Shown here: piece after piece, positions 1 to 64,000 of the stretch
How positions within the stretch are numbered: the stretch's first letter is position 1
How the letters are laid out: each line of letters starts with the position of its first letter
NCBI RefSeq assembly: GCF_000725805.1
Contig: NZ_JOFT01000018.1
Coordinates: 105,186-169,185, forward strand
DNA: 64,000 nt
Direction of reading: 5' to 3'
Source of the DNA: Streptomyces xanthophaeus
GTDB taxonomy: Bacteria > Actinomycetota > Actinomycetes > Streptomycetales > Streptomycetaceae
Notes under the pieces: generated by a model
What the model was told of the DNA's origin: nothing
Databases searched by the model: none
What the model saw: only the letters and a program-made list of their open reading frames with translations
Program-made: the position numbers and the translations under genes

Positions 1-1
1 C

Positions 2-385
2 ACCCAGAACCTTTCCCCCAGGACCCTCGCGGACGAGGCGGCCACCGAGGAATGGCTGGACATGTTCGAAGTGGCCGCGCTCTTCGCGCTGTCGGCGGAC
101 CCGGACAGGGATCCCCGGCACCGGGTCCACCCGCTCACCCGGGACCGGCTGCCGGCTTACCCGGCGATCGCCACCCCGGTGCTGGTGATCGGTTTCGCCG
201 ACGACCTCCTCGCCCCGGCCCGGCTCGGCCGGGAGGTCGCCGACGCCGTCCCCGGCGCCCGCTACCTGGAGCTGTCCGACTGCGGACACCTCGGCTTCCT
301 GGAACGGCCCGCCGCCTTCAACGAGGCCGTCCTCGGCTTCTTCACCACCAGCCCCCCGCTGCCCGGAGGTCCCCGTGCCCTGTGA
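2..385 (+). CDS. alpha/beta hydrolase, C-terminal part (5' truncated by window)
   Basis: This frame is open from the left edge, so only the last ~127 residues are visible. They fit the end of an alpha/beta-hydrolase fold: a strand VLVIGFADDLLAP carrying the likely catalytic acid, then CGHLGFLERP carrying the likely catalytic His, then a closing helix. The nucleophile elbow lies outside the window, so the substrate cannot be inferred. The stop (383-385) overlaps the GTG of the next gene, which suggests translational coupling. The fold call is fairly secure; the function is unknown. Confidence 0.7.
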   Translation, partial: TQNLSPRTLADEAATEEWLDMFEVAALFALSADPDRDPRHRVHPLTRDRLPAYPAIATPVLVIGFADDLLAPARLGREVADAVPGARYLELSDCGHLGFLERPAAFNEAVLGFFTTSPPLPGGPRAL

Positions 386-1103
386 TGTCGCGATCGTCCA
401 CGTCGACGAAGAACCCCCCACGGCCTGGTCCGCCGCCGTCTACCTGTGCGGACCCACCCCCACGGACCCGCGGGAGCCTTCCTGGCGGCCGGACGCCGTC
501 GCCGCGCTCCGTGCGGGCTGGGCGGGCGAGGGCACCCTCGCGGTGTTCGTCCCCGAGCCGTCGGAGGGCGGCGGCTATCCCGCGTACGCGGACCAGATCC
601 GCTGGGAGGAGGAGGCGATGAGGCTCTCGGACGTGGTCGCCTTCTACATCCCCCGGGACATGGCCCGGCTCCCGGGGCTGGTCTCCAACATCAAGTGGGG
701 TGCCTGGTGCGATTCGGGCCGTGCGGTGCTCGGCGCACCGCCGGAGGCCGTCCGCATGGAGTACCTGCTGCACTTCGCCGGCACGCTGGGCGTGCCCGTG
801 GCGCGGAGCGTGGAGGAAACCGTGCGGGCGGCCCTCGACCGGATCGGGCCGGGCGTGCACCGCACCGCGGGGGAGCGGGCCGTACCGCTCCGGGTCTGGC
901 ACACGGGCCCGTTCCAGCAGTGGTACGCGCAGCGCCGGGCCGCCGGGGACCGGCTGCTCGACGCGCACGTCGAGTGGTACGCCCCGCCGGCGGAGTGGCT
1001 GCTGACCGTCACGGTCGAGTCGGCCGGGTCAGCCGGTTCAGCCGGGTCCGGTCCGGTCCGGACCCGGCTGCTGTCGGCTCAGGGGCAGGGCATGCTCATG
1101 TAG
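375..1103 (+). CDS. nucleoside 2-deoxyribosyltransferase-like protein
   Basis: This 242-residue protein starts at GTG 375, behind an SD-like GGAGG at 365-369 and inside the end of the previous gene. The N-terminal half resembles the nucleoside 2-deoxyribosyltransferase-like fold: VYLCGPTP, then WRPDAVAAL, VFVPEP, and an IRWEEEAM/SDVVAFYIPRD segment with the conserved acidic helix, followed by SNIKWGAWCDSGR. Family members cleave N-glycosidic bonds of nucleosides or related ligands. The last ~70 residues (PLRVWHTGPFQQWY) resemble the linker that precedes a NUDIX domain in longer relatives, but no NUDIX box follows. The 3' end overlaps the convergent acetyltransferase gene by 25 bp. The substrate is unknown. 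Confidence 0.65.
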   Translation: MPCDVAIVHVDEEPPTAWSAAVYLCGPTPTDPREPSWRPDAVAALRAGWAGEGTLAVFVPEPSEGGGYPAYADQIRWEEEAMRLSDVVAFYIPRDMARLPGLVSNIKWGAWCDSGRAVLGAPPEAVRMEYLLHFAGTLGVPVARSVEETVRAALDRIGPGVHRTAGERAVPLRVWHTGPFQQWYAQRRAAGDRLLDAHVEWYAPPAEWLLTVTVESAGSAGSAGSGPVRTRLLSAQGQGMLM

Positions 1104-1639
1104 AGGGCCTGCTCCCCGGCCGATTCCGTGCCCTCGTACAGCGAGGTGTCGAGCCCGCAGAAGGCGAAGCCCATCCGAAGGTAGGCATGGATGGCCGGGG
1201 CGTTGACGTTGGTGACCTCCAGCCAGACGTGCCCGGCGCCGCGCTCGCGCGCGAAGTCGAAGCCGTGGCCCATCAGGGTGCGGCCGACGCCCCGGCCCCG
1301 GTGGGCCGGGGCGACCTCGATGTCCTCGACGGTCAGCCGCCGGTTCCACGGGTCGTAGGAGAGGGTCACGAACCCGGCCAGTGCGTCCCCGTCGACCGCG
1401 ACGTAGGTCCGGGAGTCCTCGTCGCTGCCGTCGGCCTCCTCCTCGTCGGGTCCGTCGTCGGGGAACACCTTGTGCAGGGGCGGGTCCACGGGGACCTCGC
1501 GGAAGGAGAAACCCTCCTCGGTCACGGTCACCCGGAAGACGGATGCGGTGGTGAAGGAGCCGTCGAGGGTCTCGATGGCCTTGGTGTCCTCGGGGCGGGC
1601 CACGCGGTACACGAGGGCCCGGGCATCAGCTGCGGTCAT
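1079..1639 (-). CDS. sat: GNAT acetyltransferase, streptothricin acetyltransferase-like
   Basis: This 186-residue GNAT protein has the acetyl-CoA loop HRGRGVGR after IEVAP, and a C-terminal stretch (WLEVTNVNAPAIHAY, FCGLDTSLY, ALYMSMPCP) that I recognise from streptothricin N-acetyltransferases of Streptomyces lavendulae type. Those enzymes acetylate the beta-lysine amine of streptothricin and inactivate it. The acidic insert DDGPDEEEADGSDEDSRT also matches the subfamily. The gene is monocistronic, divergent from the membrane-protein gene and convergent with the deoxyribosyltransferase-like gene. No streptothricin biosynthesis genes are nearby, so a resident resistance or housekeeping acetylation role is plausible. 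The subfamily assignment is from memory. Confidence 0.75.
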   Translation of the reverse strand: MTAADARALVYRVARPEDTKAIETLDGSFTTASVFRVTVTEEGFSFREVPVDPPLHKVFPDDGPDEEEADGSDEDSRTYVAVDGDALAGFVTLSYDPWNRRLTVEDIEVAPAHRGRGVGRTLMGHGFDFARERGAGHVWLEVTNVNAPAIHAYLRMGFAFCGLDTSLYEGTESAGEQALYMSMPCP

Positions 1640-1828
1640 GGAGTGACAGTACGACCGGTCTGACCGTCATTGGGCGAGTTTCAGCCGACTCGGGTCAGGG
1701 GGTGCGCAGGGCGTCCGGAGCCTGACGGGCGTTCAGATCCGGCCGCCCGGACGTGCGTTGGCCCGCCGGGCGCGGTTCGGTAGGGTCCTGGCGTTGATGA
1801 TCATCAATTGCCATGGGGGAACGGCGTC

Positions 1829-2614
1829 TTGAGCCCGTACAGACACATCCATCCGCCCGCGCCCGCGCATCCGCCCGCTCCCGTTCGGCGGCCCGGCTGG
1901 GTGCGCGTGGTGCGGTCGCCCTTCGAGCTCGCCGCCCGGATACACCGGCCCGCCCGCCCCGACCGGATCGTCGACGAGGCCATCCGGCGCGCGCAGATCG
2001 CCCGCACCTGCATCGGGCTGCTCGCGGGTTTCTGGCTGGTGCTGGCGTACCCGCTGCGCGAGGGCGCGGGCGGCATCCTGGAGGACAAGTTCGCCGAGGT
2101 GCTGATCAGCGCCGGGCTGCTGCTCGTGCTGGGACCGCTCGCGCTCGCCGTCTTCGTGCTGTCCGCCCGGCCCCCCGGTCCCGCCTTCTACCGGGCCCGG
2201 CTGCGCGGTCCGGCCACCGCCGTCGGCGCCCTGCTCGCCACCGTGCTGGTGATGTCGCTCGGGATGCCCGTCCTGACCACCGCGGCCTACGGCCTGGGCT
2301 CGCTCGTCGGGCTGTTCCTCATTCCCTTCGCGCTCGCCTCGGCGGTGCTCTGCGTCCACCACGTCTTCCGGACCGCCGACGTCCACGAGGTGCTGCCGCC
2401 GCTGCTCTCACCCGTGCTGGTCTGGTCGCTCTTCCTCGTCCAGCTCTTCGACGAAGCACCCGTCAGCGCACCGCTCGGGGTACGCGTGCTGTTCCTGCTG
2501 GGCCCGCCGCTCTCGGTGACCGCCCTCTCGCTGTGGGAGCTGCACCGCCTGCAGGTCCGCTACGGCATCACGATCCGCCGGGCCCTGGGCCGTGAGCGGA
2601 CCGGACGAGCGTGA
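1829..2614 (+). CDS. polytopic membrane protein, unknown
   Basis: The favoured start is TTG 1829, 8 nt after GGGGGA at 1815-1820; an in-frame TTG at 1808 is the alternative. The protein is ~261 residues with a Pro/His-rich cytoplasmic N-terminus and about five or six hydrophobic segments (around GLLAGFWLVLAYPL, ISAGLLLVLGPLALAVFVL, GALLATVLVMSLGMPV, LVGLFLIPFALASAVL, LLSPVLVWSLFLV and VLFLLGPPLSVTAL). I recognise no catalytic motif or named family. The last ~47 bp overlap the end of the convergent VOC gene. Confidence 0.65.
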   Translation: MSPYRHIHPPAPAHPPAPVRRPGWVRVVRSPFELAARIHRPARPDRIVDEAIRRAQIARTCIGLLAGFWLVLAYPLREGAGGILEDKFAEVLISAGLLLVLGPLALAVFVLSARPPGPAFYRARLRGPATAVGALLATVLVMSLGMPVLTTAAYGLGSLVGLFLIPFALASAVLCVHHVFRTADVHEVLPPLLSPVLVWSLFLVQLFDEAPVSAPLGVRVLFLLGPPLSVTALSLWELHRLQVRYGITIRRALGRERTGRA

Positions 2615-3374
2615 AGACCGCGCCCTCCGGGTCCGCGACCGTCACCTGACGGCCGATGGGCCCCTCGCGGGGCGGCTCGACGACGCGGCCGCCGAGGGCG
2701 ACGACCCGGGCGGCCGCCGAGTCGGGGTCCTCGGACTCGAAGTACGCCATCCAGTGCGGGCCCCGGTCGTGCGGCAGCGAGCGCCCGACACCGCGCACGG
2801 CGGCCACCGGGCGGCCCTCCAGGCGCAGGGTGAGGTAGTCGAACTCCTCGGAGGACGCGCCGTGGGTCTGCGCCTCGTGGCCGAATACGTGCTCGTAGAA
2901 CTTGCCGACCGTCGACGTGTCCTGGGTGATCAGCTCGTTCCAGACCGGGGTGCCGGGCGCACTGTGCAGCTGGGTGCCCAGACGGGTCTCCGCCTGCCAG
3001 ATCCCGAAGATCGCGCCCAGCGGGTCGGAGCAGATCGCCACCCGCCCCGCGATGCCCGCGTCCAGCGGGCCGACCGCGACCGTGCCGCCGCAGGACCGGA
3101 TCACCTCGGCCGTGGCGTCGGCGTCATCCGTGGCCAGGTACGTGGTCCAGGCGACCGGAAGGTGCCGGTCCGGCGGCATCTCGCCGATGCCCGCCACCTC
3201 CTGGCCGTCGAGCAGGGCCCGGACGTACGGACCGAGCTGTTCGGGCCCCGGCACGTACTCCCAGCCGAAGAGATCGGCGTAGAAGTCCTCGGTGGTCCCG
3301 AGGCCGTGCACCATGAGGCTCGCCCAGCACGGTGTGCCGGGCGTGCGCCGCGTTGCTCCCGTTGCCTCGGTCAT
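2568..3374 (-). CDS. VOC (glyoxalase-fold) protein with two tandem domains
   Basis: The start is ATG 3374, behind a GGAGGA Shine-Dalgarno; an open extension to 3617 has no coding character. The 268-residue protein has two vicinal-oxygen-chelate repeats, each with the expected CWASLMVHG or PVWNELITQD entry strand, an FYADLFGWE or FYEHVFGHE helix, and a closing DPLGAIFGIWQ or DPEGAVFTLV strand. Such proteins bind a metal and act as dioxygenases, isomerases or resistance proteins. Streptomyces paralogues of this layout are usually annotated only as VOC proteins, and I cannot infer a substrate. The gene converges on the membrane-protein gene and overlaps it. Confidence 0.8.
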   Translation of the reverse strand: MTEATGATRRTPGTPCWASLMVHGLGTTEDFYADLFGWEYVPGPEQLGPYVRALLDGQEVAGIGEMPPDRHLPVAWTTYLATDDADATAEVIRSCGGTVAVGPLDAGIAGRVAICSDPLGAIFGIWQAETRLGTQLHSAPGTPVWNELITQDTSTVGKFYEHVFGHEAQTHGASSEEFDYLTLRLEGRPVAAVRGVGRSLPHDRGPHWMAYFESEDPDSAAARVVALGGRVVEPPREGPIGRQVTVADPEGAVFTLVRSAHGPGPGGS

Positions 3375-3558
3375 GTCGACTGTCTCCTCCGTCGGTGCCG
3401 CTCCCCGCGTGTCGCTGCTGATGCTTCCACCCCGCGGGGTCCGGCGCGCCCCGACCGGGCCGCATCGACCGGGCGTCACGGAGAGATGACCGGATCGGTG
3501 CGCCCCGCCGGTGACGGCCTTGTCACGGGGGTTTCGGGCGGGGAGGAAGATGGCCCCC

Positions 3559-4404
3559 ATGACTGCGAAATCTGCGATCCTCTCCGCCGCCGAACTGGCG
3601 AGCGAGCTGTCGGGCACGAGGCCGCCGGTCCTGCTGGACGTCCGCTGGCAGCTGGGCGGCCCCGACCAGCGGCCCGCGTACGAGGCGGGTCACCTGCCCG
3701 GTGCGGTGTACGTCGACCTCGACCGGGAACTGGCAGGTCCGCCCGGGTCGGGCGGCAGGCACCCGCTGCCCGACCCGGAGGCGTTCGGGGCCGTGATGCG
3801 CCGGGCCGGCGTCGCGTCGGACGTGCCGGTGGTCGTGTACGACGGCGGCCAGGGCTGGGCGGCCGCGCGGGCCTGGTGGCTGTTGCGCTGGACGGGTCAC
3901 CCGGACGTGCGGGTCCTGGACGGGGGCCTGGCCGCGTGGACGGCGGCCGGAGGCGGGGTGACGGCCGATCGGGTGACGCCCGTCGAGGGCGATTTCAAGC
4001 CAACTCCGGGAGCGCTCGGGCTGCTGGACGCGGACGGGGCCGCCTCGCTCGCTCGCACGGGGGTGCTGCTGGACGCACGCGCGGGCGAACGCTACCGCGG
4101 TGAGGTCGAGCCGATCGATCCGGTGGGAGGCCACATCCCGGGCGCGCTGTCGGCGCCGACCACGGAGAACGTGGGCCCTGACGGCCGCTTCCTGCCCGCC
4201 GAGGCCCTGCGGGCGCGCTTCGCCGGACTCGGCGCCTCGCAGGAGGTCCCGGTCGGGGTGTACTGCGGGTCGGGGGTGTCCGGCGCGCACGAGGTTCTCG
4301 CGCTGGAGGTGGCGGGCATCGGTGCGGACCTCTATGCGGGCAGCTGGTCGCAGTGGTCCTCGGACCCGGCCCGCCCGGTGGCCACGGGCCCGGACCCGCA
4401 GTAG
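3559..4404 (+). CDS. rhodanese-family sulfurtransferase (thiosulfate / 3-mercaptopyruvate)
   Basis: This 281-residue protein has two rhodanese domains. The N-terminal inactive one contains VLLDVRWQLGG, YEAGHLPGAVYVDLD and a YDGGQGWAAARAW loop. The C-terminal one carries the active-site loop CGSGVSG with the persulfide-forming Cys near residue 237. The CGSGV(T/S) loop is typical of mercaptopyruvate/thiosulfate sulfurtransferases, which move sulfane sulfur to cyanide or thiols. The start chosen is ATG 3559, because GGAGGA at 3542-3547 lies 11 nt upstream; the ATG at 3550 is too close. Function class is secure; the preferred donor is not. Confidence 0.88.
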   Translation: MTAKSAILSAAELASELSGTRPPVLLDVRWQLGGPDQRPAYEAGHLPGAVYVDLDRELAGPPGSGGRHPLPDPEAFGAVMRRAGVASDVPVVVYDGGQGWAAARAWWLLRWTGHPDVRVLDGGLAAWTAAGGGVTADRVTPVEGDFKPTPGALGLLDADGAASLARTGVLLDARAGERYRGEVEPIDPVGGHIPGALSAPTTENVGPDGRFLPAEALRARFAGLGASQEVPVGVYCGSGVSGAHEVLALEVAGIGADLYAGSWSQWSSDPARPVATGPDPQ

Positions 4405-4447
4405 TCCGGCGGCGTCGCCGCCGGGACCCGCGGGCCGGGCGGCGGCG

Positions 4448-5473
4448 CTACTCCTGCTTCTTGCGGCGGGTGCCGAAGACGATCTCGTCCCAGCTCGGCA
4501 CCGCCGCGCGGCGTCCGGGCCGGACCCCGTCTGCCTCGGCCTGCCGGTCGGTGGTCCCCGTCAGCCGGTCGCGGTGGCCCGCCACCGTGCGCGGCATCAG
4601 GACATCGGCGTACGCGGAACCCGCGCCCGCCGAGGCGGCCGGGGCGGGAGGCTCCTCCGCCTCGGGTTCCTCCACCGCAGGTTCGCTGCGGTCGGGGACG
4701 ACCATGTCCCCGCGGAAGCTCGGGACCGCCTCCAGGAGGCTGGTCAGGGTGTCCCGCTCCTCCTCCGGATCGGGTGCGGGCGCCTGGTGGCCGGGGCTGC
4801 GTTCCAGCTGGCGGTCGAGGGCGCGGTCCAGCGGCCGGTCGCGCGGCAGCCGCGCGATCCTCGGCACGAAGGGGAAGCTCGGCTCCGGCGTCGCGGGCAG
4901 GTCGTCCGATTCGCCGATCAGGGAGCGGGCCTCGTCGTCCACGGCCACGACCAGCCGGCGCGGCGGGTCGTACGTCCAGCTCGCCGAGTGGGGTTCGCCC
5001 GCGACCAGGTAGACGAGCAGGACCTCCCAGGTCCCGTCGTCGCGGCGCCAGGAGTCCCACTGGACGGATTCCTTCTCGGCCCCGCGCAGGGTCAGACGTT
5101 CCTGCACGGCCTCGCCGAGCTGGGGTCCGGTGTTCTCGCCGGGGCGGCGCACGGGGGTCTTGCGGGCCCGCTCGGCCATGAAGGCGCGCTCGGCGAGCAC
5201 GGGGCCCTCGAAGCGGCGGACGCGGTCGACGGGGATGCCGGCGAGCTGGGCGACCTCCTCGGCGGAGGCACCGGCTCGTATGCGCGCCTGGATGTCACGG
5301 GGGCGGAGGTGGCTCTCCACCTCGATCTCGATCTGGTTCAGGCGGGCGCGGTCGTTGCGCACGGCGGCGCGCAGGCGCTCGTCGATCGGAAGGGTGTACT
5401 CCGTGCTGTCCCCAGCCTTGAGCACCAGTCGTGTGCCGTCATTTGAGACGGCCACGACACGCAGTTCGGGCAT
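4448..5473 (-). CDS. sepH: septation protein SepH (DUF3071)
   Basis: This 341-residue protein starts with MPELRVVAVSNDGT, the signature of SepH. In Streptomyces SepH binds FtsZ and promotes assembly of sporulation Z-rings. The N-terminal DUF3071 domain (~1-170) contains an HTH-like segment (GASAEEVAQLAGIPVDRVRRFEG, given here as two joined parts around residues 70-92). A disordered acidic/Pro-rich linker follows, and the conserved C-terminal tail (SWDEIVFGTRRKKQ) is intact. The start ATG 5473 has a GGGAGGT Shine-Dalgarno; an upstream open extension to 5560 lacks conservation. A long upstream region separates it from the divergent membrane-protein gene. Confidence 0.92.
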   Translation of the reverse strand: MPELRVVAVSNDGTRLVLKAGDSTEYTLPIDERLRAAVRNDRARLNQIEIEVESHLRPRDIQARIRAGASAEEVAQLAGIPVDRVRRFEGPVLAERAFMAERARKTPVRRPGENTGPQLGEAVQERLTLRGAEKESVQWDSWRRDDGTWEVLLVYLVAGEPHSASWTYDPPRRLVVAVDDEARSLIGESDDLPATPEPSFPFVPRIARLPRDRPLDRALDRQLERSPGHQAPAPDPEEERDTLTSLLEAVPSFRGDMVVPDRSEPAVEEPEAEEPPAPAASAGAGSAYADVLMPRTVAGHRDRLTGTTDRQAEADGVRPGRRAAVPSWDEIVFGTRRKKQE

Positions 5474-5995
5474 GGGGACCTCCCGGGTGGTGCCTGCCGA
5501 CGTCACGTGCGTCGCTGCTTCCGCTAGTCGAGTGTGGCCTGCCCGGGTGCAGCCTGCCACAACCTTGCCGAGTTAAACCGGCGTGTCGGGCGTGTGCCCT
5601 TGATCGCCGTTATGGCACGGTTACCTGTTGGGCACGCACAGTGACCGAGTGGTTACTGTGCGCAGCAGGAGCCCGTGCAATACCGCGGCATCACCGGTCT
5701 TTGAGTGCCGTTTTCCATCCGTCGGCCCCCTCTCCCGAGTCCGGACATCCGAAAGGAAGGACGGCCCCAGGGCTCGCCACAGTACTCCATTCGGGCCACC
5801 TGGGTGGACCGCCGCGCCGCCGAACTTCTCTCGGACGGCGGGAGTTGGGCTGCCCTCCGTCGGGTCCCACCTGCGCTCGAACGTGTTTTCAGGTGTCGTG
5901 CTTCACAGAATCCCCAGAAATGGAACTATCCGTTTCGCTCAGGTGTCAGTAACTGCTGTAAGCGTCCGGTGCGCGAGAGGCAGGACACGCAGGGG
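5474..5995. other. long divergent intergenic region between sepH and a membrane-protein gene
   Basis: This ~520-bp stretch between two divergent starts holds no gene with convincing codon bias; the open frames crossing it lack SD sites. It contains an operator-like imperfect palindrome at 5636-5661 (separate entry). It should carry promoters for both flanking genes, but I could not assign -10/-35 boxes with confidence. Confidence 0.6.
5636..5661. promoter_or_regulatory. 26-bp imperfect palindrome, operator-like
   Basis: The arms GCACAGTGACC and GGTTACTGTGC surround a 4-nt centre (GAGT) and match at 10 of 11 positions. It lies ~160 bp upstream of sepH and ~335 bp upstream of the divergent membrane-protein gene. 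There is no T-run, so a dimeric transcription-factor site is more likely than a terminator. I cannot name the regulator. Confidence 0.45.
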
Positions 5996-6808
5996 ATGGG
6001 GATGGGTCACAAGACGACGCAGGACGGCGAACGGGCCGAACCGGAGGCGAAGAAGCTCGACCTGAGCGCGGCTCAGGTCGCGGGCAGTTCCCTCGCCACC
6101 GTCGCGGCCGCCCTGCTCGCCTCGCAGCTGGGCGTCTACGGAACCATCCTGGGCGCCGGCGTGGTCAGCGTGGTCGCCACGGCCGGGGGGCCCGTCATCC
6201 AGCACTTCTTCCGGCGCACCGGCGACCAGTTGCGGGGCGCGGCCCGGCCGAGGGCCCGTCAGGTGCCCGCCGCGGAGCCCGGCCCGCCGGCGGAGGAGTT
6301 CGGCGCGGCCACCGTCCACGGCACCCGGGTGCGGGGCTGGAAGCGGACCGCGGCCGCCGCCGGTGCGGCCTTCGTCATCTCCCTGGGCGCGCTCGGCACC
6401 TACGAGGCCGTCGCCGGCACCTCCGTCAGCAGCGGCGGCGGCACGATCTTCTCCGGCGGCACCCGCACGGTGCACCAGGACCGGCCCGCCCCGTCCGGGG
6501 AACAGCCGGACGGGGGGACGGGTCCCGGCACGGGGGAGAAGGGCGGCAGGAGCCCCGGGTCCGGGAGCTCCCCGGAGCCCTCCGGCTCGCCGGACGGCGC
6601 CGGCCGCGGCACTCCCGCGCCCGGAGGTTCGCCCTCGGGGGAGCCGAGCCCCGGCCACACCCCCTCGCAGTCCCCGTCCCCCTCCACCTCACCGCCGGCC
6701 TCCCCCTCCGCTCCGGTGCCGGACGCCTCGACGCCCGGCTCCGGAGGCACCGGAGGCGGCGGTACGGGTGGTTCCGGCGGCGGGCAGGAGCAGCGGGAGA
6801 CCCCCTGA
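5996..6808 (+). CDS. membrane-anchored protein with Pro/Ser/Gly-rich C-terminal tail
   Basis: This ~270-residue protein starts at ATG 5996 (ATG 6002 is equally possible; no strong SD). There is a hydrophobic Ala/Gly/Val-rich segment around residues 25-65 and a clear membrane segment around 120-145 (AAFVISLGALGTYEAV). A low-complexity tail rich in Pro, Ser and Gly, probably exported, fills the last ~120 residues. The layout suggests a single-pass wall-spanning or surface protein. I recognise no enzymatic domain. The stop lies 28 bp before the end of the convergent oxidase gene. Confidence 0.65.
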   Translation: MGMGHKTTQDGERAEPEAKKLDLSAAQVAGSSLATVAAALLASQLGVYGTILGAGVVSVVATAGGPVIQHFFRRTGDQLRGAARPRARQVPAAEPGPPAEEFGAATVHGTRVRGWKRTAAAAGAAFVISLGALGTYEAVAGTSVSSGGGTIFSGGTRTVHQDRPAPSGEQPDGGTGPGTGEKGGRSPGSGSSPEPSGSPDGAGRGTPAPGGSPSGEPSPGHTPSQSPSPSTSPPASPSAPVPDASTPGSGGTGGGGTGGSGGGQEQRETP

Positions 6809-6836
6809 GCCCCCGCCCGCCGGACCGGACCCGGGC

Positions 6837-8174
6837 TCACTCGCCCAGGACGCGCCGCAGGTAGTCGTTGCCGAACAGCCGGTCCGGGTCGAGCCGGTCG
6901 CGCAGTGCGGTGAACTCGCCGAACCGGGGGTAGACCCGCGCGAAGTACTCCGCGTCCCGGGTGTGCACCTTGCCCCAGTGCGGGCGTCCGCCGTACTCGG
7001 TGAAGATCCGCTCGGCCGCCGTGAAGTACGCCTGGTAGGGCGTGCCCTTGTACATGTGCACCGCGATGTAGGCGGTCTCGCGCCCCGAGGCCGTCGAGAG
7101 GGCGATGTCGTCCGCCGGAGCCGTCCGCACCTCCACCGGGAAGCTGATGCGCAGCCCGGAACGGTCGACCAAGGCCTTCAGCTCCCGCAGCGCCCCGACC
7201 ACGTGCTCGCGGGGGAGGGCGTACTCCATCTCCACGAACCGCACCCGGCGCGGACTGGTGAACACCTTGTACGGGATGTCCGTGTAGGTGCGCGCCGACA
7301 GGGCGCGGCTCGCGATCCGGGCGATCGAGGGGATGGCGGCCGGGACGGCGCGGCCCAGGGAGTTGGCGGCCTGGAAGACCCCGTTGGACAGGAGTTCGTC
7401 CTCGATCCAGGCGCTCACCGCTCCGGGCGGGGCCGCGGGGCCCTGGCTGCGGTTGTTCCGCTTGGTGTTGCAGTTGCCGGTGTGCGGGAACCAGTAGAAC
7501 TCGAAGTGCTCGTTCTCCGCAAAGTGCTGGTCGAACTCGGCCGTCACCCGGTCGAAGCCCATCGGCTCCTCACGGGCGGTCAGGAAGAAGACCGGTTCGA
7601 CGGCGAAGGTGAGCGAGGTGACGATGCCCAGCGCGCCGATGCCGATGCGGGCCGCCGCGAAGACCTCGGGGTGCTCCTCCTCGGAGCACTTCAACAGCTG
7701 TCCGTCGGCCGTGACCAGCTCCAGGGCGCGGATCTGGGCGGCTATGGAGGCCGAGTCGCGGCCGGTGCCGTGGGTACCGGTACTGGTGGCGCCGGCCACC
7801 GTCTGCTCCATGATGTCGCCCATGTTGGTGAGCGAGAGGCCTTCCGCGGCCAGGGCCAGGTTCAGGTCCTTGAGCACCGTGCCCGCTGCCACCGTGACGG
7901 TGCCCGCGGCCCGGTCGATCTCCCTGATCCCGGCCAGCGCCTGCGGCCGTACGAGCACGCCGTCGGTCGCCGCGGCCGCGGTGAAGGAGTGGCCGGTGCC
8001 GACCGCCTTCACCCGCAGTCCCTGCTCGGCGGCCCGGCGGACCGCGTCCTGAAGCTCCCCGACCGAGCGCGGGGTGACCGTACGGGCGGGCGTGGCACGG
8101 ACGTTGCCCGCCCAGTTACGCCACGCGGTCGGGCCGTCCTTCAATGCCGTCTGCACTTTCGGCGTGTCCGCCAT
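6837..8174 (-). CDS. FAD-linked aldonolactone oxidase (D-arabinono-1,4-lactone oxidase family)
   Basis: This 445-residue VAO-type flavoprotein has an N-terminal FAD-binding domain with VGTGHSFT near residue 60 and GATSTGTHGTG near residue 130. The C-terminal ALO domain ends in HWGKVH, PRFGEF and LDPDRLFGNDYLRRVL. Members oxidise terminal lactone or polyol substrates (arabinonolactone, gulonolactone, xylitol) with O2 and release H2O2. Its first 59 bp overlap the end of the upstream MFS gene on the same strand, so the two are probably co-transcribed and coupled. The exact sugar substrate cannot be read from sequence. Confidence 0.87.
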   Translation of the reverse strand: MADTPKVQTALKDGPTAWRNWAGNVRATPARTVTPRSVGELQDAVRRAAEQGLRVKAVGTGHSFTAAAATDGVLVRPQALAGIREIDRAAGTVTVAAGTVLKDLNLALAAEGLSLTNMGDIMEQTVAGATSTGTHGTGRDSASIAAQIRALELVTADGQLLKCSEEEHPEVFAAARIGIGALGIVTSLTFAVEPVFFLTAREEPMGFDRVTAEFDQHFAENEHFEFYWFPHTGNCNTKRNNRSQGPAAPPGAVSAWIEDELLSNGVFQAANSLGRAVPAAIPSIARIASRALSARTYTDIPYKVFTSPRRVRFVEMEYALPREHVVGALRELKALVDRSGLRISFPVEVRTAPADDIALSTASGRETAYIAVHMYKGTPYQAYFTAAERIFTEYGGRPHWGKVHTRDAEYFARVYPRFGEFTALRDRLDPDRLFGNDYLRRVLGE

Positions 8175-9381
8175 CGCTAGAGCGCTCCTCCCCTTGCGCC
8201 GGCCTCGTCAGCCGGCGGAATCCCGCGAACGCCACCGCTGCCGCGGCCGCTCCCGCCGAGAGGGAGACGACGTACCCGTTGCGCGCGCCGGCCGCGTCGA
8301 TGACCAGGCCGGTCACCGAGGAACCGATCGCGACGCCGACGGCGAGGCCGGTGCCGATCCAGGTCATGCCCTCGGTCAGCTTCGCGCGTGGGACGTGCGC
8401 CTCGATCAGGGCCATCGTGGTGATCATCGTGGGAGCGATGGCGAGGCCCGAGACGAAGAGCGCCACGGCCAGAAACGGAAGGTTCCCGGCCAGTAGGAGG
8501 GGGATCATACTCACGGCCATCGCACATACGCCCAGGAGCCAGCGGAGTTCGGTCCGGCCCTTGAGATGGAGCAGGCCGAAGACGATGCCGGCGAGGCAGG
8601 ATCCGAGCGCCCAGACGGCCAGGACGAAACTGGCGGAAGCCTTGTGTCCCTGCTCCTCGGCGAAGGCCAGCGTCGCCACGTCGATGGATCCGAAGATCGC
8701 GCCGGTCGCCACGAAGGTGCCCGCCAGCACCTGGAGGCCCGGGGAGCGCAGGGCGGAGGTGCGGTCGGTGTGCTCGTCGCGCGGGTGCGGCTCGGGCTCG
8801 GTGGCCCGCTGCGCGGTGAGCAGCCAGACGCCGACGAGCAGGCAGAGCGCGGCGATCAGCGGGCCGGCCTCGGGGAACCAGATGGTGGACAGCCCGATGG
8901 CCAGGATCGGGCCGAAGATGAAGCAGACCTCGTCCAGAACCGATTCGAGGGAGTAGGCGGTGTGCAGTTCGCGCGGGGAGTCCCGGTAGAGGACGGTCCA
9001 CCGGGCCCGGATCATCGAGCCGACGCTGGGCACGCAGCCGGCGACCGCCGCGCAGACGAACAGGGTCCAGTCCGGCAGCCCGTACGCGGCCGCCAGGAGC
9101 AGACCGCCGACCGCGGCCACGGATATCAGGGTCGCGGGCCGCAGGACGCGGCGCTGCCCGTACTGGTCCACCAGGCGGGAGACCTGGGGGCCGATGACCG
9201 CGGCGGCCAGGGCGAGGGTGCCGGTCAGGGCGCTCGCCAGCGCGTAGCGGCCGGTGATCTCGGAGATCATCGTGAGGATGCCGACGCCGACCATGGAGAG
9301 GGGCATCCGGCCCAGGAGGCCCGCGGCGCTGAACGCCTTGGTGCCGGGGGCGGCGAAGATCGCGCGGTAGGGACTGGGCAA
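8116..9381 (-). CDS. MFS transporter
   Basis: This 421-residue protein has about twelve hydrophobic segments in two halves of six, with the MFS loop between helices 2 and 3 ([14 protein letters not shown]). It starts at TTG 9381 behind an SD-like GGAG. The motif pattern fits drug/metabolite exporters. It overlaps the downstream lactone oxidase gene by 59 bp, so the pair may move and oxidise a related sugar compound, but that link is inference. It is divergent from ferrochelatase, with ~170 bp of shared upstream DNA. Confidence 0.85.
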
Positions 9382-9552
9382 GGGGTCTCCGAAAGGGACG
9401 TCATTGGCCCATACAGGTTACGACCGAAGACAAGGCGCCCGCACGGGGAAAAACCGGACCTTCGAAGTGAGGACCGCCTTATTTCCGGCACGGGGCCGCG
9501 AGGAGGCCGGGCCGGTTCCCGCCCGAGGACGCCGGGTGGCAGGATTCGATGC

Positions 9553-10710
9553 ATGTCAGACCAGTTCTCCCCGCCGCCCGGTGGGCCCGCCGCCCCTTAC
9601 GACGCCCTGCTGCTGCTGTCCTTCGGCGGCCCCGAGGGACCCGACGACGTCGTGCCGTTCCTGGAGAACGTCACGCGCGGCCGCGGCATCCCCCGAGAGC
9701 GGCTCAAGGAGGTCGGCCAGCACTACTTCGGCTTCGGCGGGGTCAGCCCCATCAACGGCCAGAACCGCCGGCTGCTAGACGCGCTGCGCAAGGACTTCGC
9801 GGAGCACGGGCTGGACCTGCCGGTCTACTGGGGCAACCGGAACTGGGGCCCGTACCTCACCGACGTGATGCGGGAGATGGCCGCCGACGGCCGCCGCCGC
9901 ATCGCCGTCCTCGCGACCAGCGCCTACGCCTCCTACTCGGGCTGCCGGCAGTACCGGGAGAACCTCGCCGACGCGCTGGCCGCACTGATGGACGACGGGG
10001 TCGCCGAGCTGCCGCGGGTGGACAAGCTCCGGCACTACTTCAACCACCCCGGCTTCGTGCAGCCGATGACCGACGGGGTGCTCGCCTCGCTGGAGTCGCT
10101 CCCCGCCGAGGTCCGCTCCGGCGCCCACCTGGTCTTCACCACGCACTCCATCCCCGAGACGGCGGCGGACGCCTCCGGTCCGGCCGAGGAGCACACGCAG
10201 GGCGGCGAGGGCGGGGCGTACGTCAAGCAGCACCTGGACGTCGCCCGGGTGATCGCCGACGCGGTACGGGAGCGGACGGGCACCGAGCTGCCCTGGGAGC
10301 TCGTCTACCAGTCGCGCAGCGGCGCCCCGCACATCCCCTGGCTGGAACCGGACATCTGCGACCACCTGGAGGCCCTGACCGCGGCCGGGGCCCCGGCCGC
10401 GGTCATGGTGCCCATCGGCTTCGTCTCGGACCACATGGAGGTCCTCTACGACCTCGACACGGAGGCGACCGCGAAGGCGGCCGAGCTGGGCCTGCCGATC
10501 GCCCGCTCGGCGACGGTGGGCGACGACCCCCGGTTCGCCGCGGCGGTCCGGGAGCTGGTGCTGGAGCGGGCCGCGGCCGAGCGGGGCGAGCCCGTGGAGC
10601 GGTGCGCCCTGGGCCTGCTCGGGCCGAGCCACGACCTGTGCGCCGTGGGCTGCTGCCCGGCCCGGGCGCCGCGTCCGGCGGCCGCGGGGGCGGACAGCCC
10701 CTACGCCTGA
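9553..10710 (+). CDS. hemH: ferrochelatase (coproporphyrin III type, actinobacterial)
   Basis: This 385-residue protein has [15 protein letters not shown] at the N-terminus, [13 protein letters not shown], the TTHSIPETA His region, and the family signature [17 protein letters not shown] near residue 300. It inserts Fe2+ into the porphyrin in the last stages of haem synthesis; actinobacterial members act on coproporphyrin III (CpfC). The Cys-rich C-terminus ([15 protein letters not shown]) fits the [2Fe-2S] cluster known in actinobacterial ferrochelatases. The start ATG 9553 is chosen because the upstream extension has no coding signal. suhB follows after a 56-bp gap. Confidence 0.94.
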
Positions 10711-10766
10711 GGCGCGGCCCGCCGATCGGGCATGATCGACGGGACACCCCCGGAGGAGTGAGACCA

Positions 10767-11570
10767 GTGATCCCTGAAGAGCTGAAGGCCGAACTGCTGG
10801 AGGTCGGGCTGGAGGCGGCCCGGCTGGCCGGGGCCCTGCTGCGCGACGGCCGGCCGGCCGACCTCGCGGTGGCGGCGACCAAGAGCAGCCCGATCGACGT
10901 GGTCACCGAGATGGACATCGCGGCCGAGAAGCTGATCACCGGCCTCCTCGCGGAGCGGCGGCCCGAGGACGGGCTGCTCGGCGAGGAGGGCTCGGACGCG
11001 GCGGGGACGAGCGGGGTGCGCTGGGTGATCGACCCGCTGGACGGCACCGTGAACTACCTCTACGGCCTGCCGAGCTGGGGCGTGTCCATCGCGGCCGAGT
11101 ACCGGGGCGAGACGGTGGTCGGGGTCGTCGAGGCCCCCATGCGCGGGGAGACCTGTCACGCCGTGCTCGGCGGCGGGGCGTGGCGTGGCACCGTACGCCT
11201 GGCCTGCCGGGAGGCCGCCCCCCTGGACCAGGCGCTGATCGGCACCGGCTTCGCCTACGTCCAGACCAGGCGGGCCCACCAGGCCGACGTGGCGCAGCGG
11301 ATCATCCCGCTGGTACGGGACATCCGCCGGGGCGGGTCGGCGGCGCTGGACCTGTGCGACGTGGCGGCCGGGCGGCTGGACGGGTACTACGAGCGCGGGC
11401 TGAACCCGTGGGACCTCGCGGCGGGCGAGCTGATCGCCCGGGAGGCGGGCGCCCTGACCGGCGGCCGCCCGGGGGAGCCGGCCTCGGGGGACCTCGCCCT
11501 CGCGGCGAGCCCGGCGGTCTTCGCCTCCCTCCAGCCGCTGCTGGAGGAGGCCGGGGCCTGGCACGACTGA
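10767..11570 (+). CDS. suhB: inositol monophosphatase family phosphatase
   Basis: This 267-residue protein starts at GTG 10767 with GGAGG ~10 nt upstream. It has the Mg2+-binding motifs of the family: EEG near residue 75, then WVIDPLDGTVNYLYG (DPxDGT box), and the second WDLAAGELIAREAGA box near residue 213. Such enzymes dephosphorylate inositol-1-phosphate or related sugar phosphates. The gene follows ferrochelatase closely, in the order I recall from other Streptomyces. An intergenic hairpin terminates it. Confidence 0.88.
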   Translation: MIPEELKAELLEVGLEAARLAGALLRDGRPADLAVAATKSSPIDVVTEMDIAAEKLITGLLAERRPEDGLLGEEGSDAAGTSGVRWVIDPLDGTVNYLYGLPSWGVSIAAEYRGETVVGVVEAPMRGETCHAVLGGGAWRGTVRLACREAAPLDQALIGTGFAYVQTRRAHQADVAQRIIPLVRDIRRGGSAALDLCDVAAGRLDGYYERGLNPWDLAAGELIAREAGALTGGRPGEPASGDLALAASPAVFASLQPLLEEAGAWHD

Positions 11571-11631
11571 CTCCGGGCGGGCCGCCGCACCGTGCCCGAC
11601 GCCCGGCTCCCGCCGCCTCGCGCCGGACGTG

Positions 11632-11671
11632 CCGGGACCCCGGCTGCCCGAAGGGGCGGCCGGGGTCCCGG
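11632..11671. terminator. hairpin terminator between convergent genes
   Basis: Arms CCGGGACCCCGG (11632-11643) and CCGGGGTCCCGG (11660-11671) form a perfect 12-bp stem. The hairpin lies between the converging suhB and the small minus-strand gene, so it can serve both. There is no T-tract, as is common in Streptomyces. Confidence 0.7.
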
Positions 11672-11699
11672 ACGGATGATCAGCGTGCCAGGAGACCGG

Positions 11700-11885
11700 T
11701 CAGGAGGCCGGTACCGAGGCGGGTACGGAGACGGGAACGCCGTGCTCGGCGGCGAGGCGCTGGAGGTCCTCCAGCTCCGCCTGTTCCACTTCCGCGAGGA
11801 AGTCGTCGCCCGCCTCCCGGGCCTGCCTCAGGTCCGACTGCGTGGCCCTGATGCGCTGCAGGAGACCCGCGGTGAATGCGTCCAT
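11700..11885 (-). CDS. small conserved hypothetical protein, helical
   Basis: This 61-residue protein starts at ATG 11885 behind a GAGGGGG SD-like stretch. It is highly charged and almost entirely helical or coiled-coil (LLQRIRATQSDLRQAREAG, then FLAEVEQAELEDLQRLAAEHG), with a short PVSVPASVPAS tail. There is no transmembrane segment and no catalytic motif. It sits between suhB and cutR, convergent with suhB. I do not recognise a named family. Confidence 0.6.
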   Translation of the reverse strand: MDAFTAGLLQRIRATQSDLRQAREAGDDFLAEVEQAELEDLQRLAAEHGVPVSVPASVPAS

Positions 11886-12130
11886 GGTGGGTTCGCCCCC
11901 TCTTCGTGGGTCGGCGGCGGCACGTGGCTCCGCCGTCAGGGAGTGGTTGGGGTGTGGTGACGTCCTCCCCGGCACCCTGGGCGCAGAAACCTCGTAGAGC
12001 CAGGGAATCCTCACTTCCGCCCCCTCCGCCCCCTACGAGTGACGCCTTACAGCCGGTTTACGGCTGAAACGGGCAGGATGGGCGGCGCACCACACGTCTG
12101 CCCTGCTGGGGCTCGGAGGAAGGAAACGAC

Positions 12131-12784
12131 GTGCGCGTACTCGTCGTCGAGGACGAGCAGCTGCTCGCCGATGCGGTGGCCACCGGACTGCGCCGGGAGG
12201 CCATGGCCGTGGACGTCGTGTACGACGGCGCCGCGGCGCTGGAGCGCGTCGGGGTGAACGACTACGACGTGGTCGTGCTCGACCGTGACCTGCCCCTCGT
12301 ACACGGTGACGACGTCTGCCGGAAGATCGTCGAGCTCGGCATGCCCACCCGCGTGCTGATGCTGACCGCGTCCGGTGACGTGAGCGACCGGGTGGAGGGA
12401 CTGGAGCTCGGGGCCGACGACTACCTCCCCAAGCCCTTCGCCTTCACCGAGCTGACGGCCCGGGTGCGGGCGCTCGGGCGGCGGACCACCGTCGCCCTGC
12501 CGCCCGTGCTGGAGCGGGCCGGGATCAAGCTGGACCCCAACCGGCGTGAGGTGTTCCGGGAGGGCAGGGAGGTGCAGCTGGCGCCGAAGGAGTTCGCGGT
12601 GCTGGAGGTCCTCATGCGCAGCGAGGGGACCGTGGTCTCGGCCGAACAGCTGCTGGAGAAGGCCTGGGACGAGAACACCGACCCCTTCACCAACGTCGTG
12701 CGGGTGACCGTCATGACCCTGCGGCGCAAGCTCGGCGAGCCGCCGGTCATCGTGACCGTGCCCGGCTCCGGTTACCGGATCTGA
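12131..12784 (+). CDS. cutR: OmpR-family response regulator CutR
   Basis: This 217-residue protein has an N-terminal receiver (acidic pair VVEDE, phospho-acceptor Asp in VVVLDRDLPL, Lys in LPKPFAF) and a C-terminal winged-helix DNA-binding domain ending VPGSGYRI. It closely matches remembered Streptomyces CutR. CutRS responds to cell-envelope redox and protein-folding state and controls secreted-protein quality control. The start is GTG 12131 behind GGAGGAAGGA. The kinase gene follows after 5 bp. Confidence 0.9.
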   Translation: MRVLVVEDEQLLADAVATGLRREAMAVDVVYDGAAALERVGVNDYDVVVLDRDLPLVHGDDVCRKIVELGMPTRVLMLTASGDVSDRVEGLELGADDYLPKPFAFTELTARVRALGRRTTVALPPVLERAGIKLDPNRREVFREGREVQLAPKEFAVLEVLMRSEGTVVSAEQLLEKAWDENTDPFTNVVRVTVMTLRRKLGEPPVIVTVPGSGYRI

Positions 12785-12789
12785 CCGGC

Positions 12790-14049
12790 ATGGCCGCGAT
12801 CCCGGCGCCACCCGCGGCGCCACCGAAACCGAACTGGGACCCCGGCCAGCCCGAGGGTCCCTTCCCTTGGCTGCGGCCGACGATCCGGATACGCCTCACG
12901 CTGCTCTACGGCGGGATGTTCCTGATCGCGGGCATCCTGCTGCTCTCGATCATCTACCTGCTGGCGGCCCAGGCGCTGCGCGAGGGCAACGCCCTGCCGT
13001 TCACGATCGTGAGCGGCGGCCCGATCCAGGTCACCAGCACCACCTGTCCCGGGCTCGCCAACGTCAACGGCAACGGCATGCTGACGAGCGAGGCCTTCCA
13101 GTCCGCGATCAGCCAGTGCGCCCTCGACCAGCGCCGGCACGCCCTGGACGACCTGCTCAGCCGGTCGCTGATGGCGCTGCTGGGCCTGAGCATCATCGCC
13201 TTCGCCTTCGGCTACGCGATGGCCGGCCGGGTGCTGTCCCCGCTGGGCAAGATCACCCGGACCGCCCGCCGGGTGGTCGGCTCCGACCTGACCCGGCGGA
13301 TCGAGCTGGACGGGCCGGACGACGAGCTCAAGGAGCTCGCCGACACCTTCGACGAGATGCTCGACCGGCTGGAGCGGGCCTTCACCGCGCAGCAGAGGTT
13401 CGTGGCGAACGCCTCGCACGAGCTGCGGACCCCGCTGGCGATCAACCGGACCCTGCTGGAGGTGCACCTCTCGGATCCCGGAGCACCGGTGGAGCTCCAG
13501 CAGCTCGGCAAGACCCTCCTCGCCACCAACGAGCGCAGCGAGCAGCTGGTCGAGGGCCTGCTGCTGCTGGCCCGCAGCGAGAACCAGATAGTGGAACGCA
13601 AGCCCGTGGACCTGGCCGAGGTCGCCTCGCGCGCCATCGAGCAGGCGCGCGGCGAGGCGGAGACCAAGGGCGTGGAGATCCGCGGCGAGCGGGCCCTGGC
13701 CGTGGTGCAGGGCAACGGCGTGCTGCTGGAGCGGATCGCGCTGAACCTGGTGCAGAACGCGGTGCGGTACAACGTGCCCGACGGCGGCTGGGTGGAGGTC
13801 ACCACGGAGGTCCAGCACGGCCAGGCGGTCCTCCTGGTCTCGAACACGGGTCCCGTTGTTCCCGCGTACGAGGTGGACAACCTCTTCGAGCCCTTCAGGC
13901 GGCTGCGTACGGAGCGCACGGGCAGCGACAAGGGTGTCGGGCTCGGTCTCTCCATCGCGCGCTCCGTGGCGCGCGCACACGGCGGAAGGATCCAGGCGAC
14001 CCCGCGAGAGGGCGGTGGCCTCGTGATGCGTGTCACTCTTCCCTTGTGA
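12790..14049 (+). CDS. cutS: sensor histidine kinase CutS
   Basis: This 419-residue kinase has a Pro-rich cytoplasmic start, TM1 around residues 40-60 (LIAGILLLSIIYLLAA) and a short extracellular loop with two Cys (TSTTCPGL and ISQCALD). TM2 (LMALLGLSIIAFAFGYAM) and a HAMP linker follow, then HisKA (NASHELRTPLA, phospho-His near 215) and HATPase_c with the N, G1 (LFEPFRRL) and G2 (DKGVGLGLSIA) boxes. The paired extracellular cysteines fit the reported thiol/disulfide sensing of CutS. It forms an operon with cutR. Confidence 0.9.
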   Translation: MAAIPAPPAAPPKPNWDPGQPEGPFPWLRPTIRIRLTLLYGGMFLIAGILLLSIIYLLAAQALREGNALPFTIVSGGPIQVTSTTCPGLANVNGNGMLTSEAFQSAISQCALDQRRHALDDLLSRSLMALLGLSIIAFAFGYAMAGRVLSPLGKITRTARRVVGSDLTRRIELDGPDDELKELADTFDEMLDRLERAFTAQQRFVANASHELRTPLAINRTLLEVHLSDPGAPVELQQLGKTLLATNERSEQLVEGLLLLARSENQIVERKPVDLAEVASRAIEQARGEAETKGVEIRGERALAVVQGNGVLLERIALNLVQNAVRYNVPDGGWVEVTTEVQHGQAVLLVSNTGPVVPAYEVDNLFEPFRRLRTERTGSDKGVGLGLSIARSVARAHGGRIQATPREGGGLVMRVTLPL

Positions 14050-14431
14050 CACCTGCACGCCGTGTTCGCTGGTGGCTGAATCGGTGGTCCATGAAAATAC
14101 TCGCCCCTGTGTGATCGATCACAGTGTCGAGTGTCGGCCCATGTGCGTTCAGTGACCCCGGGACGGCCGGAACGCCCGGGAAGTCCGGGTTTCCGGCCCC
14201 CCTGATGGCGGTAAATGCACGGGGTGGCGTTTGTGCAAGACGGCCCCCGGACCGTGTACGGTCCCGGTCGTCATCCCAGGCAATCGTTCCTCAGAACGTG
14301 CGGCTGGGTGTCGATTGAGTAACAGACCTTGATGTGAGGCAAAATCTCCGCCTCAGGTCGGGCACAAGTCCGGCCTCTCGCGCGTTACGTGCGCTGAGAC
14401 ACCGCTAACACCCAGAGGGGGAGAGCGAACA
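14050..14431. other. 380-bp intergenic region between cutS and the DUF4193 gene
   Basis: No credible gene is visible. It contains the perfect palindrome at 14110-14123 (separate entry) and, from ~14320, a probable 5' leader with several short inverted repeats before the GAGGGGGAG ribosome site of the DUF4193 gene. The leader pairs poorly beyond small hairpins, and I do not recognise a riboswitch class. Confidence 0.5.
14110..14123. promoter_or_regulatory. perfect 14-bp palindrome matching GTG-N6-CAC (Crp-like site)
   Basis: TGTGATCGATCACA is self-complementary and matches the GTG-N6-CAC core used by Streptomyces Crp and other CRP/FNR-family regulators. It lies 60 bp after cutS and ~310 bp before the DUF4193 start. 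Nothing here shows which protein binds it. Confidence 0.45.
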
Positions 14432-14728
14432 ATGGCAACGGACTACGACACCCCACGCAAGACCGACGACGACGTCGACAGCGACAGCATTGAAGAGCTG
14501 AAGGCGCGACGCAACGAGAAGTCGTCCTCGTCCGTGGACATGGACGAGTTCGACTCGGCCGAGAGCCTGGAGCTTCCCGGTGCGGACCTCTCCAATGAGG
14601 AGCTGGCCGTCCGGGTCCTGCCCAAGCAGGCCGACGAGTTCACCTGCATGAGCTGCTTCCTGGTGCACCACCGCAGCCAGCTGGCACGCGAGAAGAACGG
14701 TCAGCCGATCTGCCGCGACTGCGACTGA
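14432..14728 (+). CDS. DUF4193 small acidic zinc-ribbon-like protein
   Basis: This 98-residue protein starts at ATG 14432 with GAGGGGGAG upstream. The N-terminal two thirds are very acidic (TDDDVDSDSIEELKARR). The C-terminus holds two CxxC pairs (CMSC and CRDC) separated by 25 residues, consistent with a zinc ribbon. The family is conserved and abundant in actinobacteria, with a suspected RNA-polymerase-associated or regulatory role. The next gene starts 12 bp downstream and is probably co-transcribed. Confidence 0.88.
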   Translation: MATDYDTPRKTDDDVDSDSIEELKARRNEKSSSSVDMDEFDSAESLELPGADLSNEELAVRVLPKQADEFTCMSCFLVHHRSQLAREKNGQPICRDCD

Positions 14729-14740
14729 GAGGCGTCGGCC

Positions 14741-15679
14741 GTGGCTGGCTCGACACCCTTCCGGAAGCGCCGCTTCCGGAAATCTGGTGAACAGGCGGAG
14801 GCGCAGGTGGCAACCACGGGCCCGGAAACGGGTCCTGGAGCCCCCGGCGTACCCGCCGTGCCCTCCGACACCGCCCCGGCGGTGCCGTCGGCCACAGAGG
14901 CCGACGAGGGGTCCCGGCACCGGTCCGGGGCTCGTCGGCTCCAAGCCGTCAAGAACGGTGTACGCAAGGGCGGCGAAGGTGCCAGGGCCGCCGCCCTGTA
15001 CATCGCCGACCGGTTGATCGAGAACGCACCCCGCGTTCCGGTTCGGGACCTCGCGACCCTGCGCGCGCAGTTCCCGGGCCTCGCTCCCGATCAGCTTGCC
15101 GACAAGCTGATCGCGGGCGCCGCCAATGCCACGTCCACCGTCGGCGCGGGCATCGGCGCGGCGGCCATGCTGCCCGTTCCGCCCGCCATGCCGGCGGAGC
15201 TGGCCGCGGAGATCACCGGCGTCGCCGCCATCGAACTCAAACTCATCGCCGAACTCCACGAGGTGTACGGGCTGCGACCGCCCGGCGGCCTCAAGGAGCG
15301 CAGCCTCGCCTACCTGACCGCCTGGACGGAGGAGCGCGGGGTCGACCTGACCAAGCCCACGACGCTGAACGCGGCGCTCGGCGGTCAGATGAAGCGCGAA
15401 CTGCGCCAGCAGATCATGAAGCGGATGTTCCGCAACCTGCCGAACCTCATGCCCTTCATGATCGGAGCGGCCGTCGGCGCCGTCATGAACCGCCGCGACA
15501 CCCGCAAACTCGCCGAGAAGGTGCGGGAGGACCTGCGGAGCCGGTCCGTGGCCTGGGACGCACTGGGCGCCCTGCCGCCCCTGGAGCAGCCCTCCAAGCC
15601 CCTTCCCGAGGCCACCAGGGCCGCCATCGAGGGACGCGGGACCGGCGTGCTCGGCCGGTGGCCGCACAAGGACGGCTGA
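14741..15679 (+). CDS. conserved actinobacterial protein, glycine-zipper-like hydrophobic core
   Basis: This 312-residue protein starts at GTG 14741. A basic N-terminus (RKRRFRKSGEQ) and an Ala/Pro/Thr-rich linker are followed by two hydrophobic Gly/Ala segments (AANATSTVGAGIGAAAMLPV near 130 and LMPFMIGAAVGAVMNRRDTRK near 235). I know the family only as a conserved hypothetical that follows the DUF4193 gene in Streptomyces. The segments could insert in or lie along the membrane. No catalytic motif is seen. Confidence 0.75.
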   Translation: MAGSTPFRKRRFRKSGEQAEAQVATTGPETGPGAPGVPAVPSDTAPAVPSATEADEGSRHRSGARRLQAVKNGVRKGGEGARAAALYIADRLIENAPRVPVRDLATLRAQFPGLAPDQLADKLIAGAANATSTVGAGIGAAAMLPVPPAMPAELAAEITGVAAIELKLIAELHEVYGLRPPGGLKERSLAYLTAWTEERGVDLTKPTTLNAALGGQMKRELRQQIMKRMFRNLPNLMPFMIGAAVGAVMNRRDTRKLAEKVREDLRSRSVAWDALGALPPLEQPSKPLPEATRAAIEGRGTGVLGRWPHKDG

Positions 15680-15733
15680 GGAGCCGCCCCCGTCCGTGCC
15701 GGGACGCAGCCGGCTCTCAGGCGGCCGGGCCTC

Positions 15734-16201
15734 TCAGGCGGCCGGGCCGGCCTTCGCCGCGAGCAGCGCCGCCCGCAGGGCCTCGGGCTCGCGGGTCGAC
15801 ACGTAGACGTACGGGGTCGGGTCGGCCGGGTCGGTCACCTCGACGCGCACCGCCGTCGGCACGTAGCTGCGCATGAGCATGAAGGCGCGCGTGTCCGCCT
15901 TGTAGGTGCGCCAGGCGCGCGACTCCTCCGCGTCCAGGACCTCCGGCTCGCCCAGGGCAGCCACCGGGATCCGCGCGTCCCCGGCCGCCAGCGCGCCGTT
16001 CACCACGCGCACGCGCGCGGACCCGTACGAACTCACCAGCAGCCCGGCCAGCGCCGTACCCCCGACCAGCCCGGCCAGCAGCGGCAGCGTGCCCAGCGGC
16101 AGCAGCATCAGCGCGCACGCGAGGCCGGTCAGTACGGCGATGCCCCACCAGGAGCGGGGGGCGGTCAGGCGTTCGTCGTGGTGCGCGGGGGAGAGCTGCA
16201 T
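15734..16201 (-). CDS. DUF3093 membrane protein
   Basis: This 155-residue protein starts at ATG 16201. The entry motif HDERLTAPRSWW precedes two close hydrophobic segments (residues ~18-55), then a cytoplasmic beta-rich domain. The latter contains an ARIPVAALGEPEVLDAEE stretch and RTYKADTRAFMLMRSYVP, the DUF3093 signature. The family is conserved in actinobacteria near dut, with unknown function. The gene is divergent from the thioesterase gene, with starts only ~58 bp apart. Confidence 0.8.
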   Translation of the reverse strand: MQLSPAHHDERLTAPRSWWGIAVLTGLACALMLLPLGTLPLLAGLVGGTALAGLLVSSYGSARVRVVNGALAAGDARIPVAALGEPEVLDAEESRAWRTYKADTRAFMLMRSYVPTAVRVEVTDPADPTPYVYVSTREPEALRAALLAAKAGPAA

Positions 16202-16259
16202 GCCGCCAAGCCTGCCACGAGGCGACCGGCGGGTAGCCGCGCGGGTAAGGTCTGCGGCT

Positions 16260-16844
16260 GTGAGTGGACGAAACACAGCGTTGACGCCCCCGGCCGACGC
16301 CACCGCGCCGGTGCGGCACCCCGACGCCCCCGCGCCCGGGGAGCTCCTCGGTGCGCACTACGAGCACTGTTTCGGCTGTGGCGAGGGCCAGTCGCACGGA
16401 CTCCACCTGGAGGCCCGGGCCGGCGAGGGCGTGCGCGTCACCGCCGAGTTCACCGTCAAGCCCGCCCACCAGGGGGCACCCGGTCTCGCCCACGGCGGCG
16501 TCCTGGCCACCGCGCTCGACGAGACGCTGGGTTCCCTGAACTGGCTGCTGCGCGTCATCGCGGTGACGGGGCGGCTGGAGACCGACTTCGTGCGGCCCGT
16601 GCCCGTGGACACCGTGCTGTACCTGGAGGCCGAGGTCACCGCCGTCGCCGGCCGGAAGATCTACTGCACGGCCGTGGGCCGGATAGGCGGCCCGGAGGGC
16701 CAGGTCGCGGTGCGCGCCGACGCCCTCTTCATCGAAGTGAAGGTCGACCACTTCATCGACAACGGTCGGCCCGAGGAGATCCAGGCGGCCATGGCCGACC
16801 CGGACCAGGTCAGGCGCGCACGCGCCTTCGAGGTGAACCCCTGA
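16260..16844 (+). CDS. PaaI-type hotdog-fold thioesterase
   Basis: This 194-residue protein starts at GTG 16260. It has the hotdog motif AHGGVLATALDETLG (His, Gly-Gly and the catalytic Asp/Glu helix) near residue 80, preceded by HCFGCGEGQSHGLHLE, a Cys-containing entry typical of this subgroup. Such enzymes hydrolyse acyl-CoA thioesters; the acyl group is unknown. The stop overlaps the start of dut (TGATG), so the two are translationally coupled. Confidence 0.82.
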   Translation: MSGRNTALTPPADATAPVRHPDAPAPGELLGAHYEHCFGCGEGQSHGLHLEARAGEGVRVTAEFTVKPAHQGAPGLAHGGVLATALDETLGSLNWLLRVIAVTGRLETDFVRPVPVDTVLYLEAEVTAVAGRKIYCTAVGRIGGPEGQVAVRADALFIEVKVDHFIDNGRPEEIQAAMADPDQVRRARAFEVNP

Positions 16845-17389
16845 TGTCCCTGAACGACAACGCGAAGCGTCACGAGATCGACGTGCTGATCCGCCGGATC
16901 GACCCGGAGGTGCCGGTCCCGGCCTACGGTCACCCCGGCGACGCCGGCTGCGACCTCGTGACCACGGAGGCCGCCGAGCTGGAGCCCGGCGAGCGCGCCG
17001 TACTCCCCACCGGGGTGTCCATCGCCCTGCCCGACGGCTACGCGGCCTTCGTGCACCCCCGCTCGGGCCTGGCCGCCCGCTGCGGCCTCGCGCTCGTGAA
17101 TGCCCCGGGGACGGTGGATGCCGGGTACCGTGGGGAGATCAAGGTGATCGTGGTCAATCTCGACCCGCGCGAGAGCGTCCGGTTCGAGCGTTTCGACCGC
17201 ATTGCCCAGCTGGTTGTCCAGCGGGTCGAGAAGGTGCGCTTCCACGAGGTGGCGGAACTTCCCGGCTCGGCCCGGGCCGAGGGGGGTTTCGGCTCCACCG
17301 GCGGTCATGCGGCCGTGGCCGGATCCGGAGCTGGTCAGCAGGGTGGGAATGGCTACGCTTCGGTCGTAACCGACCGGGAAGGACAGTGA
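16844..17389 (+). CDS. dut: dUTP diphosphatase (dUTPase)
   Basis: This 181-residue protein contains all five trimeric dUTPase motifs in order: GDAGCDL; HPRSGLAARCG; GTVDAGYRGEIKVIVVN with the catalytic Asp; RFDRIAQLVVQ; and EGGFGSTG, which closes over the active site. It hydrolyses dUTP to dUMP and PPi, protecting DNA from uracil and supplying thymidylate synthesis. A ~25-residue Gly/Ala-rich tail follows motif 5. It overlaps the thioesterase gene and is followed 1 bp later by the DUF3710 gene. Confidence 0.95.
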   Translation: MSLNDNAKRHEIDVLIRRIDPEVPVPAYGHPGDAGCDLVTTEAAELEPGERAVLPTGVSIALPDGYAAFVHPRSGLAARCGLALVNAPGTVDAGYRGEIKVIVVNLDPRESVRFERFDRIAQLVVQRVEKVRFHEVAELPGSARAEGGFGSTGGHAAVAGSGAGQQGGNGYASVVTDREGQ

Positions 17390-17390
17390 C

Positions 17391-18176
17391 GTGTTCGGAC
17401 GTCGCAAGAAGAACGACTCCGCCCAAGACGGCGGCGCGGCCGAGCAGGTCGTTGACGGCGTCAGCGCCGACGAGCTCGACGAGGCCGAGGGTCAGGACGG
17501 CGCTGCCAAGCCGCGCCGGGTGAACCTGCCGCCGGCTCCGCGGCCCGACGGCCCCTGGGACGTCTCCGAGGTCCTCGGGAACCCTGCCGACGGCCGGGTC
17601 GACCTGGGCGGCATCCTCGTACCCGGTGTCGAGGGCATGGAACTGCGCGTCGAGGTCGCCGGTGACGCGATCGTCGCCGCCACCGTGGTCCTGGGCGACA
17701 GCGCGGTACAGCTGCAGGCCTTCGCCGCGCCCAAGAAGGAAGGCATCTGGGGCGAGGTCCGCGACGAGATCGCCACGGGCATCACCCAGCAGGGCGGCAT
17801 CATCGACGAGGCCGAGGGTCCCCTGGGCTGGGAGCTGCGCGCCCAGGTGCCCGTACCGCTGCCCGACGGCCAGACCGGCTACCAGCTGGTCCGCTTCGTC
17901 GGCGTCGACGGTCCGCGCTGGTTCCTGCGCGGCGTCATCTCCGGCCAGGGCGCGGTGCGCCCCGAGTCGGCCGGCGTGCTGGAGCAGATCTTCCGTGACA
18001 CCGTCGTCCTGCGCGGCGACGGCCCGATGGCTCCCCGCGACCCGATCGTGCTGAAGCTGCCCAACGACGCCCAGATGGTGCCGGACGGCGTGCAGACCGA
18101 GGATCAGGAAGGCTCCCGCTTCGGCGGCGGCATGGGCCAGCTGGAGCGCGGTCCGGAGATCACCGAGGTCCGCTGA
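17391..18176 (+). CDS. DUF3710 conserved protein
   Basis: This 261-residue protein starts at GTG 17391. An N-terminal basic/acidic leader (GRRKKNDSAQD) precedes a beta-rich DUF3710 domain containing GPWDVSEV, RVDLGGILVPGVEGMELR, IATGITQQGG and FVGVDGPRWFLRGVISG. The family is actinobacterial and conserved beside dut; its function is unknown. It is followed by a strong terminator hairpin. Confidence 0.85.
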   Translation: MFGRRKKNDSAQDGGAAEQVVDGVSADELDEAEGQDGAAKPRRVNLPPAPRPDGPWDVSEVLGNPADGRVDLGGILVPGVEGMELRVEVAGDAIVAATVVLGDSAVQLQAFAAPKKEGIWGEVRDEIATGITQQGGIIDEAEGPLGWELRAQVPVPLPDGQTGYQLVRFVGVDGPRWFLRGVISGQGAVRPESAGVLEQIFRDTVVLRGDGPMAPRDPIVLKLPNDAQMVPDGVQTEDQEGSRFGGGMGQLERGPEITEVR

Positions 18177-18219
18177 CCTCGCACCGCCGCGCTCCCGGGC
18201 GGGGCGGACGTACGTTTTC

Positions 18220-18260
18220 GGCCGGTGGGCCCTCCTCCTACGGAGCGGGGCCCACCGGCC
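18220..18260 (+). terminator. hairpin terminator after the DUF3710 gene
   Basis: Perfect 12-bp arms GGCCGGTGGGCC (18220-18231) and GGCCCACCGGCC (18249-18260) surround a 17-nt loop, 44 bp after the stop codon. This is likely the end of the thioesterase-dut-DUF3710 transcript. Confidence 0.75.
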
Positions 18261-18351
18261 TTCGTCGTGCCCGCGTCAGGAAACCGTCAGGGATGCGCCG
18301 GGCGGCCCGTATCGGTGCGTGAACAGGGCGGACGTCCCCGAGAATGGGCGC

Positions 18352-20976
18352 ATGGGACGCGGCAGGCTCAGGATCTATCTCGGCGCGGCGCCCGGTGTGG
18401 GCAAGACCTACGCGATGCTCTCCGAGGCCCACCGCAGGGTGGAGCGGGGCGCCGACTGCGTGGTGGGCTACGTCGAACACCACGGGCGGCCCCGCACCGA
18501 GGTGATGCTGCACGGCCTGGAACGGGTGGAGCGCAAGGAGCTCACCCACCGCGGTGCGGTCTTCACCGAGATGGACGTGGACGCACTGCTCGCCCGCAGA
18601 CCCGCCGTCGCCCTCGTGGACGAGCTCGCGCACACCAACGTGCCGGGCTCGCGCAACGCCAAGCGCTGGCAGGACGTCGAGGAGCTGCTGAAGGCCGGCA
18701 TCGACGTCGTGTCCACGGTCAACATCCAGCACCTGGAGTCACTCGGGGACGTGGTCGAGTCGATCACCGGGGTGCGCCAGCGGGAGACCGTGCCGGACGA
18801 GGTGGTCCGCCGGGCCGACCAGATCGAGCTCGTGGACATGTCCCCGCAGGCGCTGCGCCGCCGCATGGCGCACGGGAACATATACAAGCCCGACAAGGTC
18901 GACGCGGCCCTGTCCAACTACTTCCGCCCCGGCAACCTCACCGCCCTGCGCGAGCTCGCGCTGCTGTGGGTGGCCGACCGGGCGGACGAGTACCTCCAGC
19001 AGTACCGCGGCGAGCACGGCATCCGCTCCACCTGGCAGGCCCGTGAACGGATCGTCGTCGGGCTGACCGGCGGGCCGGAGGGGCGCACGCTCATCCGCAG
19101 GGCCTCCCGGATGGCGGCCAAGGGCTCGGGCAGCGAGATCCTGGCCGTGTACATCGCCCGCAGCGACGGGCTCACCGCGGCCTCGCCGAAGGAGCTCGCG
19201 GTCCAGCGGACGCTGGTCGAGGACCTTGGCGGAACGTTTCACCATGTGATCGGCGACCGCATCCCCGAGGCCCTGCTGGAGTTCGCCCGCGGGGTCAACG
19301 CCACCCAGATCGTGCTCGGCTCCAGCCGCCGCCGCTCCTGGCAGTACGTCTTCGGGCCCGGAGTGGGCGCCAGCGTGGCCCGTGACTCGGGACCCGACCT
19401 CGACGTCCACATCGTCACGCACGAGGAGGTCGCCAAGGGGCGCGGGCTGCCCGTGGTCCGCTCCGCCGCCCGCCTCGGACGGCCCCGCATCGTGGCGGGC
19501 TGGGTGGTGGGCGTGGTCCTGCCCGCCCTGCTCTGCCTGCTGCTCACGCACGTGGACACGGACCCCGGGCTCGCCAACGACATGCTGCTCTTCCTGGCGC
19601 TGACGGTGGGGGCCGCCCTGCTGGGCGGACTGTGGCCGGCGCTGGCCTCGGCCGCCTTCGGATCGCTCCTGCTCAACTACTACTTCGCGCCGCCGCTGCA
19701 CCAGCTCACCGTGTCCGACCCCAGGAACATCGTGGCCATCGCCGTGTTCTTCGGCGTCGCCGTCTCCGTGGCCTCGGTGGTGGACCTGGCCGCCCGGCGC
19801 ACCCACCAGGCCGCACGGCTGCGCGCCGAGTCCGAGATCCTCTCCTTCCTGGCCGGCAGCGTGCTGCGCGGGGAGACCGCCCTCGACGCGCTGCTGGAGC
19901 GGGTCCGGGAGACCTTCGCCATGGAGTCCGTGGCCCTGCTGGAGCGGGCGGGCGACGTCGAGCCCTGGCAGCAGGCCGCCAGCGTGGGCCCGAACCCCGT
20001 CGTCCGGCCCGAGGACGCCGATGTGGACATGCCCATCGGGGACCACATGGCACTGGCCCTGTCCGGGCGGGTGCTGCCCGCCGAGGACCGCCGGGTGCTC
20101 GGCGCGTTCGCCGCCCAGGCCGCCGTGGTCCTGGACCGGCAGCGGCTGGTCGGGGAGGCCGAGGAGGCCCGGCGGCTGGCCGAGGGCAACCGGATCAGGA
20201 CCGCCCTGCTGGCCGCCGTCAGTCACGACCTGCGCACCCCGCTGGCCTCCATCAAGGCCTCCGTGACCTCCCTGCGCTCCGACGACGTGGAGTGGTCCGA
20301 GGAGGACCGGGCCGAACTGCTCGAAGGCATCGAGGACGGCGCCGACCGGCTCGACCACCTGGTGGGCAACCTGCTGGACATGTCCCGGCTCCAGACCGGC
20401 ACCGTCACCCCGCTGATCAGGGAGATCGACCTCGACGAGGTGGTCCCGATGGCGCTGGGCGGCGTACCGGAGGACAGCGTGCTGCTGGACGTGCCGGAGA
20501 GCCTGCCGATGGTGGCCGTGGACCCGGGGCTGCTGGAGCGGACCGTGGCCAACGTGGTGGAGAACGCCGTCAAGTACAGCCCGGCGGGACAGGCCGTCCT
20601 GGTGGCGGCCAGCTTCCTCGGGGACCGGGTCGAGGTCCGGGTCGTGGACCGCGGGCCCGGAGTGCCCGACGAGGCCAAGGACAGGATCTTCGCCCCGTTC
20701 CAGCGCCACGGGGACGCACCGCGCGGGGCCGGGGTGGGCCTCGGCCTCGCGGTCGCCCGGGGCTTCGCCGAGGCCATGGACGGCACCCTGGCCGCCGAGG
20801 ACACCCCCGGCGGCGGCCTGACCATGGTGCTCACCCTGCGGGCCGTGACCCGGGCCGCAGCCCCGTCCCCCGTAGCGGTGGACGGCGGGGGGCGCGGCGG
20901 CGGGGACGCCGCACAGACGGTAGAACGTGATCACGACCGTGATCGGACGACGCGACAGAAGGCAGGACCGCAATGA
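18352..20976 (+). CDS. kdpD: potassium sensor histidine kinase KdpD
   Basis: This 874-residue protein is counted from ATG 18352; GTG 18319 is an alternative. The order is: an N-terminal KdpD domain with Walker A (GAAPGVGKTYAML) and Walker B (VALVDELAHTN); a USP-like domain (~240-360) ending GSSRRRSWQYVFGPGVG; four transmembrane segments (~390-490); a GAF-like segment; HisKA (AAVSHDLRTPLASIKAS); and HATPase_c (VENAVKYSP, GAGVGLGLAVARGF). It senses K+ limitation and phosphorylates KdpE. It overlaps kdpE by 4 bp. No kdpFABC pump genes are nearby. Confidence 0.93.
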   Translation: MGRGRLRIYLGAAPGVGKTYAMLSEAHRRVERGADCVVGYVEHHGRPRTEVMLHGLERVERKELTHRGAVFTEMDVDALLARRPAVALVDELAHTNVPGSRNAKRWQDVEELLKAGIDVVSTVNIQHLESLGDVVESITGVRQRETVPDEVVRRADQIELVDMSPQALRRRMAHGNIYKPDKVDAALSNYFRPGNLTALRELALLWVADRADEYLQQYRGEHGIRSTWQARERIVVGLTGGPEGRTLIRRASRMAAKGSGSEILAVYIARSDGLTAASPKELAVQRTLVEDLGGTFHHVIGDRIPEALLEFARGVNATQIVLGSSRRRSWQYVFGPGVGASVARDSGPDLDVHIVTHEEVAKGRGLPVVRSAARLGRPRIVAGWVVGVVLPALLCLLLTHVDTDPGLANDMLLFLALTVGAALLGGLWPALASAAFGSLLLNYYFAPPLHQLTVSDPRNIVAIAVFFGVAVSVASVVDLAARRTHQAARLRAESEILSFLAGSVLRGETALDALLERVRETFAMESVALLERAGDVEPWQQAASVGPNPVVRPEDADVDMPIGDHMALALSGRVLPAEDRRVLGAFAAQAAVVLDRQRLVGEAEEARRLAEGNRIRTALLAAVSHDLRTPLASIKASVTSLRSDDVEWSEEDRAELLEGIEDGADRLDHLVGNLLDMSRLQTGTVTPLIREIDLDEVVPMALGGVPEDSVLLDVPESLPMVAVDPGLLERTVANVVENAVKYSPAGQAVLVAASFLGDRVEVRVVDRGPGVPDEAKDRIFAPFQRHGDAPRGAGVGLGLAVARGFAEAMDGTLAAEDTPGGGLTMVLTLRAVTRAAAPSPVAVDGGGRGGGDAAQTVERDHDRDRTTRQKAGPQ

Positions 20977-21659
20977 CCCGGGTGCTCGTGGTGGAAGACG
21001 AGCCGCAGATCGTCCGAGCCCTCGTGATCAACCTGAAGGCGCGCAGGTACGAGGTCGACGCCGCCGCGGACGGGGCGAGCGCCCTGGAACTCGCGGCCGC
21101 CCGCCACCCCGACGTGGTCCTCCTCGACCTGGGACTGCCCGACATGGACGGGATCGAGGTGATCAAGGGCCTGCGCGGCTGGACCCGCGTGCCCATCCTC
21201 GTCCTGTCCGCCCGCCACACCTCGGACGAGAAGGTCGAGGCCCTGGACGCGGGCGCCGACGACTACGTCACCAAGCCCTTCGGCATGGACGAGCTGCTGG
21301 CCCGGCTGCGCGCCGCGGTGCGCCGGGCCGAGCCGCCCGCGGGCTCCGGCGAGGACGAGGTGGTCGTGGAGACCGATGGCTTCACGGTGGACCTCGCCGC
21401 CAAGAAGGCCGTGCGCGAGGGGCGCGACGTACGCCTCACGCCCACCGAGTGGCACCTGCTGGAGGTCCTGGTCCGCCACGGAGGCAAGCTGGTCAGCCAG
21501 AAGCAGCTGCTCCAGGAGGTCTGGGGGCCCTCGTACGGCACCGAGACCAACTACCTGCGGGTCTACATGGCACAACTGCGCCGCAAGCTGGAGGCGGACC
21601 CCTCGCATCCGCGGCACTTCATCACCGAACCGGGTATGGGATACCGCTTCGAGAGGTAG
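20973..21659 (+). CDS. kdpE: response regulator KdpE
   Basis: This 228-residue OmpR-family regulator has acidic residues in VVEDEPQ, phospho-acceptor Asp in VVLLDLGLPDMDG, Lys in VTKPFGM, and a winged-helix C-terminus (YLRVYMAQLRRKLEADP, ITEPGMGYRF) typical of KdpE. Its ATG overlaps the kdpD stop (ATGA). It should activate K+ uptake genes located elsewhere. A small OB-fold gene follows 24 bp later. Confidence 0.93.
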   Translation: MTRVLVVEDEPQIVRALVINLKARRYEVDAAADGASALELAAARHPDVVLLDLGLPDMDGIEVIKGLRGWTRVPILVLSARHTSDEKVEALDAGADDYVTKPFGMDELLARLRAAVRRAEPPAGSGEDEVVVETDGFTVDLAAKKAVREGRDVRLTPTEWHLLEVLVRHGGKLVSQKQLLQEVWGPSYGTETNYLRVYMAQLRRKLEADPSHPRHFITEPGMGYRFER

Positions 21660-21683
21660 TGCGGGCGCCGGTACGCTTCCTGT

Positions 21684-22103
21684 ATGAGTGCTGAACCGCG
21701 TCCCGGGAAGTCCGCCAAGCCGGTCAGGCCGGCGGGCCGGTTCCGCCGGATGATAGAGCGGCTGTCCACCTCGCAGGAGGAGCTGCATTCGGCGGAGCTG
21801 CAGGAGGACGCAGAGGCCGCGGGCTGCACGCGGATCTGCGACTGCCACGACCGTCAGATAGTGAAGGTGACCGGCACCCTGCGCACGGTCACCCTGCGGC
21901 CGCGGGCGGGGGTCCCCGCCCTGGAGGCCGAGCTGTTCGACGGCTCGGCCGCGCTGGACGTGGTCTGGCTCGGACGTCGCTCGATCGTGGGAATCGAGCC
22001 CGGCCGCCGCATGATCGCCTCCGGGCGCATCTCGATGAGCCATGGCCGCCGGGTGCTCTTCAACCCGAAGTACGAACTCAGACCGCTCGGACAGGAGCAG
22101 TAA
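21684..22103 (+). CDS. OB-fold nucleic-acid-binding-domain protein
   Basis: This 139-residue protein has a basic N-terminal tail (residues 1-35), a helical stretch, and a C-terminal OB-fold-like segment (QIVKVTGTLRTVTLRP, LEAELFDGSAALDVVWLGRR, GRRMIASGRIS). The fold and length fit the actinobacterial OB-fold family linked to tRNA/ssDNA-binding domains. There is a CxxICDC cluster at CTRICDCHDR. Nucleic-acid binding is likely but untested. The DUF3159 gene starts 3 bp downstream. Confidence 0.78.
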   Translation: MSAEPRPGKSAKPVRPAGRFRRMIERLSTSQEELHSAELQEDAEAAGCTRICDCHDRQIVKVTGTLRTVTLRPRAGVPALEAELFDGSAALDVVWLGRRSIVGIEPGRRMIASGRISMSHGRRVLFNPKYELRPLGQEQ

Positions 22104-22106
22104 CCG

Positions 22107-22853
22107 GTGACGTCACTCGACAAACCGACCACCCCAGACCCCGCCACAGCGCCGGCCGACGACCAGAACGCGGTCACCCAGGCGGCGCTCTTCGACGCCT
22201 TCGGGGGCATCCGGGGCACCGTGGAGACGATGCTCCCCGGGCTGCTCTTCGTCATGATCTACACGATCAACAAGGACGTGAAGCTGTCCGCCATCGCGGC
22301 GGGCGCCGTCGCCGTCCTGCTGGTGATCGTCCGGCTGCTGCGCAAGGACACCGTCAAGCACGCCTTCAGCGGCGTCTTCGGCGTGGGCGTCGGCGTGGCC
22401 TTCGCCCTCTTCACGGGCAGTGCGAAGGGCTTCTACCTGCCCGGCATGATCTACGGCGCCGGCCTGGGCGTGGCCTTCACGCTCTCCGCGCTGCTGGGCT
22501 TCCCGCTGCTCGGGGTGATCCTCGGGCCGGTGTTCAAGGAGAACCTGTCCTGGCGCACCCGCAACCCGGGGCGCAAGAAGGCGTACACCAAGGCCAGTCT
22601 GGCCTGGGGGATCATCTTCCTCGCCAAGTACGCGATCCTCTTCCCGCTGTACTGGTGGGGGGACGCGACGCAGCTGGGCTGGGTCCTGATCGCGCTGAAG
22701 CTCCCGCCGATGGTGCTCGCGGTGTACTTCACCTGGGTGTTCCTGGCGAAGGCCCCGCCGCCGATCGACGTGATCGCGGAGTACGAGGCGCAGGAGGAGG
22801 CCGAGAAGGCGGCGAAGGCGGCCAAGGCGGCCACGAAGGAACCCGGCCTCTGA
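22107..22853 (+). CDS. DUF3159 integral membrane protein
   Basis: This 248-residue protein starts at GTG 22107. Six to seven hydrophobic segments span residues ~45-215 (FVMIYTIN, AAGAVAVLLVIVRLL, GVFGVGVGVAFALFTG, LLGFPLLGVILGPV, LAKYAILFPLYWWG, VLAVYFTWVFLAKAP). An Ala/Lys-rich cytoplasmic tail closes it. The family lies next to OB-fold and TrkA genes in actinobacteria; function unknown. Context with K+ regulators suggests, but does not show, a role in ion homeostasis. Confidence 0.82.
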   Translation: MTSLDKPTTPDPATAPADDQNAVTQAALFDAFGGIRGTVETMLPGLLFVMIYTINKDVKLSAIAAGAVAVLLVIVRLLRKDTVKHAFSGVFGVGVGVAFALFTGSAKGFYLPGMIYGAGLGVAFTLSALLGFPLLGVILGPVFKENLSWRTRNPGRKKAYTKASLAWGIIFLAKYAILFPLYWWGDATQLGWVLIALKLPPMVLAVYFTWVFLAKAPPPIDVIAEYEAQEEAEKAAKAAKAATKEPGL

Positions 22854-22885
22854 CCGGACCGACGGCAGCGGACCGACGGCAGCAC

Positions 22886-22924
22886 GAAGGGGGCGGGACG
22901 ACCACCGGTCGTCCCGCCCCCTTC
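22886..22924. terminator. 18-bp perfect hairpin, bidirectional terminator
   Basis: Two perfectly complementary 18-nt arms flank a 3-nt ACC loop. The hairpin lies between the convergent DUF3159 gene (ends 22853) and the TrkA gene (ends 22955). It is the strongest terminator-like structure I see in the window. A 13-bp direct repeat (GGACCGACGGCAG, two copies) immediately precedes it. Confidence 0.85.
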
Positions 22925-22954
22925 GCCGTGTCGCCGTGGGTCCGGGTGGGTCCG

Positions 22955-23617
22955 CTAGCGGCGGGCCTGGAGGAGGTCCTCCAGCTGCTCCTCGCGGGCC
23001 TGTGCGGCCACGAAGAGCAGTTCGTCGCCCGGCTCCAGGGTCTCCTCCGCGTGCGGGGTCAGGACCCGGTTGCCGCGGATGATCGTGACCAGCGAGGTGT
23101 CCTCGGGCCAGCTGATGTCGCCGATCTGGGTGCCGGCGACCGAGGAGTCGGGCGGCAGGGTCAGCTCGACGAGGTTGGCGTCGCCGTGGCTGAAGCGCAG
23201 CAGCCGTACCAGGTCGCCGACGCTGACGGCCTCCTCGACCAGGGCGGACATGAGGCGCGGGGTGGAGACGGCGACGTCCACGCCCCAGGACTCGTTGAAG
23301 AGCCACTCGTTCTTCGGGTTGTTGACGCGGGCCACCACGCGGGGGACCCCGTACTCGGTCTTGGCCAGCAGTGAGACGACGAGGTTGACCTTGTCGTCAC
23401 CCGTGGCCGCGATGACCACGTTGCAGCGCTGGAGCGCCGCCTCGTCCAGCGAGGTGATCTCGCAGGCGTCGGCCAGCAGCCACTCCGCCTGCGGCACCCG
23501 CTCGACCGAGATGGCGGTCGGCGCCTTGTCGACCAGCAGCACCTCGTGGCCGTTCTCCAGCAGCTCGCCCGCGATGGAGCGGCCCACCGCGCCTGCCCCG
23601 GCGATAGCGACTCTCAT
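22955..23617 (-). CDS. ceoC: TrkA/CeoC potassium uptake regulatory protein
   Basis: This 220-residue protein starts at ATG 23617, in ATGA overlap with the upstream paralogue. It has an N-terminal RCK_N Rossmann domain (VAIAGAGAVGRSIAG, acidic LLVDK end of strand 2) and a C-terminal RCK_C domain (VAGTQIGDISWPEDTSLV). RCK proteins gate K+ transporters by binding NAD(H)/ATP, and c-di-AMP at the RCK_C domain in some actinobacteria. With its neighbour it forms the CeoBC pair. Its likely partner is the divergent KimA-like permease. Confidence 0.85.
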   Translation of the reverse strand: MRVAIAGAGAVGRSIAGELLENGHEVLLVDKAPTAISVERVPQAEWLLADACEITSLDEAALQRCNVVIAATGDDKVNLVVSLLAKTEYGVPRVVARVNNPKNEWLFNESWGVDVAVSTPRLMSALVEEAVSVGDLVRLLRFSHGDANLVELTLPPDSSVAGTQIGDISWPEDTSLVTIIRGNRVLTPHAEETLEPGDELLFVAAQAREEQLEDLLQARR

Positions 23618-24282
23618 GCGTGTGCCTCCTCGGGGCCCTCCGCGAAGGCCTCCTCGACCTTGTCGATCTCGTCCGTGCGCATCATCACGTGGACGAGGTC
23701 GCCCTCCTGGAGCACCGTCGCCGACGTCGGGAGCACGGCCTCGCCCAGGCGGGTGAGGAAGGCCACCCGGACACCGGTCTCCTCCTGCAGCTTGCTGATC
23801 CTGTGACCGACCCAGGCGGTGGAGGTGTGCACCTCGGCGAGCTGCACCGCCCCGCTGGGGTCGCGCCACAGGGGTTCGGCGCCGGACGGCAGCAGCCGGC
23901 GCAGCATCTGGTCGGCGGTCCACCGCACGGTGGCGACGGTGGGGATGCCCAGGCGCTGGTAGACCTCGGCGCGCTTGGGGTCGTAGATGCGGGCGGCGAC
24001 GTTCTCGACGCCGAACATCTCCCGGGCCACCCGGGCGGCGATGATGTTGGAATTGTCACCGCTGCTGACCGCCGCGAAAGCTCCCGCTTCCTCGATTCCG
24101 GCCTCGCGCAGGGTGTCCTGGTCGAATCCGACCCCGGTGACGCGGCGGCCGCCGAATCCGGCTCCCAGCCTGCGGAACGCGGTGGGGTCCTGGTCGACGA
24201 CAGCGACGGTGTGCCCCTGCTGTTCCAGGGTCTGCGCGAGGGCAGAACCCACTCTTCCGCAGCCCATAATGACGATGTGCAC
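23614..24282 (-). CDS. ceoB: TrkA/CeoB potassium uptake regulatory protein
   Basis: This 222-residue protein starts at GTG 24282 (VHIVIMGCGRVGSALA). RCK_N domain with GCGRVGS and an acidic VVDQD; RCK_C domain around residues 140-210. It is a paralogue of the next gene and overlaps it by 4 bp, so the two are probably produced in fixed ratio and act as a hetero-complex. It is divergent from the permease gene, with a 209-bp shared promoter region. Confidence 0.85.
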   Translation of the reverse strand: MHIVIMGCGRVGSALAQTLEQQGHTVAVVDQDPTAFRRLGAGFGGRRVTGVGFDQDTLREAGIEEAGAFAAVSSGDNSNIIAARVAREMFGVENVAARIYDPKRAEVYQRLGIPTVATVRWTADQMLRRLLPSGAEPLWRDPSGAVQLAEVHTSTAWVGHRISKLQEETGVRVAFLTRLGEAVLPTSATVLQEGDLVHVMMRTDEIDKVEEAFAEGPEEAHA

Positions 24283-24491
24283 GGCCGTCCTTCCGGCTGT
24301 CAGCGCTCGCTGGTTCCCAGCCTCATTGCATGCTCTGGCATAACAGGGTCTCAGACCATGGCCCAAGCTACACACGGGCGGTCACGAGTGTGGCCTCTTG
24401 CGGTGCAGTCCGGGCACGAAATGCGAGGGGAATGTGCCGGGACGGGGTGCGGGGTTCGTCAGCCGGTTTTCGAACGCTTACGATCCTCTGC

Positions 24492-26570
24492 GTGTCCAAA
24501 CTGACCGACGTGCCCAAACGGATCCTGATCGGCCGGGCGCTACGCAGCGACCGCCTCGGAGAAACCCTTCTTCCCAAGCGGATCGCGCTTCCCGTCTTCG
24601 CCTCAGACCCGCTGTCCTCGGTGGCATATGCCCCCGGCGAGGTCCTGCTGGTCCTGTCGATCGCGGGCGTGTCGGCGTACCAGTTCAGCCCCTGGATCGC
24701 CCTCGCGGTCGTCGTGCTGATGTTCACGGTGGTCGCCTCGTACCGCCAGAACGTCCACGCCTACCCCAGCGGCGGCGGTGACTACGAGGTCGCCAACACC
24801 AACCTGGGCCCCAGGGCCGGCCTCACGGTCGCCAGCGCCCTCCTCGTCGACTACGTCCTGACCGTCGCCGTCTCCATCTCCTCCGGCGTGGAGAACCTCG
24901 GCTCGGCCGTGCACTTCGTCATCGAGCACAAGGTGCTCTCGGCCGTGCTCATGATCCTTCTGCTGACGCTGATGAACCTGCGCGGCGTGAAGGAGTCCGG
25001 GAAGCTCTTCGCCATCCCGACCTACGTCTTCGTCGGCGCCGTCTTCGTCATGATCGCCTGGGGCGCCTACAAGGGGATCGTCCTCGACGAGTCCATGAAG
25101 GCGCCCACGGCCGACCTGGAGATCAAACCCGAGCACGAGGGGATCGCCGGCTTCGCCCTGGTCTTCCTGCTGCTGCGGGCCTTCTCCTCGGGCTGCGCCG
25201 CCCTGACGGGCGTCGAGGCCATCAGCAACGGCGTCCCCGCCTTCCGCAAGCCCAAGAGCAAGAACGCCGCCAGCACCCTCGCCCTGATGGGCGCCCTGGC
25301 CGTCACCATGTTCTGCGGGATCATCGGCCTGGCCATGGCCACCGACGTGAAGATGGCGGAGAAGCCCGCCACCGACCTGCTGGAGAACGGCACGCCCGTC
25401 GGCGCCGACTACGTGCAGCACCCGGTGATCTCCCAGGTGGCCGAAGCCGTCTTCGGCGACGGCAGCTTCCTGTTCATCCTGCTCGCCGCCGCCACCGCGC
25501 TGGTCCTCTTCCTGGCCGCCAACACCGCGTACAACGGCTTCCCGCTGCTCGGCTCGATCCTCGCCCAGGACCGATACCTGCCGCGCCAGCTCCACACCCG
25601 CGGCGACCGGCTCGCCTTCTCCAACGGCATCGTGCTCCTCGCCGGCGCCGCCATGCTGCTCGTGTGGATCTACGACGCCGACTCGACCAAGCTGATCCAG
25701 CTCTACATCGTCGGCGTCTTCGTCTCCTTCACCCTCAGCCAGATCGGCATGGTCCGGCACTGGAACCGGCACCTGCGCACCGAACGCGACCCGGCGGCCC
25801 GCCGCCGGATGCACCGCTCCCGCGCCATCAACACCTTCGGCGCCTTCTTCACCGGCATGGTGCTGGTCGTCGTCCTCGCCACCAAGTTCACCCACGGTGC
25901 CTGGGTGGCCCTGCTCGGCATGGTGATCTTCTACGGCACCATGTCCGCGATCCGCAAGCACTACGACCGGGTCTCCGCCGAGATCGCCGCCGCCGAGGGC
26001 CCCAGCGACGACAGCGTGCGGCCCTCCCGCGTCCACTCGATCGTCCTGGTCTCCAAGGTCCACAAGCCCACGCTGCGCGCCCTGGCCTTCGCCAAGCTGA
26101 CCCGCTCCGACACCCTGGAGGCGCTCAGCATCAGCGTCGACCCGGTGGAGACCAAGGCGCTGCGCGAGGAGTGGGAGCGGCGCGGGATCAACGTCCCGCT
26201 CAAGATCCTCGACTCGCCGTACCGCGAGATCACCCGCCCGGTGGTGGAGTACGTCAAGGGCCTGCGCAGCGAGAACCCGCGCGACGCCGTCAGCGTGTAC
26301 ATCCCCGAGTACGTCGTCGGCCGCTGGTACGAACACCTGCTGCACAACCAGAGCGCGCTGCGGCTCAAGGGGCGGCTGCTGTTCACCCCCGGCGTGATGG
26401 TCACCTCGGTGCCCTACCAGCTGGAGTCCTCGGAACTGGCCAAGCGGCGGGCCAAGAAGAGGCAGGACTGGAACGCCCCGGGTGCGGTCCGCCGCGGCCC
26501 GGTCGACACCCCGCGCTCCGCGCCGCGCAGTGCCCCGCGCCCGCCGAAGGACCCTTCCGCCAAGCGCTGA
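24492..26570 (+). CDS. KimA-like APC/KUP-family potassium permease
   Basis: This 692-residue protein starts at GTG 24492. It resembles B. subtilis KimA/YdaO throughout: SDPLSSVAY in TM1, YPSGGGDYEV, LVDYVLTVAVSISSG, LRAFSSGCAALTGVEAISN, and LAANTAYNGFPLLGSILAQD, with about twelve TM segments. The cytosolic C-terminal domain (~500-650; VHKPTLRALAFAK and RWYEHLLHNQSALRLKGRL) is the KimA tail. KimA is a proton-coupled K+ importer inhibited by c-di-AMP. The divergent CeoBC genes and nearby KdpDE support K+ uptake. Many pipelines would call it simply an APC amino-acid permease. Confidence 0.8.
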   Translation: MSKLTDVPKRILIGRALRSDRLGETLLPKRIALPVFASDPLSSVAYAPGEVLLVLSIAGVSAYQFSPWIALAVVVLMFTVVASYRQNVHAYPSGGGDYEVANTNLGPRAGLTVASALLVDYVLTVAVSISSGVENLGSAVHFVIEHKVLSAVLMILLLTLMNLRGVKESGKLFAIPTYVFVGAVFVMIAWGAYKGIVLDESMKAPTADLEIKPEHEGIAGFALVFLLLRAFSSGCAALTGVEAISNGVPAFRKPKSKNAASTLALMGALAVTMFCGIIGLAMATDVKMAEKPATDLLENGTPVGADYVQHPVISQVAEAVFGDGSFLFILLAAATALVLFLAANTAYNGFPLLGSILAQDRYLPRQLHTRGDRLAFSNGIVLLAGAAMLLVWIYDADSTKLIQLYIVGVFVSFTLSQIGMVRHWNRHLRTERDPAARRRMHRSRAINTFGAFFTGMVLVVVLATKFTHGAWVALLGMVIFYGTMSAIRKHYDRVSAEIAAAEGPSDDSVRPSRVHSIVLVSKVHKPTLRALAFAKLTRSDTLEALSISVDPVETKALREEWERRGINVPLKILDSPYREITRPVVEYVKGLRSENPRDAVSVYIPEYVVGRWYEHLLHNQSALRLKGRLLFTPGVMVTSVPYQLESSELAKRRAKKRQDWNAPGAVRRGPVDTPRSAPRSAPRPPKDPSAKR

Positions 26571-26580
26571 GCTGGTTGGT

Positions 26581-26632
26581 GAACGGCCGGACGAGATCCA
26601 CGTAAACTGGTGGGTCGGTCGTCCGGCCGTTC
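26581..26632 (+). terminator. 14-bp perfect inverted repeat downstream of the permease gene
   Basis: Arms GAACGGCCGGACGA (26581-26594) and TCGTCCGGCCGTTC (26619-26632) are exact complements around a 24-nt loop. It starts 10 bp after the permease stop and ends 38 bp before the methyltransferase start. It most likely terminates the permease transcript; an attenuator role for the next gene is possible. Confidence 0.7.
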
Positions 26633-26670
26633 TTCACTTTGAAGCATTTGATCCTTGGAGTCTCCCCACC

Positions 26671-28002
26671 ATGACCGAGCAGAACGAGAAGCAGTCACTG
26701 GTCGGGGAGGAGTACGAGGTCGAGGTCGGCCCCGTCGCACACGGCGGGCACTGCATCGCCCGGACCGAAGACGGCCGCGTCCTGTTCGTCCGCCACACCC
26801 TGCCCGGCGAGAAGGTCGTCGCGAAGGTCACCGAGGGCGACGCGGACTCCCGCTACCTGCGCGCCGACGCGATCACCGTGCTGGACGCCTCCAAGGACCG
26901 CGTCCCGGCCCCCTGCCCGTACGCCGGCCCCGGCAAGTGCGGCGGCTGCGACTGGCAGCACGCCAAGCCCGGCGCCCAGCGCCGGCTCAAGGGCGAGGTC
27001 GTCGCGGAGCAGCTGAAGCGGCTCGCCGGGCTCACCCCCGAGGAAGCGGGCTGGGACGGCACCGTCATGCCGGCCGAGGGCGACAAGCTGCCCGCCGGAG
27101 AGGTGCCGCAGTGGCGCACCCGGGTCCAGTTCGCCATCGACGAGGACGGCCTCGTCGGCCTGCGCAAGCACCGCTCGCACGAGATCGAGCCGATCGAGCA
27201 CTGCATGATCGCCGCTCCGGGCGTCAGCGAGCTGGGCATCGAGAAGCAGGACTGGCCGCAGATGGCCACCGTCGAGGCCATCGCGGCCTCCGGCTCCGGC
27301 GACCGCCAGGTCGTCCTCACCCCGCGCCCGGGCGGCCGCCTGCCCCTGGTCGAGCTGGACAAGCCGGTCTCGGTGCTCCGCGTCGAGGAGAAGGACGGCG
27401 GGGTCCACCGGGTCCACGGCCGCCCCTTCGTACGCGAGCGCGCGGACGGCCGTACGTACCGCGTCGGCATGGGCGGCTTCTGGCAGGTCCACCCGCAGGC
27501 GGCCGACACCCTGATCAAGGCCGTCATGCAGGGCCTGATGCCGCGCAAGGGCGAGATGGCCCTCGACCTCTACTGCGGCGTCGGCATCTTCGCGGGCGCC
27601 CTGGCGGAGCGGCTCGGGGAGACGGGCGCGGTGCTCGGCATCGAGTCGACGAAGCGCGCGGTCGAGGACGCCCGGCACAACCTGGCCGACTTCCCGCGGG
27701 TCCGGATCGAGCAGGGCAAGGTCGAGCAGATCCTCCCGAAGACCGGCATCACGGAGTGCGACCTGGTCGTCCTGGACCCGCCCCGCGCGGGCGCGGGCAA
27801 GTCGACGGTCCGCCACATCGCAGGCCTCTCGGCCCGCCGCATCGCGTACGTGGCGTGCGACCCGGCCGCCCTGGCCCGCGACCTGGGCTACTTCAAGGAC
27901 AACGGCTACAAGCTCCGCACGCTGCGCGTCTTCGACCTCTTCCCGATGACGCACCACGTGGAGTGCGTGGCGATCCTGGAGCCCATCGCCAAGGGCGCCT
28001 GA
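26671..28002 (+). CDS. TRAM-domain rRNA (uracil-5-)-methyltransferase, RlmCD/RumA family
   Basis: This 443-residue protein starts at ATG 26671. N-terminal TRAM domain (~10-75; VGPVAHGGHCIAR), a cysteine cluster (CPYAGPGKCGGC) probably binding Fe-S, and a C-terminal SAM-dependent methyltransferase fold with DLYCGVGIFAGALA (SAM), DPPRAGAGKS, and the catalytic Cys in YVACDPAALARD. It forms m5U in RNA; whether it modifies 23S rRNA or tRNA cannot be read. It marks the right end of the core-genome block. Confidence 0.9.
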   Translation: MTEQNEKQSLVGEEYEVEVGPVAHGGHCIARTEDGRVLFVRHTLPGEKVVAKVTEGDADSRYLRADAITVLDASKDRVPAPCPYAGPGKCGGCDWQHAKPGAQRRLKGEVVAEQLKRLAGLTPEEAGWDGTVMPAEGDKLPAGEVPQWRTRVQFAIDEDGLVGLRKHRSHEIEPIEHCMIAAPGVSELGIEKQDWPQMATVEAIAASGSGDRQVVLTPRPGGRLPLVELDKPVSVLRVEEKDGGVHRVHGRPFVRERADGRTYRVGMGGFWQVHPQAADTLIKAVMQGLMPRKGEMALDLYCGVGIFAGALAERLGETGAVLGIESTKRAVEDARHNLADFPRVRIEQGKVEQILPKTGITECDLVVLDPPRAGAGKSTVRHIAGLSARRIAYVACDPAALARDLGYFKDNGYKLRTLRVFDLFPMTHHVECVAILEPIAKGA

Positions 28003-28253
28003 CGGTTCGGTTCTGCGAAGCAGGCGCCTCCTCGGCCGGGTCGGGATCCCGGGCGGGGAGGCGTTGCTGTTCGGTCGGTGTCGCCGGTGGGCGCAGCCCG
28101 TTCTGGCCATGTCACCCGCACGCCGTGGTCTTCGCACTACGATGAGTTCGGGGGATCTTGGTGACTCGGTGTGCGTGCCGGTAGCCGGGGCGTCAGCATG
28201 TCGTGCGAGCTCCTCCGCCACCTGACCTCTTCGCAGTCCGCCAGGAGCGCAAC

Positions 28254-29090
28254 GTGCCGTACACGGCCGAGATCAGCCGCAGCAATCCGACGAGCATCAT
28301 CTTCCTCATCGACCAGTCGACGTCCATGAGTGACCCCATCGGTGGTGAAGTCCCGCAGCAGAAGGCCGATGTGGTCGCCGATGCCATCAACCGGCTCCTC
28401 ACCGAGCTCTCGGTCAAGTGCGCCAAGGAAGAGGGCGTGCGCGACTACTTCCACGTGGCGGTCGTCGGCTACGGCGCCACCGTGGGCTCGGCGTTCGCAG
28501 GAGCCCTCGCCGGTCGGGACATCGTTCCGCTCAGCGAGGTGGCGGACAATCCGGCACGGGTGGACGAGCGAAGCAAGAAGGTCCCGGACGGTGCCGGGGG
28601 ACTGGTCGAGACCACGGTCAACTTCCCGCTCTGGATGGATCCGGTCGCCCACGGCGGAACCCCGATGAATCGGGCCCTTCAGTACGCCGAGAGTCTCGTC
28701 GCCGGCTGGACCGAGCGATACCCGGCCGGATTCCCGCCGATCGTGATCAACCTGACCGACGGCGAGTCGACCGACGGTGACCCCACCGCGGCAGCCGAGG
28801 CCATCACTTCACATGCCACGGCAGATGGTGCGGCTCTGCTGTTCAACCTGCACGTTTCCGCAGCGGGTGGAACACCCACGGCGTTCCCCGACACGGCTGA
28901 AGGTCTTCCCGACAGCTACGCCCGGACCCTCTTCTCCATGTCGAGCCCGCTGCCGAGTCACATGCGCTCGTACGCCGCCTCGCAGGGCCAGCGGGTCAGC
29001 GAGACCACCCGTGGCTTCGTATACAACGCGGACATCACCACCGTCGTCCAGTTCCTCGACATCGGCACCCGCGCCACCGAACTGCGGTGA
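28254..29090 (+). CDS. vWA-domain protein of a TerY-P-like triad
   Basis: This 278-residue protein starts at GTG 28254 with AGGAG about 8 nt upstream. It is almost entirely a vWA domain with an intact MIDAS: FLIDQSTSMSD (DxSxS), GGTPMNRAL (Thr) and NLTDGESTDG (Asp). It lacks a signal peptide, so it is cytoplasmic. TerY-like vWA proteins act with a PP2C phosphatase and a kinase in the TerY-P triad, a predicted stress and reported anti-phage module (from memory). Here both partners follow with 4-base overlaps. The target is unknown. Confidence 0.85.
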   Translation: MPYTAEISRSNPTSIIFLIDQSTSMSDPIGGEVPQQKADVVADAINRLLTELSVKCAKEEGVRDYFHVAVVGYGATVGSAFAGALAGRDIVPLSEVADNPARVDERSKKVPDGAGGLVETTVNFPLWMDPVAHGGTPMNRALQYAESLVAGWTERYPAGFPPIVINLTDGESTDGDPTAAAEAITSHATADGAALLFNLHVSAAGGTPTAFPDTAEGLPDSYARTLFSMSSPLPSHMRSYAASQGQRVSETTRGFVYNADITTVVQFLDIGTRATELR

Positions 29091-29944
29091 CCGCCCGCCG
29101 CTCCTGTGTGTTCGTCACACACCTCGTCGCCCCCAAGCACGGGAGCACGGAGGCTGAATGCGAGGACGCCGTCGTCGTGCTCCCGAACTGTGCACACGAC
29201 CACATGCTGCGGGAACCGCTCACCGCGGCCGTCTGTGACGGGGCTACGGAGAGCGCCCTGGCGAAGGACTGGGCCAAGCTGTTGTCGCGGACAGCCGCTG
29301 AGCACGCCATGGAACGGCCCGAGTTCTTGGCCGGCGGGACGTCCTTCGAGGAGTTCGCGGCGGCGGCCGTGGCGCAGTGGGATCCCTGGCTCGTGGGCTA
29401 CACACAGGCGCGGCTCGACGAGGGGCGGCCGCTGAAGTGGTACGAACACACCAAGCTTGCAGAAGGGGCCTACGCCACCCTGCTCATGGTGCGCGTCGAC
29501 CCGGAGGCGGGGCATGGAATCGACCACGACCACGTGTCCGAGCCTGCGTGGCGGTGGCGAGCCGCCGCCCTCGGAGACAGCTGTCTGTTCCATCTGCGCG
29601 ACACCCAGCTGGTACGGGCCTTCCCTGTGGAGCGTGCCGAAGAGTTCGGCACGGCCCCCGACCTCTTCGGCAGCCGCAATCACGATGCAGCGCTCCTGGC
29701 CCGTCGCACCCGGGTCGCGGAAGGCGAATGCCGTCCCGGAGACCGGCTGTTCCTGATGACCGACGCGCTGGCAGCCTGGTTCCTGTCGACATCCGACCGG
29801 GACGCTGCCGCACGCCAGCTGATGGACTTCTCGGGGCCGGACGACCTGAAGGGTTTCACTGCCTGGCTGGACGGTCTCAGGGAGCAGCATCAGCTGCGGA
29901 ACGACGATGTAGCGGTCGTGCGGATCGACTTCGAGGGGCGGTGA
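29087..29944 (+). CDS. PP2C-family Ser/Thr phosphatase of the triad
   Basis: This 285-residue protein starts at GTG 29087, overlapping the vWA gene by 4 bp. PP2C metal ligands are visible: AECEDAVVV, VCDGATES, ALGDSCLFHL, LFLMTDALAAWF and RNDDVAVVRID. It should remove phosphates installed by the partner kinase or regulate it. The stop overlaps the kinase GTG, so all three proteins should be co-translated. Confidence 0.86.
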   Translation: MTARRSCVFVTHLVAPKHGSTEAECEDAVVVLPNCAHDHMLREPLTAAVCDGATESALAKDWAKLLSRTAAEHAMERPEFLAGGTSFEEFAAAAVAQWDPWLVGYTQARLDEGRPLKWYEHTKLAEGAYATLLMVRVDPEAGHGIDHDHVSEPAWRWRAAALGDSCLFHLRDTQLVRAFPVERAEEFGTAPDLFGSRNHDAALLARRTRVAEGECRPGDRLFLMTDALAAWFLSTSDRDAAARQLMDFSGPDDLKGFTAWLDGLREQHQLRNDDVAVVRIDFEGR

Positions 29945-32127
29945 CCGTGGGCTCACCAACCAGTCAGCAGCAGTTTCCCAGTGGAGCCGCCTACGCGGAG
30001 GCGCTGCAGCACACCCAACTGTGTTTTCGCCACCCCGAACTGAAGGGTGCACGGCCGGAACTGACCAAGCTCGGACTGCCCCGCGCCATCTCAGGGGCCT
30101 TTGCGAGCGTGTTCTCGCTGACGTCCGCCGTTACGGGGCAGCGGTACGCGGTGAAATGCTTCACCCGTCACGTTCCTGATCAGGAGCGCCGCTACCAGGC
30201 CATCAGCAGCCGACTTGCGGGGCTGGATCCAGCGGAGCTGTCACAGCCGTGGAATCTGGGCTTCGAGTACCTTTCGGACGAGATCAGCGTGGGCCAGGAG
30301 CGGTACGCGGTCCTGAAGATGGAGTGGATCGAGGCCGTCACGCTGTCCTCCTGGCTCGACGGAAACCATGCCGACCGGTTCGCCGTGAACCGCCTGGCCG
30401 ACCGGTTCGAAGCCCTGATGCATGATCTGTCGGCACATCAGATCGCTCACGGTGACCTCCAGCACGGCAACTTGCTCGTCGCGAACGACGACACCCTCCG
30501 TCTGGTCGACTACGACGGCATGTACGTGCCGGCGCTGGCCGGCCTGGGCGGCACCGAACGGGGCCACCGCAACTACCAGTCGCCCCGGCGGGGCAATGAC
30601 GACTTCGGCGCGGATCTGGACCGGTTCTCCGCATGGGTGATCTTCATGTCGCTCAAGGCGATCGCCGCAGACCCGGGGTTGTGGAGCCGGCTGCACGAAC
30701 CCAGTGGTGAGTTCCTGCTGCTCACCGAGGAGGACTTCAAGAGTCCTGCCGGTTCCACAGGGTTGCAGACGCTCCTGGCCCACCCCGACCGGAACGTGAG
30801 CGGTCTCGCGGACCACGTGAGGTCCTTGGCCTTCCAGCCCCTCGACCTGCTGCCCCCGCTGGCCCGTGCCCTTCCGAAGCCGCGTGGCTCCGCCACGACG
30901 AGCCATGCCGCGCCGGCTCCTCCCACGGCCTCTGTCACCGGTACGGCTGGACTGCCCGGCTGGATGACCGGACATGTCCCCGCCCAGCCAGTGCCGACGC
31001 CGGTCGTGCCCGCCGCCGTTTCCCCGGTCGGTTTCCGCAGACGGACCGGCCTGGACATCTTCTCTGCCGTGATGTGGCCGTTCGCGCTGACCGCGACCGT
31101 TCTGATGATCGTCTTCGGGCTTTCCACGGCAGTGATCGGGGCGGGACTGCCTCTGGTCATTGCCGGTCTGATCACTGCCGTTGCCTGGGGCCGTCGCGAG
31201 GAACGGGGAGATTCCCGGGCGGTCCTGGCTCGGCTGGCAGACGAGTTGGACCAGCTCGACGACCCGGTGAAGGCAGCCGCGAAGCTTCGGAAGGAGCGGG
31301 CCAAGTTCGATGCGGCGGAGGTCGAGCGGAACACTGCTTACCCCCGTGCCCAGGCCAAGCTCACGGCCGAGTACCACGCCGAGCTGAAGGAGGCCGAGCA
31401 GCGCAAGACCCGCAAGCAGCAGGACATCGACAAGAAGATGGGCGGCCTCCAGGAGGAGCTCCGCAAGGCCTTGGCCAAGGCGCTGGCCGACAAGCAGTCC
31501 GCGTACGTCCGGGACCAGCTCGGCAGACGGCTCATTTCGCAGTCCCCGCCACACGGCATCGGGCCGACACTCGCCGCACGTCTCGCCGCGGCGGGCATCC
31601 GGACGGCAGCCGATTTCACGGGCTACCGGCCTGTGCAGAGCAGCCCGTACAACACCAGCACCGGGGCCGCGCTGGTGCTGCCCGGCGGCCGCCTCGTCAA
31701 TGTGCACGGAATCGGTGAGGCCAAGGCCATAGCACTCGACGTCTGGCGCCGGCACGTGGTCGCGTCCGCCGTCGCCAAACAGCCGACTGCCCTCGGCACC
31801 GCGGAACGACAGTCGATCGAGCAGGGCATCACCCGTCGGAAGTCCCAGCTCACCGCCCAGAGGAAGGCTGCGGAACCCGAGGCGGAAGCCTTGCGGGTGC
31901 AGGCACGGAAGCGGTTGGAGCGCCACCAGGAACAGTTGGCGCGGGAGAACACCGTTGCCGGGGAACGAGCCCGGCAGCAGCGACAGGAGTTCGGCGTCCG
32001 CACGGTCGCCCTGCAACAGAACGCTGCACTCCACACGACACTGAGTGCGGCATCCGAGCAGGCCAGGCTCCGTCGGCGAGAGCTCTCGTACGCGCGCTAC
32101 GTGCGCTTCCTCTACGTGGGGCGTTGA
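29941..32127 (+). CDS. protein kinase fused to TM/coiled-coil and helix-hairpin-helix domains
   Basis: This 728-residue protein starts at GTG 29941. The kinase domain (~45-330) has Lys in YAVKCF (~72), the catalytic HGDLQHGNLL (~170) and DYDG in place of DFG (~190). A Pro-rich linker, a hydrophobic hairpin (~379-417) and a Lys/Glu/Ala-rich coiled coil (~425-520) follow. Next come two HhH-like elements (GIGPTLAARLAAAGIRTAADF at ~540, HGIGEAKAIALDVW at ~588) and a second coiled coil (~620-700). HhH motifs usually bind DNA non-specifically. The domain order fits the kinase of TerY-P triads. The upstream open frame to 29377 is a shadow. Confidence 0.84.
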   Translation: MTVGSPTSQQQFPSGAAYAEALQHTQLCFRHPELKGARPELTKLGLPRAISGAFASVFSLTSAVTGQRYAVKCFTRHVPDQERRYQAISSRLAGLDPAELSQPWNLGFEYLSDEISVGQERYAVLKMEWIEAVTLSSWLDGNHADRFAVNRLADRFEALMHDLSAHQIAHGDLQHGNLLVANDDTLRLVDYDGMYVPALAGLGGTERGHRNYQSPRRGNDDFGADLDRFSAWVIFMSLKAIAADPGLWSRLHEPSGEFLLLTEEDFKSPAGSTGLQTLLAHPDRNVSGLADHVRSLAFQPLDLLPPLARALPKPRGSATTSHAAPAPPTASVTGTAGLPGWMTGHVPAQPVPTPVVPAAVSPVGFRRRTGLDIFSAVMWPFALTATVLMIVFGLSTAVIGAGLPLVIAGLITAVAWGRREERGDSRAVLARLADELDQLDDPVKAAAKLRKERAKFDAAEVERNTAYPRAQAKLTAEYHAELKEAEQRKTRKQQDIDKKMGGLQEELRKALAKALADKQSAYVRDQLGRRLISQSPPHGIGPTLAARLAAAGIRTAADFTGYRPVQSSPYNTSTGAALVLPGGRLVNVHGIGEAKAIALDVWRRHVVASAVAKQPTALGTAERQSIEQGITRRKSQLTAQRKAAEPEAEALRVQARKRLERHQEQLARENTVAGERARQQRQEFGVRTVALQQNAALHTTLSAASEQARLRRRELSYARYVRFLYVGR

Positions 32128-32287
32128 GCCACTGTCGGTTCTCCGGAGCGTGGGGCTTTCCGCTGTGACCAACTGCGCCTTGGAGGCCCGGGCATTGGCC
32201 GGAACGGCACTCTTTTTCGTCGTGGCTCGGCTGCCCACTCTGGTGCCGGAGGTTCAGGGCGCGGGCAGTGCAGAAGGGGGAGCCGCC

Positions 32288-32494
32288 ATGGCCGGACCGT
32301 CGTACGTTGCCGTCCTGTCGGCGCGACCGCATGTGGTGGACGCCTGCTCGTGGCTCCGGCCGTACGTCCAGAACACGTTGACGCCGGTATGGAACCGCCT
32401 CCACGGGCCGAACTTCCGTCGGCGGAGCCTGCTGCGAAGGCCCGAGGCGCAACAGGCTGCGGCGTCGGCGGCCGCCCGGACAGCCGTGCGGTGA
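32288..32494 (+). CDS. small hypothetical protein downstream of the triad
   Basis: This 68-residue frame starts at ATG 32288 behind GGGGGAG ~6 nt upstream and shows strong third-position GC bias, so it may be translated. It has an aromatic N-terminal half (CSWLRPYVQNTLTPVWNRLHG) and a basic, Ala-rich tail. I recognise no family. It is 160 bp after the kinase gene and ~85 bp before the recombinase module. Confidence 0.4.
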   Translation: MAGPSYVAVLSARPHVVDACSWLRPYVQNTLTPVWNRLHGPNFRRRSLLRRPEAQQAAASAAARTAVR

Positions 32495-32579
32495 CGGTTC
32501 GCTCTCCAGGAGGTCTCTAGCCACAAGCGACTGTTGCTGGGATGTCAGTGACTGTGAGTGGCTGTATGTTCACTCGTTG

Positions 32580-34107
32580 ATGATCGATGAACTTGAGGTG
32601 GAAGCCGGGCCGTTGGCGCGGTGGCAGGTGCATTGGTGTGACCCGTGGCGGGAGGTGTCGTGGTACGCGGCCGATCCGGTGCTGGCGGGCCTGCCGACGC
32701 TGGCGGAGTGGGCGCACGCGCACGGTACGCAGCCGGGGCAGCCGGTGCTGCTGCGGGCCGAATGGGTGGTCGGTACCGGAGGTCAACGGGTTCTTCGCCT
32801 CGGCGCGGATGCGTAATGCGAGGGCAGGCACGCGGAGGAAGTATGCCTTCGCGGTCGCTGTCTGGCTGGGGTTTCTTGACGCGGCGGGCCGGGCCTGGCA
32901 CGACGCCGACGAAGAGGACGTCGCCGGGTTCAAGTTCTGGCGGATGACCGCCGAGGCCAACGTCCGGCGGGTGGCCGGCGGGACGGTGCTGGACGACCTG
33001 GTCGCGATCAGCGCGTTCTACCGCTGGGCCGGGGTCCGGTTCGGAGTGAGCGATCCGGTGGCCCGACGGCAGGCTCCCGGCCCTGGCCCGGGCACGGTGA
33101 CGGAATCGTTCGAGGCCGGCCCGCATCTCGTACGCGGCAAGGACGTGAAGTGGCTGGACCCGGCCGGCTACGCCCGCTGGGTCGACGTCGGGCTGCGCGG
33201 ACTGGACCTGCGGGGTCGGGAGATCGACGGGTGGCGGGGGCGCAACAGCCAACGCGACTGCGCGTTCGTCGACGGGCTCTATGGCACCGGGCTGCGGCTG
33301 AGTGAGTGGGCCAGCGTCCTGTGCTTGGAGCTGCCTGCCGACGACGAGACCCGCACCTACTACACCTGCCGACTGGCGGAGGCATGCACCAAGGGCGGCC
33401 GTGGGCGCCGGTTCTGGATGCCGCGCAGCGTCCTGGTCGACGTCCTGGCCTACGAGGAAGGCGAACGCGCCGCAGCGGTCCGCCGGGCTCAGCGCGCCTG
33501 CCGCTACGAGCGGCTGCCGGGGCTGCTGCTGGTCGAACGCAGGACCCGCAACCGGCGGCTGGAGATGCGCGACACAGGCGGCCGACGGATCACCGCGTCG
33601 CTGGACTCGCTGGACCCCGGCGCCCGCGAGAGGCTGTTCCGCCGGACCGCCGCAGGACTGGAACCGCTGGCGGTCTGGCTGAACGAGGACGGCCTGCCGC
33701 GCGCGGCGCACGGCTGGCAGCACACCTTCGACACCGGCAACGAGCGGGTCGCCCGCGCCGGGCTCACCTCGTTCGAGGCCAACGCGCACATGATGCGGCA
33801 CTCCTTCGCGCTGCGCTGGTACTCGGTCGGCCGACTGCTCTACGAGCGGCAGGTCGCGCACCTGAACGCTGAGGAGGTACGCGACTTCCGCGCCCAGTTC
33901 GGCGACACCTGGTATCTGGTCAAGACGTTGCTGGGGCACGCCGACGTGACCACCACCATGGATACCTACCTGGAACCCTTCCGCGACCTCGACGTCTCGC
34001 TGCTGATCGAGCACGCTCACGGTTTCGCGCTGTCGGCCCTGATGGCGTCCATGTTCGCCACGCACCCGCAGGTCCTGTCCGACCCGCTCGCCGGAGAGCC
34101 GTCGTGA
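32580..34107 (+). pseudogene. tyrosine recombinase, first of trio, frameshifted near its N-terminus
   Basis: Coding character begins at ATG 32580 (MIDELEVEAGPLARWQ) in one frame and continues from about 32770 in the next frame (VPEVNGFFASARMRNARA). An extra base in the GGTGGTCGGTACC stretch near 32765-32780 explains this. Read together, the ~508-residue product has a core-binding domain and a catalytic domain with Arg (GTGLRLSEW), HMMRHSFALRW (HxxR) and LLGHADVTTTMDTYLE (His and the Tyr nucleophile). The catalytic half is intact. It could be a real pseudogene, a sequencing error, or translated from ATG 32809. It overlaps the next gene by 4 bp. Confidence 0.7.
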
Positions 34108-35972
34108 CCCGCGCTGCCGGGCGCCCGGCTGCGCTGCCGACACCCGGATACCAAGCGCCGCAACGGTTGTTCCTCGACGACGGCCAGTGCCTGGTCCGCT
34201 TCTTCCCCGAGCGCGGCGGCCCGCCCGTCGACTACGACTTCGCCGCCTTCCCCATCGCCCGCGAGCTGGTGGTGTGGCTGGCGACCGCCTTCGCCGGGGC
34301 GACCGGCCCGGCCGGGCGGCGCAGGACGACCTCCTCGGCCCTGAGCGCCTACGGTCTGCTGCGCCGCTTCGCACACCACCTGGCCTCGCTCAACCGCCCG
34401 CCAGCACATCCGGCGCAGCTTCGAGCCGCCCACCTGGAGAGCTTTCAGATGGCCGGTCTGGGAACGCCGAACCTCAACCGGGAGCTGCCGACGCTGCGCT
34501 CGGTGCTGCGGTTCGCACCCGAGGGCGCCGGGCAGGACTTCCTGGCGCGGTTGGCCAGTAAGGGCCTGGAGCGCAACTCCACGCCCGCCGCCAGCTACAC
34601 CACGGCCGAGTTCGACCGCATCACCACCACCGCGCGCTCCCAGCTCAGGCGGGCCGCAGAGCGGATCTTCGCCGGGCGGGAATTGCTGGCCCGCTGGCGA
34701 GCCGGACAGGTCGACGCCGAAGCGGAGCCGCGAACCTGGCAGCACGGCGAGCTGCTGGATTACGTGGAGCGGCACGGCGACGTCCCGCGCAGGGACACCC
34801 GCTGGGGCCGGCAGCCCGGCATCTGCGTCCGTCCGTTCGGGGCGGGCCGACTGATGGCGGACCTGCACCTGACCTTCGCCGACATCGGCGCGGCCGGCGT
34901 GCTGCTGCTCTGCCTGACCGGGCAGAACTACAGCACGATCTCCACAGCCACGGCGACGCACCACCGCGCCGACGGGCACACCGGGACTACCGCGACCGCG
35001 GTGGTGGACCTGGTCAAGCCGCGCCGCGGCCGGGACCGCGCACACATGCCGACCGCGTTGTCCGGCAGCGCGCCCGGCGAGTCAGGCGGCATCGCGCACC
35101 GGCAGTTCGACCTGCACACCCCGTTCGGGGTCTACGCGCTGCTGGTCGATCTGGCCGGCCCGGCACGGGCGCACCTCGGCACGGATCAGCTCCTGGCCTT
35201 CTTCTGCTCCCAGGGAGTGGAGAAGGCCCGCGGATTCCGCACCGGCCTACCCAATGCGATCCTGGCCAGCTGGAGCCGTGGCGCGAACCTGAGCGCCGAC
35301 GCCCTGGACGAGGACGGTCTTCCGATTCCGCTCGTGGCCGACAGCCGACGGCTGCGGATGAGCTGGCTGGAACGCCACCAGCAGCCGGTCGCACACACCG
35401 AACGGACTCTGGCGAACGAGTATCTGGCCCGCAACCGCGGCAACCTCGCCGAGTACCAGAAGGTCGTCGCCGACGTGCTGGAGGAGCAGCTGGCCGGCGC
35501 GAGGGCCGCACAGGTCATGCGCGTGCTGACTGCCGCCGACGTCGCCGAGGCCCGGCAGAGGCCCGAGGCCGTCGCCCGGCGCCACGGCCTGGAGACGGCC
35601 ACTCTGAAGAAGCTGTTGGCCGGGGAACTGGACACCGTGCTGGGAGGCTGCACCGACCACCTCGCCAGCCCCCACAGCCCGGCGGGTGAGCCCTGCCGGG
35701 CCTCGTTCCTGCTCTGCCTGTCCTGTCCCTGCGCCCGCGCGACTCCGGCGCACCTGCCGGTGCTGATCGCCGTCCAGGACGGACTGGAGGCCCGCAGGCA
35801 GGAGATGACACCTCTGCGCTGGGCCGAACGCTTCGCCGGGCCCGTCGCGCAACTGGCCGACCTGCTCGCCAGCTTCCCCACCGCGACGATCGCCACGACC
35901 CGCACCGAAATCACCGCCGAGCAGCGCGCCCTCGTCGAGCGGTTCCTGACCCGAGGACTCGACCTGACATGA
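34104..35972 (+). CDS. second recombinase-trio protein, divergent catalytic region
   Basis: This 622-residue protein starts at GTG 34104. It occupies the middle position of the trio and has a tyrosine-recombinase-like layout, with ADSRRLRMSWLERH and AHTERTLANEYLARN where the HxLR and H/Y motifs would fall. The first catalytic Arg is not evident: the equivalent stretch reads LCLTGQNYSTIST. A Cys-containing C-terminus (FLLCLSCPCAR) resembles the zinc-like tail in these sets. It may be a structural partner rather than an active recombinase. It overlaps both neighbours by 4 bp. Confidence 0.65.
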   Translation: MTRAAGRPAALPTPGYQAPQRLFLDDGQCLVRFFPERGGPPVDYDFAAFPIARELVVWLATAFAGATGPAGRRRTTSSALSAYGLLRRFAHHLASLNRPPAHPAQLRAAHLESFQMAGLGTPNLNRELPTLRSVLRFAPEGAGQDFLARLASKGLERNSTPAASYTTAEFDRITTTARSQLRRAAERIFAGRELLARWRAGQVDAEAEPRTWQHGELLDYVERHGDVPRRDTRWGRQPGICVRPFGAGRLMADLHLTFADIGAAGVLLLCLTGQNYSTISTATATHHRADGHTGTTATAVVDLVKPRRGRDRAHMPTALSGSAPGESGGIAHRQFDLHTPFGVYALLVDLAGPARAHLGTDQLLAFFCSQGVEKARGFRTGLPNAILASWSRGANLSADALDEDGLPIPLVADSRRLRMSWLERHQQPVAHTERTLANEYLARNRGNLAEYQKVVADVLEEQLAGARAAQVMRVLTAADVAEARQRPEAVARRHGLETATLKKLLAGELDTVLGGCTDHLASPHSPAGEPCRASFLLCLSCPCARATPAHLPVLIAVQDGLEARRQEMTPLRWAERFAGPVAQLADLLASFPTATIATTRTEITAEQRALVERFLTRGLDLT

Positions 35973-38134
35973 TCCTCCCGAACACCACCCCGGCCCCATC
36001 TGCGCCTGCACTGCCCGAGCCAGACACACTCGTGCTGCTCAACCGGCCGTTGCGCCCCGGGACCGACCTCAGCACCCTGTCGGTCTTCGCCGACCAGCGC
36101 TGGCGCCTTTCACCCGCCGTCTTCGAGGGCCACACCACCGCGTTCTCGATCGACTTCAGCCCCATCACGGCACCGTTCCTGCATACGGTCAAGACGCTCA
36201 CGTGGTTGCTGCTCAACCACACCAGCGCCGGCGTCTCCACCTTCTACTTCCGTCCGCGCACGTTGGCGATCACCACCATCACCTGCATGTTCCGCAGCCT
36301 CCGGCTGTTCACCGACTGGCTCTACGGGCGCGGCCGGACATGCTTCGGCGAGGTGTCGCTGGCCGACCTCGATGACTACGCCGCGCACGTCAAAGCAACC
36401 GAGACCAGCCATGGCCAGCGCGAAGACCGGCTCTCGATCGTGAACCGGGTGTGGTCCTACCGGGACCTGCTGCCCGGGGCCGACCGGCTGCCGCAAACAC
36501 CGCCCTGGCGCGGCGAGCGAATCCAGGACATCCTCCAGCAGCGGCGCGCCATCCGCGAAGAGAACCGGACGCCCCGGATCCACCCCGAGACGATGTCGGC
36601 GCTGCTGGCCTGGTCCCTGCGGTTCGTGGAGACCTTCGCCGAGGACATCACCGCGGCATTCAGCGAACACCTTGTCCTCAGCGAGCGCAGCGGCCGCAGC
36701 CGCGGGGGCCGGGCCATTCCCCCACCGCGGCGCCCGAAGGGCGCGCTGACCGACGACCTGCGCGTCCTGCTGAGCGATTACCGCGAGCGGGGACGTCCGC
36801 TTCCCGGCATCCGGGACAACGACGGCACGCTCCGGGTCAACCTCTCGCATCTGGGAAAGGTGCTCGACACCGCCCGCGGCGCGCTGGACAACCCCAGCAA
36901 CCGCGCCGTTTTCGCCGAGATGGGGCTGCCCGTCATCGAGGGCACGCCGCTGGACGCGCCGGTCACCGGGCGGTTGGACGGCCAGCCCTGGCACGACGGG
37001 GCCATCGAATACACCGAGGCCGGGTTCCTGGCCCGGCACCTGAGCACGGCCTGCTTCATCGTGATCACCTACCTGTCGGGGATGCGGTCAGGCGAAGCCC
37101 TCAGTCTGAAACGCGGCTGCGTCGAACGAGACCACGCCCACGGCCTGGTCCTCCTGCGCGGCAGACACTGGAAAGGTGTCCGCGACGCTGCCGGCGACAA
37201 GATGCCCGAGGGTGAGATCCGGGCCGATCCGTGGGTTGTCACCGAGGCCGTCGCCACCGCCGTCGCCATCCTGGAACGGCTCCACACGAGCACCTGGCTG
37301 TTCCCGGCGACGTTGTTCACCGACGGCCGCGACAGCGCGACCATCCTGCGCAGCCGCGTCGGCGGCTCCCGGTCGGAGACCCGAATCAACCACGACATCG
37401 CCGAATTCCTGACCTGGGTCGAGACCTACTGCACCGAGCACGGCCGCAGCGACCGCATCCCCCCCGACCCGGTCCACCCGGTCATCTACTCCGCTCGCCT
37501 GCGCCGCACCCTGGCCTGGTTCATCGTCCGCCGGCCACGAGGCCTGGTCGCCGCCGCCATCCAATACGGACACCTCCGCGTCCAGATGACCCTCGGCTAC
37601 GCCGGAAACTACGCCTCCGGCTTCCCCGACGACCTCGCCTTCGAAGACTGGCTGGCCCGGCTGGACACCCTCGCCGACGCACACCAGCGCCTACGTGAAG
37701 GCGAGCAGGTCAGCGGCCCAGCAGCCGAGACCTACCGGCACCGCGTCCAAGCCGCCACTCGCTTCGCCGGCCGAGTCCTGCGCACCAAGCGGCACGCCAC
37801 CACCATGCTCGCCAACCCCGACCTCCAGATCTTCCCCGGCAAGGGCATGACCTGCGTCCTGGACCCCAAGCGAGCAGCCTGCCGCCTGCACAGCGAGGAG
37901 GACAGCACCCGCCGCACACCCGACCTCGACGATTGCCGCCCGAACTGCGTCAACATCGCACGGACCGACCGCGACATCGAACAAGTCCTCGTCCAGATCG
38001 AGCGGCTACGGCCGCTCGTCGACGACCCGCTGGCCCCCGCGTTCCGACACACCCGCGAACAGCACGAGCTCGACCGCCTGGAGCACATCGTCACCGCCCA
38101 CGACCGCACCGGAGAACCCCACGATGGCCACTGA
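35969..38134 (+). CDS. tyrosine recombinase, third of trio
   Basis: This 721-residue protein starts at ATG 35969. An extended N-terminal region with an SAM-like core-binding domain precedes the catalytic domain: Arg in YLSGMRSGEALSL, the second Arg in SARLRRTLAWFIV, and His/Tyr in YGHLRVQMTLGYAGNY. A Cys-rich segment (TCVLDPKRAACRL, DDCRPNC) near the C-terminus is typical of these long trio recombinases and may bind metal. It overlaps the DUF6262 gene by 11 bp. Confidence 0.82.
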   Translation: MILPNTTPAPSAPALPEPDTLVLLNRPLRPGTDLSTLSVFADQRWRLSPAVFEGHTTAFSIDFSPITAPFLHTVKTLTWLLLNHTSAGVSTFYFRPRTLAITTITCMFRSLRLFTDWLYGRGRTCFGEVSLADLDDYAAHVKATETSHGQREDRLSIVNRVWSYRDLLPGADRLPQTPPWRGERIQDILQQRRAIREENRTPRIHPETMSALLAWSLRFVETFAEDITAAFSEHLVLSERSGRSRGGRAIPPPRRPKGALTDDLRVLLSDYRERGRPLPGIRDNDGTLRVNLSHLGKVLDTARGALDNPSNRAVFAEMGLPVIEGTPLDAPVTGRLDGQPWHDGAIEYTEAGFLARHLSTACFIVITYLSGMRSGEALSLKRGCVERDHAHGLVLLRGRHWKGVRDAAGDKMPEGEIRADPWVVTEAVATAVAILERLHTSTWLFPATLFTDGRDSATILRSRVGGSRSETRINHDIAEFLTWVETYCTEHGRSDRIPPDPVHPVIYSARLRRTLAWFIVRRPRGLVAAAIQYGHLRVQMTLGYAGNYASGFPDDLAFEDWLARLDTLADAHQRLREGEQVSGPAAETYRHRVQAATRFAGRVLRTKRHATTMLANPDLQIFPGKGMTCVLDPKRAACRLHSEEDSTRRTPDLDDCRPNCVNIARTDRDIEQVLVQIERLRPLVDDPLAPAFRHTREQHELDRLEHIVTAHDRTGEPHDGH

Positions 38135-38528
38135 CCGCGACGCCGAACGCGACGCCATCACAGCAGCGATCCAGCGGCTGCTCGACGGACGTCCCACACG
38201 GTCCACCGGCGCGCTCACCACGCTGCAACTCGCCGCCGAGGCAGGCGTCAAGCGCTGGGTCCTCACCCACAAGCACGTCGACCTGAAAGAAGAATTCGTC
38301 CGCCGGAAGTCCGAGGCGAACGGCATCCCGCCCGCGTTCCAACACCTGCACGCCCGCGCCATCGACGCCGAAGCCGCCGCCCAGGCCCTGCGGGAGGACA
38401 ACGACCGGCTTCGCGAGCGCGTCGCAGTCTATGCCCAGGTCATCCACGAACTCCGGACCGAGCTGGACAGGCGCACCGACCGCACCACCCACCGCAGCCC
38501 TGTCCGGAGCCTGCCGACCAGGGCCTGA
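38124..38528 (+). CDS. TnpC-like small protein (DUF6262 type)
   Basis: This 134-residue protein starts at ATG 38124 inside the end of the third recombinase. An HTH-like segment (LTTLQLAAEAGVKRWVLTHKH) is followed by a long coiled coil (AEAAAQALREDNDRLRERVA). The position and layout match TnpC/DUF6262 proteins that assist recombinase trios, in Tn554 by influencing orientation and efficiency. Family call is from memory. Confidence 0.75.
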   Translation: MATDRDAERDAITAAIQRLLDGRPTRSTGALTTLQLAAEAGVKRWVLTHKHVDLKEEFVRRKSEANGIPPAFQHLHARAIDAEAAAQALREDNDRLRERVAVYAQVIHELRTELDRRTDRTTHRSPVRSLPTRA

Positions 38529-38639
38529 AGGGCGAGGCGACATGGGCTGTTGAGCGCGTCCTGTGAACGAGTCTTGTAGTCGACCCGTTCTGCCAGCTCC
38601 ATGCTCAGCTTCGGTCTCCTCCGCGTCACGCAGGCAGTT

Positions 38640-39872
38640 TCAGCTCAGGAGAGGATTGCCTCTGAGGTTCGCTTCCCCGCACGGCCAGGGGCCCTCGGTC
38701 AGGGGCCCCAGCGGTGTACGGAAGACCAGGACCTCGTTGTCCAGGGAGACGACGACACTGCCTTCGCTCAGCAGTAGCGCACGACCGATAACCGCTCGGC
38801 TGTCGTCCATGGCGAACAGCTCGTGTCCGGCGAGATCCGTGTCCACAGCGAGCAGCTTGCCGTCTCGCCAGAACACCGCGGTTCCCTCGCAGTCCATCGC
38901 GGGGTAGGACGTGTAGTAACCCGTCAGTGGCGGCCCGTCCACAAGGCTGTTGTCCGGTGCGAGCCGCCGGAAGCGTGATCGCGAAGGCAGGCCGTTTTCG
39001 AGCTCCGGACCGCAGACGCCGCCGTTCTTGCCGACGAGCATTGCCCCATGGCTGGCCCAGCGCGCGGTTTCGACGCCGTCCCGGCCGAACCGGCCGGTCG
39101 TGAAGGCACCGTAACCCTGGGATCCGAGCAGGAACTGGCCAGGGCCAGCTATCGCCTTTCGGCCTGTGGGAGCGGGAGCGGTGACCGAGATGATCGCGCC
39201 ACTGTCCAGGTCGAGGAAGAACGTCCTTCCGATGCCACCCCGTGTGTCGGTGAAACTGGCTGCGATCCGGTCGGCCGATACGAGCAGTGGCTCCCAGTGA
39301 TCAATGCCGATCTCCTCCGGGACCCAAGGTTTACGCGGCCGGATCTCCCATCCGGTCCGGTCTCCCATCTCCACCACACCCGGGAACGAGACCGCACCGA
39401 GCGCAATCGGCGTGGACCAGAGGCACTCCCCCTCTTTCGTGTACCGGGCCACGCGAGGCTCCGGTACAGAGGTGGGTCGGCTTCGGTGGCTACGGACCGT
39501 GCGGGAGCCGCTGACCCAGGAAATGACGAACCCGTCGTCGAGGAGGACGAATGCGCCGATCTCCTCATCGGCGTGGCACTCCGGGCGGACGGTGGGCCCA
39601 GTGGAACCGTCCGGCAGAACACCTTCCAGGAGCTGACCGTCGCGGTCTGGGTAGGCGAGCCACAGTGCGCCGTCCGTGGCCAGACGGGATTGCGGCTTGC
39701 CTGTCCCGGGGTAGGTCCGCTGCCACTCCACCTTGCCTGAAAGGTCGACCCGCGTGATGACGGTCGCCAGCGGATTCGGGCCGTAGCCGGTGACGGTCAG
39801 TGGCCCGGAGGGGTCGGATGCGGCCACAGCGCGGATCTGGCCCGGCATGGTGAAACGCGATGAGAGGGTCAT
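38640..39872 (-). CDS. predicted beta-propeller-like protein, unknown
   Basis: This 410-residue protein starts at ATG 39872 and has no signal peptide. It has repeated short beta-rich units of the type GALWLAYPDRDGQL, GAFVLLDDGFVISW, GTAVFWRDGKLLAV and GSVVVSLDNEVLVF, which suggests a propeller with about six to seven blades. I recognise no family. It sits immediately after the recombinase module on the opposite strand and could be cargo or resident DNA. Confidence 0.6.
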   Translation of the reverse strand: MTLSSRFTMPGQIRAVAASDPSGPLTVTGYGPNPLATVITRVDLSGKVEWQRTYPGTGKPQSRLATDGALWLAYPDRDGQLLEGVLPDGSTGPTVRPECHADEEIGAFVLLDDGFVISWVSGSRTVRSHRSRPTSVPEPRVARYTKEGECLWSTPIALGAVSFPGVVEMGDRTGWEIRPRKPWVPEEIGIDHWEPLLVSADRIAASFTDTRGGIGRTFFLDLDSGAIISVTAPAPTGRKAIAGPGQFLLGSQGYGAFTTGRFGRDGVETARWASHGAMLVGKNGGVCGPELENGLPSRSRFRRLAPDNSLVDGPPLTGYYTSYPAMDCEGTAVFWRDGKLLAVDTDLAGHELFAMDDSRAVIGRALLLSEGSVVVSLDNEVLVFRTPLGPLTEGPWPCGEANLRGNPLLS

Positions 39873-39952
39873 GCGTCCGCATCTTGCCGCATGGTCTCCG
39901 TCCGCAGCGGTTGGGCCCTCTGCAGCGCTCGTCTGGAACGCTCAGGGGCCAA

Positions 39953-40267
39953 CTACGTTGCACAGGGCGCGCCGGCAAGTGTGCGGGCGACGCTCTCGTC
40001 GACCGCGGCGTCCGGGACCGGGCGCCGGAGGTCGAGCGGATTTCGTCGGGCCAGCGCATCGCGTGGAGGACAAGGACATCCCCCGAGGGTGCGCAGCAGG
40101 GCCAGGCATTCGCGGCCGCGGAAGCCGACTTTGGCGACGGCGCCCTTGCTGGAGCGGGCCAGGGCGGTGCGCAGGAGGATGTAGGGCTTGGCGGCGGGGC
40201 CGTTGGCGGTGACGTAGTAGGAGGCGCCCGCGGCTATGGGGTCGATGGAGGTGCACAGGGACTTCAC
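39953..40267 (-). pseudogene. Ku-protein fragment (DNA end-joining), remnant
   Basis: The frame from GTG 40267 reads SIDPIAAGASYYVTANGP, AAKPYILLRTALARSSKGAV and VGFRGRECLALLRTLGG. This matches the middle of bacterial Ku (yYl.p, akpYaLLr.AL..sgr.av.kf.lR.rehLalLr), followed by a degraded PVPDAAVDESVARTLAGA stretch. Intact Ku is ~270-350 residues with flanking beta-barrel parts; here only ~100 residues remain. It is therefore a likely inactivated copy. Confidence 0.6.
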
Positions 40268-40397
40268 TCGGGTCTCTCTCCGTCCGGGCGCTCCCGCTTC
40301 AGGTCCGCACCCGAGGGCTGGGTTGTCGGCACCTCGCTCTTCGTGATGCGATGTACCCGGCCCTTGCTGTGGGCCCGCTGGCTCGCCAGGCGAGAAT

Positions 40398-40838
40398 GTG
40401 GCCGTGTCTACCTACTACGGCTCTTCCGCCCGCCGCCTCATGATCGCCGCCCTGATCCCGCTGGCCGCCGACGCGGCTGCTCAGCAGGCGTGGTTGAAGT
40501 CGTTCCCCATCGCCACGGACGACCTCCTGTACGACTTCGACAACGCCCTACCGGTCTTCGCGCGCGAAGAGGCGGACGAGATCGACGCGGCAGCCGTGAT
40601 GGAGGAGCTCCGCACGATCGAGGATCACTTCCGGGAGATGTGCGGGGACCGGCCGGCCGACCCCTGGACGTACGAGGCCCTGGCCAAGGATCCGGCCTGG
40701 GCGGCGGTACGTGCACTGGCGCGCGAGATCCTCTTCGTCCTCACCGGCGACCGCACCCTGCCCATGCCCCACATCAACTTCATCCCCGCGGCCATCGACA
40801 CGGCGACACCGCCGCCGGTCGACCACCTCGCCCCGTAG
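40398..40838 (+). CDS. hypothetical protein
   Basis: This ~146-residue frame starts at GTG 40398 (GTG 40404 is equally likely) and shows coding-like third-position GC. It is predicted helical and acidic (YDFDNALPVFAREEADEIDA, VMEELRTIEDHFREM), with a hydrophobic segment ALAREILFVLTGDRTLPMP. I recognise no family. It converges on the next gene with a 33-bp gap. Confidence 0.55.
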   Translation: MAVSTYYGSSARRLMIAALIPLAADAAAQQAWLKSFPIATDDLLYDFDNALPVFAREEADEIDAAAVMEELRTIEDHFREMCGDRPADPWTYEALAKDPAWAAVRALAREILFVLTGDRTLPMPHINFIPAAIDTATPPPVDHLAP

Positions 40839-40871
40839 TGCGGGAGGGCCGTCGGAACCCGGTGCGCGGAG

Positions 40872-41597
40872 TCAGCCTCCGTGGAGGCCCCATTCGTCCA
40901 GGCCGCCGTAAACGTGCGCTTCGAGGCACTGCGGGGCATCGAGGCCCATGGCCTCGCCGCGGTACACGGCGATGAGGGTGTCCTCGCCCCGCCACCAGCC
41001 GTCGGTCACGCCCTGGACCTCGGGCACCGGTTCGAAGCTGTCGAGATCTAGTGCCTCCACGGCCCTGCCCGTGACCCTGGTGATGGTCGTGGCCCAGCGA
41101 CGTGCGTGGGCGGCTAGGGCCAGGGCTTCCACCCACCCCTCCGTGCTGGCGTGCAGGGGTGTCCAGCGGTCGGCGTCGATGCCGAACGCCCCGTCGGGGC
41201 CGATCATGAACCCGTAGGCCATGGACACCCTGCCGTCCCCCGCCGAGAACGACCAGCCTTCTGCGGACGACCCTTCGGGACAGTCCGCGCTCAGGACGCG
41301 TGGACCGCCTTCGTAGAACGGAGCCGGCGGCAGGGCGAGACCGCCCCAACGGTCCTGGAACGCGGTGGCCCGGTCGATCTCGGCAACGGGGATTCGGCGC
41401 TCGATCCACACATCGCGGTGACGCCGGATGTCGGACTGGTGAACCCGGAGGCCCTCCACCTCGACGAACCGGTGAGCCCGGTGGCTCAGATCGACAGGCG
41501 CGACCGGGAGAGGCGAAACGTGATCGCCCGGGGAGGACAGCAGCTCAGAGTGGCGGGCCCCGCAGCACGAACAGGCGCACCCGAGATCGTTGGTCAC
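40872..41597 (-). CDS. hypothetical protein with N-terminal Cys cluster
   Basis: This ~241-residue protein is counted from GTG 41597 (VTNDLGCACSCCGARHSELL); upstream the frame stays open to 41666. Four Cys and a His close to the N-terminus suggest a small metal site. The C-terminal part (GWVEALALAAHARRWATTITR, WWRGEDTLIAVYRG) resembles SMI1/KNR4-like or SUKH-like proteins only loosely. The repeat array 41641-41700 lies just upstream and may be its operator. Confidence 0.5.
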   Translation of the reverse strand: MTNDLGCACSCCGARHSELLSSPGDHVSPLPVAPVDLSHRAHRFVEVEGLRVHQSDIRRHRDVWIERRIPVAEIDRATAFQDRWGGLALPPAPFYEGGPRVLSADCPEGSSAEGWSFSAGDGRVSMAYGFMIGPDGAFGIDADRWTPLHASTEGWVEALALAAHARRWATTITRVTGRAVEALDLDSFEPVPEVQGVTDGWWRGEDTLIAVYRGEAMGLDAPQCLEAHVYGGLDEWGLHGG

Positions 41598-41640
41598 AGG
41601 ACGGAGCCTACTGACCGGCTCGGCATCTCCCGACCCTGGG

Positions 41641-41700
41641 TGCCAACTAGCGCGCTCGATCGCCAACTAGCGTGCCCAAGCGCCACCTATCGCGCTCAGT
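41641..41700. repeat. three head-to-tail 20-bp direct repeats
   Basis: Three exactly phased 20-bp units (41641-41660, 41661-41680, 41681-41700) share the core GCCAACTAGCG; the third unit is degenerate (GCCACCTATCG). The array lies ~45 bp upstream of the GTG at 41597 on the minus strand, so it may be an iterated binding site for a regulator of that gene. Two or three helical turns of spacing (20 bp) would put bound proteins on one DNA face. Confidence 0.75.
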
Positions 41701-41819
41701 CACACGTCCCTAAACCGGCTTGGTCTGGGGAGCTACAGACGAGCCGTGATCGATTGATGTTCGGCAACAGCTCGGAATAGGCGAGAGAACGGGAGGGCGG
41801 CATCGTTTGTGGTGCCGGG

Positions 41820-42275
41820 CTAGCTGCGGGCGCTGCGGGAGAGCCAGGGGGTCAGGTTGAGGTTCGTGATGAGTTCCTTGTAGGTCTCGTCGCCGGGCAG
41901 GGGCACGATCAGCCACTGGCCCGGCGGGAAGAACCGGCCCTTGGTGTAGGCCAGGCCGCCGTAGACGGAGCGGAGGAACGCAGGGACGGCGTCGCGCGGG
42001 ACGTCGTGGAACTCGACGTGGTCGACGGTGATCTTCGCGTCGTCCTCGGGGAAGATCCGGACGCTCACGGCCGGGACGCCGGACAGTTCGACGAACGCCT
42101 CGTGCGGGAGCGAGCCGTCGGGGTCCAGGGTGGTGAAGAGGCCGGCCGAGGTGCGGCGTGAGGTCTGGTCGGCCCCGATGTCATCGGTGACGGTGAGCGC
42201 CAGGCCGTGGTCGTCCGCGATCGCGCGTATCGCCCTGACGGCGGCTTCGGTGGTCGGCAGGTGGGGGTGTGCCAT
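41820..42275 (-). CDS. hypothetical protein, last gene of operon A
   Basis: This 151-residue protein starts at ATG 42275, 15 bp after the HIT gene. It is beta-rich with FVELSGVPAVSVRIFPEDDAK and WLIVPLPGDETYKELITNL segments and has no transmembrane region. I do not recognise a family. The tight spacing makes it part of the P450-to-HIT transcript, but a functional link is not shown. Confidence 0.6.
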   Translation of the reverse strand: MAHPHLPTTEAAVRAIRAIADDHGLALTVTDDIGADQTSRRTSAGLFTTLDPDGSLPHEAFVELSGVPAVSVRIFPEDDAKITVDHVEFHDVPRDAVPAFLRSVYGGLAYTKGRFFPPGQWLIVPLPGDETYKELITNLNLTPWLSRSARS

Positions 42276-42290
42276 GGTCGTGATTCTTCC

Positions 42291-42773
42291 TCACTGGGGG
42301 TGGACCGGAACCGGAGGGGGTACCGGTCCGGGGTGTCGGGCGGGCGTGGCGCCCCCCTTCGCGGCAAGGATTCGTCTTCGCGTGCGCGCCAGGGCGGCGG
42401 GGTCGGCGCGTTCCGCCGTCCACGGGCGGTGGAGGTGGTCGGACTCCCGTCGGGGGACCAGATGGACGTGCAGGTGGAAGACGTCCTGCCAGCCGGCCGG
42501 GCGGTTGGCCTGGAACAGCGTCAGACCGTCCGAGGGGAAGGCTGCGTCGAGGAGCGCGGCCATCCGGTGGGCCGTGCGCATCACCGAGGCGGCATCGTCC
42601 TCGGAGACCGCCCAGATGTCCGCCGCGTGGGCCCGGGGGATGACGAGGGTGTGGCCTTCCATCACCGCGGTGTTGTCGAGGAAGGCCACGGTCGACTCGT
42701 CCTGGAACAGGATCTCGGCGTGGAGCCGCCCGGCGACGATCTCGCAGAAGTCGCACGTCACCTCAGCGGCCAC
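42291..42773 (-). CDS. HIT-family nucleotide hydrolase
   Basis: This 160-residue protein starts at GTG 42773, which overlaps the end of cutC by 11 bp. It begins with CDFCEIVAG and contains the triad FHLHVHLVPRR near residue 100; the middle His is the nucleophile. HIT proteins hydrolyse adenosine 5'-monophosphoramidate, Ap4A or similar nucleotide-linked esters. The substrate is unknown. Confidence 0.85.
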   Translation of the reverse strand: MAAEVTCDFCEIVAGRLHAEILFQDESTVAFLDNTAVMEGHTLVIPRAHAADIWAVSEDDAASVMRTAHRMAALLDAAFPSDGLTLFQANRPAGWQDVFHLHVHLVPRRESDHLHRPWTAERADPAALARTRRRILAAKGGATPARHPGPVPPPVPVHPQ

Positions 42774-43479
42774 GGGTGCGCAGCTCCTCGGGATCGGTTT
42801 CGATGAGGCGCCGCCACCGCAGGACTGCGGCGCGGTCCACCGGGCTGTCCCAGCCGTCACGGCGGACGGACGTGCCCACGTGGAAGGCGCCGACCCCGTG
42901 GGCGCGCAGCGTCGGGACGTGCTCCGGCATGAGTCCGCCGCCCGCCATGATCGCGGCCGAGTAGCCGGGTTCGCCCCGCCGGTCGGCTTCCGCCGTCACC
43001 ACGGCGAGACCTTCCTCGACCCCGGCGACGCAGCCCGCCGTCAGGACGGTGTCCAGTCCGGGAAGCCCGGCGACGGCACGGCGCACCGCGCCCCGGTCCG
43101 CCGCGTGGTCGAGGGCGCGGTGGAACGTCCAGGGGGAGCCGGGAACCGACGCGAGGACGGCGGTGACCGCGGGCAGGTCCAAGGCTCCGTCCGGGGTGAG
43201 GAACCCGAGGACGAAGGCATCGGCCCCCGCGGCCTTCAGCGCTGCGGCGGTTTCGCGGATCCGGTCCACGTCAGCGGCCTGGAACCCGCCCTTGTCCCGC
43301 AGCATGATCCGCAGGGGGACGTCCACGCAGTCACGGACGCGGAGGAATTCCGTGAGGGAAGGGGTCATGCCGTCGGCGGCCATGTCGGTCGCCAGTTCCA
43401 GTCGGCCGGCGCCGCCCGCCACGGCTTCCACGGCCTCGTCCGCGGAGGTGACGACGACCTCAAGTACCGTCTCCTGCAC
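42763..43479 (-). CDS. cutC: CutC-family protein
   Basis: This 238-residue protein starts at GTG 43479. The TIM-barrel signature of CutC is seen in LEVVVTSADEAVEAVAGGAGRLEL (two joined parts), VPLRIMLRDKGGF and TFHRALDHAADR. CutC proteins were named for copper homeostasis, but that role is doubtful in many bacteria. Here it lies 5 bp downstream of the HAD gene. The operon context suggests a metabolic rather than copper-related job. Confidence 0.8.
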   Translation of the reverse strand: MQETVLEVVVTSADEAVEAVAGGAGRLELATDMAADGMTPSLTEFLRVRDCVDVPLRIMLRDKGGFQAADVDRIRETAAALKAAGADAFVLGFLTPDGALDLPAVTAVLASVPGSPWTFHRALDHAADRGAVRRAVAGLPGLDTVLTAGCVAGVEEGLAVVTAEADRRGEPGYSAAIMAGGGLMPEHVPTLRAHGVGAFHVGTSVRRDGWDSPVDRAAVLRWRRLIETDPEELRTRGR

Positions 43480-43484
43480 GGCCC

Positions 43485-44156
43485 TCAGCCCTCCGACCCG
43501 GCTACGGCACCGGCCACCGGCCCGAACTGCGGCGGCCAGGCGATGCCGGTGAGGTCGGCAACGACGAGGTCCGCGGCGCCGAGCGCCGCGGCGTCGTGTC
43601 CGGCGGCGATGGCGACGCAGCGGGCTCCGGCCGCCTTGGCCGCGGCCACCCCTGCCGGTGCGTCCTCGAACACCACGGTGGCCGACGGCTCGACGCCCAG
43701 GGCGGCGCAGCCGGCGAGGTAGCCCTCGGGGTCGGGCTTTCCGCGGGTCACGTCGTCGGCGGTGACCATGACGTCGAAGAGGGAGAGGGCGCCGAGGGCG
43801 CCGAGCTCGCCGCTCGCGTACTCCTTGGTTCCCGAGGTGACCAGTCCCACCGGAACGCCTGACGCGCGGAGCCGGGCCACGAGTTCGAGGGCGCCGGGGA
43901 CGGTCGCCACGGCGGGCATGTCGGGGAGCGTGGTGTAGTGCAGGGCCTCTGCGAAGAGGTCGTCGACCGTTCGGCCTGGGAAGCCGTGCACGTGGTCGCG
44001 CAGGGCCTCCCTGCCCGGGCGTCCGGCGAAGCTCCTGATGGTGGCCTCGTCGTAGGGGACTCCGTTGTTGCGGAACAGCCGTGTCCAGGCCTCGCGGCTG
44101 CGCGGCTCGGTGTCGATCAGCGTGCCGTCCAGGTCGAAGAGTGCGGCAGCGTACAT
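43485..44156 (-). CDS. HAD-family phosphatase/phosphoglucomutase-like
   Basis: This 223-residue protein starts at ATG 44156. HAD motif I is FDLDGTLIDTEP, motif II LVTSGT, Lys in TRGKPDPEGY, and motif IV VFEDAPAGVAAAKAAG. It belongs to the beta-phosphoglucomutase-like/phosphatase subgroup with a small cap after motif I. A sugar-phosphate substrate is plausible next to a glycosyltransferase. The gap to the glycosyltransferase gene is 40 bp. Confidence 0.85.
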   Translation of the reverse strand: MYAAALFDLDGTLIDTEPRSREAWTRLFRNNGVPYDEATIRSFAGRPGREALRDHVHGFPGRTVDDLFAEALHYTTLPDMPAVATVPGALELVARLRASGVPVGLVTSGTKEYASGELGALGALSLFDVMVTADDVTRGKPDPEGYLAGCAALGVEPSATVVFEDAPAGVAAAKAAGARCVAIAAGHDAAALGAADLVVADLTGIAWPPQFGPVAGAVAGSEG

Positions 44157-44196
44157 GCGGGTCCTTCGGTGGCAGGGGAGTGGGGGAGGGGCTCGG

Positions 44197-45291
44197 TCAG
44201 CGCAACTGTTCGGTGAGCCGGCCGAGTTCGTGTGCGGTTCTGGACAACGGGAACCGGGACGCGTTCCGGTGGCCGGCGCTGCGGAGTTCTTCCAGGGCGC
44301 TGCGGTCCGAGGCCAGCCGGACCAGGGCGTCACGGGTGCGGCGGGGAGCGCCGGTGAAATCCAGCGGGAGGGCCGAGTCGCCCAGGGCGTCGGTCAGTCC
44401 CGGCACGGCCTGGTAGGCCACGGGCAGTCCGCAGGCCTGCGCCTCGACGGCCACGAGACCGAAGGCCTCCAGCTTGGCCGACGGGATCACCAGCAGGTCG
44501 TGCTCGGCGAACGCGGCCCACAGGTCCGGTCGGCTCAGCCACCCCAGGTAGCGGACGGCGGACGTGTCCATGGCCTGGGACAGGCTCTGGAACTCCCCAA
44601 GCGGTGAGGCCATGCTGAGCCGGATGCCCGGGGCCCCGGACACGGCCGTGACCAGTTCGGCAGCGCCCTTCTCCGGGGTCAGCCGGCCCGCGTACAGGAC
44701 GCGCAGATCACCCTCACGGGAGACCGTACGGGCGGGCGGACCGGTCAGGAGCCGGTCGGGGACGCCCCAGGGGACGTGGACGATGCGGGAGGCCTCGACC
44801 GGGGTCAGCAGGCGGAGCCGGTCGGCCATCGCGGCGGTCGGCACCACGATGGTGCGGGCGGCCGCGGCGACCTGCCCCAGGACGTCCAGCTGCGTGGGGA
44901 ACTCCTCGGCGAAGAGGAGGTCCGTGCCGTGCACGAGCGCGATCGCGGGGTGCTCCGGATACCCGCGCAGCAGCGCGGGAGCGGCTCCGAAGGCGAGGTG
45001 CTGCAGGTGGAGGACATCCTGCTCCCCCGGAGGGAAGTGCCGGGTCAGGGCACGGGTGAGCCGCTCGACGTAGGACCAGAACCCTGCCCCGTTCAGCTGC
45101 TTGCCCGGTACGTCGAGCAGCGTGGGCCGTGCTTGGCCGCCGGGGGCGGGACCGTCGTCCGGGCCGAGCATGAACGTACGGGCGGGCAGGGGTGCCGACG
45201 GTCCCAGGTAGAGGTCCTTGAGCAGCTCGACGCTGCCCCCGGGGCTGCCCCAGGGCAGGTCGAGGCCGGTCAGCACCTGTGTCCCGCTCAC
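44197..45291 (-). CDS. GT4-family glycosyltransferase
   Basis: This 364-residue protein starts at GTG 45291 in GTGA overlap with the previous gene; upstream in-frame ATGs belong to a shadow. It has GTPGGSV-like LPWGSPGGSVELLKDLYLGP, the HGTDLLF acceptor/nucleotide stretch, VLYAGRLTPEKGAAELV, and the nucleotide-binding ES(D/E)GLVxxEA-like LEAFGLVAVEAQACGLPV. Retaining GT-B enzymes of this family transfer sugars from NDP-sugars. The acceptor is unknown. It is the sixth gene of operon A. Confidence 0.85.
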   Translation of the reverse strand: MSGTQVLTGLDLPWGSPGGSVELLKDLYLGPSAPLPARTFMLGPDDGPAPGGQARPTLLDVPGKQLNGAGFWSYVERLTRALTRHFPPGEQDVLHLQHLAFGAAPALLRGYPEHPAIALVHGTDLLFAEEFPTQLDVLGQVAAAARTIVVPTAAMADRLRLLTPVEASRIVHVPWGVPDRLLTGPPARTVSREGDLRVLYAGRLTPEKGAAELVTAVSGAPGIRLSMASPLGEFQSLSQAMDTSAVRYLGWLSRPDLWAAFAEHDLLVIPSAKLEAFGLVAVEAQACGLPVAYQAVPGLTDALGDSALPLDFTGAPRRTRDALVRLASDRSALEELRSAGHRNASRFPLSRTAHELGRLTEQLR

Positions 45292-45815
45292 CGGAGCTCT
45301 TCGTACAGCCGCGAGATGTCGATCCCGCTCGTCCGGGTGTACTTGTGGCCGAGGTGCTGGTAGCTGGCGGCCGCACCGGCGGTGGACATGAAGACGATCT
45401 TCCCGAAGGGCATGAACGGGTAGACCCGGACCGGGCGGGCCACTCGGATCTCCAGGGTCCACCGGATGGCGTGGCCGACGTGTCCCAGCGGGGCGGACAC
45501 GTGCACCCAGATCCCCAGCGCGCCGAGGCTGCGGTCGCCGTTGATCATCTGCGCGTAGCGCTCGGAGTGGGTGCGCTCAAGGGTGACTCCGAGGTAGAGC
45601 TGTCCGGGCTGAAGCACCATGCCCTCGGTGGGGATGACGTGTTCGGTGACCCGGGTCGCGGCCGCCGCGTCCAGTTCGTCGCCCTCGCAGATCCGGATGC
45701 GGTCACCCAGGTGCCAGTCGTAGGCGTTCGGGGAGATGCGCTCCGGGTCGAAGGGCTCGATGGCGATGTCGCCGTCCCGCACGGCGGCGGCTATGGCTTC
45801 GCGGGTGAGGATCAC
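45288..45815 (-). CDS. dCTP deaminase-fold protein, paralogue 1
   Basis: This 175-residue protein starts at GTG 45815. The fold is recognisable from ISPNAYDWHLGD, LQPGQLYLGVTLE and RVYPFMPFGKIVF. Compared with E. coli Dcd as remembered (R110, S111, R115, E138), the loop reads GDRSLGALG, so the Arg, first Ser and second Arg positions are D94, R95 and A99; the Glu is kept as E122. On its own it should not have a normal Dcd site. It follows a paralogue with the reciprocal pattern, overlapping by 4 bp. Confidence 0.75.
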   Translation of the reverse strand: MILTREAIAAAVRDGDIAIEPFDPERISPNAYDWHLGDRIRICEGDELDAAAATRVTEHVIPTEGMVLQPGQLYLGVTLERTHSERYAQMINGDRSLGALGIWVHVSAPLGHVGHAIRWTLEIRVARPVRVYPFMPFGKIVFMSTAGAAASYQHLGHKYTRTSGIDISRLYEELR

Positions 45816-46342
45816 TTCGCGGACACCGCCACGTCACGCCAGTAGCGGGACTCCTGGGGGCCCGTGGCGGACTGGTACTTGCCTTCGTAGAGGTCGACCC
45901 GTCCCAGTGAGACGAAGAACATGATCTGACCGATCTTCATCCCGGGATAGACCCGCAGACGCCTGACCGGCGAGAGCATCAGGGTCCACTGCCCGTGGAA
46001 GCCGATGTCGCCGATCGGCGCGGTGATCTCCACGAACAGCCCGAGCCGGCCGACCGACGAGCGCCCGAACAGGAGCGGTACGTAGAGGTCTGACCCGACG
46101 CGCTCCACGGTGTGCCCGAGGTAGAGCTCTCCCGGCTCCAGGACGTAGCCCTCCTCCCCGATGGTGATCTCACGCGTCGGGTTCGGGAGGTAGGGGTCGA
46201 TCACGTCGCCGGTGTACGTGAGCAGCTTGTCTCCGAGGCAGACGTTGTAGCTGTTGGGGTTGACCTGGTCCGGGTGGAACGGCGAGATGGCGATGCGCCC
46301 GTCCTCTGCCGCGGCGCTGATCTCGGGGCCGGTGAGGATCAT
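45812..46342 (-). CDS. dCTP deaminase-fold protein, paralogue 2
   Basis: This 176-residue protein starts at ATG 46342. NPNSYNVCLGD, LEPGELYLGHTVE and VYPGMKIGQIMFF mark the Dcd/dUTPase-like fold. The catalytic loop GRSSVGRLG is complete (R94, S95, R99), but the position of the catalytic Glu is M122. Paralogue 1 has exactly the opposite defect at the same residue numbers. The family is trimeric with active sites between subunits. The gene overlaps its neighbours by 4 bp on both sides. Confidence 0.75.
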   Translation of the reverse strand: MILTGPEISAAAEDGRIAISPFHPDQVNPNSYNVCLGDKLLTYTGDVIDPYLPNPTREITIGEEGYVLEPGELYLGHTVERVGSDLYVPLLFGRSSVGRLGLFVEITAPIGDIGFHGQWTLMLSPVRRLRVYPGMKIGQIMFFVSLGRVDLYEGKYQSATGPQESRYWRDVAVSAK

Positions 46343-47349
46343 GCGGCGCTCCCCGCGGTACGGGGCTGCCCGGCGTCGAAGTCGAAGGCCACCCTGCCTT
46401 CGATGTCCAGTTCGCGGCACAGGCGGCGTACTCCGGAGAAGTCGGTCACGAGCAGTTCGGAGAGCTGCCCGGACCCGTCGCGCCTGCAGTCCTCGATGAT
46501 GTCCCTGGCCTTCGGTACTCCTGCGAACTCCAGCACCTTCAGCCACCAGTCGTAGTCCTCCGCGCAGAAGGCGTTGATACCGGAGGGCAGCGCCGCCACG
46601 AAGAAGTCCTGCTGTTCCCTGTTCAGATGGACGTAGACGTCCTTCATGATCTCGACCATGACCGGACCGTGCGCCGATTCGTCGCGCGCGTGGAGCCGTG
46701 CGATCAGGGAGTGCAGCGGCTGGACGGTGGTGTCCCCGGCCATCAGGTCGAGGAACGCGTTGACGCTGACCTCACCGACCGTGGTCCACAGCAGGTAGAG
46801 GATGTCCGCCTGCCAGCGCTCGGCGGACGCGTCCGCGGCTTCGTACAGCAGGCGGTTGGTGACCGGATGGGCGCCCTCGGGCTCGGCCTTGATCTGCCGT
46901 GCTTCCCGGGTGCGCTGCATGCCCAGCATGTGCATGTAGGTGTGCCACACCTCGTCGATGTGCGACTGCCGCACGATCTCCTTGACCTCGAAGCGGTCCA
47001 CGCCGGGGAACACCGCGTGGCCGAGCTTCTCGAAGGTCGGATTGACGACGTGTTCCTCCGCCGCGACGACGCGTTCGTTGTACGCGATCCAGCCGAGGGT
47101 GTTCACCGTGCGGCGCTTGCTCTCGGCGACGCTCCGGAAGTCGGGGTGCGCGCTGAACGGCATCAGGGACTCCGGGTAGTCCAGCAGTTCCGGGTCGTAC
47201 TCCTGTGCACCGGTGATCCGCTCCATGTCGGTCCGTACGGTGGCCCGCCTGGGCCAGGCCGCGGCGAGCCGGCGGAGGGTGCTGGGTCCCACCGACTCGT
47301 GGGTTTCCTCGATGGTTCTCAACACTCTGGACTCTTCCTTCCCTGTCAT
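46339..47349 (-). CDS. AurF-family diiron N-oxygenase
   Basis: This 336-residue protein starts at ATG 47349. All seven diiron ligands known for AurF can be placed with identical spacing: E98, E133, H136 (IDEVWH), E193, H220, E224 and H227 (ARDESAH). AurF and CmlI oxidise aryl amines to nitro groups through hydroxylamines; relatives also perform other N-oxygenations. Here it lies between an O-methyltransferase and dCTP-deaminase-fold genes, each with 4-bp overlap. The substrate is unknown. Confidence 0.88.
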   Translation of the reverse strand: MTGKEESRVLRTIEETHESVGPSTLRRLAAAWPRRATVRTDMERITGAQEYDPELLDYPESLMPFSAHPDFRSVAESKRRTVNTLGWIAYNERVVAAEEHVVNPTFEKLGHAVFPGVDRFEVKEIVRQSHIDEVWHTYMHMLGMQRTREARQIKAEPEGAHPVTNRLLYEAADASAERWQADILYLLWTTVGEVSVNAFLDLMAGDTTVQPLHSLIARLHARDESAHGPVMVEIMKDVYVHLNREQQDFFVAALPSGINAFCAEDYDWWLKVLEFAGVPKARDIIEDCRRDGSGQLSELLVTDFSGVRRLCRELDIEGRVAFDFDAGQPRTAGSAA

Positions 47350-48401
47350 CGGCCTTCACCGCTTCCCGCGGCTGCCGGGCGCGCCTCGATCGTCCGGTAC
47401 CCGTTGAACCCGACCGGATCGCCGATGCCCGTCAGGCGCAGGCCCGAGGCCTCCAGGAGTCGGGTGAACTCCTCTTCGGTCCGCTCCCGGCCACGGGTGA
47501 GGACCATCAGGTTGAGGTCGCTCACGGCGAGGAAGGGATCGGTGGTGGTGTCCACGACGGCGGGCGCGACGACCTCGACGACGAGGAGACGGGCCGCGTC
47601 GTCCATGGAACGGCGGCAGTTGCGCAGGATGCGCACGCACGCCTCGTCGTCCCAGTCGTGCAGGACGCTCTTGATCACGTAGAGGTCGCCGCCCCCGGGC
47701 ACCGATGCGAAGAAGTCCTGTGCCCTGACCTCGCACCGGTCCTCCACGCCGGCGGCGGCGAGGGCCGTGGGCGCGCCGGACACGCCCTCGGGGGTGTCCA
47801 CGAGGATGCCGCGCAGTGCGGGGTGGTGGCTCAGGATCCCGGCGAGCAGGGCGCCCGAGCCGCCGCCGACGTCCACGACCGTCTTCACGCCGTCGAAGTC
47901 GTACGAGCGGGCGAGGGCCCAGGACTCGGCGCTGCCGCTCACCGCCATCGCGGCATGGAACTCGGCGGACAGTTCGGGGTCGGAGGCGAAGTGGTCGAAG
48001 ACCGAGCCGCCCGTGACCGTCTCCACGGAGGGACGTCCGGTGTGCACCGAGTCGAGGAAACACCCCCAGGAGGCCCAGACCGCCTCGTCGAAGTAGGGCA
48101 TGAGCATGGGACGCACCGAACCGGGCACGTCCGAGCGCAGCGGCGCTCCGGCCGGGGTCAGCCGGAAGAGGCCGTCCTCGGCCTCTTCCACCAGGCCGAG
48201 GGAGGCGAGGCCGCGCAGGAGCCGGCGCAGGGACGGGGCGTGCGTGCCGGTGAGGTCCGCCAGGCCCTCCGTCGTGAGCGGCCGGTCCGCCAGCAGGTCG
48301 GGGAGCCGGAGGCGGGCTGCGGCATGGATCATCTGAGCGGGGATGAAGCCGAAGGCGAGACGGTAGAGGTGGGCCGCCGCCATCGGATCGCTGATCGTCA
48401 C
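47346..48401 (-). CDS. class I SAM-dependent O-methyltransferase (COMT-like)
   Basis: This 351-residue protein has an N-terminal winged-helix dimerisation domain (LRLPDLLADRPLTTEGLADLTG, given in two parts) and a C-terminal SAM fold. The latter has VVDVGGGSGALLAGIL and the catalytic region LHDWDDEACVRILRNCR. Members methylate phenolic or other hydroxyls in natural-product pathways. It overlaps the P450 and AurF genes by 4 bp. The substrate is unknown. Confidence 0.88.
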   Translation of the reverse strand: MTISDPMAAAHLYRLAFGFIPAQMIHAAARLRLPDLLADRPLTTEGLADLTGTHAPSLRRLLRGLASLGLVEEAEDGLFRLTPAGAPLRSDVPGSVRPMLMPYFDEAVWASWGCFLDSVHTGRPSVETVTGGSVFDHFASDPELSAEFHAAMAVSGSAESWALARSYDFDGVKTVVDVGGGSGALLAGILSHHPALRGILVDTPEGVSGAPTALAAAGVEDRCEVRAQDFFASVPGGGDLYVIKSVLHDWDDEACVRILRNCRRSMDDAARLLVVEVVAPAVVDTTTDPFLAVSDLNLMVLTRGRERTEEEFTRLLEASGLRLTGIGDPVGFNGYRTIEARPAAAGSGEGR

Positions 48402-49657
48402 GTACTACTCGTTTCAGGGAACACGGGCTCGAAGGAGATGGGGAGTGCGGTGAGGCCGCACAGGATGCTGATCTGTCGCCAGCGCAGTTCGTCCGGGTGC
48501 CCGGCCAGGGCAAGGCCGCGGAACCGTTCCAGCAGGGCGCCGAGGGCCGCCGTGGCGAGCATGCGCGCCAAGGGCGCACCGAGGCAGAAGTGGATGCCGT
48601 GCCCGAAGGCCAGGTGGGGGTTGTGCTCGCGGCGGACGTCGAGCGTGTCCGGGTCGGGGAAGACGGCGGGATCCCGATTGGCCAGGGACAGGCCGATGTT
48701 GACGACGGACCCCCGGGGGATGAGGGTCCGTCCGATGAGGGTGTCCTCGACCGCCACGCGCAAGGACGACTGCCCGGCGGAGCCTTCGTAGCGCAGCAGT
48801 TCCTCCACGGCGGCGGGGAGCAGCGACGGGTCTTCCTGGAGCAGGCGCAGCTGGCCGGGGTGCAGCAGCAGGCTCAGCAGTCCGTTGCCTATCAGGTTCG
48901 TGGTCGTCTCGTGCCCGGCGACCAGCAGCAGGACGGCCAGGCCGACGAGCTCGTCGTCGGTCAGGCTGTTGTCCTCCTCCTGGGCCGCTACGAGCGCGCT
49001 CAGCAGGTCGGGCTGCTGGTCGGGGGAGGCGTGGGAAGGGGACGCGTTGCGTACCTCCACGCGTTTGGCGGCGATCAGCCCGGTGAAGTACTGCCGCAGC
49101 CGACGGGAGCGCTCCTCCCGGGTACGCGGCCCGGTGACGGCGGACGTGGAGAGCATGCGCTGTGCCCAGGTGCGGAAGGCGTCCCGGTCCCCTGTCGGCA
49201 CTCCGAGCAGCTCGCAGATGATCAGTACCGGAAGCGGAAAGGCGAGGTCGGCGATGACGTCCGCACGGCCCGAGGGCCCGAGGCGGTCCAGGAATTCGCC
49301 CACGACCCGCTCGGCCTCGGGGGCCAGGGCCGCGATCCGGCGCCGGGTGAATCCGTGGGAGACCAGGCGGCGCAGCCGGGTGTGGTCCGGGGGGTCGTTG
49401 TTCGCCATCGGGGAGTACCCGTGGGGGGCGTCGACCGCGTGCTCCAGGCGGCGCGGGTCGTTGGAGAGTCCCGGTGAGCCCAGTGCCTGACGGGCCTCGG
49501 CGTAGCGGGAGATCAGCCAGTAGGAGAATCCGCTTTCCTCCTGCACGAAGCGCACCGGCGGCTGCGCGCGCATCATGCTGTGGACGGTCTCGGGTTCCGT
49601 GAGCAGCCGGTACGGGCTGAAATCGAGCAACGGAGCGAGATCCGGTGGTATTTGCAC
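48398..49657 (-). CDS. cytochrome P450, first gene of operon A
   Basis: This 419-residue protein starts at GTG 49657, 6 nt after an AGGGGG SD-like site. I-helix AGHETTT, K-helix EELLRY, and haem loop FGHGIHFCLGAPLAR with the proximal Cys are all present. It belongs to the bacterial CYP105/107-like class that hydroxylates or cross-links natural-product scaffolds. It is divergent from the LuxR regulator and heads the ten-gene operon. Confidence 0.9.
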   Translation of the reverse strand: MQIPPDLAPLLDFSPYRLLTEPETVHSMMRAQPPVRFVQEESGFSYWLISRYAEARQALGSPGLSNDPRRLEHAVDAPHGYSPMANNDPPDHTRLRRLVSHGFTRRRIAALAPEAERVVGEFLDRLGPSGRADVIADLAFPLPVLIICELLGVPTGDRDAFRTWAQRMLSTSAVTGPRTREERSRRLRQYFTGLIAAKRVEVRNASPSHASPDQQPDLLSALVAAQEEDNSLTDDELVGLAVLLLVAGHETTTNLIGNGLLSLLLHPGQLRLLQEDPSLLPAAVEELLRYEGSAGQSSLRVAVEDTLIGRTLIPRGSVVNIGLSLANRDPAVFPDPDTLDVRREHNPHLAFGHGIHFCLGAPLARMLATAALGALLERFRGLALAGHPDELRWRQISILCGLTALPISFEPVFPETSST

Positions 49658-49930
49658 CTGTACCCCCTGAACTGGCTGAGGGACCCACCCTCGCACCGGG
49701 GTGGGAAAGTGTCGTCCGTCCGCCGACCAGTCTTGCTTCCCAGACTGTGGGTTGAGAGCGGTGCGGGGCTTCCTCCTTCACGCCTCCGCTTGTCGTGTGC
49801 AACACCAGGTCATTGACTAGAACTTGTACTTGGATGTCGGTAGTCTCTGAAAGTGGTCCAGACCAGTCATGGCCGCCGATTCTTGTGCGGACCTGGCAGG
49901 ATTCATGCATTCATGGGGGAATGTCGCGCT
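49658..49930. promoter_or_regulatory. divergent promoter region, P450 operon / LuxR regulator
   Basis: This ~270-bp region separates the P450 start (minus) from the regulator start (plus). On the plus strand TTGACT near 49813 is a plausible -35 element for the regulator, although the -10 box is poor. No convincing palindrome or RiPP precursor frame was found. Open frames that cross it lack an SD and a Cys/Ser/Thr-rich core. Confidence 0.45.
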
Positions 49931-50623
49931 GTGGCAAATGAAATTGAGGCTGACTGTATCCGGGTCCTTCTATGTGACCCGAACCATCTGATGCGGGTCG
50001 GCCTGGCGAGCGTCCTGGAACGCGAACCGGACATCCGCATCGTCGGAGAGGCGCTGCACACGAGGGAAGTCGAGGTTGCGGTACGTGAACTGCGCCCGCA
50101 CGTCGCGCTGATCAGCCATGATCCGGATGCCATGGACGGCATCGCTATCGCAACGGCCCTGAGGAGAACGGTCGGCGTCGCCATGCCCGGCGTCCTCATG
50201 CTCAGCTCCGGGACCGAGGACGAGGAACTGCTCTCCGCCCTGCGCGGCGGAGTGAGGGGCCTGCTTCCGGGGAACTGCGACCCGCGGTCGATCCCCGGGG
50301 CCATCCGGGACATCGCGGGAGGCGCGATGGTGTTCAAGTCGCCGCCCGCGGTCCAGCTCATCAGACTTCTGCTCAACCGGTCGCCGCAGATGGCCCCCGC
50401 GACCTCCTCGCAGCTCTCGCTGCTCACCAGCCGGGAACGGGACGTGCTGTCGCTGGTGGCCAACGGCCACTCGAACCTGGTGATCGCCAAGATGCTGTCC
50501 CTCAGCGAAGCCACCGTCAAGTCGCACCTGTACCACCTGTGCCAGAAGCTGGGGCTGCGTGACCGCACCCAAGCGGTGATCCTGGCCTATGAGACGGGAC
50601 TGGTCAGAGCCTCCGCCGCCTGA
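49931..50623 (+). CDS. LuxR/NarL-family regulator with atypical receiver domain
   Basis: This ~230-residue protein is counted from GTG 49931, 10 nt after GGGGGA; ATG 49913 is an alternative. The receiver domain lacks the phospho-acceptor Asp: the usual DLRMPxMDG stretch reads SHDPDAMDG, with Ser at the Asp position. The C-terminal LuxR HTH is intact (LTSRERDVLSLVANGHSN, LSEATVKSHLYHLCQKLGL). It is the only regulator in the cluster and lies between the two minus-strand operons, so a cluster-situated, phosphorylation-independent activator is likely. Confidence 0.82.
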   Translation: MANEIEADCIRVLLCDPNHLMRVGLASVLEREPDIRIVGEALHTREVEVAVRELRPHVALISHDPDAMDGIAIATALRRTVGVAMPGVLMLSSGTEDEELLSALRGGVRGLLPGNCDPRSIPGAIRDIAGGAMVFKSPPAVQLIRLLLNRSPQMAPATSSQLSLLTSRERDVLSLVANGHSNLVIAKMLSLSEATVKSHLYHLCQKLGLRDRTQAVILAYETGLVRASAA

Positions 50624-50630
50624 CCGCCCG

Positions 50631-50670
50631 GGGTGGCTTCCGATGCCCGGACTGCCGGTGGAAGCCACCC
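50631..50670. terminator. hairpin between convergent regulator and FAD oxidoreductase genes
   Basis: Perfect 11-bp arms GGGTGGCTTCC (50631-50641) and GGAAGCCACCC (50660-50670) fill the 47-bp gap between two converging stop codons. It probably terminates both. Confidence 0.75.
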
Positions 50671-51846
50671 TCACCCCGCGGCCGGAATCAGCAGTGCCGG
50701 GTCGACGTGGCTCACCGCGACCGACAGGAAGGCCGCCGTGGAGGCGGCGTCGGAGGCGATCCACCGCGTGAAGTCCAGCCGTTCCGGGGTGACCTGGAGC
50801 CGTGCGCTGTCCAGAGCGGTCCGGTAGCGAGGTTCGAGGAGCCCGCGCTGCTCCGTCGCGTACCGCTCCAGGGCGCCGGCCGTCGCGAGGTCGTCGTGCA
50901 GCTGCGCCCCTACCGACCCGGCCAGGAGCGCAGCCTGCTCGAAGGCGTCACTGATCCCGGTTCCGGTGATCGAATCCTTGTGGCACGCCGCGTCCCCGAC
51001 CAGTGCCCAGCCGGGTCCGGTGCTCCTGCGGAAGAAGTTGAGCTGACTACCGGTGCCGCGCAGCCGCTCCACCCGCCGCGCCGAAGCGGCGCGGCCGACG
51101 AGGTCCGGGGCGGTGGACCGCAGGGCCTCCAGGTACGCCGCGGCGGGGTCACGTCGCGTCTCCCGGAACTCCTCCTGCGGGAAATAGGCTGCAACCAGGG
51201 TCAGTTCGTCATGCGTACCGACCACGCCTATCAGCCTCCCGGTCCGCTCGTACACCTCGAACTGCGCGGCCAGCCCTTCCCAGTAGCCGTAGTACACGCA
51301 GGTCCGCGGGGAGTCCTCGCGCACCACGCCGGCCCCGAAGTGCCCGGCCATCGTCGAGCGCATGCCGTCGGCGCCGACCACCAGCCGGGCCCGGACCCGG
51401 CCGGTGGAGCCCGAGGCCGCCCGCCACGTCACTCCCGTCACCCGGCCGCCCTCGGCCAGTACGCCGGTCACGGTGCATCCCTCACGGAACTCGGCCCCGG
51501 ACTCGACGGCGGCATCGATCAGGAGGCTGTCGAGGACGAAGCGGCGCGGCGCGTACACCGCGTCGATCCCCTCCTCGACCGGGACGGGTCCCTCCAGCCT
51601 CAGGTCCCCGAGCGTGTACGAGATCCGGCGCACCGGCGGGCAGCCCGTTTCCGCCAGCCGGCCGAGCAGCCCCCACCGGTCGAGCAGTCGCAGACCGGGC
51701 CGGTGGATGTGCTGGGTGGACAGGGTGTCGCTCGGGAACCGCATCCGGTCCAGGAGGAGGACCCGGTAGCCGGCCCGGGCGAAGAGCATCGCCGTCGAGG
51801 CCCCCGCGCTGCGGGCGCCCACGACCACGACATCGTAGAGATCCAT
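50671..51846 (-). CDS. FAD-dependent oxidoreductase (geranylgeranyl reductase/monooxygenase-like)
   Basis: This 391-residue flavoprotein starts at ATG 51846. The FAD-binding VVVGARSAGASTAMLFARAG is a variant GxGxxG, and the second motif is GWALVGDAACHKDSITGTGISDAFEQA. This layout fits the geranylgeranyl-reductase/halogenase/hydroxylase group. It has no visible WxWxIP halogenase signature. It sits 49 bp downstream of the SagB gene, so it may finish or modify the azole product. Confidence 0.82.
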   Translation of the reverse strand: MDLYDVVVVGARSAGASTAMLFARAGYRVLLLDRMRFPSDTLSTQHIHRPGLRLLDRWGLLGRLAETGCPPVRRISYTLGDLRLEGPVPVEEGIDAVYAPRRFVLDSLLIDAAVESGAEFREGCTVTGVLAEGGRVTGVTWRAASGSTGRVRARLVVGADGMRSTMAGHFGAGVVREDSPRTCVYYGYWEGLAAQFEVYERTGRLIGVVGTHDELTLVAAYFPQEEFRETRRDPAAAYLEALRSTAPDLVGRAASARRVERLRGTGSQLNFFRRSTGPGWALVGDAACHKDSITGTGISDAFEQAALLAGSVGAQLHDDLATAGALERYATEQRGLLEPRYRTALDSARLQVTPERLDFTRWIASDAASTAAFLSVAVSHVDPALLIPAAG

Positions 51847-51895
51847 CGGTCGGTGTGTCCTTCCGTCTGCCAGGAGCAGGGTTCGGTCTTCGTGC

Positions 51896-53446
51896 TCACG
51901 CCCGGAGCGGCAACTGGGGATCCGCACGCTCCGCGCACCGGGGGCCCACGGTGACCGCGACCAGGGGCTGGAGGGGTCCGGCGCCGAGGCCGAGGGCGCG
52001 GGCCATGGCGTCCAGGCCGAAGTCGCAGTGCACGTGGCTCTCCAGCCCCATGGCGGCCGCGGCCAGGGCGAGGCGTTGGGCGAGCGCACCCGCCGCGATG
52101 TTCCGGGTCCGGTACCAGCGGTCCCCGAAACGCTCGATGCCCGTCCGTAGATCGGCGCAGGGGACCAGGGTCGCCGTGGCGGTGCGGCACTCGTCCGCCA
52201 GCATCGGGCTCTTGGCCGCGTGCATCACCTCCCGTACGGCGTCCGCCGAGCGGGTGCGGACCAGGGCGTGTCCGGTGGCGTCGTAGAGATGGGCGCCCGT
52301 CTCCACACCGGGGACGCGCTGTACCACGGCGGCCAGTTGGACGTCCGGGCTCCCGGCATCAGGCGGGCTGCCGGCGGGCAGGGGGCCGGCCGCCGCGGAC
52401 AGCAGTGCTGCCAGGGTGCGCTCCGGTACGGGTCCGGGCCGGTAGCCGTAGACGGTGCGGCGGCCGGGGAAGCCTTCGGCCAGGTCCAGTACGGCCGTCT
52501 GCAGGGCGTGCCGGGGGGACCCGGGCGGCGGCGACCAGGCCGGGAGACGGCCCGCGCGGCCGGGCGCCGCCGTCCGGATCGCGGCGTGCAGCAGCGCGGC
52601 CTCCGCCAGGTGCGGGACCTCGCTCAGGGAACGCGGTCCGGGCACGGCGGCGGGCACGTGCCCGTCCCACGGGGCGCGGCCCTCGGGCGGGCCCGGCGTT
52701 CCGTCCGCCCGGTGCAGCGTGACCACGGCGAAGACGCTCTCGGCGGCGGGGGAAAGCCCCAGGACCTCGTCCAGGCCCCGGTCGTCGTAGTGCAGGTGGA
52801 CGGTGGCGGTCAGCCCCGCCACCCCGGCGGCGGCCACCGCTTGAGCCACGACGACACCGACGTCCAGGCTCTGGAGCCGGTAGCCGAACGCCCCGTACTT
52901 GGCAGCGTTGCGCCACATCACGCTGCTCAGGAGCAGGACGAACTCTGCTTCCCGGGCCGGCGGATCGCTCAGCAGACCGAGGAGCCGGGCCCGGCCGTCA
53001 CCGTCGCGCAGGCGTTCCAGCGCATGATGGACCGGGTCGTAGTGGGAGAGCCCGGCCGTGAGACCGTCCACCGGGCCGTGGGCGACGTAGACCTCCACCG
53101 GGTACCGGGACCCCGAGGCCGCGGCCGTACGGCCGGGGGAGAGCAGGACGCGTCGTTCCCCCGGTGTGCCGGGGGCGGACAGGCCGAGCGGCATCAACCC
53201 GCTCATCCAGCGCATCCTGGTCAGCCCGTTCGTCTGCCGCAGCAGCCGGGACAGGCGCGGGAGCGCGCTCCCGTACGGCGTCGCGCCGTCATCGGGCGGC
53301 AGGTTCAGCCGGGTGGCCGACGGGTAGCGCTTGTGGACCGGCGGGAGGCGGGCCGGGTCCGCGGCGGGCAGGGCGTCCGGCGGCTGGTGGCCGGAGCCGA
53401 GGAAGCCGAGAGCCGCCTCCCCGACGGGCGGAGCGGGTGTGGTCAT
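51896..53446 (-). CDS. SagB-type azoline dehydrogenase, double-domain (copy A)
   Basis: This 516-residue protein starts at ATG 53446, overlapping the previous gene by 4 bp. Two nitroreductase-like domains are visible: the first with SGSRYPVEVYVAHG and GLSHYDPVHHALERL, the second with YGYRPGPVPERTLAALL and MGLESHVHCDFG. SagB enzymes use FMN to oxidise azolines to azoles. It is a divergent paralogue of the next gene, and one of the two may have a different role. Confidence 0.8.
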   Translation of the reverse strand: MTTPAPPVGEAALGFLGSGHQPPDALPAADPARLPPVHKRYPSATRLNLPPDDGATPYGSALPRLSRLLRQTNGLTRMRWMSGLMPLGLSAPGTPGERRVLLSPGRTAAASGSRYPVEVYVAHGPVDGLTAGLSHYDPVHHALERLRDGDGRARLLGLLSDPPAREAEFVLLLSSVMWRNAAKYGAFGYRLQSLDVGVVVAQAVAAAGVAGLTATVHLHYDDRGLDEVLGLSPAAESVFAVVTLHRADGTPGPPEGRAPWDGHVPAAVPGPRSLSEVPHLAEAALLHAAIRTAAPGRAGRLPAWSPPPGSPRHALQTAVLDLAEGFPGRRTVYGYRPGPVPERTLAALLSAAAGPLPAGSPPDAGSPDVQLAAVVQRVPGVETGAHLYDATGHALVRTRSADAVREVMHAAKSPMLADECRTATATLVPCADLRTGIERFGDRWYRTRNIAAGALAQRLALAAAAMGLESHVHCDFGLDAMARALGLGAGPLQPLVAVTVGPRCAERADPQLPLRA

Positions 53447-55107
53447 GCGCAGTGCACCTCGTTCTGTACCGGCTCTCCACCGGGGTGGAGGCCGGGGCGC
53501 CCGGGACCGTGCGCCGGGGGCGACAGCCGGGGAACCGGCATCAGATAGCGTTCGTCGGGCCCGGGCGTCCCGAGCGCGATCTGGAACAGCGGCTCGTGCC
53601 CGGGCGGCAGGCCGAGGGCCCGCGACACGGTGCGTGCCGCGTAGCCGTTGTGGATCCTGGCGGCGAGGCCCTCGGCGGCGCTCAGCACGCACAGGCGCTG
53701 CGCGACGACCCCGGCCTCGTGGTGGAGGACCCGGAAACCCCTGTCCCCGAAGGCCGCCTGCGCGTCCTCACGCGGGGCGGAGAGGAACACCACGGCCCCC
53801 ACCGACCGGTAGTCGATGTTCGCGGCTTCCGTGCCGAGCTGCGAGGGGTGGACGTCGCCGGCGGGGCCCACCGGGTGGAGACCGTCCGCCATGACCCGGT
53901 GGATGCCGTCCGCGAGACCGCTCACGTCGACCGCCCACAGGTGCACCGTGACGGGCGGCGCATCGCCGTCCGGCACGGCATCGGACACCCAGGGGGCGAG
54001 CACGGGGCCGACCGTACGGAGCAGGGCGGCCAGCGGCAGGGGACGGCGAGCCGGTTTGAACGCGGGGCTGCCGGAGGTCCGCCGCCGCAGGCAGTCGGCG
54101 AGCTCGGCGCCCCCCACCGGCGCCCGCGGCGGCGCCGGGGGAGGTGTCCCCGCAGGCAGCAGGGAGAAGTCAGCCGTGCTGGTGAGCCGGGCAGCGCCGT
54201 CGGCCGCGGTCAGTCCGGCCAGCCCGTGGAGACCGGTCGGCGCGGCCGCGGGCCGGCCGGGCGGGGGGCCGAGCAGGGCGGACAGGGCCGGTTCGGCATG
54301 CGTTGCCGCGCTCCGCCGGACCGGCCGGGGCCCCTCGGCCCGCCTCGGGTACAGCGGGAGGACGGCGGCGATGCTCTCCTGAGGGCCCTCGGTCCCGAGG
54401 AGGCGGTCCAGCGTTCCGTCGAGGAACTGGTGGTGCAGATGCGCCTCGGCACCGAGGGTGCCCGCGACCATCATCACGTTCCCCGCCACCAGGCCGGTCT
54501 CCTGAGCACACAGCCGGTACGCGTAGTCGCCGTACCGGAAGGCCGTCCGCCAGAACACGGTGGAGAGGATGAGCACCCCGAGGGCGTCCTCGATGTCCGC
54601 GCCCATCGCCTTGCCCAGGACGCTCCGGTGGTCGCCCGGGCGCAGTCGTACCAGTGCGTGGTGCGCCGGATCGTAGGCGTGGACACCAGCGGGGAGCCCC
54701 TCGTGGCCGGGGGTCCAGAGGTAGGCCTCGACGGGCGCGAAGCACCGGGCGGAGGGAGCCGCCCGGTGGTAGGGCCAGCGGGCGGTCGGGCCGAACTCGG
54801 TCCGCAGTACGCCACAGGAGTAGTGCAGCAGGGCCGAGTGGAAGGCGGCGGTGGGCGCGGCCGCCGGGCCGTCCGGCCCTGCTGCGGAGCCGAACGCGCC
54901 GCTGATCGCGCCGAGTTCCCCCGCGGGTTCCGGCAGGGGATACCGCGGGAGCGAGCCGTGGCGGGCGAACCTCGCGGGCTCCGCGGAACCGCCCTCCCGG
55001 CCCCCCGGCCCGCTCGCCGTCATGGCGGCGTAGTCGTGGAGGGACCGGTGCCAGTAGCGCGTGCCGGGGGAGGGGGTGGTCCCGTCCGGTCGTTCCGTGA
55101 CCGTCAT
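53443..55107 (-). CDS. SagB-type azoline dehydrogenase, double-domain (copy B)
   Basis: This 554-residue protein starts at ATG 55107. Its N-terminal part carries RYWHRSLHDYAAMT, and the first nitroreductase-like domain contains LHYSCGVLRTEFG, RAAPSARCFAPVEAYLW and GVHAYDPAHHALVRL. The second domain has SVGAVVFLSAPREDAQ and GVVAQRLCVLSAAEG. With copy A it forms a tandem pair, unusual because one SagB per azole cluster is typical. It starts 11 bp after the YcaO gene. Confidence 0.8.
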   Translation of the reverse strand: MTVTERPDGTTPSPGTRYWHRSLHDYAAMTASGPGGREGGSAEPARFARHGSLPRYPLPEPAGELGAISGAFGSAAGPDGPAAAPTAAFHSALLHYSCGVLRTEFGPTARWPYHRAAPSARCFAPVEAYLWTPGHEGLPAGVHAYDPAHHALVRLRPGDHRSVLGKAMGADIEDALGVLILSTVFWRTAFRYGDYAYRLCAQETGLVAGNVMMVAGTLGAEAHLHHQFLDGTLDRLLGTEGPQESIAAVLPLYPRRAEGPRPVRRSAATHAEPALSALLGPPPGRPAAAPTGLHGLAGLTAADGAARLTSTADFSLLPAGTPPPAPPRAPVGGAELADCLRRRTSGSPAFKPARRPLPLAALLRTVGPVLAPWVSDAVPDGDAPPVTVHLWAVDVSGLADGIHRVMADGLHPVGPAGDVHPSQLGTEAANIDYRSVGAVVFLSAPREDAQAAFGDRGFRVLHHEAGVVAQRLCVLSAAEGLAARIHNGYAARTVSRALGLPPGHEPLFQIALGTPGPDERYLMPVPRLSPPAHGPGRPGLHPGGEPVQNEVHCA

Positions 55108-55118
55108 CCGTGCAGTCC

Positions 55119-57158
55119 TCAAGGGAAGGGGTGGGGATGGGGGTTGATGTCCTCGGGTGTCAGGACCTTGTCCCGGTAGCCCAGTTCGAACGGGACGTCG
55201 AGCAGCCGTGGCAGGCCGTCGACGCGCCGGTTGCGGTGTCCGAAGGTCATCGGCAGGGTGCCGGGCACCATCACCTTCACGCAGGCGAAGCCGCCCGCCC
55301 GGTGCTCGGGCGTCGTCTGGTCCACGACCAGGACGTCCAGCCCGTGGCCGAGGTAGCGCTGCACCATCTCGTCCAGGTCGGAACGCAGGTCGGTGTGGGC
55401 GGGCCACTGCCACTGCCGCGCGAAGTCGGAGAACGGCCGCGCCTCGCGGTCGGAGAGGAGGAAGCCGAACCGGTCGAAGGCGTCCTGATGGCTGTAGAGC
55501 ACGGAGTGGTCGCCCATCACCTTCACCAGCGACGGGTCCGTCACCATGCGGGCGGCCCGGTCCCGCTCCGCCGCGTCGTAGAGCTTCGCGTGCTCCAGCA
55601 GGTGGCCCATTTCGTGCAGGACGTTGATCACGGCCTTCTCGGGCTGCAGTGCCGAGCCGCCGGCGCACAGCACGCGAGGCCGCCCCGGGTCATCGAGGGT
55701 GTCGAGGCCCACCGCCCAGAAGCAGGGGATTCCCTGCTCCAGCGTTGCCGAGTACAGCTGGATCGCGTACCCGGTCCGGTGACGCAGATGCTCGATCATC
55801 ATCGGGATGGAACGGTCCCGCGCACTGGCGGGGTCGATCCGCGGGATGGGCATCCGGCCGTACCAGGTCATCAGGAAGGCATCGCGCTCCGCCACTTCGA
55901 GCAGGCCGCACAGGATCGCCTCCTCCAGGCAGCCGCCCATGGCGCAGCCGTTGGATATCTCGTAGACGAACCGGGGGTCCTCGTGGCTGTGCGCGGCGTA
56001 GTAGGCATACCGTTCCGGCACCAGTACCGCTTCTCCGCGGGCGAAGGAGTACCCCCAGACCCACGGCATCACCAGGTCTTCGTCGTACCGGACGTAGGGG
56101 AACCCCGGCAGTTCGTGGCGGTCGTCCGGGTAGAGGCCGAAGGCGCGCGGATCGACGGCGCGGTCGCCCAGCTCGCGGCGGCTCGCCGTGACCGAGGTCC
56201 GGTGCCCTCGCGGCTGCTCGCCGCCGAAGCGTTCGAGGGCCTCGAGCACGGCGGTGATCCTGGAGGACCGGTAGTCGGTCGTACGGCCCCAGCCGTGCTG
56301 GGAGTTGTTGCCGCGCAGGGAGCTCAGGGGTGCGACGGCACGCGGCAGCGGTCCGCCGCGTTCGTCGTCCACCGAGGGGACCACGCCCGCCACCCGGTCG
56401 ACGTACAGGTCGTACAGTTCCCGCTCGCGCGCCACCACGTTCTGCACCCGGAAGACATCGGGCGCGGGCTTCGGGCGCGGGCGCGGCACCACGTGGGCCG
56501 CCGCGGGACCGTCGACGGGCAGGCCGCCGCAGTCCTCGCAGAGGGAGCAGGGCAGGTAGCGGTGGGAGCTGATGGCGAGCGAGGCCAGCCCGACCCGCAG
56601 GAACACGTCGCCCGGCCGCCGCACCCCCGCGCTGTCCACGGGGTCGGCCGTGAGGTGCGACGGCTCACCGGAGACGGCGGATTCCACGAGAGAGAGCGCG
56701 AGTTCGGCGGCCGTGGACGCGGCCGCCCGGGTGAGCATCCGGGAGCGCCGGGCCGCCAGCTCGGCCCCGTGCCGGGCGCGGAGCGTCTCGTGGTGCTGCG
56801 CCTGGTCCCGCGCGAGTCGGCGGCGCCAGTCCGCACAGGTCGGGCAGCCGGTGCCAGGGCCCGAAGCCACCGGTCCGACGTGGATGGCATCCGCATCGGT
56901 GACGACGGGAATCCAGGGGATGCCGGCGGCTTCCGCGGCCTTGCGCACACCGGCGTGGTGGTCCGTGGCCGCGGTGTCGCCGGGAACCAGGACCGCCTGG
57001 CACGCACCGAGTCCGGCGGGGAGCTCGGCGCCGTCCGGGCGTACGACGTCGTACCGGCGTGCCGCGAGGAGGGTGGCGACGGCCGTGTCGAGGAGCCCGC
57101 CGTCACCCAGGACGGCGATCGTCCGCGTGGTGACCGGGTACGGGATCGGTTCAGACAT
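55119..57158 (-). CDS. fused azole-forming cyclodehydratase (leader-binding/E1-like + YcaO)
   Basis: This 679-residue protein starts at ATG 57158. The N-terminal E1-like, leader-binding region (~1-230) has IAVLGDGGLLD and two Cys pairs (CPTC, CSLCEDC) likely binding Zn. The C-terminal YcaO domain (~270-679) contains SSRITAVLEALERFGGEQP, EISNGCAMGGCLEEAI, and EVAERDAFLMTWYG. The C-terminus ends NPHPHPFP, resembling the Pro-rich tail required by azoline-forming YcaO enzymes. It makes thiazoline/oxazoline rings on Cys, Ser or Thr of a precursor peptide using ATP. It overlaps the ThiF-like gene by 8 bp. Confidence 0.9.
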   Translation of the reverse strand: MSEPIPYPVTTRTIAVLGDGGLLDTAVATLLAARRYDVVRPDGAELPAGLGACQAVLVPGDTAATDHHAGVRKAAEAAGIPWIPVVTDADAIHVGPVASGPGTGCPTCADWRRRLARDQAQHHETLRARHGAELAARRSRMLTRAAASTAAELALSLVESAVSGEPSHLTADPVDSAGVRRPGDVFLRVGLASLAISSHRYLPCSLCEDCGGLPVDGPAAAHVVPRPRPKPAPDVFRVQNVVARERELYDLYVDRVAGVVPSVDDERGGPLPRAVAPLSSLRGNNSQHGWGRTTDYRSSRITAVLEALERFGGEQPRGHRTSVTASRRELGDRAVDPRAFGLYPDDRHELPGFPYVRYDEDLVMPWVWGYSFARGEAVLVPERYAYYAAHSHEDPRFVYEISNGCAMGGCLEEAILCGLLEVAERDAFLMTWYGRMPIPRIDPASARDRSIPMMIEHLRHRTGYAIQLYSATLEQGIPCFWAVGLDTLDDPGRPRVLCAGGSALQPEKAVINVLHEMGHLLEHAKLYDAAERDRAARMVTDPSLVKVMGDHSVLYSHQDAFDRFGFLLSDREARPFSDFARQWQWPAHTDLRSDLDEMVQRYLGHGLDVLVVDQTTPEHRAGGFACVKVMVPGTLPMTFGHRNRRVDGLPRLLDVPFELGYRDKVLTPEDINPHPHPFP

Positions 57159-59178
57159 CGAGCAGCACCACCCTGACGAGGTGCGGCAGTGCGGCTCGGA
57201 CGGCCGGGTCGGCGTCGAGCGGCACCGCCACCGCTTCGGATCCGCCGGCGCGCAGCGCCGCGACGAGCGGGCCCCAGCGCACCGGTTCCGGGGGCCCGTC
57301 CGCTCCGGACGGGATCTGCAGGTTCACCGCGGGTGAGGGTGCGTACTCGGGCTGGCCCGCGTTCTTGGCCTGCCAGGCCAGGAGGAGGCGGCCGAGCCCT
57401 GCCTCGACGGCTTCGGCCGCGGTGATCCCGGCGCCGTACTCGACCAGGAGGCCGGTGCCGGTGCCGGTGCCGAGCTGGAAGGCGTACGCGTGGACGCCCG
57501 GCGGGGTGTCCACGCAGAAGGCGCCGAGTTCCTCGCCCGATGCGTCCAGCAGGTCGAGGAACCGCCGGGAGACGGCGGTCAGTTCGAGTTCTGCAGGACG
57601 CCGCCGGTCCGCCGGCCCGTGAGCGGCGCCCCTCCGTGCCGTGCGCAGGACGTGGTCGAGCAGGCCCTGTTCCACGGCGGCCGCCCAGGTGCGTCCTGCG
57701 GCCGTACCGGCGGGAGAGACGTCCGCGTCGGCCGCGTCGGCCGGCTCGCCGAACACGGCCTCCGCCGGCACTGCCCTGTCCGCACCCGTGGACAGGACGG
57801 TGCCCGTCACGGCGCCGTTGTCCGCCGCCGCGCCGGGGGAGCGGACGGCGTGGGAGGCGAGTGCGTGCCGCAGGGCGGCATCCTGCGCCTGGGGGAAGTC
57901 GGTTCCCGCACCCCATACGTCGAACGGCCGGTCCGGCCGGGCCGGATCGGTGACGGAGACCCGGACCACGCGCAGCGGGAACTGCTCGTAGTGCGCCTCC
58001 GACACCGGCCCGAGCAGCCCGAGCCGGGCATCGGTCAGGGGGACGACCCGGGCGGCGAGTTCCGCCGCCTCCACCGCCGCACCGGCACCGCGCTCCCGCG
58101 CGGACCGGGGACTTCCGGACCCCGCCGAGGTCCCGGGGACCCCGGGGTGCGGCGTCAGCTCGTGGACGGAGGTCTGGAGGGACTCCAGGTCGAGGCGTAC
58201 GACACCGGCCGCCGGCCGCTCCCGCTCCTCGCCGTCCGCGACGGACCCGGCGACGCCGGTGAGGTGCTCGAACGCGCGGAACACCAGATGGTTGGCCACG
58301 ATGCCGGGTACGGGACCGGTGAGGAAGCCGGACCCCTGCGCGCCGTCGTCCAGCCGGTCGCCGAGCCGGAGCCCGAGGCTCTCCCACCGCGTGGCCGGCC
58401 GGTCCGCCGCGCACACCGGCCCCACCCACGCCTCGTCGGAGCACAGGGTGACGGGAACGAACGCCGTCCCCAGCTCGGCGCAGATCCGGTCGAGCGAGCG
58501 CAGGAGGGCGGTGTCGCTGTGGTCTGCCGCGTACAGCACCAGACCGGCCGCCGCGACCGCGTCGCGCAGCGCCACCGGATCGGCCGGGTCGAGCGGCTCG
58601 GTCTCCAGACGCTGTCGGGGATCGCGGTCCCGGGCATCGGCCTCCAGTCCGCTCAGACGGTCCGGCAGGGCCTGGTCCTGCGGTCCCTGCCGGACGGGCC
58701 GCGCCGTCAGCCGGGCCACCCCGGTCAGCAGGGCGCCTTCGACGGCCGCGGCGAAGACCGTGCCCGCGCCGATGACCACGGTGCGGGTCTCGCGGTAACG
58801 CTGGAAGCGCAGGGCGGGCGAGGTGGCGAAGGACTCGACGAACGCGATCTCCGACGCGTAGGTGTCCAGCTCGTCCTGTGTCAGGGAATGGGCCAGGTCC
58901 TGGCTCACGTCGCGGACCAGTCCGGCCTCGTGGAGCGCGCCGACCAGCTTCTCCACCATCTGCCGCGGGGCGGGCGGCAGGCTCGCGGTCAGATCGGCGA
59001 CGCTGTGCGCGCCGTTGAGGTGCGGGGAGAGTCTCTCCAGCCAGGCGTACGTGGAGGCGCCCAGGAAGGACACGACCTCACTGCCGTTGGTCAGGAGGAC
59101 ACCGTCGCCTTCGGCGTTCGGTGTGAAGAAGATCCCGGTTCTCATCCGCGGATACATGGCCGCGATGGTGCTGTGCAT
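57151..59178 (-). CDS. ThiF-like maturation/leader-binding protein (ocin-ThiF type)
   Basis: This 675-residue protein starts at ATG 59178. It begins with YPRMRTGIFFTPNAEGDGVLL and LGASTYAWLERLSPHLNG, typical of the putative thiazole-containing bacteriocin maturation family, followed by an E1-like Rossmann segment (TRTVVIGAGTVFAAAVEGAL). No Zn CxxC pairs are seen, so it is probably a non-catalytic F-protein that binds the leader peptide and delivers it to YcaO. This protein is shared by thiopeptide and LAP clusters. Confidence 0.78.
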   Translation of the reverse strand: MHSTIAAMYPRMRTGIFFTPNAEGDGVLLTNGSEVVSFLGASTYAWLERLSPHLNGAHSVADLTASLPPAPRQMVEKLVGALHEAGLVRDVSQDLAHSLTQDELDTYASEIAFVESFATSPALRFQRYRETRTVVIGAGTVFAAAVEGALLTGVARLTARPVRQGPQDQALPDRLSGLEADARDRDPRQRLETEPLDPADPVALRDAVAAAGLVLYAADHSDTALLRSLDRICAELGTAFVPVTLCSDEAWVGPVCAADRPATRWESLGLRLGDRLDDGAQGSGFLTGPVPGIVANHLVFRAFEHLTGVAGSVADGEERERPAAGVVRLDLESLQTSVHELTPHPGVPGTSAGSGSPRSARERGAGAAVEAAELAARVVPLTDARLGLLGPVSEAHYEQFPLRVVRVSVTDPARPDRPFDVWGAGTDFPQAQDAALRHALASHAVRSPGAAADNGAVTGTVLSTGADRAVPAEAVFGEPADAADADVSPAGTAAGRTWAAAVEQGLLDHVLRTARRGAAHGPADRRRPAELELTAVSRRFLDLLDASGEELGAFCVDTPPGVHAYAFQLGTGTGTGLLVEYGAGITAAEAVEAGLGRLLLAWQAKNAGQPEYAPSPAVNLQIPSGADGPPEPVRWGPLVAALRAGGSEAVAVPLDADPAVRAALPHLVRVVLLDV

Positions 59179-59350
59179 GATGGAGGGCTCCGCATTTCGG
59201 CTGGTCGTGACGGTCGTGCCCGTGTCGGATCGTGAAGTCCGATCGTGTCAGCGCCTTCGGCCCCGGGTCGTCCGTCCCGGGACTGCTTTCCTGTCTCCGC
59301 CACGGACACCCGGGTGGGGCCGGACTCCGACTGGAGTGGGGTCGCCCGAC

Positions 59351-60604
59351 TCAGATCCGCTGGTGAAGGCCGGTCAGTCTCTCCAGCACGGGGACGAGTG
59401 CGGACGGTCCGGGCAGCATCGCCAGCTCCTCGCGCAGCACCCGCGCTCCTTCGCGGACCGCAGGGGTCCCCAACAGGCCCGAGAGCGCGTCGCGCAGGGT
59501 CCGGGCGTCGCACCGGGCAGGGTCGAGGACGCGTCCCGCGTTGCGGCGTTCGAGATAGTCCGCCGTCGCCTCCTCGTCCCAGAACCGCGTCGGCACGATC
59601 AACTGGGGGACGCCGTGTGCCGCGGCCGCCGCGAACAGCGAGCTGCCGCCCTGGTGGACGACCGCGGCGCACCCGGGGAGCAGTTGGTTGAGCGGCAGTC
59701 GGTGCGGGAGCCTGAGCCTGTCGGAAGCCGCGGCGCCCGGGACGGTGGCGGGGCCGCCCGTGGCGACGAGTTCCACGTCGAGTCCGGAGAATGCCGCGAG
59801 CAGGTCGGGGAAGGAGGGCCCGCCCGCCGGGTCCGCATCAGGGTCGCGGCCGTCGCTCTCCCAGGCCAGGCAGACGCGCGGCCGGACGGGCTTCGTGTGC
59901 AGCCAGTCGGGCACGGGCCCGCCCCCGTCGTACGCCGCCCAGCGCATCGCCTCGTAGCTGACGTCCGGCGCGGGCAGTCTCACGCCCGGGGGCATGGGGT
60001 CGATCGTCCACTGGCCCAGGAGCAGCTCCTCCTCGTAGGGCAGCCCGTACGGCTCCAGCAATTGCTGCATCACCTCCTCCAGAGGATCCGGCCAGCTCCC
60101 CTCAGGCGCCTGCTCCTGGTACCGCTGGGAACGCTGCCGGAGCCAGGCGATGTTGTCGCGGCCCCACAGCAGCCGGGCGTGCGCGGCTCCGCTCAACCGC
60201 GCCGCGACGGCCGCCGGCAGACAGAACGGGTCCCACAGGACCAGGTCCGGCCGCCAGCGCACGGCCACTCCGGTGAGTTCCTCCAGGAGGGGACGCAGAC
60301 CCGCGAACACCCGTGTCATCCGGTACCACTTCGGCCCCCAGTCGGGGCAGTGGGCAGAGGCGACCGCCAGGTCCCCGCCCGCGTGGCCGAGCAGGGCCGG
60401 GTTGCGGCCGAAGTCCGTCAGACGGGCGAGGTCCGCCGCCCGGCCGACGGGGACGGCCGCCAGTCCCGCCTGCGTCACCGGCCCGGTCATGTCCGGGTGG
60501 GTGGCTATCCGTACCTCGTGGCCGGCGTTCTGCAGGGCCCAGGCGAGCGGGACGACGGGGAAGGTGTGGGCCGAGGTGGGGAAGACGGCGAACAGGACGC
60601 GCAC
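59351..60604 (-). CDS. GT1-family glycosyltransferase (macrolide-type)
   Basis: This 417-residue GT-B protein starts at GTG 60604. N-terminal FAVFPTSAHTFPVVPLAWAL, and C-terminal HQGGSSLFAAAAHGVPQLIVP (nucleotide-sugar site) fit GT1 enzymes that transfer deoxysugars from TDP-sugars to natural products. It lies between the ABC permease and the ThiF-like gene in operon B. A 172-bp gap to the latter holds no visible precursor peptide. No TDP-sugar biosynthesis genes are in the window. Confidence 0.86.
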   Translation of the reverse strand: MRVLFAVFPTSAHTFPVVPLAWALQNAGHEVRIATHPDMTGPVTQAGLAAVPVGRAADLARLTDFGRNPALLGHAGGDLAVASAHCPDWGPKWYRMTRVFAGLRPLLEELTGVAVRWRPDLVLWDPFCLPAAVAARLSGAAHARLLWGRDNIAWLRQRSQRYQEQAPEGSWPDPLEEVMQQLLEPYGLPYEEELLLGQWTIDPMPPGVRLPAPDVSYEAMRWAAYDGGGPVPDWLHTKPVRPRVCLAWESDGRDPDADPAGGPSFPDLLAAFSGLDVELVATGGPATVPGAAASDRLRLPHRLPLNQLLPGCAAVVHQGGSSLFAAAAAHGVPQLIVPTRFWDEEATADYLERRNAGRVLDPARCDARTLRDALSGLLGTPAVREGARVLREELAMLPGPSALVPVLERLTGLHQRI

Positions 60605-60631
60605 GGGGAATCCTTCTGGAGCTGCGGGTGG

Positions 60632-61516
60632 TCAGTGCTTGGGTGCGCGGAAGGCCGACACCGCAAGAGGGCCGAAGACGGCGAGGAGCAGCAACGACCA
60701 GCCGAGCGTGGCGGCCACGGGATGCGCGAGCGGCCACGCGGCGTCGGCGGACGGGGTGACCGGATTGCCGAACAGCTCCCGGGTCGCGGACACCACGGCA
60801 CTCACCGGGTTCCATTCGGCGACCGGACGCAGGCCGGACGGAAGACCGTCGGACGGCACGAAGACGTTGGAGACCATGGTGAGCGGGAAGGTCAGCATGC
60901 CGATCAGGTCCGCGGCGGACCTGGACGGCAGCACGAGGCCCAGCCAGATGCCGAGCCAGCTGAACGCGTACCGGGCGAGCAGCAGCAGGGCGAGTCCTGC
61001 CGCGACGTGTGCCGCGGTGGAACCGGGACGCCAGCCGACCAGGAGACCGCACCCCGCCATGACCAGCAGGGTGATCAGTCCGCCCAGGCTCTCGGCCAGC
61101 GACTGGCCGACGGGCACCGCCGTCCTGCTCATCGGAAGGGAGTGGAACCGGTCGGTCACTCCCTTGTCCTTGTCGTCGGCGACGGCCGATGCGCTCGCCG
61201 CGATGCCGAAGACCACCATCTGCGCCAGCATGCCGGGGATCAGGAAGTCCACGTAGGAACCGCCTTCAGGAACACGCATGTTGCTGCCGAGCACGTAGAC
61301 GAAGAGCAGGGTGAACACCAGGGGGAGCAACAGGGCCATGACGGCGCGCTCGGGGGCGCTGCGCAGATGGATCAGGTACCGCCGGGTGATCGTCAGGGCG
61401 TCTCCGCAGGCCCAGCGCAGCCGTACGGGAAAGGGCTCCTTGCGGACCGTACCGGCCGCTGGGGCACCGGGGCGGCCGGCCGCGGGCGGGGCCGCCGTAG
61501 CCTGCCGGGTGCTCAC
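60632..61516 (-). CDS. ABC-2 transporter permease (DrrB-like)
   Basis: This 294-residue protein starts at GTG 61516 in GTGA overlap with the ATPase gene. Six hydrophobic segments and the ABC-2 features RYLIHLRSAPERAVMALLLPLVF and AEWNPVSAVVSATRELFGNP are seen. With the upstream ATPase it forms a DrrAB-type exporter that likely provides self-resistance and product export. It is 27 bp upstream of the glycosyltransferase gene. Confidence 0.88.
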   Translation of the reverse strand: MSTRQATAAPPAAGRPGAPAAGTVRKEPFPVRLRWACGDALTITRRYLIHLRSAPERAVMALLLPLVFTLLFVYVLGSNMRVPEGGSYVDFLIPGMLAQMVVFGIAASASAVADDKDKGVTDRFHSLPMSRTAVPVGQSLAESLGGLITLLVMAGCGLLVGWRPGSTAAHVAAGLALLLLARYAFSWLGIWLGLVLPSRSAADLIGMLTFPLTMVSNVFVPSDGLPSGLRPVAEWNPVSAVVSATRELFGNPVTPSADAAWPLAHPVAATLGWSLLLLAVFGPLAVSAFRAPKH

Positions 61517-62526
61517 GCGGCCTCCTCGGCGCGGCCGGGGGTGTTCATCAGGCTGATGAACACCTCGTCCAGCGTCGGGCGCCGCAGGGCGAGGTCCTCC
61601 ACCGCGATGCCCGAAGCCTCCAGCTCGCGCAGTGCCGAGGCGAGCGCGGTGGTGCCCGGACCCGCGGCCCGGCCGGTGGCGAGGGTGACCCGGCGGAGCT
61701 CGCTGTGGACCTCCACCGGTCCGGCCCCCGTGCGGGACAGCGCCTCGGCGGCGGGTGCCAGCTGGTCGGCGTGGCGGACGGTGAGGTCGATGTACGCGTG
61801 GCCCAGCGACGACTTGAGGACCGAGGGCGTGCCTTCGGCGATCACCCGGCCCCCGGCTCCGTCCGGGCTCGCCAGTACGGCGATCCGGTCGGCGAGGTGG
61901 TCCGCCTCGTCCAGGTACTGGGTGGTGAGCAGGATGGTGGTGCCCGCCCGTACGAGCTCGCGGACGCTGTCCCAGAGCCCGTAGCGGCTCTGCGGATCGA
62001 GTCCGGTCGTCGGCTCGTCGAGGAAGATCACCGCAGGTGGGACGATCAGGCTCACGGCCAGGTCCAGTTTCCTTCGCATGCCTCCGGAGTACGTGCGGAC
62101 GGGGCGGCGGGAGGAGTCCTGGAGGCCGAACCGTTCCAGCAGTTCCTCGGCGCGCCGGCGGACGGCGGGGCCGCGCATCCGGTGCAGCCGGGCGAACATC
62201 TCCAGGTTCTCCAGCCCGCTGATCAGCTCGTCCACCGAGGCGTACTGGCCGGTGAGCGCGATGTTCCCGCGCACCCGGGCGGGGTCGAGGACGACGTCGG
62301 TCCCGGCCACGTGGGCGTGGCCGCCGTCCGGCCGGGACAGGGTCGCCAGGATACGGACGAGGGTGGTCTTGCCCGCTCCGTTCGGCCCGAGCAGGCCGCA
62401 GACGGTGCCCGGGGCGACGGTCAGGTCGACTCCGTCCAGGGCGGTCGTCGTGCCGAACCGCTTGCGCAGGCCTCGGACTTCGACCGCTGCCCCGGACGGC
62501 GGGTCGCCGGTGACGTGGGGGAACAC
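61513..62526 (-). CDS. ABC transporter ATPase (DrrA-like)
   Basis: This 337-residue protein is counted from GTG 62526 because GAGGAGG lies immediately upstream; the coupled GTG at 62577 is an alternative. Walker A GPNGAGKTT, Q-loop, signature YSGGMRRKLDLA, Walker B VIFLDEPTTGLDP and H-loop TTQYLDEA are intact. The C-terminal extension (~235-337) is the DrrA type. It pairs with the downstream permease. Confidence 0.9.
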   Translation of the reverse strand: MFPHVTGDPPSGAAVEVRGLRKRFGTTTALDGVDLTVAPGTVCGLLGPNGAGKTTLVRILATLSRPDGGHAHVAGTDVVLDPARVRGNIALTGQYASVDELISGLENLEMFARLHRMRGPAVRRRAEELLERFGLQDSSRRPVRTYSGGMRRKLDLAVSLIVPPAVIFLDEPTTGLDPQSRYGLWDSVRELVRAGTTILLTTQYLDEADHLADRIAVLASPDGAGGRVIAEGTPSVLKSSLGHAYIDLTVRHADQLAPAAEALSRTGAGPVEVHSELRRVTLATGRAAGPGTTALASALRELEASGIAVEDLALRRPTLDEVFISLMNTPGRAEEAA

Positions 62527-62573
62527 GGGTTCCTCCTCTGACGGATGAGTAGGGGTGAGGCGGTGGTGGACGA

Positions 62574-63851
62574 TCACGCCGACGGCGCCAGGCGTACCGG
62601 GAGGGTGAGCAGGCCCCGCATGTCACCGATCGGGCGCCACGCCTGCGGCTGCTCCGGGTCGGCCAGGACGAGGTCCGGGTAGCGGTCGAGCAGGGCGGTG
62701 AGCACCGTCTCCGTCTGCAGCCGGGCGAGCGGGGCGCCGATGCAGAAGTGGATGCCGTGGCCGAAGGAGAGGTGCGGGACGGGGGTGCGGGTGACGTCGA
62801 GGCGGTCCGGCGCGGAGAAGACCTCGGGGTCCCGGTTGGCGGCGGCGAGGGCGACGCTCACGATGGACCCTGCCGGGATCACCACCCCTGCGAGTTCCAC
62901 GTCCTCGGCCGCCACCCGCAAGGTCGTGCGGGCCAGCGAGGTCTCGTAGCGCAACAGTTCGTCCACGGCCGACGGTACGAGTTCCGGGTTCCGGCGCAGC
63001 ACGGCCAGCTGACCGGGGTGGCGGAGCAGGGCGTCGACCGCGTTGCCGATCAGCCCCGTCGTCGTCTCGTGCCCCGCCAGCAGCAGGAGGACCAGGAGGC
63101 TGACGAGTTCGTCGTCACTGAGCTGCTGCTCCTGTGCCTGCGCCGCCACGAGGGCGCTGAGCAGGTCGGGCTGCTCGTCCGCGGGCAGGCCGGTGCGCAC
63201 GAGGGGCCGCCTGGCGGCGACCAGGGAGGCGAACCACCGGTGGAGGCGGCGGGTGCGTTCCGCCGGCCCCGCTGCGGGCGTGGCGCCCCGCCCCGACACC
63301 GTCAGCATCTGCGTGGCCCACTTCAGCAGGGCGCCCCGGTTGCCGTGCGGTACACCGACGAGTTCGCTGATCACCAGGACGGGGAGCGGGAAGGCCAACG
63401 AGGCCATGAGGTCGACGGGTGCGCCCGCCGCGGCCCGTCGCCCTTCGCTCTCGGCCATGGCGTCGAGCAGTTCGTGCGTGAGCTTGTCGACGGCCGGGCG
63501 CAGCGCTGCGACGCGGCGCGGCGTGAAGGCGCCGGAGACCAGCCGCCGCAGCCGCGTGTGGTCCGGCGGGTCGCTGTTCACCAGGGGGAGGAAGAAGCTT
63601 TCAGCGCCGGAGACCCCGTATCCGGCGGCGCCGAGAGCATCCGCCGCGCGCTGCGGATCCTTGGAGAGCCGCGGGTCCCGGAGCGCCGCCTTGGCCTCGT
63701 CGTGCCGGGTGACGAGCCAGTATGCGAGCCCCTGGGGGTTGCGCACCAGGCGGGGTCCGGGAGTGTCGCGCAGACGGCCGTAGTGCCCGTGCTGGTCCGC
63801 GAAGAAGGCCGCCGTGTCGATCTCGGCGGGACGGCTCGCCGGTCCCGTCAC
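62574..63851 (-). CDS. cytochrome P450, operon B
   Basis: This 425-residue protein starts at GTG 63851 in GTGA overlap with the glycosyltransferase. I-helix AGHETTT, K-helix DELLRYE and haem loop FGHGIHFCIGAPLARLQ (Cys present) show a functional P450. It resembles the operon A P450 in layout. Because the haem Cys is present, it is not one of the haem-less DesVIII-type glycosyltransferase helpers, despite its position beside a glycosyltransferase. Confidence 0.9.
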   Translation of the reverse strand: MTGPASRPAEIDTAAFFADQHGHYGRLRDTPGPRLVRNPQGLAYWLVTRHDEAKAALRDPRLSKDPQRAADALGAAGYGVSGAESFFLPLVNSDPPDHTRLRRLVSGAFTPRRVAALRPAVDKLTHELLDAMAESEGRRAAAGAPVDLMASLAFPLPVLVISELVGVPHGNRGALLKWATQMLTVSGRGATPAAGPAERTRRLHRWFASLVAARRPLVRTGLPADEQPDLLSALVAAQAQEQQLSDDELVSLLVLLLLAGHETTTGLIGNAVDALLRHPGQLAVLRRNPELVPSAVDELLRYETSLARTTLRVAAEDVELAGVVIPAGSIVSVALAAANRDPEVFSAPDRLDVTRTPVPHLSFGHGIHFCIGAPLARLQTETVLTALLDRYPDLVLADPEQPQAWRPIGDMRGLLTLPVRLAPSA

Positions 63852-64000
63852 GTGCGGGTCTCCGTCCGCGCGGTGGGTGCAGGGAGCAGCGATTCGAGGA
63901 AGTCCGCGGCGGCGGGTGCGCCGCCTGCGTGGGTGATGTGGTCTCGCATGGTGTGGGCGTGGTCGCGGTAGGGGGTGTGGGTGAGGACGTGGTGGGCGGT
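63848..64000 (-). CDS. glycosyltransferase, C-terminal fragment (cut by window edge)
   Basis: Only ~50 C-terminal residues are visible (VLTHTPYRDHAHTMRDHI, AGGAPAAADFLESLL). This fits the closing helix of GT1 glycosyltransferases from antibiotic clusters, but the stretch is short. The 5' part lies beyond the right edge. The stop overlaps the P450 start. The cluster therefore continues past 64000. Confidence 0.55.
   Translation of the reverse strand, partial: TAHHVLTHTPYRDHAHTMRDHITHAGGAPAAADFLESLLPAPTARTETRT

What the first reader, a model, noticed from the sequence alone, without database searches (positions are those of the whole stretch)
45288..46342. Two overlapping Dcd-fold paralogues with complementary active-site losses
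Paralogue 2 keeps the GRSSVGRLG loop (R94, S95, R99) but has Met at 122, where the catalytic Glu should be. Paralogue 1 has D94, R95 and A99 but keeps Glu122. The positions align residue for residue without gaps, and 95-to-122 equals the 27-residue spacing of S111-E138 in E. coli Dcd as I recall it. Family active sites lie between subunits, so a hetero-oligomer could rebuild complete sites, or a new ligand could be bound. They are encoded beside an AurF-type oxygenase and a glycosyltransferase.
Basis: partly seen in the sequence, partly recalled or inferred. Interest (0 to 1): 0.8.

Follow-up and report, generated by a model that had tools for sequence, protein, structure and literature searches.

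The report
Split-site dCTP deaminase-like gene pair
Two neighbouring bacterial genes encode sister proteins that each lost a different half of the catalytic machinery of dCTP deaminase, and because they are inherited side by side in many bacteria they probably work as one two-part enzyme in the making of natural products.

Summary
Window 45288-46342 (minus strand) encodes two Dcd-fold paralogues, D2 (45812-46342) and D1 (45288-45815), sharing a 4-nt GTGA overlap. D2 keeps R94, S95, S96, R99 and D112 but has Met122; D1 keeps Glu122 but has D94, R95, A99 and H112. The split is fixed: 98 of 98 unique D1 proteins have Glu122 without D112 or S95+R99; 96 of 97 D2 have the reverse (the 97th is a broken copy). 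All 31 canonical Dcd checked carry both in one chain. 97 of 98 D1 have D2 directly upstream; the last is cut by a contig end. Ten more distant pairs show the same Glu/Asp segregation, five of them in clusters resembling the phaseolotoxin cluster, which has two adjacent 'deoxycytidine triphosphate deaminase' genes, phtJ and phtK. Most likely the two co-assemble, a nucleotide site forming between D2's phosphate-binding loop and D1's Glu122. It would not be canonical: the motif III Asp is His there. A glycosyltransferase follows in 94 of 98 loci, a UshA-like phosphatase or a HIT hydrolase is near in 96, never both. Substrate and reaction are unknown; hetero-oligomerisation is inferred.

The parts
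45812..46342 (-). D2: Dcd-fold paralogue with motif II (R94 S95 S96 R99) and D112, catalytic Glu replaced by Met122
45288..45815 (-). D1: Dcd-fold paralogue with Glu122, H105, H112, H115; motif II lost (D94 R95 S96 A99)
45812..45815 (-). 4-nt GTGA overlap of D2 stop and D1 start (translational coupling); a 4-nt overlap is present at 94 of 98 unique D1 loci
44197..45291 (-). GT4-type glycosyltransferase, GTG start overlapping D1 stop (GTGA; start inferred from the overlap); its family is directly downstream of D1 in 94 of 98 unique loci
46339..47349 (-). AurF-type diiron oxygenase, stop overlaps D2 start (ATGA); its family is directly upstream of the pair in 13 of 98 unique loci
42291..42773 (-). 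HIT-domain hydrolase; its family is within eight genes in 19 of 98 unique loci and never together with the UshA-like phosphatase
43485..44156 (-). HAD-family phosphatase-like protein between GT4 and CutC
42763..43479 (-). CutC-family protein of the same gene run

Best explanation
D2 and D1 are obligate partners: two co-translated Dcd-fold subunits that assemble into a hetero-oligomer. At one interface type, D2 supplies the phosphate-gripping loop and catalytic Ser/Arg (R94, S95, S96, R99) and D1 supplies Glu122 plus a re-tooled motif III (H105, H112, H115). At the reverse interface the site is dead. The composite site acts on a nucleotide-like substrate, probably not dCTP, in a specialised-metabolite pathway, next to a glycosyltransferase and a phosphohydrolase (UshA-like or HIT). 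Shown: sequences, conserved complementary residues, gene coupling, conserved contexts, a Dcd-fold model of D1. Inferred: hetero-oligomerisation, the composite site, nucleotide substrate, hydrolytic chemistry.
Against: No complex was modelled or measured; the D2 model failed (pLDDT 49). In the 5 most divergent pairs (L070-L074) the Glu-keeping member also keeps S95 and R99, so there only the Glu/Asp split holds. Without active-site columns the single clade of all Glu-keeping members is lost, though not rejected (p-AU 0.126). The composite site lacks the motif III Asp that canonical enzymes have. No substrate evidence. D1 fragments without a D2 nearby exist in 2 of 58 genomes, and one intact D1 (L043) sits beside a frame-broken D2, in a genome with another intact pair. 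Which E. coli residue comes from which subunit was not checked on coordinates.
Confidence: 0.6

Rival explanations
1. Division of labour: two separate homo-oligomeric enzymes of one pathway, D2 a dUTPase-like NTP pyrophosphohydrolase (motif II plus motif III Asp112, no deaminase Glu) and D1 an enzyme on a non-triphosphate ligand using Glu122. Each works alone; coupling only balances amounts.
For: D2 keeps motif II and the Asp that, by motif comparison from recall, matches D102 of human dUTPase, a residue whose Asn mutant was used to switch sites off (PMC4827122, passages). In L070-L074 the Glu member keeps S95 and R99 too. A UshA-like or HIT hydrolase nearby would fit NMP-type products.
Against: D1 keeps Glu122 in 98/98 although the Ser/Arg that canonical enzymes pair with it is absent in all 98. 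The two genes are almost never apart, with a 4-nt overlap in 94 of 98.
Confidence: 0.2
2. One member is a pseudoenzyme that regulates or stabilises the other, for example D1 as an allosteric subunit of a D2-based nucleotide hydrolase, with no catalytic use of Glu122.
For: DCD enzymes are regulated through the central channel by an allosteric loop near the site (PMC4827122, passages); D1 has lost motif II.
Against: Glu122 and H105/H112/H115 are invariant in 98 of 98 D1, which a purely structural role does not need; Glu122 also persists in 119 of 120 pht-type D1.
Confidence: 0.12
3. The pair and its cassette are a defence or mobile-element cargo system acting on nucleotide pools rather than a biosynthetic module.
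For: A relaxase-family gene lies in the same locus (up to about 20 kb) in 34 of 77 MurA-type loci (Pfam Relaxase for one member); anti-phage dCTP deaminases are known (recalled).
Against: No PADLOC match for 9 cassette proteins, but the host's canonical Dcd did not match either, so the test is blind. AurF, O-methyltransferase and P450 neighbours, and 0 of 13 AurF loci with that relaxase, look biosynthetic.
Confidence: 0.05

Closest known systems
Canonical / bifunctional dCTP deaminase-dUTPase (M. tuberculosis 2qxx, B. halodurans 4xjc, M. jannaschii 1ogh; E. coli monofunctional 1xs1)
   Different: Canonical chains carry motif II, Asp and Glu together (31/31); here they are split between two paralogues.
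phtJ/phtK of the phaseolotoxin cluster and the Streptomycetaceae loci resembling it (L064-L068)
   Same: Two Dcd genes in one cluster with a PPDK-like gene and, in part of the loci, desaturase, aminotransferase and HAD genes; same Glu/Asp split in 5 of 5 of these Streptomycetaceae pairs.
   Different: In L064-L068 the D2-like domain sits in an 805-835 aa protein (PPDK_N and PEP-utilizer domains found in the one scanned, L064) and the two genes lie about 6-10 kb apart; the phtJ/phtK sequences themselves were not compared.
Tandem-domain Dcd (Agrobacterium 2r9q type; L187, L189-L193)
   Same: Two unlike Dcd domains in one protein; by eye domain 2 has lost motif II.
   Different: Fused in one chain, and by eye both domains keep Asp and Glu. 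Kinship with 2r9q is inferred from its two-domain length only.
Monomeric herpesvirus-type dUTPase (Epstein-Barr virus)
   Same: Duplication followed by motif loss, with one site built from motif III of one domain and I, II, IV of the other (PMC12524310, passages).
   Different: Fused in cis and a plain dUTPase; here two separate bacterial genes with altered pocket residues.
Engineered human dUTPase pseudo-heterotrimers
   Same: Mixed subunits with selectively dead sites remain active at the others (PMC4827122, passages).
   Different: Man-made linked chains, not natural paralogues.

Membership tests
dCTP deaminase (TIGR02274) | Dcd / dUTPase-superfamily fold | tested here: met
   Pfam PF22769 both; D1 model matches DCD structures; D2 by sequence only, its model failed.
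dCTP deaminase (TIGR02274) | NCBIfam equivalog score 92.8 | tested here: not met
   D1 67.4 bits, below; D2 94.8 bits, just above although it lacks the catalytic Glu.
dCTP deaminase (TIGR02274) | Catalytic Glu (E138) and motif II Ser/Arg in the same chain | tested here: not met
   0 of 98 D1 and 0 of 97 D2 have both.
dCTP deaminase (TIGR02274) | Homotrimer that converts dCTP to dUTP | not testable with these tools
   Needs protein work.
Bifunctional DCD-DUT | Motif III Asp and deaminase Glu both present in one chain | tested here: not met
   0 of 98 D1 and 0 of 97 D2; also segregated in the 10 divergent pairs.
Trimeric dUTPase | Motif II RSS and motif III Asp | tested here: met
   In D2 only (96 of 97); motif names partly recalled; activity untested.
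Phaseolotoxin-type Dcd pair (phtJ/phtK) | Adjacent Dcd genes in an N-P toxin cluster with a PPDK-like gene | tested here: inconclusive
   No PPDK-like protein among the window neighbours scanned, not all neighbours were scanned and the contig ends at the window end; L064-L068 resemble the pht cluster; pht sequences not fetched.
Anti-phage defence gene | Match to a PADLOC model | tested here: inconclusive
   No match, but the canonical Dcd control did not match either.

The most novel reading that the evidence does not exclude
A natural hetero-oligomeric enzyme of the dUTPase superfamily that is catalytically complete only as a heteromer: the two catalytic acids of a bifunctional dCTP deaminase-dUTPase (motif III Asp and deaminase Glu) were divided between two paralogues that have stayed together through much of their evolution, and the resulting asymmetric enzyme serves as a portable nucleotide-processing module in many specialised-metabolite pathways, phaseolotoxin-like ones included. 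A 2:1 trimer could hold a deaminase-type site and a pyrophosphatase-type site at different interfaces.
Probability: 0.45. Interest if true: 0.87.

Novelty: new variant of a known kind. Interest (0 to 1): 0.75.

Why it matters
Source databases name many of these proteins 'dCTP deaminase' or 'deoxycytidine triphosphate deaminase', yet neither chain alone has that enzyme's active site. If they form a composite enzyme, it is a clean natural example of catalytic residues divided between duplicated subunits, with 169 related loci found in one scan of species genomes to test. It also gives a concrete hypothesis for two unexplained genes (phtJ, phtK) of the long-studied phaseolotoxin cluster and marks a module for finding new nucleotide-derived natural products.

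Tried and rejected
PADLOC gave nothing, including for the control. Papers: searches found no paper with all terms; others (6 listed; 1, the phaseolotoxin review; 3; 1) listed none that, by title and abstract, describes a hetero-oligomeric Dcd or a function for such a pair; two searches showed only 5 of 45,507 and 8 of 4,711 papers and are weak. The library lacks most subscription journals, so absence from print is not shown. Pseudogene idea rejected: dN/dS 0.04-0.19. Recent duplication in this strain rejected. AurF as the defining partner rejected: 13 of 98. P-N bond chemistry (PPDK-like fusion; HIT family known as phosphoramidases, recalled) kept only as speculation. A D1 metal site (H105, H112, H115, E122) was not tested; H105 and H115 are not kept in the pht type.

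Limits: gene calls in fetched loci come from my own codon-based caller; it missed D1 in L097 and L112 (found). These two are outside the 98. L043's D2 is broken in the DNA. Canonical controls were the best-scoring Pfam hits plus the host's gene, hence biased to typical enzymes. The loci came from the best matches to D1 (80 of 169), so the 98-locus counts describe close relatives. That the genomes of the window's family are Streptomycetaceae, and its genus Streptomyces, is inferred from contigs of equal length. L188 gave no usable protein and was left out.

Full report
Observation. The window holds two Dcd-fold ORFs on the minus strand, D2 (46342->45812) and D1 (45815->45288), sharing a GTGA overlap. 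The AurF-type gene upstream overlaps D2 by ATGA and the GT4 gene downstream overlaps D1 by GTGA, so AurF-D2-D1-GT4 form one coupled run. Both proteins match Pfam DCD. D2 reads GRSSVGR...D112...M122; D1 reads GDRSLGA...H112...E122, at the same numbering and with the canonical 27-residue spacing. The host has its own canonical dcd (G000:C10) and a dut match (window about 16967-17224), so the pair is probably not housekeeping.

Conservation. Among the 120 best-listed homologues of each protein (of 396 for D1, of 1468 for D2), D1-like have E122, H105, H112, H115 and W103 in 120/120, Arg99 in one, and never Ser95; D94 (105) and R95 (92) vary. D2-like have R94, S95, S96, R99, D112, M122 in 120/120. 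Among unique proteins from the fetched loci, 98/98 D1 have E122 without D112 or S95+R99; 96/97 D2 have D112, S95, R99 without E122; the 97th is the frame-broken copy in L043. As control, 31 of 31 canonical Dcd from the phylum (30 best Pfam hits plus the host's) have K-S-S/T, R99, D112 and E122 in one chain.

Distant pairs. In L064-L068 the Glu member has A-C-R-S...T with H112 and E122, and the partner A-R-S-S...R with D112 and Gln122, 5 of 5. In L070-L074 the Glu member keeps S95 and R99 but has Q, N, H, H, H at 112, and the partner keeps D112 with Gln122, 5 of 5. So what every full-length pair checked shares is the segregation of the motif III Asp from the deaminase Glu; loss of motif II is an additional feature of the D1 and pht-type branches. 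Of 120 best-listed pht-type D1 proteins (of 210), 119 keep E122 and 120 have H112.

Co-occurrence. In 394 genomes of the window's family, 58 match D1 at E<=1e-15, and 56 of the 58 have at least two matches; the other two (G026, G165) hold D1 fragments, with no D2 in the 10 kb around them. A scan of species genomes gave 169 relatives, best 80 kept, in Streptomyces, Kitasatospora, Amycolatopsis, Nonomuraea, Planotetraspora, Actinomadura, Micromonospora, Promicromonospora and others. Of 98 unique D1 proteins, 97 have D2 next upstream on the same strand, 94 with a 4-nt overlap and 3 with a 1-nt overlap; the 98th (L151) is cut by the contig end. For the pht type, 7 of 7 genomes with a D1 over 60% identical to L064's (388 genomes searched) have the partner on the same contig within about 10 kb.

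Phylogeny. With all columns, all Glu-keeping members form one clade (39 rows, 97/91) apart from D2, K, Q and canonical Dcd. Without the columns spanning residues 90-124, D1 plus the pht type stay together (99/92), while one clade of all Glu-keeping members is not recovered but not rejected (p-AU 0.126). An old split kept together is likely but not proven for the most distant pairs; long branches were flagged there. Across five near loci (window, L035, L036, L077, L078), dN/dS is 0.06-0.19 for D1 and 0.04-0.18 for D2, against 0.20-0.35 for AurF, GT4 and the O-methyltransferase; HIT, 0.11-0.23, overlaps.

Context. In the 98 unique loci, GT4 lies directly downstream in 94. Within eight genes, a UshA-like phosphatase lies in 77 and a HIT hydrolase in 19, never both, and neither in 2; AurF lies in 13, each time with HIT; a MurA/EPSP-synthase-like gene lies in 77 and a beta-lactamase-like gene in 71. 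Family names rest on one scanned member each: GT4, EPSP_synthase, Beta-lactamase, Flavoprotein, Relaxase; the UshA-like protein has no Pfam match and weak NCBIfam matches to SoxB and UshA-like models; GH3, polysaccharide deacetylase, ROK, ArgG-like, HIT. A relaxase-family gene lies in 34 of 77 MurA-type loci, 0 of 13 AurF loci and 0 of 8 others.

Link to phaseolotoxin. In L064 the D2-like domain is fused to PPDK_N and PEP-utilizer domains, with Pfam-named fatty-acid desaturase, class III aminotransferase, HAD and phosphodiesterase neighbours. By clustering, all 5 loci have an 805-835 aa D2-bearing protein, 3 of 5 the desaturase and the aminotransferase, 4 of 5 the HAD and the phosphodiesterase. 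The review PMC3927611 (passages read) lists in the pht cluster phtJ and phtK, both 'deoxycytidine triphosphate deaminase', beside phtL (PPDK), desaturases, an ornithine aminotransferase and a HAD gene, and reports that 11 of 14 mutated genes, from phtA to phtT, lost toxin. PMC11278893 (passages read) says PhtL is postulated to be related to N-P bond formation. I did not compare pht sequences.

Verdict. Substrate and reaction are open.

Noticed in passing
window 49991-60604: YcaO cyclodehydratase (55119-57158), two nitroreductase-family proteins, an FAD oxidoreductase, a LuxR-type regulator and an EryCIII-like glycosyltransferase: possibly an azole-type RiPP cluster joined to the pair's gene run; the contig ends at the window's end.
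   Followed up: partly
L044 and like loci: Recurrent unnamed cassette MurA-like + UshA-like phosphatase + D2 + D1 + GT4 + beta-lactamase-like gene: MurA-like with UshA-like in 76 of 98 unique loci, an XRE regulator in 61 and a flavoprotein in 56, a relaxase-family gene in 34 of 77 MurA-type loci.
   Followed up: partly
L064-L068: Streptomycetaceae clusters resembling the phaseolotoxin cluster, with a natural fusion of a Dcd domain to a PPDK_N/PEP-utilizer protein.
   Followed up: partly
L187, L189-L193: Tandem two-domain Dcd proteins in genomes of the same phylum, with domain 2 lacking motif II by eye, like Agrobacterium 2r9q.
   Followed up: partly
L070, L072, L073: Divergent Dcd pairs next to aminoacyl-tRNA-synthetase-like genes (L070, L073), a PIG-L deacetylase and WbqC-like protein (L070), an AAA_33 kinase-like protein (L073) or a dCMP-deaminase-domain protein (L072): further unexplored clusters.
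   Followed up: no
window 45812-46342: D2 passes the NCBIfam dCTP deaminase equivalog cut-off (94.8 vs 92.8) although it lacks the catalytic Glu, so automatic annotation is misleading.
   Followed up: yes
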